35,791 nucleotides of DNA, taken from a virus. Every line of letters starts with the position of its first letter. The stretch's first letter is position 1. Below, one piece after another: positions 1 through 35,791 of the stretch. The stretch is taken from IMG/VR virus record IMGVR_UViG_3300025168_010621, positions 1 through 35,791 of that record. One strand, written 5' to 3'. Made by a program: the position numbers and the translations under genes. A model generated the notes under the pieces. That model saw nothing but the letters and a program-made list of their open reading frames with translations. It was not told the DNA's origin and did not search any database.

Positions 1-566
1 ATAACAGCTTCTAGTTTATTTGCAGCTGTTTTAGGTATTTGTATGTGTCTTAGCTTACATAAATACTCCACATCCTCTGCACCATAAACTATCTGATTTT
101 CCGTAAACGGAGCTCCATCTACACCTACAAACTTATTTCTTATCTCTTTATTTAAATCTTTATTAAATTCTCTTTTAACTAGATCTTTTAATCCAAATCC
201 TATTCTTTTACCACAATTATTGACTAGCTCAGCAAGAAACGTGTCATACACCCCTTGACAAGTAATGTTAGACCATTTCTTGATGAACTTGTAGTCAAAT
301 TTAACATTATGAAAGATTTTAATTATTTCTCTGTTTTCTAGAACACCTCTTAAGGGCTCTATACTAACATGTCTTGTATCGATTACATATTGATTGTGCT
401 CATCACCTATCTGGAACATAATCATCTTTTTAATTGTGAAGTCAAAGCCCTCAGTCTCTGTATCCACTCCAAGCTCACGCTTGGTTTCACAATATTTTAC
501 TGCTTCCTCTATTGTGGCTTCTTGGCAACACGGTAGTAATGCCTTTGGTCCTATAAAATATATCAT
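1..566 (-). CDS. DNA polymerase family A, N-terminal 3'-5' exonuclease domain (partial, runs off the left edge)
   Basis: The first 188 residues of a leftward gene are present; the rest lies outside the window. They form a DnaQ-like proofreading exonuclease of the kind at the N-terminus of Pol I-type phage replicases. Exo I is VDTETEG with D35 and E37. Exo II is HNVKFDYKF with D91, followed by the Pol I-typical VYDTFLAEL near residue 107. Exo III is YGAEDVEYL with Y161 and D165. All metal-binding acidic residues are in place, so the domain should be active. The ATG at 566 lies 5 bases after the stop of a 27-aa membrane peptide, so the two probably share a transcript. The polymerase domain is not visible, so a stand-alone RNase D/DnaQ-like exonuclease is possible. 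I favour the polymerase because of the exo II/VYDT spacing. It would replicate the phage genome in the cytoplasm. Confidence 0.85.
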   Translation of the reverse strand, partial: MIYFIGPKALLPCCQEATIEEAVKYCETKRELGVDTETEGFDFTIKKMIMFQIGDEHNQYVIDTRHVSIEPLRGVLENREIIKIFHNVKFDYKFIKKWSNITCQGVYDTFLAELVNNCGKRIGFGLKDLVKREFNKDLNKEIRNKFVGVDGAPFTENQIVYGAEDVEYLCKLRHIQIPKTAANKLEAV

Positions 567-571
567 TTAAT

Positions 572-655
572 TTAGTTTTTAGTTCTACACTGAATATAAT
601 CTACTAAGTAGCTTAGACCTGCCAATAAAAGTATAACAGGAGCTATTATATCCAT
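572..655 (-). CDS. 27-aa single-pass membrane peptide upstream of the polymerase
   Basis: A short leftward frame (ATG at 655, TAA at 572-574) encodes a peptide beginning MDIIAPVILLLAGLSYLVDY and ending in a short polar tail containing Cys, Arg and Lys. A 14-residue hydrophobic stretch with an acidic N-terminus and a basic C-terminus suggests one membrane helix. The stop is 5 bases from the polymerase start, and the frame fills most of the gap between the upstream hairpin terminator and the polymerase. I do not recognise a family. It could be a leader peptide for the polymerase or a small membrane effector. Its small size means the frame could arise by chance. Confidence 0.45.
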   Translation of the reverse strand: MDIIAPVILLLAGLSYLVDYIQCRTKN

Positions 656-688
656 AGTATGTAGATATAATTTAGGCATAACAAAGAA

Positions 689-716
689 AACCAGGAGGAT
701 TTTCGTCCCCCTGGTT
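689..716 (-). terminator. Hairpin terminator between the 229-aa gene and the polymerase operon
   Basis: Bases 689-699 pair with 706-716: eleven positions with one A-C mismatch around a 6-base loop. Read leftward, the stem is followed by TTTTCTTTG, a T-rich tract. It sits about 140 bases downstream of the stop at 858 and just upstream of the 27-aa peptide/polymerase pair. It would end transcripts of the preceding genes or attenuate transcripts entering the polymerase genes. Confidence 0.65.
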
Positions 717-805
717 CTAGTAGCGTTAAATAGTCGTAGTCTATATAAACCATTTAAAATGAATAAGTTATGAGCATGTATAAAAGATCTTATTACAATC
801 TAGTA

Positions 806-813
806 CAAAGATA
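806..813 (-). promoter_or_regulatory. Leftward Bacteroidota-type -7 element (TATCTTTG)
   Basis: On the minus strand bases 813-806 read TATCTTTG, an exact match to the Bacteroidota -7 motif TAnnTTTG. It lies downstream of the 229-aa gene and points toward the polymerase. No clear TTTG -33 box was found at the usual spacing. A transcript starting here would run only about 90 nt before the hairpin at 689-716, so it would be either a short RNA or an attenuated leader for the polymerase operon. Confidence 0.5.
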
Positions 814-857
814 CAAAACTATTTTATAGTATCCATCATAAATATTAGATTATTTTT

Positions 858-1547
858 TTAAGATTTCTTTAAAACTTCTCTTAACTCATCAAATGTGCCT
901 GATTTAGGTACATCAACGCCTTTTGGTACAGTCCACTCATAGCCATAGTCTGTATTATCAGCTTTAACTGTGAATGTACCTTGTTCTTTATAGTCTGGAT
1001 CAGCTAACAACCATTGGTGTTTAGGCTCATCAGTGACTATAAATGTATTTGCAAATATAAATTTACCTTCGTGATAGTATTTTTGTCCTGTTTCAGGATT
1101 TTTCTTACAATCTGTGTCAGCATTATCAGCTTGCCACTCATCTTTAGGATAAATAGATTCTCTTACTTGTACTCTTAACGTTTTACCTTTGTTAAAAGAA
1201 GCAGTAAATGTTGGGTTAAGAATATTTAATGTTAATTCTTCTTTACCTCGACAGTTAACAAACCAGTCATCTCTTTCTGATACTTTAATACCAAAGAAAG
1301 CTTCTAATTCTGCGTAACCAATTGGCATCCAAGCATGTCTAGGCTTATGTGTGTATTGTCTTGTTAATGATTGAAACAATAACTTCAGATCACCAGACTG
1401 TTCAGGATCAGGTCTAACTATTTCTAGCAGTCTAATCTGAACTAGTCCAGCTTCTGAATTAGTTTTGATGATAGCTTGTAATAAACTATCACCGGTGTTT
1501 AAGGTGTCTGCATTACCAGATTCACGCAAGTTTGGCTTTTTCTTCAT
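858..1547 (-). CDS. Conserved-type hypothetical protein, 229 aa, in the replication arm
   Basis: A leftward frame of 229 residues with good codon structure, ending at 858 and starting at ATG 1547. I do not recognise the family. The N-terminus is polar. The middle (about residues 45-130) mixes helix and strand with several conserved-looking aromatics, and the C-terminal half is rich in Asp, Lys and Tyr with likely beta strands. There is no signal peptide or membrane helix, so it is probably cytosolic. Its start overlaps the end of the upstream 74-aa gene by 26 bases, suggesting coupled translation. Its position next to the polymerase fits a DNA-metabolism role such as single-strand binding, but no motif proves that. 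Confidence 0.75.
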   Translation of the reverse strand: MKKKPNLRESGNADTLNTGDSLLQAIIKTNSEAGLVQIRLLEIVRPDPEQSGDLKLLFQSLTRQYTHKPRHAWMPIGYAELEAFFGIKVSERDDWFVNCRGKEELTLNILNPTFTASFNKGKTLRVQVRESIYPKDEWQADNADTDCKKNPETGQKYYHEGKFIFANTFIVTDEPKHQWLLADPDYKEQGTFTVKADNTDYGYEWTVPKGVDVPKSGTFDELREVLKKS

Positions 1548-1746
1548 ATTTAGTTATTTTATTAATAGAATAGTACTCTTTCTTGAGTTTCTTTTCTATC
1601 ATATTAATAAACATCTTGATGAAAGCTTTCTTTGGCTGTTTAGCAGTTAAATGCTCTATTTTACATACTTTTAAAAGCGTTGTTAAAGCTTCTTTTGATC
1701 GTGGTTTATTTATATCCACACATACTCCTTTAAGTTTAATCCTCAT
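1522..1746 (-). CDS. Small basic hypothetical protein, 74 aa
   Basis: A leftward frame of 74 residues, very rich in Lys, starting MRIKLKGVCVD and ending in a helical Lys/Glu-rich tail. It overlaps the start of the 229-aa gene by 26 bases and follows the 29-aa lipoprotein frame by 30 bases, so it sits in a tight leftward gene chain. The strong positive charge would suit nucleic-acid binding, but no known fold is evident. The call rests on length, position and gene packing. Confidence 0.55.
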   Translation of the reverse strand: MRIKLKGVCVDINKPRSKEALTTLLKVCKIEHLTAKQPKKAFIKMFINMIEKKLKKEYYSINKITKYEEKAKLA

Positions 1747-1776
1747 GGTTTTATTATTTATTTATTATTAATTAAG

Positions 1777-1866
1777 TTAGTAAGCAGGACACTGGTATGA
1801 TGTCCCGCATGATGCTAATGCTATTGATACTATTATCAATAACATGCAAAGTTGTAGTCTATTCAT
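1777..1866 (-). CDS. 29-aa lipoprotein (candidate outer-membrane spanin-like peptide)
   Basis: A leftward frame (ATG 1866, TAA 1777-1779) encodes a hydrophobic signal sequence ending in a lipobox, ALASC, followed by only ten residues (CGTSYQCPAY). After processing by signal peptidase II the mature product would be a lipidated decapeptide with two cysteines. Short lipoproteins ending in a YxCPxY-like tail are, as far as I recall, common in Bacteroidota. It directly follows the 32-aa membrane peptide and lies downstream of the CHAP endolysin. In phages that arrangement recalls i-spanin/o-spanin pairs, although both peptides are far shorter than classical spanins. It is too short for standard gene calling, but the lipobox is convincing. 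Confidence 0.6.
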   Translation of the reverse strand: MNRLQLCMLLIIVSIALASCGTSYQCPAY

Positions 1867-1874
1867 TTGTTTAT

Positions 1875-1973
1875 TTATCTGTGGCTTTCACCATAAATTA
1901 CAATCGCCAAAATAGCTGTCAGTCCAAGGATTAAACCCCAATGGTTTATCCAAATTGTTTGTAGTTTATTCAT
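1875..1973 (-). CDS. 32-aa single-pass membrane peptide
   Basis: A leftward frame (ATG 1973, TAA 1875-1877) encodes a peptide starting MNKLQTIWINHWGLILGLTA, with a hydrophobic core of about 18 residues and a short polar C-terminus. One membrane helix is expected. The frame ends 8 bases before the start of the 29-aa lipoprotein, and both follow the CHAP endolysin, so the three probably share a transcript. A role in lysis (holin, antiholin or inner-membrane spanin partner) is suggested only by context. Confidence 0.5.
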   Translation of the reverse strand: MNKLQTIWINHWGLILGLTAILAIVIYGESHR

Positions 1974-2072
1974 TATTATTATTTTAGTAAGAGTAATAGA
2001 TAGGCTTACAAGTGCTGAGCATGCATCTCCAACAAATGTAATTTACTTGAACAACCTGCTCAACCTATCCGT

Positions 2073-2094
2073 TACAAACCTGCTAAGGTTAGTA
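2073..2094 (-). terminator. Hairpin directly after the endolysin stop
   Basis: Bases 2073-2081 pair with 2086-2094 around the 4-base loop GCTA, with one A-A mismatch. The hairpin abuts the stop of the leftward CHAP gene at 2095. It lacks a T tract on the leftward side, so it may be an RNA-processing or 3'-stabilising hairpin between the endolysin and the two small envelope peptides, not a full terminator. Confidence 0.35.
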
Positions 2095-2778
2095 CTACTC
2101 TTTGATTCTTAGAATACCATCGCAGTATCCTTTATCTATTATATATTTACCGTCCTTTTCTTTTAGTTTTAAGAAATTATTACAATATTTACCAGTGTTC
2201 TGCCCAATGATTTTAACACCATCTGACATTACAGCTGTAACTATGGCAACATGACCGTATCCTCCGGTGCTAGCTCCCCACACAAGTATGTCATTAACTT
2301 GTGGTTTAGTGTCTCCATTGTGGTACTGAATCAGATTTCTTTCTGTATTTAGTTCACCACTTGGAATCTGCAGTCTAAAGTAATCAGCTGCATTTCCCCA
2401 TCTATTTGGCATTGAATGTCCAAAATAATCATAGTAATAGCGTCTAACAAACTCAACGCATTGCCATTTCATTCCATACATGTAATCACCATCTAACGAC
2501 CAATGTCTGTCATCACATGAATGATAACCATCGTTATAATAAACAGGTATACTATTGTAAGAACCAATTTGTTCTCCACAATCTATCTTAGAAGTAAATG
2601 AAAATAGGGTAAACAGTATAAAACCTGCTAAAATCAATCCTAAAATTGATCCTAATGCATTTAAAACTCTCTCAAATCTTGGCTTTGGTTTAGGCACATG
2701 ATGTGAGTCACCATATGGTGGAATCTTATGTCCTTTGCTGTTTTCACAGTACCAGACTTCGTCTGTTTTACGCTTCAT
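2095..2778 (-). CDS. Membrane-anchored CHAP-domain endolysin
   Basis: This 227-residue protein is a probable peptidoglycan hydrolase (amidase/endopeptidase) for host lysis. A basic Pro/Lys-rich N-terminus precedes one hydrophobic segment at about residues 41-62, then a CHAP domain. The catalytic Cys is C107 in WQCVEFVRR, the His is H176 in GHVAIV, and the third residue is N194 in GQNTG. The WQCVEF form and the overall layout resemble the CHAP amidase half of glutathionylspermidine synthase, an alternative family relation. The N-terminal helix suggests export as a signal-anchor (SAR-like) enzyme held in the inner membrane with its domain in the periplasm. Its ATG overlaps the TGA of the 43-aa membrane peptide in an ATGA arrangement, the coupling often seen between a holin and an endolysin. 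The family is clear; the exact bond cleaved is not. Confidence 0.88.
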   Translation of the reverse strand: MKRKTDEVWYCENSKGHKIPPYGDSHHVPKPKPRFERVLNALGSILGLILAGFILFTLFSFTSKIDCGEQIGSYNSIPVYYNDGYHSCDDRHWSLDGDYMYGMKWQCVEFVRRYYYDYFGHSMPNRWGNAADYFRLQIPSGELNTERNLIQYHNGDTKPQVNDILVWGASTGGYGHVAIVTAVMSDGVKIIGQNTGKYCNNFLKLKEKDGKYIIDKGYCDGILRIKE

Positions 2779-2906
2779 ACTTTATTTACTTCAAGAGTAA
2801 AACATAAAAACATAAATGCAAGACCATATCCAGTCCATGCAATTGTTCCAAGTGATATACATGGTCGTATATGAAATAGAAACTTTAATTTAAATGATGT
2901 GTTCAT
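2775..2906 (-). CDS. 43-aa membrane peptide coupled to the endolysin (holin candidate)
   Basis: A leftward frame (ATG 2906, TGA 2775-2777) starts MNTSFKLKFLFHIRP and carries a hydrophobic stretch at about residues 17-38 (SLGTIAWTGYGLAFMFLCF), then a short polar end. One membrane helix is likely, with a basic N-terminus inside. The TGA overlaps the endolysin ATG by 4 bases (ATGA), and the start lies inside the last codons of the upstream 105-aa gene. Tight coupling to an endolysin is the classic context of a holin or pinholin. The peptide is unusually short and has only one helix, so the role is inferred. Confidence 0.6.
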   Translation of the reverse strand: MNTSFKLKFLFHIRPCISLGTIAWTGYGLAFMFLCFTLEVNKV

Positions 2907-3207
2907 TGTTTGTGTTGTCGGTTTGATCAGTTGACTCTTCTGTGTCAAGGTTAATTAAATTGCACTTCTTTAGTGCTGTTAGTACATCTCTTGCGTACTT
3001 GTTGTCCATACATATTTTGTGTAGAATAATACTCTGTTCACCTGATGCTAATCTACGAGCTTCAGGATTTAGTTTCCAACAGTTGTTCTTATCTATAGAT
3101 ACTAAGTCTTGTGTTACAATTTGTAAGTCTACATAATTGCTTCTTAATGTATCTAATTGTTTAGTAAGTTTAATGTTGTTCTGTAAATGATCTATCTTGT
3201 GTGTCAT
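2890..3207 (-). CDS. Hypothetical protein, 105 aa, first gene of the lysis-like cluster
   Basis: A leftward frame of 105 residues. The first 40 residues are probably helical (HLQNNIKLTKQLDTLRSNYV), the centre holds two Cys, and the tail is acidic and Asn/Thr/Asp-rich. No membrane segment is present. It overlaps the start of the 43-aa membrane peptide by 17 bases and so heads the cluster that includes the CHAP enzyme. I recognise no family. An antiholin or lysis-timing role would be speculation. Confidence 0.65.
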   Translation of the reverse strand: MTHKIDHLQNNIKLTKQLDTLRSNYVDLQIVTQDLVSIDKNNCWKLNPEARRLASGEQSIILHKICMDNKYARDVLTALKKCNLINLDTEESTDQTDNTNNEHII

Positions 3208-3349
3208 GTGTCAAGGGTTTTAGTTAATAATTAGTTTAGTTAATAAAAAACAGTTTGTCTTCTTGTTTAGGAATACGACGTTGCAATGTATATAAGTTTA
3301 CGACTATTTGAGCTACATTACTCTAAAGCTATACGTCCTTTCTTCATTG

Positions 3350-3459
3350 TACCTAAGGATGGATTCGAACCACCTATTCCCCAACTTATTTACTACAACT
3401 GTCCACTCCCATTAGAGCTCTTCAGAGATAGCGACAAGGCATATTGCTTGTACTTAGGT
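3350..3459 (-). tRNA. Non-canonical tRNA-like element (acceptor stem and T arm present, anticodon arm not closing)
   Basis: Read leftward, ACCTAAG (3459-3453) pairs perfectly with CTTAGGT (3357-3351), followed by a discriminator-like A at 3350. Immediately inside is a canonical T arm (3374-3358): stem GGTGG/CCATC around loop TTCGAAT. A D-arm-like hairpin GCTC-TAATGG-GAGT lies at 3418-3405, and a second hairpin CAAG...CTTG at 3450-3435. The total span of 110 nt is too long for a standard tRNA. No normal 5-bp anticodon stem closes around the best loop (TTGTAGT, which would read Tyr). No CCA is encoded. It may be a decayed tRNA, a tRNA with an inserted segment, another tRNA mimic, or a tRNA-derived attachment core. 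I am confident of the T arm and acceptor pairing but not that it is a working tRNA. Confidence 0.45.
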
Positions 3460-3618
3460 AACCTTATGAAAAAGGCCAACAGAATAGTTATGACTGTTGA
3501 TAAACCATGAAGTAAAACAACATATTGTATTATGTCTTAAGTCTAGTCTGTTGGCGCTTTGTGTTATATTATTATAATACATATTAAATAGATAGTTAGT
3601 GAAATGGTAGAAATAACA

Positions 3619-3652
3619 GTGTATGAGAGCTGGTCCACACACTCTCACACAC
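3619..3652. other. Strong 11-position hairpin in the non-coding interval
   Basis: GTGTATGAGAG (3619-3629) pairs with CTCTCACACAC (3642-3652) with a single A-C mismatch, around a 12-base loop. No T tract follows on either strand, so a simple terminator is unlikely. It lies 36 bases from the terminator at 3688-3709, and nothing coding overlaps it. It could be part of a small RNA or a protein-binding site. Confidence 0.5.
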
Positions 3653-3687
3653 AATTATAATAACATAGTTAGCTTAACTATTTAAAA

Positions 3688-3709
3688 AAAAGGGAACTTA
3701 ATCCCTTTT
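3688..3709 (-). terminator. Rho-independent terminator of the 109-aa gene
   Basis: AAAAGGGA (3688-3695) pairs perfectly with TCCCTTTT (3702-3709) around a 6-base loop. Read leftward, a run of eight T follows, immediately after the stop at 3713. Rightward it is followed by CTTTT, so it may work in both directions. Confidence 0.85.
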
Positions 3710-3712
3710 CTT

Positions 3713-4042
3713 TTATACAAATACGATTGTATTTCTGTATTGTCCTGATATTTCTTTTACTGAAACCTGAACTTTTGTACCTTTTACTAATCTAGTATCA
3801 GTATGATTAACAGCAGTTGTGTCTGTTATATTACCACACTTGAACTCAGCTAATGTAAGTACTTTATCTTCTCCTTTCTTGGAGTATAAGATATTTTGAT
3901 AATTACCTGTAAGAACACCATCAACATCAGCTGTATCCATAGGTAATTTAGTACCACCACCGAAAGCAGATGTTCTACCTTCCTTAATGTAGTTATTCAT
4001 TTCTTGTCTAACTACATCAATAGTTTTCATTTCATTACTCAT
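3713..4042 (-). CDS. Hypothetical protein, 109 aa, first leftward gene from the control region
   Basis: A leftward frame starting MSNEMKTIDVVRQEMNNY and ending just before a strong terminator, so it forms its own transcription unit next to the divergent control region. The N-terminal 20 residues look helical. The middle has a glycine-rich turn (FGGGTKLP), and the C-terminal half alternates polar and hydrophobic residues, suggesting a small beta-sheet domain. There is no signal peptide or membrane helix. Its place at the start of the leftward arm and its own terminator suggest early, strong expression, perhaps as a takeover or regulatory protein. No family is recognised. Confidence 0.75.
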   Translation of the reverse strand: MSNEMKTIDVVRQEMNNYIKEGRTSAFGGGTKLPMDTADVDGVLTGNYQNILYSKKGEDKVLTLAEFKCGNITDTTAVNHTDTRLVKGTKVQVSVKEISGQYRNTIVFV

Positions 4043-4224
4043 AATATATAATATGTATTTTATCCGTAAACCAACAATATGTTAGAATTTTAGATAAATG
4101 AAGGGGAGGACGTCCCAATCACTATATCCGATAGGGGTAATGTTTGGGGAGGTTTGTGCGCTCATCCCTAGAGTAAAAAAAATTTTTTATCTCATTTTAT
4201 TTTTTTATTCCATTTAATTTAGTT
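4043..4224. other. Divergent intergenic region with G-rich repeats
   Basis: This part of the 488-base gap between the leftward and rightward arms contains no gene. It holds GGGGAGGACGTCCC (4103-4116) with the 8-base palindrome GGACGTCC, a lone GGGG (4134-4137), and a second GGGGAGG (4146-4152). An A8T6 tract follows near 4176-4190, then a T-rich run to the rightward promoter. G-runs in an otherwise AT-rich genome, beside a strand switch and an A/T tract, would fit a replication origin or a regulator-binding site. No established origin motif was identified. Confidence 0.4.
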
Positions 4225-4232
4225 TATCTTTG
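4225..4232 (+). promoter_or_regulatory. Rightward promoter, -7 element TATCTTTG
   Basis: TATCTTTG at 4225-4232, followed by CACC, matches the Bacteroidota -7 motif TAnnTTTG. It points into the structural arm and lies about 5 bases before the first stem of the structured leader RNA. The same extended form TTTGCAC recurs at 15165 and 31077. No clear -33 TTTG is seen. Transcription would start near 4238. Confidence 0.7.
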
Positions 4233-4236
4233 CACC

Positions 4237-4490
4237 GCAACATTATTCAGCCCTCGGTAACCATAAAAGGGCAAAGACATTGGATTGGTAGGTCTAAATA
4301 AGACTGAGATTTTCTCCGGTAGTTGCAAAAAAGTTAAGTATAAAACTTAATTGGGATAGATTACACATAAGTATGTGTGTTGAATTAACAACGATCTTAT
4401 TATCCCTAGGTCCTTTGGAGCACTGTTAAGCGGAAATCTAAACTTGAAAGAGAAACGAAAGGGGGATAACTATATCCTTTTTTGAAATTA
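4237..4490 (+). ncRNA. Candidate structured leader RNA or small RNA, about 250 nt
   Basis: Between the promoter and the first rightward gene is a non-coding stretch with nested pairings. Domain 1: GCAAC (4237-4241) pairs with GTTGC (4322-4326) and encloses GCCCT/AGGGC (4250-4254 with 4268-4272), GTCT/AGAC (4292-4295 with 4301-4304) and GAGA/TCTC (4306-4309 with 4313-4316). A linker hairpin TTAAG/CTTAA lies at 4334-4350. Domain 2: GGGATA (4353-4358) pairs with TATCCC (4401-4406) and encloses ACACAT/ATGTGT (4363-4368 with 4373-4378) and GTTG/CAAC (4379-4382 with 4389-4392), a three-way junction. A terminator-like hairpin closes the region at 4458-4483. I do not recognise it as a known riboswitch, 6S or intron class. 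Confidence 0.55.
4458..4483 (+). terminator. Terminator-like hairpin at the end of the leader RNA
   Basis: AAAGGGGGATA (4458-4468) pairs with TATCCTTTTTT (4473-4483) around ACTA. The inner five pairs are Watson-Crick, three are G-U and three are A-U, and the stem's 3' strand itself ends in six T. It precedes the 4531 start by about 45 bases. It could end the leader as a separate small RNA or attenuate the first structural gene. Confidence 0.5.
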
Positions 4491-4530
4491 TTAATTTGGT
4501 ACTTATTAAGTGCCGCCTAAAACAAAAATT

Positions 4531-5337
4531 ATGGCAAATTATTTAGATTTAACAACAAAATCAGCGGATGGTCCTTACCGCTTACCTAAAATTAAAGGTC
4601 AAATCAAACCAGTCCGTACTGTAGATGATACTACTACTTATTTATATGATTATATGAGTGGTGAAACTATCTTTGTAGATATGGGTGGAAATGTAGATAT
4701 GAATGTATATTTACCTAATGCTAGAGCAGGGTTAAACTATACTATTGTAAATAAAAACATTAGTGCTGGTACTGGTAATTTAACTATTAATGCTCTTGCA
4801 TCTGATACAATGAGAGTTATTAGTACAGCTCCTCAAGGTGTAGCTCAAACTGAAACAATTAAATTAACATTTGGAGCAGCAATAGTTAGTGGTAATACTA
4901 TAAGTGTGAGTGTAATGGGTCAGACAATTACAACAGCTTTTACTACTAATAGTGATACTACTATGGCAGAATTTGCATCTTCAATACAAGCTGTAGCTCA
5001 AGTATCTACTGCAATAGTAACACAAGTAGGATCAGGTACAAGTAATGATCGTATAATTAATATTTCTGCTACAGATACTTTTATAGGTAATACTTTAAAA
5101 GTACATAGTGCAGTTGTTACTGGAGGAGCTTCTCAAGCTATAGTTCAAGTAACTACAGTAAGAGCAGCAAGTGCTTGGACAGGATTAGCGCATGTAAACA
5201 ATCAAGCAGCAGATTATATTCAAATTGATACTGATGTAAGTCCTGGAGGAGAGTGGATTGAGCTTATTTCTGACGGAAGATATTGGTATGCTAAAATAAC
5301 ATCTGTATCTGCAGCTGGGATAACACCTGAAGGCTAA
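4531..5337 (+). CDS. Virion surface/fibre-type beta protein, 268 aa
   Basis: The likely start is ATG 4531 (MANYLDLTTKSADGPYRLP). An in-frame GTG at 4510 would add seven residues but falls in the leader. The N-terminal 80 residues and the C-terminal end (GEWIELISDGRYWYAK) form a pattern seen in phage head-fibre and decoration proteins: a LPNARAGLNYTI motif, then strands, then the WIEL-DGRYW closure. The same pattern recurs at the C-terminus of the fibre protein at 29765. Between these lies an inserted module of about 90 residues (ISVSVMGQTITTAFTT, then a helix and strands), like modules in the 525-aa protein at 31547. It stands alone between a strong promoter and a terminator (5360-5390), suggesting abundant expression. 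A role as a capsid or appendage surface protein is inferred. Confidence 0.75.
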   Translation: MANYLDLTTKSADGPYRLPKIKGQIKPVRTVDDTTTYLYDYMSGETIFVDMGGNVDMNVYLPNARAGLNYTIVNKNISAGTGNLTINALASDTMRVISTAPQGVAQTETIKLTFGAAIVSGNTISVSVMGQTITTAFTTNSDTTMAEFASSIQAVAQVSTAIVTQVGSGTSNDRIINISATDTFIGNTLKVHSAVVTGGASQAIVQVTTVRAASAWTGLAHVNNQAADYIQIDTDVSPGGEWIELISDGRYWYAKITSVSAAGITPEG

Positions 5338-5359
5338 GATAAAGATTAACTTTATTTAT

Positions 5360-5390
5360 AAATGGGCGGTATTAACATACTGCCCATTTT
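5360..5390 (+). terminator. Rho-independent terminator after the first structural gene
   Basis: AAATGGGCGGT (5360-5370) pairs with ACTGCCCATTT (5379-5389), eleven pairs with one G-U, around an 8-base loop, followed by T. It lies 23 bases after the stop at 5337 and isolates the 4531 gene as a single transcription unit. Confidence 0.85.
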
Positions 5391-5407
5391 AATCTAAAAA
5401 TTAAATT

Positions 5408-5596
5408 ATGTTAAAATATATATGTAAATGTGGAAAGAAAAAAGAATTATCTAGAGCTACTTTAAAAATAATTGGTGGAAAAGTGCAAACACAAGAAGCA
5501 TTATGTGAATGTGGTAATTATATGCAAGAATATGCAAAAAATTTTGGAGGATTCCCTAATATAAAAAGAACAGAGCCTACTCTAAATAAAAATTAA
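5408..5596 (+). CDS. Small zinc-ribbon-like protein, 62 aa
   Basis: A short protein with two CxC pairs, C6/C8 (ICKCGKKKEL) and C33/C35 (ALCECGNYM), spaced as in a small zinc ribbon. It ends in a polar tail (FGGFPNIKRTEPTL). Short proteins with this CxC pattern and a GFP.I.RTEPTL-like tail occur, as far as I recall, in marine phages. The four Cys probably bind one zinc ion. It lies between a terminator and the GroES promoter and may be read from low-level read-through or an unseen promoter. Function is unknown; nucleic-acid or protein binding is possible. Confidence 0.75.
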   Translation: MLKYICKCGKKKELSRATLKIIGGKVQTQEALCECGNYMQEYAKNFGGFPNIKRTEPTLNKN

Positions 5597-5606
5597 TTAA
5601 AAATCG

Positions 5607-5639
5607 TTTGGTTGTATAACAAAAAAGTTTATATCTTTG
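5607..5639 (+). promoter_or_regulatory. Complete Bacteroidota-type promoter for the GroES-like gene
   Basis: TTTG at 5607-5610 and TATCTTTG at 5632-5639 are separated by 21 bases, close to the Bacteroidota primary-sigma layout (-33 TTTG, -7 TAnnTTTG). The start codon follows 26 bases later. This is the best two-box promoter in the window and would drive the long small-gene/TerL/portal chain. Confidence 0.75.
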
Positions 5640-5664
5640 TCAAAAATTAAAAATATATACTATT

Positions 5665-5928
5665 ATGAAGTTTACACCAAACAAAAATTGGATACTTATA
5701 CCAGATCCAACCAAAACTAAGACAGATTCAGGAATTATATTAGATGAGGCTACCGCAAAGTCTCAAGCTACTAATGTGCTAGTTGTACATTCAGTAGGAC
5801 CTGAGTGTGAGTTCGTAAAAGCAGGGGATACAATTATGATTGATCCTAGAACAGAAGCTGTAAGAGCTCCTATTGAAGATACTACGTATTTATTAATCCA
5901 AGAGTTTCAAGTATTAGGTAAATTTTAA
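5665..5928 (+). CDS. GroES-like co-chaperonin (Cpn10), 87 aa
   Basis: The protein follows the GroES layout from end to end. An N-terminal strand (NWILIPDP) corresponds to the DRVIV strand. A mobile-loop segment KTDSGIILDEATAKS contains the hydrophobic IIL tripeptide that in GroES (IVL) docks onto GroEL, and VKAGDTIMID matches the VKxGD turn. The end (YLLIQEFQVLGKF) corresponds to the last strands. At 87 residues it is slightly shorter than host GroES (about 95). It would cap host GroEL to fold phage proteins, most plausibly the major capsid protein, as T4 gp31 and RB49 CocO do. It has its own promoter and leads directly into the gene chain that ends with TerL and the portal. Confidence 0.85.
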   Translation: MKFTPNKNWILIPDPTKTKTDSGIILDEATAKSQATNVLVVHSVGPECEFVKAGDTIMIDPRTEAVRAPIEDTTYLLIQEFQVLGKF

Positions 5929-5929
5929 A

Positions 5930-6190
5930 ATGGAACTTAACGGAACAGTTACAATCAGTCTTAAAGACTACAATAAACTTACACAAGCTTATCCTAAAGT
6001 TGAACAATCTAGAATAAGTTTATATGAGGCTTCTAAAGAAATAGAAGTCTTTTTATCTTTTCTTTGTACTAGAGAAACGATAGATGATTATGTTGGAGAG
6101 TTTAATAGACAATCTCAACATGCTCAAATTATTATTGTAGATGATAAGGCTAAAATAAAATTTAATGAAGAGAATAACAATAAAAGCTGA
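5930..6190 (+). CDS. Hypothetical protein, 86 aa
   Basis: Starts one base after the GroES-like stop, so it is co-transcribed. The sequence begins with a short strand (GTVTISLKDYNKL), followed by helical segments, and ends in an Asn/Lys-rich tail. There are no Cys clusters, signal peptide or membrane helix. It overlaps the next gene by 26 bases. No family is recognised. Position suggests a small accessory protein expressed with the packaging genes. Confidence 0.7.
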   Translation: MELNGTVTISLKDYNKLTQAYPKVEQSRISLYEASKEIEVFLSFLCTRETIDDYVGEFNRQSQHAQIIIVDDKAKIKFNEENNNKS

Positions 6191-6485
6191 TACAACTTTA
6201 AAATATTTACAGCTCTGGAATGGAATATTTAATCTAACAGATATGGAAATACAAGTATTATCTGCACTGATAGATAAAGCAGAATCTTTAGATGACATAT
6301 GTAATGCATCTTTAAAAAAATCTGCGGCTGTAGTTTTAAAAATAGATGATTATAGAACTTTAAATAATTATGTAAAAAGATTAAAAGATAAAGGGGCTAT
6401 AAATTTAAAAAATAAAATTTATAAATTAAATACATTATTAAATCCAAAATTAAATGAAGTTTACATCACTATTCAGCATGATTAA
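6165..6485 (+). CDS. Small helical protein, winged-helix-like, 106 aa
   Basis: A basic, mostly helical 106-residue protein. The segment from FNLTDMEIQVLSALID through LDDIC and DDYRTLNNYVKRLKDKGAI to a short hairpin-like end resembles a winged helix-turn-helix, with YRTLNNYVKRLKDKG as the recognition helix. It may bind DNA and act as a phage regulator, or be a small terminase-like DNA recognition protein given its place upstream of TerL. Neither role is proven. It overlaps the previous gene by 26 bases and the next start by 8. Confidence 0.75.
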   Translation: MKRITIKADTTLKYLQLWNGIFNLTDMEIQVLSALIDKAESLDDICNASLKKSAAVVLKIDDYRTLNNYVKRLKDKGAINLKNKIYKLNTLLNPKLNEVYITIQHD

Positions 6486-6639
6486 CAATGAACTAATAAC
6501 AATTTACCCAAACAGGTATTTTGTTATTATGATTTATCAAAATATGGAAGGTAAGTTTAATAAGTTAGAAATAGAAAGTTTATATGACGAAGAAACCAAA
6601 GAAGCCATCTTTGATTACGATGGTGAAAAATTTTGCTAA
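6478..6639 (+). CDS. Short hypothetical protein, 53 aa
   Basis: The frame begins at ATG 6478, overlapping the previous stop by 8 bases, and ends at 6639. An upstream in-frame ATG at 6454 would deepen the overlap to 32 bases, so 6478 is preferred. The product begins MINNELITIYPNRYFV and ends in an acidic segment (YDEETKEAIFDYDGEKFC). Codon use and the tight overlaps argue for a real gene, but no family is recognised. Confidence 0.5.
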   Translation: MINNELITIYPNRYFVIMIYQNMEGKFNKLEIESLYDEETKEAIFDYDGEKFC

Positions 6640-6991
6640 AGATTCAGCACAATTTATAAAGCAAGGGGCACCCATGTGTTCTACAGAAGAATTTGAAGAA
6701 AGAATGACTATCTGTAAATCATGTAAACATTTAACAGAAGAAGATAAATGTGGATTATGTGGATGTTTTATGCCTGTAAAAGCTGGATGGAAAACAACAG
6801 AATGTGCAGATAATCCTAAACGTTGGCATGCATTAATAGGTCCAGACGCTCCAATAGATTTAGTAGATTCTGAAAATAAAGATATTAATCCTAATGATGT
6901 AGTTACAATAAGTGGTCACTCAGCAGAATCATTAGCAAAAATAACAAGAGACAATATAAATAGATTAAAAACTAAAAGTGGTAAAAAATAA
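6584..6991 (+). CDS. Zinc-ribbon protein with two CxxC knuckles, up to 135 aa
   Basis: From ATG 6584 the protein has 135 residues. ATG 6620 would give 123 and reduce the overlap with the upstream frame from 56 to 20 bases, so either start is possible. An N-terminal helix (FAKDSAQFIKQGAP) leads into a zinc ribbon: C44 and C47 (ICKSCKHL) with C56, C59 and C61 (KCGLCGCFM), plus C74. The pattern ERMTICKSC then CGLCGCFM belongs to a widespread phage family of small zinc-ribbon proteins found near terminase and structural genes. The C-terminal half is polar and helical. Role unknown; probably binds nucleic acid or a virion partner. Confidence 0.85.
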   Translation: MTKKPKKPSLITMVKNFAKDSAQFIKQGAPMCSTEEFEERMTICKSCKHLTEEDKCGLCGCFMPVKAGWKTTECADNPKRWHALIGPDAPIDLVDSENKDINPNDVVTISGHSAESLAKITRDNINRLKTKSGKK

Positions 6992-7214
6992 AAAAGATCT
7001 TATATTATTTCTTGCTGATAAATATAATTTAACTATTAAAGAAGTAGAAAAAATAGTAATGCATCAATTTAAATTTGTTGCAAATATAATGAGTAAAGGA
7101 AATTTTGAAACTGTAAGACTTCCATATTTTGGAAAGTTTTCAGTTAATCAAAAAAGAGTTAAGTTTATAAATAAATTAAAAAATGAAACCTCAAAAAAAA
7201 CGAGTAAAGATTAG
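6978..7214 (+). CDS. HU/IHF-family DNA-bending protein, 78 aa
   Basis: The protein matches the first two thirds of the HU/IHF fold. A helix (KDLILFLADKYN) is followed by TIKEVEKIVMHQFKFVAN, corresponding to the dimerising helix pair, then the signature FETVRLPYFGKFSV, equivalent to the V.IPGFG.F strand of HU. The flexible DNA-clasping arm is short, and the basic tail may replace it. The only plausible start is GTG 6978; the first in-frame ATG (7059) would remove the N-terminal helices. It overlaps the previous gene by 14 bases and the next by 32. It would bend or compact phage DNA, perhaps for packaging. IHF-like genes are a feature of crAss-like phages. Confidence 0.8.
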   Translation: MVKNKKDLILFLADKYNLTIKEVEKIVMHQFKFVANIMSKGNFETVRLPYFGKFSVNQKRVKFINKLKNETSKKTSKD

Positions 7215-7665
7215 ATCTATTTTTCATAACTATATATCTGTAGTTAAAAAAGGAGATACATTATATCGTATGAGTCCAAGAGGTGTTTTTGATGAAGGTA
7301 TGCCTAATTTTACAGATTGGGAAATATTAATAGATGATATGTATGCTAATGGAAATGATGAAACTTTTTATGTTAAACATTACACACATGGTCCAACTCC
7401 TGTTAAACAAATATTAGAAAATAATATAATAGTAGATAGAAACTTAGATGATTTTAAATATATTACTATTCCTAGTGCAAATAAAATAGAAGCTTGTAAA
7501 TTAAGATTATTAACTTTAATGAAAGGTTTAGATTTTACAGTTAATGTAGTTATAGAAGGAATTAAAATGGAAGTTCCAAAGACTTCTAATAAAAAACTTT
7601 CAATAGAAGATGCAAAAAAATTAGTACAAGATCCTGGAAATTATTTTAAATTAAAAGATGATTAA
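7183..7665 (+). CDS. Conserved-type hypothetical protein, 160 aa, in the packaging chain
   Basis: A basic N-terminus (MKPQKKRVKIRS) precedes a mixed alpha/beta body with FTDWEILIDDM near residues 43-53 and a C-terminal helical end with KLVQDPGNYFKLKDD. It overlaps both neighbours. No catalytic motif, membrane helix or Cys cluster is visible. Its fixed place between the HU-like protein and TerL suggests a packaging or head-completion accessory. I do not recognise the family with certainty. Confidence 0.8.
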   Translation: MKPQKKRVKIRSIFHNYISVVKKGDTLYRMSPRGVFDEGMPNFTDWEILIDDMYANGNDETFYVKHYTHGPTPVKQILENNIIVDRNLDDFKYITIPSANKIEACKLRLLTLMKGLDFTVNVVIEGIKMEVPKTSNKKLSIEDAKKLVQDPGNYFKLKDD

Positions 7666-8170
7666 TAAAGAATTACTAGAAATAGTAGACAACAAAGCAG
7701 TGCCTAGTCCTTATACAAAAACTATTAAGGAATTTAAAGATTTAGATTATAAGTCTCTAGCGTATGTATATTTTATGGTAGATTATAGATCTCCTTATTC
7801 AGTTTATGAATATCAAGAACGTAAAAAAGAGATAAAAAACAGTATCTTTGACAAAAATTGGAAAGTAGATTCTAAAATAGATGCAGCTTGTTTAAAGTAT
7901 GCAGAATTAATGGAAACCTCTGCTGTAAAATTATTAAAAGCAGCTAGAGAATCAATTATTAAATTAGAAAAATACTTTAGAGATATTGATCTTACAGTAG
8001 CAGATGATAATGGTAAACCTATATTTCATGCTAAAGATTTAATAAATAATTTAGAAAAAATGGGTAAAGTTGTAGAAGGTTTAACTAGATTAGAAGATCT
8101 TGTAAGAAAAGAAGAACAAGCCAACAATAGTAACAGAGGTGGCGTAGAAGTAAATAAATACAGTATGTAA
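7658..8170 (+). CDS. crAss-like-type conserved protein upstream of TerL, 170 aa
   Basis: The N-terminus (INKELLEIVDNKAVPSPYTK) and the following KEFKDLDYKSLAYVYFMVDY resemble a conserved protein I recall from crAss-like phages, with the pattern PSPxxLTI..F..L....AI.EF.YIEFM. The remainder is helical with a probable coiled coil (about residues 95-155, LINNLEKMGKVVEGLTRLEDLVRKEE). Its TAA overlaps the next ATG (TAATG). The function in that group is unknown; its constant location beside TerL suggests a packaging or head role. The family match is from memory, without alignment. Confidence 0.8.
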   Translation: MINKELLEIVDNKAVPSPYTKTIKEFKDLDYKSLAYVYFMVDYRSPYSVYEYQERKKEIKNSIFDKNWKVDSKIDAACLKYAELMETSAVKLLKAARESIIKLEKYFRDIDLTVADDNGKPIFHAKDLINNLEKMGKVVEGLTRLEDLVRKEEQANNSNRGGVEVNKYSM

Positions 8171-8451
8171 TGGATGATTATAAACAATATGAAGAAGATT
8201 TAGAATTATATAGTAAAGCTATGAATAATGCTTATTACTTAATAACTAAACAAAGAACTTTAGATGATATATATTATGAACTAGAGAGTAAAGAAATAGC
8301 AACTTTTCCATTACCTTTTAATCCAATAGAAGAAGATGGTAAATCTCATGATGTACTTGATGTTTTAATTGAATATTTTACATCTACTGAAGAATATGAA
8401 AAATGTTCTAAGTTAGTAAAAATTAAAGATCTATGTCCGAGAAATTTCTAG
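8170..8451 (+). CDS. Small acidic protein upstream of TerL, 93 aa
   Basis: An acidic, mostly helical protein starting MDDYKQYEEDLELYSKAMNN. It shares one base with the previous stop (TAATG) and overlaps TerL by 19 bases, so the three are translationally coupled. Its size and position would suit a small terminase subunit, but no DNA-binding motif is evident and it is acidic. Function remains open. Confidence 0.75.
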   Translation: MDDYKQYEEDLELYSKAMNNAYYLITKQRTLDDIYYELESKEIATFPLPFNPIEEDGKSHDVLDVLIEYFTSTEEYEKCSKLVKIKDLCPRNF

Positions 8452-10403
8452 ACATAGATAGAATAAGACCAGCTGCTAAATTTTTTGAGGAGAACGGATA
8501 CTATACAGAAAGTCTTCCTGGAACTAAAGATTATTATGATCACTGGGATGAAGAACAAAAAAGATGTCTATATGGTTATATGACAGATGACATTCACGTT
8601 ACAGGCTTTCATTATTTTTATTTAAACTATTGTCCTATTGATAGAGCTGTAGATGAAGTATTACCTGATGGAACTACTCAATCTAAACGTGAAAGAACAT
8701 TTCCTAGATTTTATGATGGTGACTGGGAATATTTTCAAGAAATAGATAAAGCAAGAGCTAGCAATAAACATATGATTGTATTAAAAGCAAGACGTAAGGG
8801 ATATTCTTACAAAGCTGGATCTATGTTAGCACGTAATTATTTCTTTGTACGAAATAGTAAGAACTTTGTATTTGCTGGGCAAAAAGAATATTTAATTGGT
8901 GATGGACTTCTATCTAAAGCATGGGAGTTTTTATCTTTTATAGATGATAATACTGCATGGGCTCAACCAAGATTAAGAGATAGAGAGATGAGTAAGATGT
9001 CTGGTTATAAAAAAAAGATTAATGGTATTGAGATAGAAATGGGAATGAAATCTCAAATTATGGGAGTATCATTAAAAGATGCACCAGATAAAGTAAGGGG
9101 TAAAGCAGGTGAGCTTATATTTTTTGAAGAAGCAGGTTCATTTCCAGGATTATTAAAAGCATGGGAAGTAACAATGCCAACAATGAGACAGGGGGCAAAA
9201 ACATTAGGAATGATGATTGCTTTTGGTACAGGTGGTACCGAAGGAGGAGATTTTGAAGCAATGGAAGAAATATTTTATAATCCAGCAGCATATGATTGTA
9301 TGGATTATGAAAATGTATGGGATGAAGGTGCAATGGGTACAAGATGTGGATATTTTATACCTATACAAAAGAATTTAGATGGGTTCATAGATAGTAATGG
9401 AAACTCGCAAGCGGATCCAGCAGTAGAATATGAAAAAGGAATGAGGGAGAAAAAGAAGGGTGCAGCAGATGCCAAATCACTAGACCAATACATCGCAGAG
9501 CACCCTTTCTCTCCTCAAGAAGCTACATTACAAGTTACAGCTAACTTATTTGACATTGCTACTTTGCAAGAACATTATAATAATATTAAAGCAGGAAATT
9601 TACATACAAAAGGAACTCCAGGTAGATTCTATTACAAAGGAGAAAATGTTGAGTTTAAACCTGATTATAATTTAAAACCTATTATAAAATTTCCACATAG
9701 AAAAGATGATGATAATACAGGATGTATAATTGTGTATCAAAATGCATATAAAAACAAAGAAGGTGTTACTCCTCATAATTTATATGTAATATGTCATGAC
9801 CCTTATGGACAAAATCAATCAGCTGATTCATCATCGTTAGGATCTTGCTATGTTTTAAAAAGACCTAATAATGTATCTCAACCAGATGACATGATTGTAG
9901 CTTCATATGTAGGTAGACCTAAAACTCAAGATGAGTATAATCGTAATATGTTTATGCTTGCTGATTATTATAATGCAAAGATAGGATTTGAGAATGATCG
10001 TGGTGAAGTAATAGCATATGCAAAAAGATTTAGAAAATTACATAAATTACAACCAGAGTTTGAAATGTTAGATAAAAAAGAATTACAATCTAGACGAGTT
10101 AGACGTACATACGGCATGCATATGACAGAGGCTAGAAAGCATCAAGGTGAGATATATATAAGGGATTGGCTAAATTCTTTACGAGGAGTTGATGAAGATG
10201 GAAAAAAATTACTAAATTTGCAAAAGATTTATGATCCTGCTTTAATACAAGAATTGATAAAATTCAATCATAAAGGGAACTTTGATAGAGTAATGTCCCT
10301 TATGATTGGTATGTATCATACTAGGGAACTATATAATGCTGAGGTCTCAGACGTATACAATGATAGATCTCAAGATGCTTTTTTTAACAGAGAACACTTT
10401 TAA
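8433..10403 (+). CDS. terL: Terminase large subunit (TerL), 656 aa
   Basis: The DNA-packaging motor ATPase and headful or end-cutting nuclease. The N-terminal ATPase has a degenerate Walker A, LKARRKGYSYKAG (about residues 115-127), and a clear Walker B, ELIFFEEAG (about 228-236), whose paired acids provide the catalytic Glu. The C-terminal RNase H-like nuclease shows acidic residues in VICHDPYG (about 452-459), GFENDRGE (about 519-526) and NFDRVMSLM (about 616-624), as in TerL proteins of crAss-like and related phages. Length is normal for that group. The start at 8433 overlaps the preceding frame by 19 bases, and the portal gene follows after a 2-base gap. It would dock on the portal ring and drive DNA into the procapsid. 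Confidence 0.95.
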   Translation: MSEKFLDIDRIRPAAKFFEENGYYTESLPGTKDYYDHWDEEQKRCLYGYMTDDIHVTGFHYFYLNYCPIDRAVDEVLPDGTTQSKRERTFPRFYDGDWEYFQEIDKARASNKHMIVLKARRKGYSYKAGSMLARNYFFVRNSKNFVFAGQKEYLIGDGLLSKAWEFLSFIDDNTAWAQPRLRDREMSKMSGYKKKINGIEIEMGMKSQIMGVSLKDAPDKVRGKAGELIFFEEAGSFPGLLKAWEVTMPTMRQGAKTLGMMIAFGTGGTEGGDFEAMEEIFYNPAAYDCMDYENVWDEGAMGTRCGYFIPIQKNLDGFIDSNGNSQADPAVEYEKGMREKKKGAADAKSLDQYIAEHPFSPQEATLQVTANLFDIATLQEHYNNIKAGNLHTKGTPGRFYYKGENVEFKPDYNLKPIIKFPHRKDDDNTGCIIVYQNAYKNKEGVTPHNLYVICHDPYGQNQSADSSSLGSCYVLKRPNNVSQPDDMIVASYVGRPKTQDEYNRNMFMLADYYNAKIGFENDRGEVIAYAKRFRKLHKLQPEFEMLDKKELQSRRVRRTYGMHMTEARKHQGEIYIRDWLNSLRGVDEDGKKLLNLQKIYDPALIQELIKFNHKGNFDRVMSLMIGMYHTRELYNAEVSDVYNDRSQDAFFNREHF

Positions 10404-10405
10404 TT

Positions 10406-12727
10406 ATGAATATACAGGATACAAATACACACTACCAGATTCCAAAACAAAAAATATCTAGATCTAAAAAAACTGAAAAATGGGGTCGAGAATGTGTTGA
10501 GGCTTATATTAGTTTATCTGATATAGGAGGATTTACTTCTAGACGAGGTAACTTAACAACATTATATGATTTTTATAATGGACATATTTTAGAAGAAGAT
10601 TATAGTTATGTATTAAAACCTTATGGAAAAGCTAGAAGAAACTTTCCATCTAAAATACGTAACTATCCTATTATTAAACCTATTGTAGATTTATTATTAG
10701 GAGAAAAAGCTAAACGACCTATAAATTATACTGTAGCTGTAGCTAATGCTGATTCTGTTTCTATAAAAGAAGAGCAAAAGAAAGCTAAGATAATGAAGAT
10801 AATGCAACAACGTTTTATTAATAAACTTAATGAAACAGAAGGAGCACCTCCAACTAATACTGCATCTAGAGAAGTAGAGATGCCTCAACATATAAATGAA
10901 TTATTTGAATCTAGCTATGTAGATAAAAGAGCATCAATAGGTCAAAATGCATTAAGTTATTTAATGTATCATCAAAATATTAATCATAAGTTTCAAAAAT
11001 TATGGTTTCACTTTTTAGTGTCTGGAGAAGCATATACACATAGAGGAGTACATAACAATGAAGTTTTTTATGATGTAGTAAATCCATTAGATGTAGATTA
11101 TGATAAAGATCCAGATGTAGATTTTATTGAAGATGGAGATTGGGCATTAATTAGAAAAGACGCGCACGCGAGTACTATCATAGATATATACAGAGATTAT
11201 TTAACTCCTATCCAAATAGATGAGTTAGAAAATCCAGCAGAAAATCAAGATGGTACTATGTTATTATACGGAGCAAACCCTTCTAGCAATAGAGGAGGTA
11301 GATCAAGATTAATTGAAGTTATTACTGTGTATTGGAAAAGTATATCTAAAATAGGATTTATGAGTTATCCAGATCCTGAAACAGGAGATATAGAACAAAT
11401 AGAAGTTCCAGAAAATTATAAGATGCCTTCAGAATTAAAAAAAGCTGGGGCAGTAATAGAATTTGATTGGGTTCCAGAAGTATGGGAAGGAACTAGAATA
11501 GGTCAAGATACTTTTATTAAAGTTGGTCCTACAACTAATCAACGAAGATCTTTAAATAATCCTGGACTTTGTAAATTACCTGTTAATGGTATTAAGTACT
11601 CAGAAATAAATGCAGACAATGTATCTTTAGTTCAGTTAGGTGTTCCATATCAAATTAATTATAATATTTATAAATATAGAATGGAGGTAGCTATTGCTAA
11701 ATCTAAAGATATTATTGCTCAGTTTGATATTAATATGATCCCTAAGAAATGGGACATGGATAAATTTATGTACTATATTGATGCAATTGGTATTGCTTGG
11801 GTAGATTACAACAAAGAAGGAATACAATTAAATCCACAACATCAAACTGTTATGGATTTATCTATTAAAACTATACAACAATATGTAATATTATTAGATT
11901 CTATTTTATTAGAATGGGAAAAGTTATCTGGAGTTAATCGACAAAGACAAGGGCAGACTGGAGAATATGAAGGTAAAGGTATTACTCAACAAGCAATTAT
12001 GCAATCTTCACATATTACTGAAGATTACTTTAGAAAAATATCTACATTAGAAGAAAAAGATATGCAAGCTTTATTAGATTATTCTAAAGTAGCTTGGGTT
12101 CAAGGTAAAAAAACTTCTTATATTATGCCTGATGGAACAGTAGAATATTTAGCTATTAATCCAATAGATCATATGGAATCTGAGTATGGTATATTTGTTA
12201 CAGATGCAGGACAAGATATTAATAAGAAACAAAAAGTAGAAGCACTTGCACAATCAATGATACAAAACGGTGTTCCTGCTTCTATTGTAGCAGAAGCTAT
12301 TGATTCAGATAGTTTTACTCAAATAAAAGAAAAAATTGCTAAAGCAGAAAAAATGACTCAGCAATTACAACAAGCACAAGAACAAGCTCAAAATGAACTG
12401 CAAGAAAAACAAATACAAGTACAACAAGAAAAAATGGCATTTGAAGCTGATCAAAATGATAAAGACAGGGCTACACAAATTGAAGTGGCACTTATACAAT
12501 CTGACTCCACTGATACAAATGCTGCTATGAAAGCAGGTTTAGAGCAATTAGAAATAAGACGTAAATCTGAAGCTGATAGAAGTAAAGCTAATTTTGAAAA
12601 AGGTAAAATTGAAATAGATAACAAAAAAATTGCTGCTGATATTAAAATGAATAATGATGATAACAGTGTAGAACAACAAAAAATAGCAGCAATGGTTAAA
12701 GCAAAACAGAATGGCTCTAACCAATAA
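10406..12727 (+). CDS. Portal protein, 773 aa
   Basis: Identified by its place directly after TerL, its length, and its layout. An N-terminal helical part (about 1-150) precedes the portal body with the clip/stem region (about 300-540), then a long Gln/Lys/Glu-rich coiled coil (about 631-765), rich in QEQAQNELQEKQ-type heptads. crAss-like portals end in the same type of long charged coiled-coil tail. Twelve copies would form the ring at one capsid vertex, nucleate the procapsid, dock TerL during packaging and later hold the neck proteins. Its end overlaps the next gene by 17 bases. No odd features except the long low-complexity tail, which has an antisense open frame that is an artefact. Confidence 0.88.
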   Translation: MNIQDTNTHYQIPKQKISRSKKTEKWGRECVEAYISLSDIGGFTSRRGNLTTLYDFYNGHILEEDYSYVLKPYGKARRNFPSKIRNYPIIKPIVDLLLGEKAKRPINYTVAVANADSVSIKEEQKKAKIMKIMQQRFINKLNETEGAPPTNTASREVEMPQHINELFESSYVDKRASIGQNALSYLMYHQNINHKFQKLWFHFLVSGEAYTHRGVHNNEVFYDVVNPLDVDYDKDPDVDFIEDGDWALIRKDAHASTIIDIYRDYLTPIQIDELENPAENQDGTMLLYGANPSSNRGGRSRLIEVITVYWKSISKIGFMSYPDPETGDIEQIEVPENYKMPSELKKAGAVIEFDWVPEVWEGTRIGQDTFIKVGPTTNQRRSLNNPGLCKLPVNGIKYSEINADNVSLVQLGVPYQINYNIYKYRMEVAIAKSKDIIAQFDINMIPKKWDMDKFMYYIDAIGIAWVDYNKEGIQLNPQHQTVMDLSIKTIQQYVILLDSILLEWEKLSGVNRQRQGQTGEYEGKGITQQAIMQSSHITEDYFRKISTLEEKDMQALLDYSKVAWVQGKKTSYIMPDGTVEYLAINPIDHMESEYGIFVTDAGQDINKKQKVEALAQSMIQNGVPASIVAEAIDSDSFTQIKEKIAKAEKMTQQLQQAQEQAQNELQEKQIQVQQEKMAFEADQNDKDRATQIEVALIQSDSTDTNAAMKAGLEQLEIRRKSEADRSKANFEKGKIEIDNKKIAADIKMNNDDNSVEQQKIAAMVKAKQNGSNQ

Positions 12728-15089
12728 ACAAAAAAGAACTGTAATAGAAACCGCAAAAGCTAATGGTTATAAAGGAGATTATACGTCTCTTTTTAATCAA
12801 GTTGAGTCTAAACAAGTATTTAATAATACTGCTCCTGGTATTCCTGTACCACAACTAACAAAAGAAGATATTAATTTTGCTGAAGCAGATGATTATAAAT
12901 TTAATCCAAAATCTTTATTAGTAGATAGAACTCCTCATAGATTTAATGACAATGATAATTTTATAACAAGTGATCATAGTGTTAAACCTAATAATAAAAG
13001 TATTCTCAGATTTTTAAATGACCCAGAATATACTCCAACAGCTGAACCTAATATGGGAGCTAATGGTGGTTTAAAAAAATATGATGAAGGAGGAACTCCT
13101 CATGATCACCCACATCCTACTACAGATGCTGAAACAGAAACAGAAACAATTCCTGTAGAAGAAACAATTCCTGTAGAAACTGAAGACGAAGTACAAACAA
13201 GACGTAGGCCACAAAATCCATATGGAGCTGCTGGTAGGTTAAACACATATTTACAGTCTGAAGCGTATGGGCCTTCTCAACTAAATAATACTCTTAAAAT
13301 GCAAAGATTTCTTGGTTTAGAACCAGATGGAAACTTTGGAGATAGTAATAAAGAAAAAATGCTTAGTTGGTCTAATAAAAATTTAAGCTCATTACCAGTT
13401 TATGATCCTAGCTTTAGAACAATGAATATAAAATGTAGTGGTAAAGAATGTTCTGAACAAACTACTAATACATTACAATTATTATATCCTCAATTAGATA
13501 GAGATCAATTAGACCCTGATCACAGTTGGTATAGAAGAGATAGAATATTAAAAAATGGAGGGACAGATCTTTGGAGTCAAGATGTAGAAAATATTAATAA
13601 AAATTCTAGAGACGAAAGATCAGATCTTAGTGGTATTCCTCCTATGGAAGTATGGAATACTTTTCAAGTTGGAGATATTGTAAGTATGGATAGTCGTTAT
13701 CGTGAACGAGATCCAGATGAAATTGAACAAGATAATGGCCAAGTTTATGATGGTTCTGAACATACAGGTTTTATAATAGGTAGAGATCCTAACACAGGAA
13801 TACCTTTAGTAATGCATGGATATAAAGGTAAGATGGAAGTAGATCCACTTAATCAAATTTCTTTAGGAAATCCTTCAAGCTATAATAATCCTGATTATAT
13901 TATTGCTGGTGTATCTAGACCTAAAGCTGTAGGAAATGCAGAAAATAATAATTATACTTTTGATAAATTAAATTTCTTTTTAGAAAAAGATGATTTTGCA
14001 ACTCATAATACTTTTGCATTTGATGAAGATTATTTAACAAATATGAATGAAAAAGAATTAGCAGTAGCTAATCAATTTACAAATTTTTTTAATGGTAGTA
14101 CAAGAAAACGTAAAGATGGATTTTATGATGAAGATGGTCGTTATGAATCATATAATATTCATGAAGTTTTAACTGAAACTGATTCATTAAATCAACTTGC
14201 TGTAAATAGTAGTGCAAGTATAAGATTTGGTGAGAGTCGATTTAATGACTCATATCCAATACAAAAAATTTCAAATATAACTGGTTATAGTAAAGATGAA
14301 GTTAGTAGAGCAGCTATGATGACTTGGGGATTTTATCAAAATGAATCAGGAGATGCGCAAGGAATAAGAATAGGTAAAGGGATGGAATGGATTAAAGATA
14401 ATATGAGTACTAAAAATGCTGCTAAATTAAAAGCATTAAAAAAAGGGGATATTACTTGGACTCCTAAAGTTTATAACCTTTTAGATTTTACAGCAAATGA
14501 AGAAAAGTATATGTACAGCGCACAACAAGAGCCAAGTAGAGGTATACTACGTATTAAATATAATATGCAAACTAAAGATGGTGAGGGTAATACAACTAGA
14601 GTAGGTGCTTGGGCATCAAGTTATGGAATATATGACAGCGAAGATTTAATTTCAGAAGATGAAAAGGAAAATTCATTAATAACTGGTGTTGCTGGTACAG
14701 AAGGTATTCAAAATTCTTTTGCAATGGGAACAATGTTAACTTTAAGCTATTACGAAAATATAAGAAGAAAAGAAGGATATGATCCTGAAACTGAAACTTA
14801 CAAAGGAGTTCCTATTGATTATGTAGTAGCAACAATGCATAAGGGATTAAATTTAAATTCACAAGCAGGAGATGGAAACACTATATTACAAAATTTACAA
14901 AGAGGAGATAGAGGTTATTCTAATGTTACAATAAATACTGCAAATAAATTATCGTATACTACAACAAAACTAGATCGAAAGTATCTTGAAGAGAATAGAC
15001 CTATAGAAGCAATACTAGATGCAAAAACTATTTCTAGTGATAACTATCCTTTTAAATCTTCAATAAATTTTATAAATGATAATAAATAA
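12711..15089 (+). CDS. Virion-associated NlpC/P60-type peptidoglycan hydrolase with a peptidoglycan-binding-like motif, 792 aa
   Basis: A multi-domain protein between portal and scaffold. Residues about 120-155 are an acidic, low-complexity linker with repeated ETIPVE. A peptidoglycan-binding-type motif (LKMQRFLGLEPDGNFGD) lies near 195. The likely hydrolase domain has Cys at 242 and 247 (KCSGKECSEQTT), GDIV at 321-324, H351 in EHTGFIIG and H369 in VMHGYKG, matching the Cys-GD-His-His order of NlpC/P60 and CHAP enzymes. The C-terminal 400 residues are helical, with a motif around ASIRFGESRF, and are not recognised. It overlaps the portal by 17 bases. It probably cuts peptidoglycan during DNA entry, separate from the CHAP endolysin used at lysis. 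A non-enzymatic internal virion protein is the alternative. Confidence 0.72.
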   Translation: MALTNKQKRTVIETAKANGYKGDYTSLFNQVESKQVFNNTAPGIPVPQLTKEDINFAEADDYKFNPKSLLVDRTPHRFNDNDNFITSDHSVKPNNKSILRFLNDPEYTPTAEPNMGANGGLKKYDEGGTPHDHPHPTTDAETETETIPVEETIPVETEDEVQTRRRPQNPYGAAGRLNTYLQSEAYGPSQLNNTLKMQRFLGLEPDGNFGDSNKEKMLSWSNKNLSSLPVYDPSFRTMNIKCSGKECSEQTTNTLQLLYPQLDRDQLDPDHSWYRRDRILKNGGTDLWSQDVENINKNSRDERSDLSGIPPMEVWNTFQVGDIVSMDSRYRERDPDEIEQDNGQVYDGSEHTGFIIGRDPNTGIPLVMHGYKGKMEVDPLNQISLGNPSSYNNPDYIIAGVSRPKAVGNAENNNYTFDKLNFFLEKDDFATHNTFAFDEDYLTNMNEKELAVANQFTNFFNGSTRKRKDGFYDEDGRYESYNIHEVLTETDSLNQLAVNSSASIRFGESRFNDSYPIQKISNITGYSKDEVSRAAMMTWGFYQNESGDAQGIRIGKGMEWIKDNMSTKNAAKLKALKKGDITWTPKVYNLLDFTANEEKYMYSAQQEPSRGILRIKYNMQTKDGEGNTTRVGAWASSYGIYDSEDLISEDEKENSLITGVAGTEGIQNSFAMGTMLTLSYYENIRRKEGYDPETETYKGVPIDYVVATMHKGLNLNSQAGDGNTILQNLQRGDRGYSNVTINTANKLSYTTTKLDRKYLEENRPIEAILDAKTISSDNYPFKSSINFINDNK

Positions 15090-15164
15090 AAGTGTTATAT
15101 AATAAAGGCAAAATCAGTAAACTAAAAAAAACTAAATAACTATAAATAACTATAATATTAACCA

Positions 15165-15172
15165 TAAATTTG
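15165..15172 (+). promoter_or_regulatory. Promoter -7 element TAAATTTG before the scaffold gene
   Basis: TAAATTTG followed by CAC fits TAnnTTTG and lies 18 bases before ATG 15190, in the 100-base gap after the hydrolase gene. Direct repeats of the type AACTATAAAT occur just upstream (about 15135-15158). No -33 TTTG is visible. It would boost expression of the scaffold and capsid genes. Confidence 0.6.
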
Positions 15173-15189
15173 CACAAAAATAAATAGAT

Positions 15190-16254
15190 ATGTCAAACGA
15201 AAACAAACTAAAACTAGAAGACATTACTTTTGATGATTTCATTAGTGATGGTATAGAAGCCCCACCTGCTCCTGCAGCAGAGATTGAAGAAATTGAAAAA
15301 CCTGAAAGTGAACCAGCTGAAATAGATGGTAATCTTGAAGAAGAAGTAGAAGAAGAAATAAAAGAAGAAGTTGTTGAAGAAGTTGAAGAAAAGCCAGCAA
15401 CTGAAGAAGTAGATGAAACAGTAGTAAGTGAAGTTCTTTCTCAATTAGGATATGAATTTGAAGAAAATTTTGAAGATACTTCTGACGGCTTAATTAAATT
15501 AACTAAAGCTGTTGGTGGTAAAATGGCAGAGCAACAATTAGATAATTTATTTGAAGCTCATCCAGAAATTCAAAAACATTTAGATTATGTTTTAAATGGT
15601 GGTAAATCAGAAGAATGGTTAAAAATGTCTAATCAGATTACAGACTTTGAAGGTATTAAAGTTACTGAGGATGATCAAAGAACTCAAAGAGCAGTATTAG
15701 GTGAGTACTTTAAATTAAAAGGGCATGACTCTGAGTTTATAAATGAATTATTAGATGACTATACAGACACTAATAAATTATATGACAAAGCAACTAAAGC
15801 TAAAGGAGCTCTTACAAATTACTACGGTAAAAAAAGAGAAGAATCAATTGCTAATGAAAAGCAAATGAGAATAGCAGAACAACAAAAACAAAGAGATTTT
15901 TGGGATGATATAAATGATACAATATCAAACTCAAAAGATTTTGCTGGATTGACTGTTCAAGAAAAAGATAAGAATAAATTTTTTGATTATTTAACAAAAA
16001 CAAATCAAGAAGGTGTGACTGAAAGAGAGCTTGCTCACAAAAAGTCTACAACAGAACAAAAGTTAGCTATTGATTACTTAATGTTCAAAGGATTTAACTT
16101 AAAAGATATTATCGCAAAAAAGGCTAAAACAGCCAATGCTCAAAGTTTGCGAAAAAAGATTAAGTCTAATAAATCAGTTAAAAGTGCAGCTCGCCCTAAA
16201 AGGCAGTCTGGATTTGATGTTGACAGTTTAGATTTAAATTTGGGTAACCTATAG
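15190..16254 (+). CDS. Capsid scaffolding protein, 354 aa
   Basis: Located immediately before the major capsid protein with the composition of a scaffold. A highly acidic N-terminal stretch (about residues 20-75, long runs of Glu with Pro and Val) is followed by helical segments and a basic Lys-rich C-terminus (about 310-345). Scaffolds typically pair an acidic, flexible body with a basic C-terminal capsid-binding helix-loop-helix. No protease motif is visible, so removal of the scaffold may rely on exit or another enzyme. It has its own promoter -7 element. The role is inferred from position and composition; sequence alone would not name it. Confidence 0.75.
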   Translation: MSNENKLKLEDITFDDFISDGIEAPPAPAAEIEEIEKPESEPAEIDGNLEEEVEEEIKEEVVEEVEEKPATEEVDETVVSEVLSQLGYEFEENFEDTSDGLIKLTKAVGGKMAEQQLDNLFEAHPEIQKHLDYVLNGGKSEEWLKMSNQITDFEGIKVTEDDQRTQRAVLGEYFKLKGHDSEFINELLDDYTDTNKLYDKATKAKGALTNYYGKKREESIANEKQMRIAEQQKQRDFWDDINDTISNSKDFAGLTVQEKDKNKFFDYLTKTNQEGVTERELAHKKSTTEQKLAIDYLMFKGFNLKDIIAKKAKTANAQSLRKKIKSNKSVKSAARPKRQSGFDVDSLDLNLGNL

Positions 16255-16270
16255 TGTGCAAAAGGAGCCA

Positions 16271-16283
16271 GGTTATCATAACC
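16271..16283 (+). promoter_or_regulatory. Short hairpin in the major capsid leader
   Basis: GGTTA-TCA-TAACC forms a small hairpin between the scaffold stop (16254) and the capsid ATG (16301). A purine-rich AAAAGGAG (16259-16266) lies just upstream but too far from the start to be its ribosome-binding site. It may stabilise or tune the capsid transcript. Confidence 0.35.
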
Positions 16284-16300
16284 CTTTAAATTAATTTAAA

Positions 16301-17719
16301 ATGCAAGTATTAAAAACTTATTACAATGATGCGCAAATGACGGATACAAATTCGTTAGTAAATGCGTTATTGGAAAAGCCAGCTGAGCTTTCTCCAATCA
16401 TCACACACCTTGCAGGAAGGGAAGACAGAAAGTTTCCGTTAACTATGTTAACTGAAGGAGTTGGTAACACTAAGTCCATCGATAGATGGGAATATGAATA
16501 CCGTGTAAAATCTCATACTGTCCATACTCGTCCATGCGCGGCAGCAGCAGTAGGAACAGGAATTGGAGGCTCAGTCTTCACTTTATCTTTTCCAGACAAA
16601 TGGTTTGTATTTCCATATACACTAATCTCTAACGAAGGTACTCAAGCTAGAATTATGGCTGAGCCAGTTGCTTCAGGAAGTGGATATGACTATACAATGC
16701 AATTAGTAGATCCATCTGCAACAGCAGCTATTGTAGCTTCTGAAGGAGCTATCGGAGCAATCTGGGGTCAATTATATGCTAACGTAGGAGTTGATTTCTC
16801 TAGAGGAAATGCTTCTAACTGGTCTACTCCAGGTATGGTTAGAAACAAAATTGGTACAATTAGAAAATCTTATCACTTCGCAGGAAATGCTAAGAACTAT
16901 GTTGCTGAATTTGCTCTACCTACTAAAGGTGGTAAAACTACCAAAATGTGGATGGACTATGAAGAGTACTTACACATGCTTTCTTTCAAAGAAGAGTGTG
17001 AAATGCTTTACTGGTACGGAGAAAAAACTTATGGTAACAATGGAATAGTAAACATGACTGATGAAAATGGGCAACCAGTAATCACAGGTCCTGGTTTATT
17101 ACAACAAATTATCAATAAGGATACTTACTCTACTTTAACTGAAGCTAAATTAACTAACCTTATTGGTGACTTATTCTATGGAATGAGTGATGCTAACAAT
17201 AAAAGTGTTACGTTATTCACTGGTATCGGTGGAGCTAGAGAATTTGACAATGCATTAAAATCTTACACTGGTGGTTTCGCTGCTGGTTGGACAGTAAATG
17301 CAGAAAGTAAATTTATTACTGGATCAGGACGTTCTTTAGGAATGACTGGTTACTTTACAAGTTATGACCATATTGATGGACATACAGTAAATGTGGTTAA
17401 GCATCCAATGTTTGACCATGGTCCTGTAGCACAAGCAAGAACTAAACATCCTGTTACTGGCTACTCTATGGAATCATACAGAATGGTATTTGTTGACACA
17501 TCTTCATATGATGGTCAAGGAAACATTCAAATGATTAACAAGAAAGGACGTGAATATCTAAGATGGGCAGTTGCTGGATCTGTTGTTCCAAATGGTTTTG
17601 GATCAAGTGATTTAAGAGCTTCTGACATCGACGGCGCAAGCGTGCACATGTTGAAAACAGCTGGTATCGTTCTGAAAAGATTTGATACTTCTATTGACAT
17701 GGAATGTGTACGAGTGTAA
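16301..17719 (+). CDS. Major capsid protein, 472 aa (HK97-fold expected)
   Basis: Assigned by position (after scaffold, before connector proteins), by length (about 470-500 residues in crAss-like phages), and by base and codon use. This gene uses many C-ending codons (AAC, TAC, TTC, GGT) and is visibly richer in GC than its neighbours, a sign of selection for high translation. The protein is rich in Gly, Thr and Ala with few low-complexity stretches. An N-terminal helical part precedes a core with strands around KWFVFPYTLISNEGT (about residues 101-115) and MVFVDTSSYDGQG (about 395-407). No cleavage site is obvious. Hundreds of copies would build the icosahedral shell. The nearby GroES-like gene may assist its folding. 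Confidence 0.82.
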   Translation: MQVLKTYYNDAQMTDTNSLVNALLEKPAELSPIITHLAGREDRKFPLTMLTEGVGNTKSIDRWEYEYRVKSHTVHTRPCAAAAVGTGIGGSVFTLSFPDKWFVFPYTLISNEGTQARIMAEPVASGSGYDYTMQLVDPSATAAIVASEGAIGAIWGQLYANVGVDFSRGNASNWSTPGMVRNKIGTIRKSYHFAGNAKNYVAEFALPTKGGKTTKMWMDYEEYLHMLSFKEECEMLYWYGEKTYGNNGIVNMTDENGQPVITGPGLLQQIINKDTYSTLTEAKLTNLIGDLFYGMSDANNKSVTLFTGIGGAREFDNALKSYTGGFAAGWTVNAESKFITGSGRSLGMTGYFTSYDHIDGHTVNVVKHPMFDHGPVAQARTKHPVTGYSMESYRMVFVDTSSYDGQGNIQMINKKGREYLRWAVAGSVVPNGFGSSDLRASDIDGASVHMLKTAGIVLKRFDTSIDMECVRV

Positions 17720-17773
17720 TGATGGGCGTTAACTAACGTTTTCGTAGTCTATATCTAGTTTTTTGTAAGTTGA

Positions 17774-17793
17774 TGGGGGTGTCAAAACCCCCA
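17774..17793 (+). terminator. GC-rich hairpin after the major capsid gene
   Basis: TGGGGGT (17774-17780) pairs with ACCCCCA (17787-17793). The outer GATGG/CCATC can pair instead, so two foldings compete. The downstream sequence is CCATCTTATTATC, without a proper T run, so termination is probably partial. It would raise the ratio of capsid transcripts to downstream ones. Confidence 0.55.
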
Positions 17794-17884
17794 CCATCTT
17801 ATTATCATAAAGAAAGTAAGGCAGAGTATTCTTACAAGCCTGAAAGGAAATCAAAATAAATTTAATAATTAAAAGAACAAACAA

Positions 17885-18688
17885 ATGCAAAAGAAAATAA
17901 TAATTTTGCGTAAGGAGCCAGATGGGCCTTTACCAAAAGAGATCAGAGCAGAATCAAGAATGTACATTAGTAGTGTATATAGAAATAGACAACCTTTAAA
18001 AGGTATATCTATAGAAGAAGAAAAAAAATATTTAAATGGTATTTTAGATGTTAATCCTGACCATGTTGATTGGCCAAAACATATAAAAGACTATTGGGCA
18101 AACATGTCAATAATGGTTGGATACGGAGGAGTAGAGTTAGATGTTTCTACTACTGAAGATGGAGAACCAATAAATATTGAAGATTGGATAAGATACAAAT
18201 GGATAATGAAACATCCGCATGTAGCTCTTAATAAAGATGAGATGCAAGGTAAAATGAGATTTTTTATCAAAGACACTCAAAGAGATTTAAGAACAGCGAA
18301 TAATAAAATTCAAACTTTAAAAGATGCTGATAAAGTATTTATTAAAGTATCAGATAATAAAGATGAGATGAGAAGAATCTATCGTATGATGGCTTCAGAT
18401 AATCCTGACAAGTTAACTGACTTAGAAGTTGAAAATAGATTATACGCTTTGAAAACAGATAAACCTGCAAAGTTTATTAGAATTTCAACAGATAAACATT
18501 TAAAGTTAAAATCTGAAATTGAAGAAATGATAAGTTTGCAAATATTAAGAAGAATAGGAAATCAAGTAATATTTCAAGATGAAATTTTAGGAGATACATT
18601 ACAAGATACTGTTATTCATCTTAATGATAAAAAGAATTCTGGTAAGTTAACAACACTAAGAGCTCAACTAAAAGAAGCAGCTCTTTAA
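17885..18688 (+). CDS. Head/connector-region protein, 267 aa, crAss-like type
   Basis: The first gene after the capsid hairpin. It is charged, largely helical and lacks membrane segments or Cys. A region around GYGGVELDVSTTEDGEP (about residues 78-94) is followed by long helices with many Lys, Asp and Arg (about 125-200). Its place between the capsid and the ring protein matches a conserved uncharacterised protein of crAss-like phages. Likely a head-completion or minor head protein; no motif proves it. Starts at ATG 17885, with a short AT-rich leader and no strong Shine-Dalgarno, as expected in Bacteroidota. Confidence 0.75.
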   Translation: MQKKIIILRKEPDGPLPKEIRAESRMYISSVYRNRQPLKGISIEEEKKYLNGILDVNPDHVDWPKHIKDYWANMSIMVGYGGVELDVSTTEDGEPINIEDWIRYKWIMKHPHVALNKDEMQGKMRFFIKDTQRDLRTANNKIQTLKDADKVFIKVSDNKDEMRRIYRMMASDNPDKLTDLEVENRLYALKTDKPAKFIRISTDKHLKLKSEIEEMISLQILRRIGNQVIFQDEILGDTLQDTVIHLNDKKNSGKLTTLRAQLKEAAL

Positions 18689-18699
18689 AACTATAAATT

Positions 18700-19038
18700 A
18701 TGGCAATAGAAATAAGGAATACAACAGAACATTTATTGAGTGAAAATCCTAATATGGCTAAAGATATAAATTTACTTCGTAGAAATGATTTATTATCTAA
18801 AGGTGTTGGTGGATCTAAAACTATAAGTGGTGCTGCTGCACAGTCTGTAGCTGCTGGTACTTATTGGGCAGTTATGATGATAAAAGAAACTGCATTAACA
18901 ACATTTACTATGACTAATAGTCAGTGTGTAACAGGATTAACATATCCAGCAGGAACTTGGATTTACGGTGATATAAGAACTATTACTGGAAATTCAAGTG
19001 GAGCATATATTCTCTATTATGGAGACGCAGCGCTATAA
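18700..19038 (+). CDS. Small virion protein, decoration-like, 112 aa
   Basis: A short protein with a polar helical N-terminus (about 1-35) and a beta-rich C-terminal domain built from Thr, Gly, Ala and aromatics (TYWAVMMIKETALTTFTMTN, then TWIYGDIRTI). This resembles small capsid decoration or fibre-attachment proteins. It shares one base with the next start (TAATG) and follows the 267-aa gene by 11 bases, so it is made with the connector proteins. A head decoration or neck role is likely. Confidence 0.65.
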   Translation: MAIEIRNTTEHLLSENPNMAKDINLLRRNDLLSKGVGGSKTISGAAAQSVAAGTYWAVMMIKETALTTFTMTNSQCVTGLTYPAGTWIYGDIRTITGNSSGAYILYYGDAAL

Positions 19039-20210
19039 TGAATTTAGGACAAATGCATATATCAGTACAGCATGGGGTTGACAAAATCAACTCCATGCAT
19101 TCTGATTTATTGCTACCTGAAGAAATTGACTTAGAATTAAATAAAAATATACAAAGATTTATTAGTCAACGTTGGAATGCAGGAGGTAATAAATATAGAC
19201 AAGGGTTTGAAATGTCTCAAAAAAGAATAGATGATCTTAGAACTTTAGTTACAGAATTTTCTGCACCTACTGTTTATAAAGGGCATGTATACAAAAAAAC
19301 TTTTATAGATGCTTCATTTTTACCTAAAGACTATTTACATTTAATAAACTTAAAAAGTCTTGTATATAATTATAATTGCAAACCATATAATTATAATATA
19401 GATGTTGTTGCTGTAGGTAAGCAAGTTATAGAAATGGAAATTGATGTTACTACTATAAACATAAGTGGTTATACTAGTTATATTGGAGCTTTTTTATCTC
19501 ATGATATAACAGGAAATATTCCTGTAACATTACCACCAACAAATGCTTTAACACTTCCATATACAGGAGCTGATAATATAACTGCATTTAAAGCTTGGGT
19601 TACAAATCCTGCAAATTGGACTGCAGATGTAAATGCTGTTGGTTATGTTACAGTTGGTTCAAGTACTGTAGTTTCTGTAACTTTAAACGCAGGAGTAACT
19701 ACATTTGGTGGATCTACTGTATTACAAGTACCTGCTCCTGGTAGTGGTCCAGCAACAAGTTTACCTTTAGGTCCTATAACTTCAAGCAATGTAGCTGGAT
19801 TTGGACCTAGTTTTATATTTGCAAATAAAAGAATTAATGGTTTAGATAGTAATGGAAATCCTTTACCATATGTAAGTGATGTGTCAATGAATAAATTTGT
19901 ACAACATGACGATATATTTAAAATGTTATCTGATCCTTTTAACAAAACAAAGATAAGTACTCCTGTTTACACTATAAAAGATGATCACATAGAAGTATAT
20001 ACAGACGACACATTTATTGTAGATGCAATAAAAATGACTTATTTAAAAAAACCTGTAGTGGTTGATATTATAACCAATCCTTCAGTTAACTGTGATTTGC
20101 CTGACTACACTCATCAAGAGATTGTAGACATGACGGTAAATAGCATTTTAGAGGCAATTTCAGATCCTCGGTATCAAAGTACTAGTATAGAGATGTTAAA
20201 ATCTGAATAA
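19038..20210 (+). CDS. Ring/connector protein of the head-tail junction, 390 aa, with an inserted beta module
   Basis: The two ends resemble a crAss-like neck protein. The N-terminus has LLLPEEIDLELNKNIQRFI and later FEMSQKRIDDLRTL; the C-terminus has HDDIFKMLSDPFNKT, YTDDTFIVDAIKMTYLKKP and DYTHQEIVDMTVNSILEA. I recall these motifs in conserved crAss-like structural proteins near the tail-ring genes. Between them (about residues 160-275) lies a Thr/Gly/Pro-rich beta stretch that looks inserted. It shares its start base with the preceding stop. It probably forms a ring under the portal that extends the DNA channel. The motif match is from memory. Confidence 0.75.
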   Translation: MNLGQMHISVQHGVDKINSMHSDLLLPEEIDLELNKNIQRFISQRWNAGGNKYRQGFEMSQKRIDDLRTLVTEFSAPTVYKGHVYKKTFIDASFLPKDYLHLINLKSLVYNYNCKPYNYNIDVVAVGKQVIEMEIDVTTINISGYTSYIGAFLSHDITGNIPVTLPPTNALTLPYTGADNITAFKAWVTNPANWTADVNAVGYVTVGSSTVVSVTLNAGVTTFGGSTVLQVPAPGSGPATSLPLGPITSSNVAGFGPSFIFANKRINGLDSNGNPLPYVSDVSMNKFVQHDDIFKMLSDPFNKTKISTPVYTIKDDHIEVYTDDTFIVDAIKMTYLKKPVVVDIITNPSVNCDLPDYTHQEIVDMTVNSILEAISDPRYQSTSIEMLKSE

Positions 20211-20248
20211 TTTAAAAATAGTTATTAACCATATAAAAATTAAAAATT

Positions 20249-21259
20249 ATGGCAAAACATGTATTCGTCGGAGTAGCAACGGGAACCCCTGCTAACTTCG
20301 CACTAAACGTATCAACTACATTTGCAGGACCTGCAGGTATACTTGGTATTTGGAATCCAGATCAAGGTACTGGCGGAGATTACTTAAACGGAACGGGAGC
20401 TGAAAAATTTGTAACAGCGGCTAATTCATTAGCACTAGGTATGAATAGATTCCAATTTGTTCAAGGAACAACTGATGGGTATCCTTATGGAACTGGGCTT
20501 TTAGAATCAGCAAGAGTAAAATCTGTAAGATCTCAAATGTATTTAGCATCTGCTAAAGCTACTTCAGGCGCAGTTACTGTTGTACAACAAGCTGGTAGAA
20601 CAGGAGCTTTTAAAGTTGTTAAAAAAGCAATGTATTCTGATTACGAAGAATTCTTAAATCCAACAGGAGATTATGATGACAGAGTAGATCAAATTAGAAA
20701 TTACGCTTTTTCTTTTGGAATTAATTTAGCAGCAACTTGTGCTGCAATTGCAAAAGTAGTTAATGATGATTTAGGTGCATTTGTTTCAGCGGTAGCAACA
20801 GGTACTCAAGTTACTTTAACAGCTAAAGATAATGGAACTTCTTTTCAGGTTATTGATACTTCTGTATTAATTGACCCAACATTAGGTGTTGCAATGTCTA
20901 CTTGGGGAGCAGCTTTATCTGGATCTTTTGGGTTTACTGAAGGAGCGGGTAATGGATGGCAAGCAATTATGGCAGAGAAAAAATCTCTACACCATAAAAC
21001 TGGTTATATGAACAGAACTGCTACTCCTTTTACACCACCAGAAACTTTTGCAGTAGCAACAGGAACTTATGATGTAATTACAATTTGTTTAGATGGAGGT
21101 ATCAGACAAGATGCAACTAATGCTAAAGATGATCAAGTTGTTGAACTATATCTTCCAGCTGGATGGACTGATGCTGGAACAGGTGTAATTGAAAATCATT
21201 TCACAGGATTAGCTTCTGCTACTGCTGCTGGAGTGAAACAAATTCTATACACTAAATAG
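20249..21259 (+). CDS. Abundant structural protein (tail/appendage), 336 aa
   Basis: A Gly/Ala/Thr-rich protein with strands and few helices, and codon use like the capsid gene, suggesting high abundance. The segment VTLTAKDNGTSFQVIDTSV suggests a beta-sandwich. It ends at TAG 21257, immediately followed by TAG, TAG and TAA in the same frame, giving four stops in a row, then a terminator at 21281. No known tail-tube or sheath motif is apparent. A major tail, neck or decoration subunit is the best reading; copy number would have to be measured. Confidence 0.7.
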   Translation: MAKHVFVGVATGTPANFALNVSTTFAGPAGILGIWNPDQGTGGDYLNGTGAEKFVTAANSLALGMNRFQFVQGTTDGYPYGTGLLESARVKSVRSQMYLASAKATSGAVTVVQQAGRTGAFKVVKKAMYSDYEEFLNPTGDYDDRVDQIRNYAFSFGINLAATCAAIAKVVNDDLGAFVSAVATGTQVTLTAKDNGTSFQVIDTSVLIDPTLGVAMSTWGAALSGSFGFTEGAGNGWQAIMAEKKSLHHKTGYMNRTATPFTPPETFAVATGTYDVITICLDGGIRQDATNAKDDQVVELYLPAGWTDAGTGVIENHFTGLASATAAGVKQILYTK

Positions 21260-21280
21260 TAGTAGTAAATTAATGTAAAA

Positions 21281-21308
21281 ATTAGGGGTGAGAATCCCCT
21301 AGTTTTTA
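21281..21308 (+). terminator. Rho-independent terminator after the 336-aa structural gene
   Basis: ATTAGGGG (21281-21288) pairs with CCCCTAGT (21296-21303), one G-U, around TGAGAAT, followed by TTTT. It ends the connector/structural unit. A promoter -7 element for the next unit overlaps its tail. Confidence 0.85.
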
Positions 21309-21316
21309 TATTTTTG
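21309..21316 (+). promoter_or_regulatory. Promoter -7 element TATTTTTG before the adhesin unit
   Basis: TATTTTTG fits TAnnTTTG and lies 27 bases before ATG 21343, directly after a terminator. This back-to-back arrangement supports a new transcription start for the 185-aa and 2613-aa genes. No -33 box is clear. Confidence 0.55.
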
Positions 21317-21342
21317 TAAAACCCTCACTAAAACTTAAAAAC

Positions 21343-21900
21343 ATGGCTTTATCAGCAACAATATCTGGTGATTGCAGATTGTTAACTATTGCAGGGGACT
21401 CTACTATGAGTGGAGCTCAAGTTGACTTATACTGGAATGACGCAACAATCACATCTGTACCTTACGACCCTTCTACCTTATTACCTATAACATCTTTAGA
21501 TGCTACAGGATCTTTAGTATTAAGTATAGCAAATTTTGTAGATGCTAGTGGACAACCTACTACAACATATACACATCTTAATGGTATATTTAAAATAGTT
21601 ATTACAGTAGCATCAGCATTAACGGCAGACACTGTTTATGAAATAGGAGCTGTAGGTATGTGCGATATTAATTGTTGTTTAGGAGCTAAAACAAAAGAAC
21701 TTATACAATGCAAGTGTGGAGATTGTTCAGAATGCACTAATATAATTTCAGATATAACAAAAATATACTTGCTTCTAAATGGAGCAAAAATTAACGTAGC
21801 TGGTTGTGTTCAAACTAATACGTTATATGAAGCATCAATTGATGAGTACTTAAAAGCAAAAACAATTTGTGGTACTAAAAATTGTCAATGCGACTGCTAA
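21343..21900 (+). CDS. Cys-rich structural or appendage protein, 185 aa
   Basis: The N-terminal 105 residues form a beta domain (ATISGDCRLLTIAGDSTMSG, then TTYTHLNGIFKIVITV). The C-terminal 75 residues are helical and rich in Cys (CDINCC, CKCGDCSEC, CGTKNCQCDC), with SDITKIYLLLNGAKINVAGC between clusters. Ten or more Cys suggest disulphides or metal binding in the mature virion. It precedes the 2613-aa protein by 11 bases and is surely co-transcribed. The C-terminus of the giant protein has a similar CxxC-then-helix style. It may be an adaptor that attaches the giant protein. Confidence 0.65.
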   Translation: MALSATISGDCRLLTIAGDSTMSGAQVDLYWNDATITSVPYDPSTLLPITSLDATGSLVLSIANFVDASGQPTTTYTHLNGIFKIVITVASALTADTVYEIGAVGMCDINCCLGAKTKELIQCKCGDCSECTNIISDITKIYLLLNGAKINVAGCVQTNTLYEASIDEYLKAKTICGTKNCQCDC

Positions 21901-21911
21901 AAAAATAAAAT

Positions 21912-24900
21912 ATGCCTTGGAATCCTCAAATACCACCTGCTCATAATCAGGCTAATAATTTCCACCCATGGAACGGTCTTAGATTTGTATTAGTCAAATT
22001 AGACAATCAGTCTTTACATATTATAAAGACTAGGTGGGGTGTATTTAGCTCAATAGGCGAAGGAGCAACAAGAAGATTTAATGGCTCTGTAGGAAATGGC
22101 GCTGGATACAATTATAAATTACATGCTGACAGAGGAGGTAATAGTGCTAGTTGTGATGTTCAAACTAGTGGTGCAGTATGGGATGCAAATGGTAGTGGCC
22201 ATGCAATTACTGTCGGAGGTCCAAATCAAGGAAACTCTATAAGTGCTGCTTGTATACCTTGGTTTAACGCAACTTCTTTTATACAACCTTCAACTCAACC
22301 AACTACTGGATGGAGAACTATGATAGATTGTGTTTCAGGTTGGGAAGGTGCAACTGGATCAAGTAGTCAATGGAGTGATTACCAACACATGGCTAGACCT
22401 AATGTAGATAATTATGCTTGTAGTGTTAATTCTGGAGGACCTCTTAATTATGCTATAGATCCAGGAGATATGCATGCTGGTACTCCTAGAATTTATTACA
22501 GTACAGGATCTAATGGTATGTTAGCTAATAATGGAAAAGGAGCTTATAATGATTCATTATGGTTTCATGAAAATCAATTTGCAAATAGTACTCCAACAAA
22601 CATTCCATGGGGAGCTGCAGGAAGTAGTCAAGGAGTATATTCTGGTGCTTCTATTGGAAACCCTATAGCATGGACTAGTAAAAGTATATATGCAACAGGA
22701 GGTTGGACTATGTATGACATTGTAGATAATTCTTCTATATTTTTTGCTGGTAGTGTTACTGGTTGTAGACCTGATGCTGCAGGAGTTGATGTTTATAATT
22801 TGGTTGAAACTGATATTTGTGCAGGTACTAATGTTATTTATGGCGCAGGAAAAGGTTTAACTGGTAGATTTGATTGGAGAATGCAACAATTTGAAGCTAC
22901 AAGTTATTATGCAATTATAGTATTTCCAACAAGCCCAAGTATGGCAGCTAATCCATCTGCTGATCCTATTATCCAAGACACAAAATTCGTATTACATTTT
23001 GATATGGATTCAGTAGCAATGCAAAAAATCTTTGGTGAGAATCATCATTTAAATACTTATAATAATCCATTTTATGGTTGGCAAGCTCAAGATACACTTG
23101 TAGGTATAGCACCAAGTTATCCAGGAGATGAAACAAATATGGCTTATTCTAATACTGGATTAACTCATAATTTATCTTCTGATACTAGTTGGAATGGTAG
23201 CCCTAGTATTGTAGTAGATAGTGTAAATGGTATTAGTAATGAAATAGGAGATTATTCTTCTTATGCAGCTTACAATGAAGACTTTTTCCAAGCTATTGGA
23301 GGTATATTAGATGGAGAGTTTGTATCTTTAAATGATGATTGGTGGAGTAAAAGTGGATCTGGTTCTAATCCTTGGAATGTTGATTTACTTAATGAATATC
23401 AAAAAGCTTTAATAGTTAACAGTGCATTTGATAGATATGATGACGCATTAACACCTGTTACTTTAGCTGATAAACAAGCTTGTATATTTGTAACTAAGAC
23501 ACCAGCTTCTGGAACACATTATAATACTATACATGATTATAACTTTTTTTCAAAACAAGATATGGTTAATGAGGATGACAATCCTTATTTTAATTTACAT
23601 ATTACAAGAAATGGAGATACAGTAGTTTTAAAAGATGTAGCTACAGGATTCCAAGATAAAGGAAGAGAAATGGATCCTGTATACTATGGTGGTTTATCTG
23701 ATGGAACTGCTTATGATAATGAAGGTATGACTATTGCTGGTCAATTTATTAAAGATTGGAAAGAAGGAGCAGGAACTAAATATCCAACTCCTCATGATAT
23801 GCCGATGTTAAGTATTCAATCTGCAGGTTTTGATTCTTTAATAGCAGATGAGCATAACACAAATGTAGGTACAAATCTTGATAATAGTAGTAGTACAGGC
23901 GGTGTAGCTAGAGGAGCTTTTTTTAGTTTTGATGCAAGAATTTATGGTGACGCTTCTAGTGGTCAAAGTGATTATAGAGCTTCTCATATGCATTTTACTA
24001 ATGCTGCTTATCTTTCTTCTAATTGGAGTCAACAATGGGGAATACAAGGTATAATTGGTAGAGGCTTACATGGAAGTGTTGCAGGTTTTGGTTCTACTAT
24101 TAATCCACCGATAAACACATATGGTGGAGCTACTTTTACAGATCAAACTTATGAAGTAGTATACATGGGTGCTACAACAATTCATAATGTTGGTGGTACT
24201 AATATTGGTTACAATTTTGTTACAAATGCTTCATTTCCTAGTACAGCTGTAAATTGGCAAATTCATAATACTAATTTAATAAATGGTACATATGGTGATG
24301 AAGGAATATATTGTTTTCCTACAGATGGTAATATTGAATGGCCTGATAATTTTACAAATGATTATAGTGTTTTTAATAAAAAAGGCCCGACTCCAATATC
24401 TGGTGTTGCTGGAGGTCCTGATGGAGCTTTAACTGTATTACATACTAATCACTCTACTCCAAATAAAAATAGATGGGCATTCCGTACAGGAAATGGTTTA
24501 TGTTATAACTCACATGTTGTAACTCCTTGTCCTACTCCTCCACAAAATCCATTTATACTTCCAGGTTTATGTGCTAATGGAGGTAGTTATATTTTAATGG
24601 CGTCTGGAACTTCAACAATAGTTGGAGATCAAACTTTATATATATATGATAATTTAGGTAATGTAGTTTATACAGAATCATTTACAGGAGGAACTGTTTA
24701 TAATACAACTCCTAATTGGTTATCTTTACAACCAGGAAATTATACTTATACTTGGGAATCTGTACATTGTTCTCCTTTTATATATTTTACTGGTACATTA
24801 AATATACCAAATCCAAGTCCAGCAATAAGTTTTACACATGATGTTGCTAACATAGTACTTACAGATCCAACTACATGTACTTCAAATGATGGTTCAATTT

Positions 24901-27900
24901 TAGGAGCTTTCAATGCGTCAAATGTTTCTGGATCTAATTTAACATCAGATAATTATAATTTAACTTGGGCTTTATATGAGCTTGATGCTACTTCAGGTTT
25001 ATATAATTATGTTGATCATGAGCATCCATTTTTATCTCAAGCTAACGGAGGGTTAAATTCAAATTATACTAATAATACTGGTAATACTGGTACAGGAGTA
25101 GCAGGTAGTGGATGTGCTGGTATAAATCCAGCAGGAGCTAGTTGCTCAGGATCTGAATATAATATAGCAAATAATTTAGATGATGGATGTTATAGATTAA
25201 TACTTTTTCCAAATCCAAGCAGTTTAAATTTACAAACATATACAGATCCATCAGGTGTATTATATTCTGATTTTACAGATCCTGCAACTAACGGTCCGTT
25301 AATGGCTTGTATGGAAATTTTTGATTTCTGTCTTACTTGCAGTAATGTTTTCAATGTAAATACATTTGGAACTACAACAACAACTTGTCATATATTAGAT
25401 GATGAAGATCAAGGTAATCTTGGAGTATGGACAGGATTGTTACCAAATAATGGTTATATAAATGGAGCTCCAAATCAACCAACAGATGTAGGTAGTATTA
25501 CAACAACTATCACTTCTGGAGGTACAGCTCCTTTTAATTTTATTGTTATGAACAGTGCAGGTCAAATGGTTGGTCAACTTGTAAATACTACTCTTACTAC
25601 ATTCACAGTAGACGGACTTCCACCAGATACATATACATTCCAAATAACGGATTCTAATCCAACGTTGCCTATGGTAATATCTACTCCATATACCATAAAT
25701 GCTCCAATACCTTTAAGCTGGACTACTCAACCTACAGTAACTAATCCTACATGTAGTTTAACTAATGGTATTATTTCTGGAGGTGTAGGAGATAGTCAAA
25801 CATGTGTTGGACCTTTAGAATATTGTTTATCTATATCAAACACATCTGTATGGGACACTATTATAACTGACGAATGGGTAGTAGAAGGATTAACAGCTGG
25901 AACAGCTGCTATATGGCAAGCAACTTCTACATTTAATAATGTTCCTCCTGGTACATATTATGTTTGGTTTAGAAATATTTGTGGATGTGCAATTCCTAGT
26001 GGAGTAATGACTGTAACTTCTGGAACTGCTTTAAATGGAGCTATTGTAAACAGTGCTGGAGCTTGTACAGGAGCTATTCCTACATTAACAGCAGGACTTA
26101 ATTCTGGAACAGCTCCATATTTATATGCGTGGTCTTCTGTTACAACAGGAACAAATGGTGTTGCAGAGCCTGGATTTATAGCTCCTGCAAATACATCTAA
26201 CGCATATACTCAAGTAACTTTAGGAGCTTTTGATTATGAAGTTACTATAACAGATAATGCAGGATGTACTTTAACTTTGACATACAGCACTTCTAGTGCA
26301 GGAGCTTTAAATATTAATACTATTGTTTCTCAAATAGGATGTTCAGGGGGTACAGGATATATTGATACTACAGTAACTGGTGGTACACCAAATTATACTT
26401 ATCAATGGTCAGGATCATCAACAGCAACTACTGCAGATTTAACTAGCTTAGCAGCTGGTACTTATACAGTAACAGTGACTGATGCCGCAGGATGTACTGT
26501 TACAGCTACTTATATTATAAATCCAACATATGGATTAGAAAAATTTCTTGATTTAAATCAATATGAATATAATTCACCATATGGATTAGCTCAAACAGGT
26601 ACAACATATGAAGATGCGTGGTATGGAAAATATGGAGGACCTACTTGTGCAACAGGAGATGACGGTACAATAAGATTAATGCTAGACGCTTCAGCACCTG
26701 TGTTAGGAGCAGCATTTCCTTATACAGTAGAAATTAGTAATGATGGAGGATTAAATTATTATCCTGTAAGAAATAATGCAGGTACAGTTTATACTGGAGC
26801 TAATGGTCTTGTATTAAATTATGATTCATATGATACAGCTACAGGATTTTTAACTTCAACAGGAGCAGCATGGGATCATGTAGTTGATGCAGCAGTTCCT
26901 TTTGTTTATTTTGAATTACAAGGTGGTACAGGAGGAGATGAGTGGGATCCAGGAGGAGGTTATGTAGATTTACCTTTTACAGCTGGGTCTGCTTGGCATT
27001 TTAAATTAACAGAAGTTGGATCAAGTCCTGCTTGTGAAATATTTGTTGATACTACTATATTACCTTCAGATCATCAGAATGTAGATGTAGGAGACAATAT
27101 AGCAACTTTAGTAAATGACCCTACTTGTTGTGGTTGTAATTCATATGGAGCATCAATGTTAGGCGCTTGTAATGGAAGTATAGCACCTACTCCTACATTA
27201 GGTACTTATGAAAATCATGTTGGAATTACTCCATTTGGATATTTATGGACTTATGCAGGGTTACCTACAACGTGTACTGTACCAGGGCATATTAATGTAA
27301 ATACTCAATGGACTAATCAAACAACTCAAAATTTAGCTTCTGAATGGCCTGGTGAATATACTTTAGTAGTAACAGATAGTTGTTCTGCAACAGATACAGA
27401 AACACTAACTTTACCAGATCCTATAGTATATGTTGATGATATTACTTGGACACATCCTTTATGTGCTGGATGTTGTGATGGAACTTTAACAGTTACAGCA
27501 CATGGAGGCAGTGGAAATTTAGAAGTATCTATTGATAATAGACAAAACTGGACTCCTATAACAGGAGGTAGTGTTACTCTTACTGGTTTATGTGATGGTA
27601 TACTTAATGTTTGGGTTAGAGATGATAGTGCTTGTGCTGTTGAATATTTTGCAGATTTAGATGATTCTATTTACGGATCATCATTTGACGATCACTGTTT
27701 TTCAGATGCAGATATAACTGGTATATTAACTACGTCAGGAACATGGACTCCTTCAAATAATAGTAGTGTAATGGGTACTCCTACTAATACAGCGTTTACT
27801 GGAGTAAATTATACAAGAATACAATTAATAGCAGTATCTAATTTTGTAGCAGCTAATACTTGTGTAACAAGTCATAACTTATTTCCAGGAGGAACAGATG

Positions 27901-29753
27901 GAGAAATAACATTACAATTACTTGGAGGTAATCCTCCGTATACTATATCTATGCAAACATTGATAGGTCCTGTGTATAGTCCTAGTACTGGTATGATTCC
28001 TTGTTCTGGTATTGGTCCTTTATCAACTTTAGTAGATCCTTGTACATTAACAGGACTACCAATACCAGGAAACAATTTAGCAGGAACTAGTATAATTACT
28101 ATAACAGATAACACTAGTGGAGTTTTAACTCAATGGTCTTCTGTTCCATCTACTGGGTTTGTAACAAGTGGAACTAATTTTACATTTGAACAAGTTAGTG
28201 TATCTAGAGATTTAAATTCTTCAGCTTTAGGTGCAGAATATATTATAACTGTACAAGATAGTACTGGCTGTGTTAATCAAGGTCAAATTGGTATGGACAA
28301 TGGTATGTTTAATTTAGTATCTATATATGGAGCTGAAAATTGCGATTGTATTTGTCCTTTAGGATTTACAATAGATACAGATCCTGGTTCACCTACATTT
28401 GAAGAATGTGTAAGTAATTTTATAGATCCTGTATGTTCAAATGGTACTATGGGATATTGGTCTTTATATAGTTATAATATGCCTGGAGGATCTTTACCTT
28501 CAAATTGGGGTTCTCTTGGGGCAGCTTTATATGGTCCATGGATAGGAGGAGTAGTATCTTATGGAACAGCTGTAACTTTAAATTTAGCTACACTACCGCT
28601 TAAAAAAAATATAGTAACAATTACACCTAATTTATTATATGATGATAATGTAGGAACACCTCAACTTGGAGTTGATTTAACTCTTTGGAATACTGTAGGA
28701 TTAACATCATACATAAATAGTAGAATACCAGACATAGCTGTATTTTTAACTCAACCAACATGGCCTATTACGCCTCCACCTCCACCAGTACCTACAGGAG
28801 AATGGATTGGTGATATAACAGAAGTTAATTTTCCTGCGCCTGTAGAAGTAATAATATGTATGGCGTCTGATGAAAAAATGAGAATGAAAGTTGATGGAAT
28901 AACTTATATTGAAATGGATGGAGATGATACTATTCCTGGTACTGTTACATCTAACTCAGATCATTTTAATATGTTCCCAATAATACTTCCTATGGGTATA
29001 CACACTATATCTTTTGAAGTTCAGAATAATACTGGACACGGATTTATGGCATATGATGTAATATCTAGTACAATGAGTACAGGAAATGTTTTTGTAGCAG
29101 AATGTTTAGCTCCTACTTACAGTCAACCTTTTCACGAAGCTAATTTAATATTAGATGTAAATGGAAATGCATTAAGTAGTAAAGTTTTAAATGGACAAGA
29201 AGTTTTATTAGGTAGTGTTTCTTATGGATACCAATGTTGTAATCCAGGTTCTGTAGTAAGCATTAGTAGTAATAATTTGTTCTGTACTACAGATATAACT
29301 GCACCATGTGAAGTTCCTTTAGATTGTGGATATTGTTTAGATCATGTAGGAAATCCTGCACCTCAATACACAGAAAAAGGACCTTGTGAAGATGCAACTA
29401 CAAATGGTATACCTCCTGTGTCATTAGGTAATGAATGGATAACAGATGTTTCTGCTTTATCTGATTTAGTTGAATGTCCAGCAGCTTTAGCAAATATAGC
29501 TTACTCTAAATTTGAAGGCGGTCTAGGTACAGATGTAATGGACATAAGATGTGCTTGGCTGGTAATTATGATAAAGCATATGTTAAAAAATCTAAATGTA
29601 TGTTTTACTTTAAGCGATATACAAGATGTGTTTGCAGGATTCTTAGATGAAGTATGTCCAACTTGTAAAGTAAAAAAAGCTCTTACACCAGCAGAAATGG
29701 CAGCAATAACAAATATGTTCACACTTAATACTAACGTAACTTTTGACTTTTAA
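21912..29753 (+). CDS. Giant adhesin-like virion protein with SprB-type repeats, 2613 aa
   Basis: A single uninterrupted frame of 7.8 kb. Residues about 1-930 form a Trp/Gly/Asn-rich beta region I do not recognise. Residues about 985-2120 hold some nine degenerate repeats of the SprB type: a start near PTC.....G, GG..PY.Y.W in the middle, and L..G.Y.V.VTD..GC at the end. The clearest (about 1475-1540) has VTGGTPNYTYQWSG and AGTYTVTVTDAAGC. SprB repeats occur in Bacteroidota surface adhesins used in gliding. Residues about 2145-2170 have a Cys-rich CICPLGF motif. Residues about 2180-2400 resemble a PA14-like fold (CMASDEKMRMKVDG, then GIHTISFEVQNN). The end is helical and Cys-containing (FAGFLDEVCPTCK). 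It has no signal peptide, so it is probably assembled into the virion as a tail spike or adhesin. It is followed after 11 bases by the fibre gene. Confidence 0.82.
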   Translation: MPWNPQIPPAHNQANNFHPWNGLRFVLVKLDNQSLHIIKTRWGVFSSIGEGATRRFNGSVGNGAGYNYKLHADRGGNSASCDVQTSGAVWDANGSGHAITVGGPNQGNSISAACIPWFNATSFIQPSTQPTTGWRTMIDCVSGWEGATGSSSQWSDYQHMARPNVDNYACSVNSGGPLNYAIDPGDMHAGTPRIYYSTGSNGMLANNGKGAYNDSLWFHENQFANSTPTNIPWGAAGSSQGVYSGASIGNPIAWTSKSIYATGGWTMYDIVDNSSIFFAGSVTGCRPDAAGVDVYNLVETDICAGTNVIYGAGKGLTGRFDWRMQQFEATSYYAIIVFPTSPSMAANPSADPIIQDTKFVLHFDMDSVAMQKIFGENHHLNTYNNPFYGWQAQDTLVGIAPSYPGDETNMAYSNTGLTHNLSSDTSWNGSPSIVVDSVNGISNEIGDYSSYAAYNEDFFQAIGGILDGEFVSLNDDWWSKSGSGSNPWNVDLLNEYQKALIVNSAFDRYDDALTPVTLADKQACIFVTKTPASGTHYNTIHDYNFFSKQDMVNEDDNPYFNLHITRNGDTVVLKDVATGFQDKGREMDPVYYGGLSDGTAYDNEGMTIAGQFIKDWKEGAGTKYPTPHDMPMLSIQSAGFDSLIADEHNTNVGTNLDNSSSTGGVARGAFFSFDARIYGDASSGQSDYRASHMHFTNAAYLSSNWSQQWGIQGIIGRGLHGSVAGFGSTINPPINTYGGATFTDQTYEVVYMGATTIHNVGGTNIGYNFVTNASFPSTAVNWQIHNTNLINGTYGDEGIYCFPTDGNIEWPDNFTNDYSVFNKKGPTPISGVAGGPDGALTVLHTNHSTPNKNRWAFRTGNGLCYNSHVVTPCPTPPQNPFILPGLCANGGSYILMASGTSTIVGDQTLYIYDNLGNVVYTESFTGGTVYNTTPNWLSLQPGNYTYTWESVHCSPFIYFTGTLNIPNPSPAISFTHDVANIVLTDPTTCTSNDGSILGAFNASNVSGSNLTSDNYNLTWALYELDATSGLYNYVDHEHPFLSQANGGLNSNYTNNTGNTGTGVAGSGCAGINPAGASCSGSEYNIANNLDDGCYRLILFPNPSSLNLQTYTDPSGVLYSDFTDPATNGPLMACMEIFDFCLTCSNVFNVNTFGTTTTTCHILDDEDQGNLGVWTGLLPNNGYINGAPNQPTDVGSITTTITSGGTAPFNFIVMNSAGQMVGQLVNTTLTTFTVDGLPPDTYTFQITDSNPTLPMVISTPYTINAPIPLSWTTQPTVTNPTCSLTNGIISGGVGDSQTCVGPLEYCLSISNTSVWDTIITDEWVVEGLTAGTAAIWQATSTFNNVPPGTYYVWFRNICGCAIPSGVMTVTSGTALNGAIVNSAGACTGAIPTLTAGLNSGTAPYLYAWSSVTTGTNGVAEPGFIAPANTSNAYTQVTLGAFDYEVTITDNAGCTLTLTYSTSSAGALNINTIVSQIGCSGGTGYIDTTVTGGTPNYTYQWSGSSTATTADLTSLAAGTYTVTVTDAAGCTVTATYIINPTYGLEKFLDLNQYEYNSPYGLAQTGTTYEDAWYGKYGGPTCATGDDGTIRLMLDASAPVLGAAFPYTVEISNDGGLNYYPVRNNAGTVYTGANGLVLNYDSYDTATGFLTSTGAAWDHVVDAAVPFVYFELQGGTGGDEWDPGGGYVDLPFTAGSAWHFKLTEVGSSPACEIFVDTTILPSDHQNVDVGDNIATLVNDPTCCGCNSYGASMLGACNGSIAPTPTLGTYENHVGITPFGYLWTYAGLPTTCTVPGHINVNTQWTNQTTQNLASEWPGEYTLVVTDSCSATDTETLTLPDPIVYVDDITWTHPLCAGCCDGTLTVTAHGGSGNLEVSIDNRQNWTPITGGSVTLTGLCDGILNVWVRDDSACAVEYFADLDDSIYGSSFDDHCFSDADITGILTTSGTWTPSNNSSVMGTPTNTAFTGVNYTRIQLIAVSNFVAANTCVTSHNLFPGGTDGEITLQLLGGNPPYTISMQTLIGPVYSPSTGMIPCSGIGPLSTLVDPCTLTGLPIPGNNLAGTSIITITDNTSGVLTQWSSVPSTGFVTSGTNFTFEQVSVSRDLNSSALGAEYIITVQDSTGCVNQGQIGMDNGMFNLVSIYGAENCDCICPLGFTIDTDPGSPTFEECVSNFIDPVCSNGTMGYWSLYSYNMPGGSLPSNWGSLGAALYGPWIGGVVSYGTAVTLNLATLPLKKNIVTITPNLLYDDNVGTPQLGVDLTLWNTVGLTSYINSRIPDIAVFLTQPTWPITPPPPPVPTGEWIGDITEVNFPAPVEVIICMASDEKMRMKVDGITYIEMDGDDTIPGTVTSNSDHFNMFPIILPMGIHTISFEVQNNTGHGFMAYDVISSTMSTGNVFVAECLAPTYSQPFHEANLILDVNGNALSSKVLNGQEVLLGSVSYGYQCCNPGSVVSISSNNLFCTTDITAPCEVPLDCGYCLDHVGNPAPQYTEKGPCEDATTNGIPPVSLGNEWITDVSALSDLVECPAALANIAYSKFEGGLGTDVMDIRCAWLVIMIKHMLKNLNVCFTLSDIQDVFAGFLDEVCPTCKVKKALTPAEMAAITNMFTLNTNVTFDF
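24870..28290 (+). repeat. SprB-like repeat region within the giant protein (about nine units)
   Basis: Unit starts are near residues 985, 1190, 1278, 1383, 1475, 1577, 1736, 1848 and 1986. Units share a Cys near the start followed by D/NG, a GG..P or G.AP turn, an aromatic strand, and a closing L..G.Y.....D...C. Spacing is irregular (65-150 residues), the units are divergent in DNA, and several carry insertions, so this is an old protein repeat and not a recent DNA duplication. Confidence 0.7.
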
Positions 29754-29764
29754 AATATAAAAAT

Positions 29765-31066
29765 ATGGCAACTCTAGTAAAAAACTTATCTTCTATTGAT
29801 TTAAACAATTTAAACTCATTATCAAATAATTATTATTTATACACTACTGATATTAGTACAGGTAGAGATAATAAAATCCGTTTAAATGATGTTATTAAAA
29901 GTTATAGAACTCTAGGAAGAGGAGTATCTATAATACAAGAACAATCTGTAGCTTCAGTAACTTTAAGATCTATATTAGGATCTGGAAATGTTATAAGAGT
30001 TGCAGAACAATCTGGATCAGTAAGCATCAGCCTTAACGAATCACAACTTAATTTAAATAAATGTAATAATACAACTTCTTTATTTTTACAAACTGTAAAT
30101 CTAGCTTCTAATGTAGGAGCAACAGTATTACCTACAGCTAATGGAGGTACTAATAAAAGTACTGCTTGGGTAGTAGGAGATATAGCTTATGCATCAGCAA
30201 CAAATACTTTAGGAGCTATTGCAGCTGCAGCATCAGGTAATGTATTATTATCTGCTGGTACTGGAACAATTCCAGCTTATGGTAAAGTTGGATTAGGAAC
30301 ACATGTAAATGGCTCATTACCAGTAGCTAACGGAGGATCAGGCCTTACAAGTATAGCAGCTAAAACTGTTTTAATAGGTGCAGGTACAGGTAATTTAGTT
30401 CCTTCTAATGTTCCAACAGCAGGACAAGTATTAATAGGACATGCGTCTGGCAATCCAGCATTTGCAAATATTACTTCAAGTGATGCTAGTGTAATTATTG
30501 CTAATGGTAATAATACTATAGATCTTGTAAGTAGAAGTTCTAAATTAGAATTAGCAGATGGAACTGATATGGTAGTTAGTTCAGGAACAAATACTGCAAC
30601 TGGAAGCGCTAAAACATTTAGTTACCAAAGAAGAATAATTAATTTAACAGGGGCTAGTAAAACTTGTGACTCTACAGAAACTGGATCTATATATACTTTA
30701 GATAGAGCTGCAGGAATGGCAATAACATTACCACCAGCGGTTGCAGGATATTGCTATGAGTTTCATATAATGACTACTTTTACAGGAACTTGTACTATTA
30801 CAGCTGCATCATCTGCTGATACATATGTAGGATCTGTTATAAATCACGACAAAGATGAAAAAGGATCTGTAGTAGCTTTAAATGAAAATATTTCTACTAG
30901 TGGATTTAACATACCAGGCTTAACTGATTACATATTAACTTTAGATGCAGACACTGACGGTAGGTTTCTAGGTGGTAAATTAAAGTTTACAGCTTTATCA
31001 GCTAGCAAATGGCACGTAGAAGGTACTCTATTTAATGATGGCTCTGTATCTCATATATTTAGTTAG
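29765..31066 (+). CDS. Tail-fibre protein, 433 aa
   Basis: The N-terminal 95 residues are probably the attachment part. Residues about 115-250 form fibre-shaft repeats (LPTANGGTNKS, LPVANGGSGLTS, GTGTIPAYG, GTGNLVPSN, SGNPAFANI) of the type G-T-G.....A.GQVL found in trimeric phage fibres. The C-terminal 150 residues form a beta domain (ITLPPAVAGYCYEF, CTITAASSADTY, KWHVEGTLFNDGSV) related in pattern to the ends of the protein at 4531. Lies 11 bases after the giant adhesin and probably co-assembles with it. It would bind a host surface receptor or hold the receptor-binding module. Confidence 0.8.
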   Translation: MATLVKNLSSIDLNNLNSLSNNYYLYTTDISTGRDNKIRLNDVIKSYRTLGRGVSIIQEQSVASVTLRSILGSGNVIRVAEQSGSVSISLNESQLNLNKCNNTTSLFLQTVNLASNVGATVLPTANGGTNKSTAWVVGDIAYASATNTLGAIAAAASGNVLLSAGTGTIPAYGKVGLGTHVNGSLPVANGGSGLTSIAAKTVLIGAGTGNLVPSNVPTAGQVLIGHASGNPAFANITSSDASVIIANGNNTIDLVSRSSKLELADGTDMVVSSGTNTATGSAKTFSYQRRIINLTGASKTCDSTETGSIYTLDRAAGMAITLPPAVAGYCYEFHIMTTFTGTCTITAASSADTYVGSVINHDKDEKGSVVALNENISTSGFNIPGLTDYILTLDADTDGRFLGGKLKFTALSASKWHVEGTLFNDGSVSHIFS

Positions 31067-31076
31067 AAATATTTTA

Positions 31077-31084
31077 TATATTTG
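31077..31084 (+). promoter_or_regulatory. Promoter -7 element TATATTTG before the 139-aa gene
   Basis: TATATTTG followed by CACC, 29 bases before ATG 31114, matches TAnnTTTG and the extended TTTGCACC seen at 4225. It sits in a 47-base gap after the fibre gene. It likely starts a late unit covering 31114 onward. Confidence 0.65.
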
Positions 31085-31113
31085 CACCATTATTAATAAA
31101 AAAAACTATAGAC

Positions 31114-31533
31114 ATGGCAACGAAAAAAAACAACGTTTACAAAAAACAACAATTAGTAGACTTATTAACTGGTTTACAAGATGTTCAAGACCTTAAAGGT
31201 GTTGAATTAGCAGTATGTTCTCAAAAGAACACAGAACTTATAGATGAATTATTAGCAGACATTGAGTTAAAAGCAAGACCTAATAAACAATTTGTAGATT
31301 TAGCAGCAGAAATGCAACAATTTAACATGGAAACTGAAATAGAAAAAGTTAAAGCTAAAGAACAAGAACCTGAAAATGCTAAAGTAATTCAAGAACGTAG
31401 AGAGCAATTAGATGAAGTTGCAAAACTACTACAAGAAGAGATAAAATGTAAGTTATTCAAGATAAATAAAAAAGATTTACCAGTTGATATTACAGGCAAA
31501 CAGGTAGGATTAATTAATTTAATAGTAACATAA
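31114..31533 (+). CDS. Helical hypothetical protein, 139 aa
   Basis: A charged protein, almost all helix, starting MATKKNNVYKKQQLVDLLTG. Residues about 68-115 form a likely coiled coil (FNMETEIEKVKAKEQEPENA then VIQERREQLDEVAKLLQEEI). There is no signal peptide. It follows its own promoter element and precedes the 525-aa protein by 13 bases. It might be a chaperone for fibre assembly, by analogy with small helical proteins next to fibre genes, but that is inference only. Confidence 0.7.
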   Translation: MATKKNNVYKKQQLVDLLTGLQDVQDLKGVELAVCSQKNTELIDELLADIELKARPNKQFVDLAAEMQQFNMETEIEKVKAKEQEPENAKVIQERREQLDEVAKLLQEEIKCKLFKINKKDLPVDITGKQVGLINLIVT

Positions 31534-31546
31534 AAAATAAAATTCA

Positions 31547-33124
31547 ATGGCAACACTTAAAAGCAAAATCCAAATTAGTAGTTCAGACTTCTTTAGTCAA
31601 AGCCTAAATCTTAGTACTTCTACAACTACTAGCACTTCAGGAGATGATAGAGCTTTTAGTGTAGAACGCGTAGAATTAGGTGTAAGACCTACATCCACGT
31701 TAACACAGTCAGAAACTGCGTTAGCAAATATGAACACCAAAACATTAACGTTAACAGATGCGTACCAAAATACGCATACTGTTACGTTTTCAACTGCTTA
31801 TGCTAACACTAGAGGAGGTGTATCTGCTTCAGGCAGTGTAACAATATTAAGCACAGCACTAGCTACTTGGAATGGTAAAACTCTAACAATGAGTGATAAT
31901 TTAGCTACTCCAAGAGCATTAACTATAACATTTAATAATACAACAACTACAATAGTAAGAGGTACATGTACTTCAACTGTTATAGCATATGCTGTAGGAT
32001 TAAGTGGATTAACTACAACAGAAGCTATCAGAAATAAAATAATAGCAGCAATTTCTACTATTTCAAATGCAAATGATTTTTTCATGACTGCAACTAAAAA
32101 TATATCTAATGTAGCAGTAGTTGATTTAACTCAGTCTGCTGTAGGTAATGTAGCAACTCCAGCTATAGGAGGTACTGCAGAAAGTAGTAGTTTATTAAGT
32201 GCAGTTGATTTTACAAAAGGAGGTGCTGGTTATACTTCTGCATTTGTAGGAATAAGTAATAATGCTGCTACTACTACAGCGCATTTAACTTCTTTAAGAA
32301 ATACACTTTTACTAGCAAAAGAAGAAGGAAAATTAATGATAGATCCAGGACCAGTTCCTACAGCAAGCACTTTAACACTTTCTATGGTAGGACCTTATGC
32401 TTCTTCTAAACTTAGTTTACCTACAGGTACTGCTATAACAGCTAGTGAAATGTCTGCAACAACTTTTACAGGTGGTGATGTTCCGTTAGTATTTCCTTGT
32501 GGAGAATTTAATAGTTTACACCAAAAAGTATATTTATATGTTGTAAATAAAAGTGGTTCTGGTACTGTAAACTTTTATATGAAAGATACTACAGCACACG
32601 CTGAAGGTACAATAGTTGCAAGTCAAACTGATACATCAGGGATAAATGTTGGTAAAACACTTATATTAACATCAGCTAAAGGTATAGCATACACTCTTAC
32701 AAGTGTAGCTCCTAATGCTGCAACTGCTAATACAAGAGTTTCAGATACATCTTATATTTATGGAGATGGAGACACTATGGAAGCTACTATGATTAACATA
32801 ATAGAAACATTAGCATTAATTAAAAATAATGCATCAAGAGAAAAAACTCCTTTTACTGCATCTTTAGATAGCTCTACAGTTTTAAGAATTGAGCAAAACA
32901 CACTTGATGGAGGTACTTTAAGTAATAGAGCTATTACAGGTACTTTAATTGATGAGGGTATTATCAGTACTGGTGGTATAACTGGAGGTATAGATTCTTA
33001 TCATTTATTCGCTAGGCTAGGGCCAAAAGAATTTATGTATCTTCCTATGGCAGGATCTCCTAAACTATATGCAGATTCAGAAGACGTAGTATCAGAAATA
33101 GAATATTTAACTTTAGAAGCGTAA
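31547..33124 (+). CDS. Virion appendage protein with repeated beta modules, 525 aa
   Basis: A Thr/Ser/Ala-rich protein built of modules of about 90-110 residues with the recurring pattern strand (KTLTLTDAYQNTHTVTFSTA or KTLTMSDN...ALTITFN), helix (TEAIRNKIIAAISTI), strand (FFMTATKNISNVAVVDLTQS). A similar module appears near residues 365-455. The same module style is embedded in the protein at 4531. It ends in an acidic tail, and its stop overlaps the next start (TAATG). Modules of this kind are frequent in phage virion proteins and probably act as beta-sandwich spacers. A structural appendage role is likely; which one is unknown. Confidence 0.75.
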   Translation: MATLKSKIQISSSDFFSQSLNLSTSTTTSTSGDDRAFSVERVELGVRPTSTLTQSETALANMNTKTLTLTDAYQNTHTVTFSTAYANTRGGVSASGSVTILSTALATWNGKTLTMSDNLATPRALTITFNNTTTTIVRGTCTSTVIAYAVGLSGLTTTEAIRNKIIAAISTISNANDFFMTATKNISNVAVVDLTQSAVGNVATPAIGGTAESSSLLSAVDFTKGGAGYTSAFVGISNNAATTTAHLTSLRNTLLLAKEEGKLMIDPGPVPTASTLTLSMVGPYASSKLSLPTGTAITASEMSATTFTGGDVPLVFPCGEFNSLHQKVYLYVVNKSGSGTVNFYMKDTTAHAEGTIVASQTDTSGINVGKTLILTSAKGIAYTLTSVAPNAATANTRVSDTSYIYGDGDTMEATMINIIETLALIKNNASREKTPFTASLDSSTVLRIEQNTLDGGTLSNRAITGTLIDEGIISTGGITGGIDSYHLFARLGPKEFMYLPMAGSPKLYADSEDVVSEIEYLTLEA

Positions 33125-34176
33125 TGCGTAAATTTTTAGTAATCATATTAACCTTTATTTTAGTTGCATGTGTTGCACCTAAAAAATGCTGTGGGCAAAA
33201 CTTTAAAAAGTATTTTAAATTTGCTACGTTTTATGGTGGACTAAATGGAGGTACGTCTATATCAGATGTTGATGTATTTTCTGTATCTAATGGATTACAA
33301 ACAGCAACTGTTAAAACTCCTTATGATTATAATTTAGCTTTAGGTGTTCGTAAAATTGCTAGATTTGGATATGAAAATAAAGCACAAACTTTTTATGATG
33401 GTACAGAACAATCTTGGTCAGATAATGCTAATGTAGGTAAAGCATCTGGATTAGAATTTTTATTTGAAATAGATTATAAAAGACAACAAGGTAATGAATA
33501 TTTAGATCAAAACCACTTTATTAGATATGTAGATAATAAGTATATAATTAAAGGAGAATATCTTGAAGATGGATTTGCAGATATTAAATACTTTGAAACA
33601 TCAGAAAGATATAGATATAAAGTTAATGACAAATTATCGTTTAACGCTGGAGCTGTTCAAAGGTTATCTGAGCCATATGGTTACGATCCTTTAGCTGAGT
33701 GGGTATTAGATAACGGTGATATACATTACACTTATCTAGCGCTACAAGAAGGTTATGAAGTTGATGTAGCTGCTAGTGAGTATTTTTCTCCAAATGGAGA
33801 TCTTGTAGCTACTAGTGCTGAAGTTTGGGAAGAAGTTGTTATACCTACTGCACTTTCAGACTATACTGCAAGAAAAAGAAATGAATTAAATTTAATGGTA
33901 CAACACTCTGTAGTAGTAGGGTTTGATTATTATCATTATACTAAAACATTTTGGACACACACTTGGGCTAATGTAATGCCTTATCATTTAGATATTGATA
34001 ATGAATTTTCATATCATAAATATAATAATGGGCAATGGATTGATTACAGTGGAGGTTTAATATTTGGATATAAACACAATAAACATTTAGGTACCTTCAT
34101 TGAGGGTAAAGCAAACAAGTACTGGAATAGAACCTGGTATGATTTTAAAATAGGAATAAATTATATAATCTTTTAA
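33124..34176 (+). CDS. Exported lipoprotein with outer-membrane beta-barrel character, 350 aa
   Basis: The N-terminus is a hydrophobic signal with a lipobox, ILVAC (C16); a second possible cleavage follows CCGQ near residue 25. The mature part alternates polar and hydrophobic residues with many aromatics (FATFYGGLNGGTS, YDYNLALGVRKIARFGYENK, SYHKYNNGQWIDYSGGLIFGYKH) and ends in a terminal Phe (DFKIGINYIIF), typical of outer-membrane barrels whose last strand ends in an aromatic. It has the look of a host-type OmpW/OmpA-like barrel, not a virion protein. The start overlaps the previous stop (TAATG). It may be placed in the host outer membrane to block receptors (superinfection exclusion). A virion role cannot be excluded. 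Confidence 0.7.
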   Translation: MRKFLVIILTFILVACVAPKKCCGQNFKKYFKFATFYGGLNGGTSISDVDVFSVSNGLQTATVKTPYDYNLALGVRKIARFGYENKAQTFYDGTEQSWSDNANVGKASGLEFLFEIDYKRQQGNEYLDQNHFIRYVDNKYIIKGEYLEDGFADIKYFETSERYRYKVNDKLSFNAGAVQRLSEPYGYDPLAEWVLDNGDIHYTYLALQEGYEVDVAASEYFSPNGDLVATSAEVWEEVVIPTALSDYTARKRNELNLMVQHSVVVGFDYYHYTKTFWTHTWANVMPYHLDIDNEFSYHKYNNGQWIDYSGGLIFGYKHNKHLGTFIEGKANKYWNRTWYDFKIGINYIIF

Positions 34177-34180
34177 TACA

Positions 34181-34456
34181 ATGGGAAAAGAACTCAACGA
34201 AGACACGACGTTTAAATTAAGTATAAAAACAATGGGAGGGATGGCAGTCTTAATATTTACTTTAGTCAGCATGTGGTTCGTGTTGCAGGCTGATATAGCT
34301 GAAGCAAAAGAGTTGCCTAAACCAGAAGTTTCTAAAATGGAATTTCAAATGAAAGATGCTAATATAAGATTGTCGATTGAAAATACAGAAAAAACAGTAG
34401 ATGAGATTAAACAAAGAATGATCAGGTTAGAAGAAAAAATTGACGATTTAAGATAA
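34181..34456 (+). CDS. One-pass membrane protein with a C-terminal coiled coil, 91 aa
   Basis: The N-terminal 15 residues are polar, then one hydrophobic segment at about residues 18-37 (MGGMAVLIFTLVSMWFVLQA), then a charged helical domain predicted to form a coiled coil (about 58-90, LSIENTEKTVDEIKQRMIRL). It probably spans the inner membrane with the coiled coil in the periplasm. This is the layout of i-spanins and some holin-like proteins, and it sits beside other exported genes. It begins 4 bases after the previous stop and ends in a TAATG overlap with the thioredoxin-like gene. Function is inferred from topology only. Confidence 0.7.
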   Translation: MGKELNEDTTFKLSIKTMGGMAVLIFTLVSMWFVLQADIAEAKELPKPEVSKMEFQMKDANIRLSIENTEKTVDEIKQRMIRLEEKIDDLR

Positions 34457-34812
34457 TGAAGACTCAAGGATCTATAAGATTATTTTGTTTTTATATGATG
34501 CTAATATTATGCATGTTATTAGCTAATGCTTCTTTTGGACAAATTGTAGTTACACACTTTAATGCAGAATGGAATGATCCAAACAAAGTAGCATACATAG
34601 GTAAATTAACAGATTGTGATATAGTATATGTAGACATTGCAAAATCACCTAAGATACAAGAAAAACATAATATAGTAATTGTTCCTACAGTTGTTATATT
34701 TAAAGATGGAGAAGAAGTAAAAAGGTTTCAAGCTGATATATCTTTTAGTATGAAAGCAACAAGAAAAGAGATGCAATCAGTAATTGATGAATTAATAATG
34801 AGTGATTTTTAA
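34456..34812 (+). CDS. Secreted thioredoxin-fold protein lacking the CxxC active site, 118 aa
   Basis: A signal peptide (cut after ASFGQ, about residue 29) precedes a thioredoxin domain. HFNAEWNDPNK (about residues 34-44) aligns with the classic FWAEWCGPCK: the strand, the Trp and the Pro are kept, but both active-site Cys are Asn and Gly is Asp (NDPN in place of CGPC). The cis-Pro segment IVPTVVIFKDGEEV (about 75-88) is normal. Redox activity is therefore not expected; the fold probably serves binding or chaperoning in the periplasm. Two remaining Cys (one in TDCD, one in the signal region) do not form a CxxC. Its start shares a base with the previous stop (TAATG). A frame error is unlikely because the rest of the domain is intact. 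Confidence 0.8.
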   Translation: MKTQGSIRLFCFYMMLILCMLLANASFGQIVVTHFNAEWNDPNKVAYIGKLTDCDIVYVDIAKSPKIQEKHNIVIVPTVVIFKDGEEVKRFQADISFSMKATRKEMQSVIDELIMSDF

Positions 34813-34822
34813 AATTGAAGAA

Positions 34823-34891
34823 ATGAATAAATGTGCATGTGGTAAAACAAAAAATAAAGATGGGAACTGCGATGGTTCTCATTCAAGTTAA
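34823..34891 (+). CDS. 22-aa CDGSH-type microprotein
   Basis: A short frame (ATG 34823, TAA 34889-34891) encodes a peptide made almost only of an iron-sulphur CDGSH motif: CACGKTK early, then GNCDGSH near the end. The ligand set of the family is three Cys and one His in C-x-C-x2-S/T-...-C-D-G-S-H. Here the three Cys, the Thr and the His are all present, but the spacing before CDGSH is one residue longer and the usual Pro is missing. It lies 10 bases after the thioredoxin-like gene. CDGSH domains normally need about 40 residues and a dimer to hold a 2Fe-2S cluster, so this would be a minimal form. A remnant of a longer gene or a chance frame is possible, but the motif is very specific. Confidence 0.6.
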   Translation: MNKCACGKTKNKDGNCDGSHSS

Positions 34892-34910
34892 ATACTAAAA
34901 CAAAAATAAA

Positions 34911-35081
34911 ATGAATTGGATAAATGGATTTTCAGCAGGAAACAAAAAACAAAAGTACGAGCTAAATTTTAGACTTGGTACATTTACAGTATTAGAAATT
35001 AAAGCTTGTTTGTTTTGTACAGAAGATTGTACAGCAAAAAGATTTAGATTAATGATTTGCAATTTAGGATTTGAACTATAA
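34911..35081 (+). CDS. Hypothetical protein, 56 aa, Cys-containing
   Basis: A short frame starting MNWINGFSAGNKKQKYELNF, with Cys at about residues 33, 36, 40 and 50 in the order CLFC...C.........C. The paired CxxC followed by two more Cys could bind a metal, as in a small zinc knuckle, but no family is recognised. It lies 19 bases after the CDGSH-type frame and ends 5 bases before the next gene, so it fits the operon closely. Confidence 0.55.
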   Translation: MNWINGFSAGNKKQKYELNFRLGTFTVLEIKACLFCTEDCTAKRFRLMICNLGFEL

Positions 35082-35086
35082 TTAAA

Positions 35087-35791
35087 ATGAAAAAAATATT
35101 ATCTATATTATTATTATTACCAGCTTTATTATTTAGCCAAAATTCTTGGGTTAGATTTGAAGTGCAGTTTGATTTCTATGCTCCAGCAGAGTCTAACTTC
35201 TTTATGGTTTCTGATGGATATGGAGATACATCTATATTTTTTCAGCCAACTACGCAGTATGAATATTTAGACACTGTTATAGATGTTAACAGTGGTAGTT
35301 ATACTATAAGTTTAAGAGACAGTTTTGGTGATGGCTGGATGTCATCTCAACCTTCTTCTTTTAGAATGGGTAATATATGTCAAGGAGCTATAATAGATTG
35401 GAATCCTGTATTAGGTTCATTTTTTCAAAGAGATACTACAGTTACTATTATGCCGTGTCCACCACCTACACCACCACAATTAGTATCTGCTAAAGTTATA
35501 ATTAATTTAGATCAATATCCTTCAGAAACTTCTTGGGATATAACAGATTCAAGTGGTACTATACACGCATCAGGATCTGGGTATGGATCTCAGCCTATTT
35601 ATTCTACTATAGAAGAAACAGTTTGGATACCTAAAGGACCTTTATTTTTTACAATTAAAGATGTATATGGTGATGGACTACAAGGATCTTTGTGGCAAGG
35701 TAACGATGGTTCTTATTTTGTAAAACAATGTAACGATACTTTAGTTTTTGGTACAGATCCTGCTTTTGGCAATGATTCAATACATGCTTTT
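35087..35791 (+). CDS. Secreted beta-domain protein with GDG motifs (partial, runs off the right edge)
   Basis: The 235 residues present start with a signal peptide (cut after LLFSQ, about residue 18). Two similar domains follow. The first has SGSYTISLRDSFGDGW (about 69-84) and the second GPLFFTIKDVYGDGL (about 184-198), plus SDGYGD near 42-47. A Pro-rich linker (about 122-130) separates them, and the second domain opens with INLDQYPSETSWDI (about 139-152). Strand followed by D.YGDGW is a pattern of extracellular beta-sandwich domains in Bacteroidota secreted proteins, where the acidic loop probably binds calcium. It is the last gene visible in the exported cluster and probably acts on the cell surface. 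The C-terminus is missing. Confidence 0.75.
   Translation, partial: MKKILSILLLLPALLFSQNSWVRFEVQFDFYAPAESNFFMVSDGYGDTSIFFQPTTQYEYLDTVIDVNSGSYTISLRDSFGDGWMSSQPSSFRMGNICQGAIIDWNPVLGSFFQRDTTVTIMPCPPPTPPQLVSAKVIINLDQYPSETSWDITDSSGTIHASGSGYGSQPIYSTIEETVWIPKGPLFFTIKDVYGDGLQGSLWQGNDGSYFVKQCNDTLVFGTDPAFGNDSIHAF

Follow-up and report, generated by a model that had tools for sequence, protein, structure and literature searches.

The locus studied here raises the question of what a crAss-like phage does with a protein of 2613 residues and whether the SprB-type repeats in that protein mark it as a gliding adhesin. The original prediction had attributed this protein (hereafter the giant) to a phage and had proposed that it mimics the moving SprB adhesin of gliding flavobacteria. 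The window, by which we mean the whole stretch of DNA analysed (35,791 nt), is a genome fragment from a 35.8 kb virus record (IMGVR_UViG_3300025168_010621), and it contains the predicted open reading frame and its translation. Our analysis suggests that the giant is probably a long, virion-associated, tail-fibre-like adhesin of a marine crAss-like phage, composed of an anchor, a stalk and a tip.

The window derives from a crAss-like phage (Crassvirales), in agreement with the predicted phage source. The terminase, portal and capsid proteins matched Crassvirales families (phrog_11589, 6547 and 6681), and the major capsid protein showed approximately 30% identity to many crAss phages across most of its length. 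A marine origin of the phage is likely, judging from the genome-centre contigs in which relatives occur and from its grouping next to marine crAss-like phages. The terminase, portal, capsid and ring genes are located upstream of the giant gene on the same strand, and the giant gene itself lies among tail genes. The gene order of the window is capsid, gp33-like, ring, g336, g185, giant, g433 and g139, while that of crAss001 is capsid, gp33, R4, R3, auxiliary, hub A, hub B and R2 (PMC10172136); upon comparison of the two orders, g336 and g185 fall in the places of the auxiliary and hub A genes. The ring gene product matched crAss001 gp34 (HHalign 94.8%) and reached an E-value of 2.8e-4 with PF25710, which is under the cut-off, and the product of the preceding gene (17885-18688) matched gp33 (94.2%). 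No homology between g336 and the crAss001 auxiliary protein gp36 was detectable. The C-terminal part of g185 showed a weak similarity to gp38 (E 0.008, HHalign probability 5%), which was its best match among the eleven crAss001 proteins compared, and weakly suggests that g185 is a tail-hub gene. The coordinates of the features are summarized in Table 1.

Table 1. Features of the window, with window positions and the evidence for each.
Feature	Positions	Strand	Evidence
Crassvirales major capsid protein	16301..17719	+	phrog_11589
Tail ring protein, crAss001 gp34 R4/R5 type	19038..20210	+	PDB 7qoj, E 2.7e-7
g185, left edge of the slot	21343..21900	+	Same place as, and weak similarity to, gp38 (crAss001 tail hub)
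Giant slot protein, 2613 aa: variable N-terminal region, SprB-type repeats, C-terminal proposed anchor domain	21912..29753	+	ORF and translation
Fast-diverging N-terminal region, residues 1-1193	21912..25490	+	Windowed identity against close relatives
SprB-type unit, residues 1194-1249, moderate	25491..25658	+	11 bits, bacterial-unit HMM
SprB-type unit, residues 1390-1461	26079..26294	+	27 bits, bacterial-unit HMM; six-frame search
SprB-type unit, residues 1477-1537, best	26340..26522	+	57 bits; PF13573; six-frame search; model
Weak SprB-type unit, residues 1771-1833	27222..27410	+	5.8 bits, bacterial-unit HMM
Weak SprB-type unit, residues 1851-1914	27462..27653	+	Bacterial-unit HMM; six-frame search
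Weak SprB-type unit, residues 1993-2011	27888..27944	+	PF13573, 24.5 bits (six-frame search); bacterial-unit HMM
Weak SprB-type unit, residues 2100-2126	28209..28289	+	Bacterial-unit HMM
C-terminal Cys-rich helical domain, proposed anchor, residues ~2514-2590	29451..29681	+	HMM, HHalign, model
g433, conserved fibre-like neighbour at the right edge of the slot	29765..31066	+	Comparison with relatives
g235, signal-peptide protein truncated where the window ends	35087..35791	+	Signal peptide; full-length relatives

Two further loci in the window were observed. A second size-variable slot is located between the portal gene and g354 (12711-15089); in relatives its products measure between about 400 and 2,163 residues, often with undetectable similarity, and the product in the window is a candidate tail spike or injected protein. 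On the opposite strand, 2095-2778 (-) encodes a CHAP-domain protein (63 bits) with a transmembrane-like N-terminal stretch, which is likely a lysin or a tail-associated hydrolase.

A match to the SprB family had been expected within residues 985-2120 of the giant, and the Pfam SprB profile PF13573 scored 37.1 bits against a curated cut-off of 28 bits (E 2.3e-9), with five matching stretches, the best of which covered residues 1470-1504. A six-frame search placed PF13573 matches at 26100-26147, 26319-26423, 27456-27518 and 27888-27950. An independent HMM, built from 14 bacterial SprB units, scored 86.5 bits against the giant. The giant is rich in Thr (11.3%) and Gly (10.6%), a composition that might resemble the repeat by chance; the likelihood of such an artefact is negligible, as the reversed giant scored -4.8 bits and the highest of 300 shuffles only 9.0 bits, which excludes it, and the repeats are kept in orthologues. 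The bacterial-unit HMM resolved about seven units in residues 1194-2126, comprising two strong, one moderate and four weak units. The SprB motif was thus found where it had been predicted, whereas the predicted count of about nine repeats falls to about seven, of which three are solid; the stretch had also been predicted to begin at residue 985, where this HMM detected no unit, the first being that at residue 1194. Many Cys and Gly residues are invariant in the stretch of residues 1851-1914. The orthologues of the giant in other phage contigs likewise exceeded the PF13573 cut-off, and in seven of the eight giants examined, a unit scoring about 50-57 bits followed one that scored about 22-32 bits.

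Other explanations of the domain content were considered and rejected. A PA14 domain, which had been suggested as a check, gave no match in the Pfam scan of the giant, and the single match in a relative (E 0.046) was under the cut-off. Membership of the giant among the tail proteins with tandem BACON repeats was also rejected, as no BACON match was present in the Pfam scan up to an E-value of 10. The identity of the best unit to those of bacteria reached 70%, a value that is biased since the bacterial loci were fetched with the motif of that same unit, and we did not accept it as proof of recent transfer.

The repeat itself does not imply a gliding adhesin. A motif scan of viral contigs revealed 190 relatives with SprB-type repeats, and all nine sampled viral-contig proteins of other families passed the PF13573 cut-off, most of them with a higher score than the giant. 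In a genome scan, most bacterial carriers of SprB repeats were signal-peptide proteins of Bacteroidota, and those with a readable end had C-termini resembling sorting domains, which were confirmed with TIGR04131 in the three carriers tested. The giant has no signal peptide, its most hydrophobic N-terminal 12-residue stretch having a mean of 0.65 compared with 2.9 in g235. No T9SS sorting domain (TIGR04131, TIGR04183, PF13585 or PF18962) was found at its C-terminus; the T9SS domain matches in the giant were internal and sub-threshold, while bacterial SprB-repeat proteins used as positive controls passed. Furthermore, the giant is encoded by a phage record with capsid, portal and terminase genes, not by a gliding bacterium.

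These results bear on the mimicry that had been proposed, in which a virion protein would bind the partners of SprB or reach the injection site by riding the gliding track. Phage adsorption in flavobacteria has been linked to gliding proteins (PMC13288928), and the giant does contain the SprB repeat family, with the biased 70% identity noted above. However, the likeness to SprB is limited to a repeat that is not SprB-specific, the repeats form the conserved part of the giant, and relatives that occupy the same genomic slot keep the C-terminal domain while replacing or lacking the repeats, which appear dispensable. We therefore regard the mimicry as very unlikely and favour the tail-fibre-like adhesin. 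The literature searched yielded no account of a phage virion protein with SprB repeats.

SprB repeats were also observed in other phage proteins. Widespread, SprB-repeat-rich phage proteins of 700-1,000 residues (in contigs L107, L110, L139, L156 and L172), many of which begin with 'M..SYN...TGDC.N..SG', were nearly missing from the annotated phage collection, and relatives with a named host were absent from that collection for the SprB proteins of other phages. Three IMG/VR contigs (L105, L138 and L177) encode SprB-repeat proteins with signal peptides and T9SS sorting domains, which are either phage T9SS cargo or products of misassigned bacterial contigs.

A search with the whole giant revealed no homologue in viral contigs and just one short match, in a megaphage record. 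Eighty capsid-bearing relatives were therefore fetched via the capsid protein, and their genes were compared with the window. In relatives with readable flanks, the slot between g185 and g433 holds one protein family, with lengths of 134-154, 371-373, 790, 1,151, 1,201, 1,324, 1,371 and more than 2,000 residues. The full-length giants comprise 2,250-2,744 residues, and orthologues of the giant were found in L082, L084, L086, L085, L087, L116 and L117. In L087 (8966-15744), the giant is split into overlapping frames of 767 and 1,520 residues, reflecting either a frameshift or a true gene split; it is intact in the close relative L116.

An HMM built from the C-terminal 140 residues of the giants was searched against 1,902 ORFs from the loci of the relatives. 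After the giants themselves, the next 18 of 18 matches were slot proteins, down to those of 134-154 residues, although several of the 18 came from near-identical contigs and one further slot protein ranked after the first unrelated ORF. Single E-values between giants and small forms were modest (4e-4 to 0.2), and HHalign comparison of the minimal forms with the giants gave 90% (P 1.5e-6). The minimal forms consist of hardly more than the Cys-rich helical domain. As judged from these sequence comparisons, the slot family consists of a C-terminal domain to which an exchangeable N-terminal extension may or may not be added, and the giant shares both the position between g185 and g433 and the common C-terminal domain. 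The largest members carry SprB repeats, and others carry NYNP/DDGSC repeats or something else; in L022, L026, L033 and L035, the extension ends in a Bacteroidota-type repeat (GC.D..A.NYNP.A..DDG.C) and not in SprB. The conservation of the C-terminal domain suggests an anchoring role. No relation was found between this domain and g185 or the main crAss001 virion proteins; the crAss001 tail-hub protein THB gp39 occupies a comparable genomic place, with an HHalign probability below 1%. A C-terminal 'FDF' motif in common with a fibre gene of L085 was rejected, as the L085 ORF is truncated at the end of its contig.

Comparison with L082, L084 and L086 revealed that conservation varies along the giant: residues 1-1400 were mostly about 20-40% identical, while most of the rest was about 45-65% identical. 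The strongest SprB units fall inside the conserved portion. Because the repeat part is well conserved and the N-terminal 1,400 residues diverge, the SprB repeats look like a stalk rather than a fast-evolving contact surface, and the pattern fits a protein whose stalk and base are conserved and whose tip varies.

Profile and structure comparisons were also performed. The best PHROG match of the giant was a Hoc-like head decoration family (phrog_2973, E 6.4e-15), and PDB profile matches included the grappling-hook protein GhpA, the decoration proteins 5lxk and 8zvi, and the neck-whisker protein 9occ. Since proteins of such different kinds are matched, the SprB-type repeat can be considered a general Ig-like module. 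The AlphaFold model of the C-terminal half had low confidence (mean pLDDT 44), although the best SprB unit was modelled as all-beta (pLDDT about 66-80) and the C-terminus as helices, and it is these beta domains and C-terminal helices that are usable from the models. The model of the N-terminal part was unusable (pLDDT 28.8). Foldseek returned strings of Ig-like domains with negligible TM-scores and adds little.

The profile matches raise the possibility that the giant is a Hoc-like decoration fibre, that is, an Ig-like protein on the capsid that provides loose attachment to cells or particles. The position of g336, upstream of the giant, is that of a capsid auxiliary protein and would agree with this explanation. 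In contrast, the decoration matches are confined to the repeats and no capsid-binding domain was identified, the neighbouring genes resemble ring and hub genes, and the proposed anchor domain has no detectable relation to the crAss001 head-fibre proteins gp21 and gp29. A head decoration fibre accordingly seems unlikely compared with the tail-fibre-like adhesin.

For the tail-fibre-like adhesin, the proposed arrangement is as follows. The C-terminal Cys-rich helical domain would anchor the giant beside the tail hub, Ig-like beta-sandwiches arranged in a string and including the SprB-type repeats would project it outward, and the fast-diverging N-terminal 1,000-1,400 residues may contact the host surface. 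The SprB repeats would be one of several Bacteroidota surface-repeat modules in the slot and may serve as a stalk or in weak adhesion, by analogy with the role presumed for BACON domains in crAssphage. Most tail fibres attach via their N-terminus, and the C-terminal anchoring proposed here would therefore be unusual.

The window also encodes exported proteins downstream of the giant. g235-type proteins are Cys-rich, contain NYNP repeats and have a clear signal peptide, and related genes were found in seven of the 18 phage records tested. The closest relative, in L114 (9149-11521), is 88% identical to the fragment in the window and has a T9SS type A sorting domain at its C-terminal end (TIGR04183, 35.9 bits with a cut-off of 23; PF18962, 43.9 bits with a cut-off of 27). 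The relative in L226 (10075-12612), whose contig also carries Crassvirales capsid and ring genes, passed TIGR04183 at 23.9 bits and did not reach the PF18962 cut-off. Other relatives of g235 have a C-terminal tail without an HMM match, and a signal-peptide protein from Flavobacteriales finishes with a similar tail. Given the T9SS type A sorting domains of some full-length relatives, these proteins are likely exported to the host surface. Phage T9SS cargo has been described in Cryophage, where it was called a unique occurrence (PMC7468147). As with the g235 relatives, T9SS type A sorting domains are encoded there by phage genes, but the Cryophage cargo comprises endoglucanase, GH39 and PA14 proteins, whereas the protein found here is Cys-rich and repetitive and is encoded in the late gene cluster of a crAss-like phage.

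The same cluster could be taken to indicate that the giant, too, is made in the infected cell and exported, acting outside the virion. Signal-peptide proteins are encoded beside it and relatives of g235 have T9SS sorting domains, but the giant itself has neither a hydrophobic N-terminal stretch nor a sorting domain at its C-terminus, and this explanation is highly improbable compared with a virion-associated adhesin. It is doubtful, though conceivable, that in this marine crAss-like group Bacteroidota surface-adhesin modules act on both sides of the infection, in repeat-bearing proteins fixed to the virion by an expandable anchor and in a Cys-rich repeat protein that T9SS exports while infection proceeds; if so, the latter could block or steer rival phages or retain progeny at the host surface.

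Two neighbouring products were noted. The 33124-34176 product, conserved at 56-60% in L087, L226 and L227, has a signal peptide or lipobox and an aromatic last residue (NYIIF), as in outer-membrane beta-barrels, and is possibly a superinfection-exclusion or lysis-stage factor. The 34456-34812 product, encoded beside the genes for Cys-rich exported proteins, has a signal peptide and a thioredoxin match that falls just short of the cut-off (23.1 against 23.5 bits) and might aid disulfide formation.

Overall, these results indicate that Bacteroidota phages took the SprB repeat, a frequent building block of host surface proteins, into presumed virion proteins, and they call for caution in equating a PF13573 match with a gliding adhesin. 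The proteins of a single crAss-like slot vary between an anchor domain of 134 residues and an adhesin of 2,744 residues, and the slot family points to the location of host-contact proteins in uncultured marine crAss-like phages.

We finally compared the giant with known systems. SprB and other T9SS-secreted Bacteroidota SprB-repeat proteins are similar to the giant in their PF13573 repeats and great length; unlike them, the giant lacks both secretion features, resides in a phage structural cluster and has a C-terminal domain common only to phage slot proteins. The Hoc-like and Ig-like decoration proteins share an Ig-like repeat with significant profile similarity, but the giant is much longer and is encoded beside tail genes. 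GhpA of Aureispira (PDB 9flp) matched the repeat region (E 1e-6), and both are giant proteins in which beta domains are repeated, although GhpA is a bacterial and not a phage protein. Ig-like adhesins of gut crAss-like and other phages mediate epithelial binding (PMC13370021). The closest parallel was with the crAssphage tail-region proteins that carry tandem BACON domains, which are Ig-like, of Bacteroidota surface origin and proposed to bind cell surfaces (PMC6949934). Both systems belong to Crassvirales and combine a tail-region gene with tandem Ig-like domains of Bacteroidota surface type and one poorly conserved protein end. In contrast to the BACON proteins, the giant contains SprB repeats, its poorly conserved end is N-terminal rather than C-terminal, and its C-terminal domain is common to proteins of 134 to 2,744 residues. 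The giant is a variant of this arrangement with another repeat family and a clearly defined slot.
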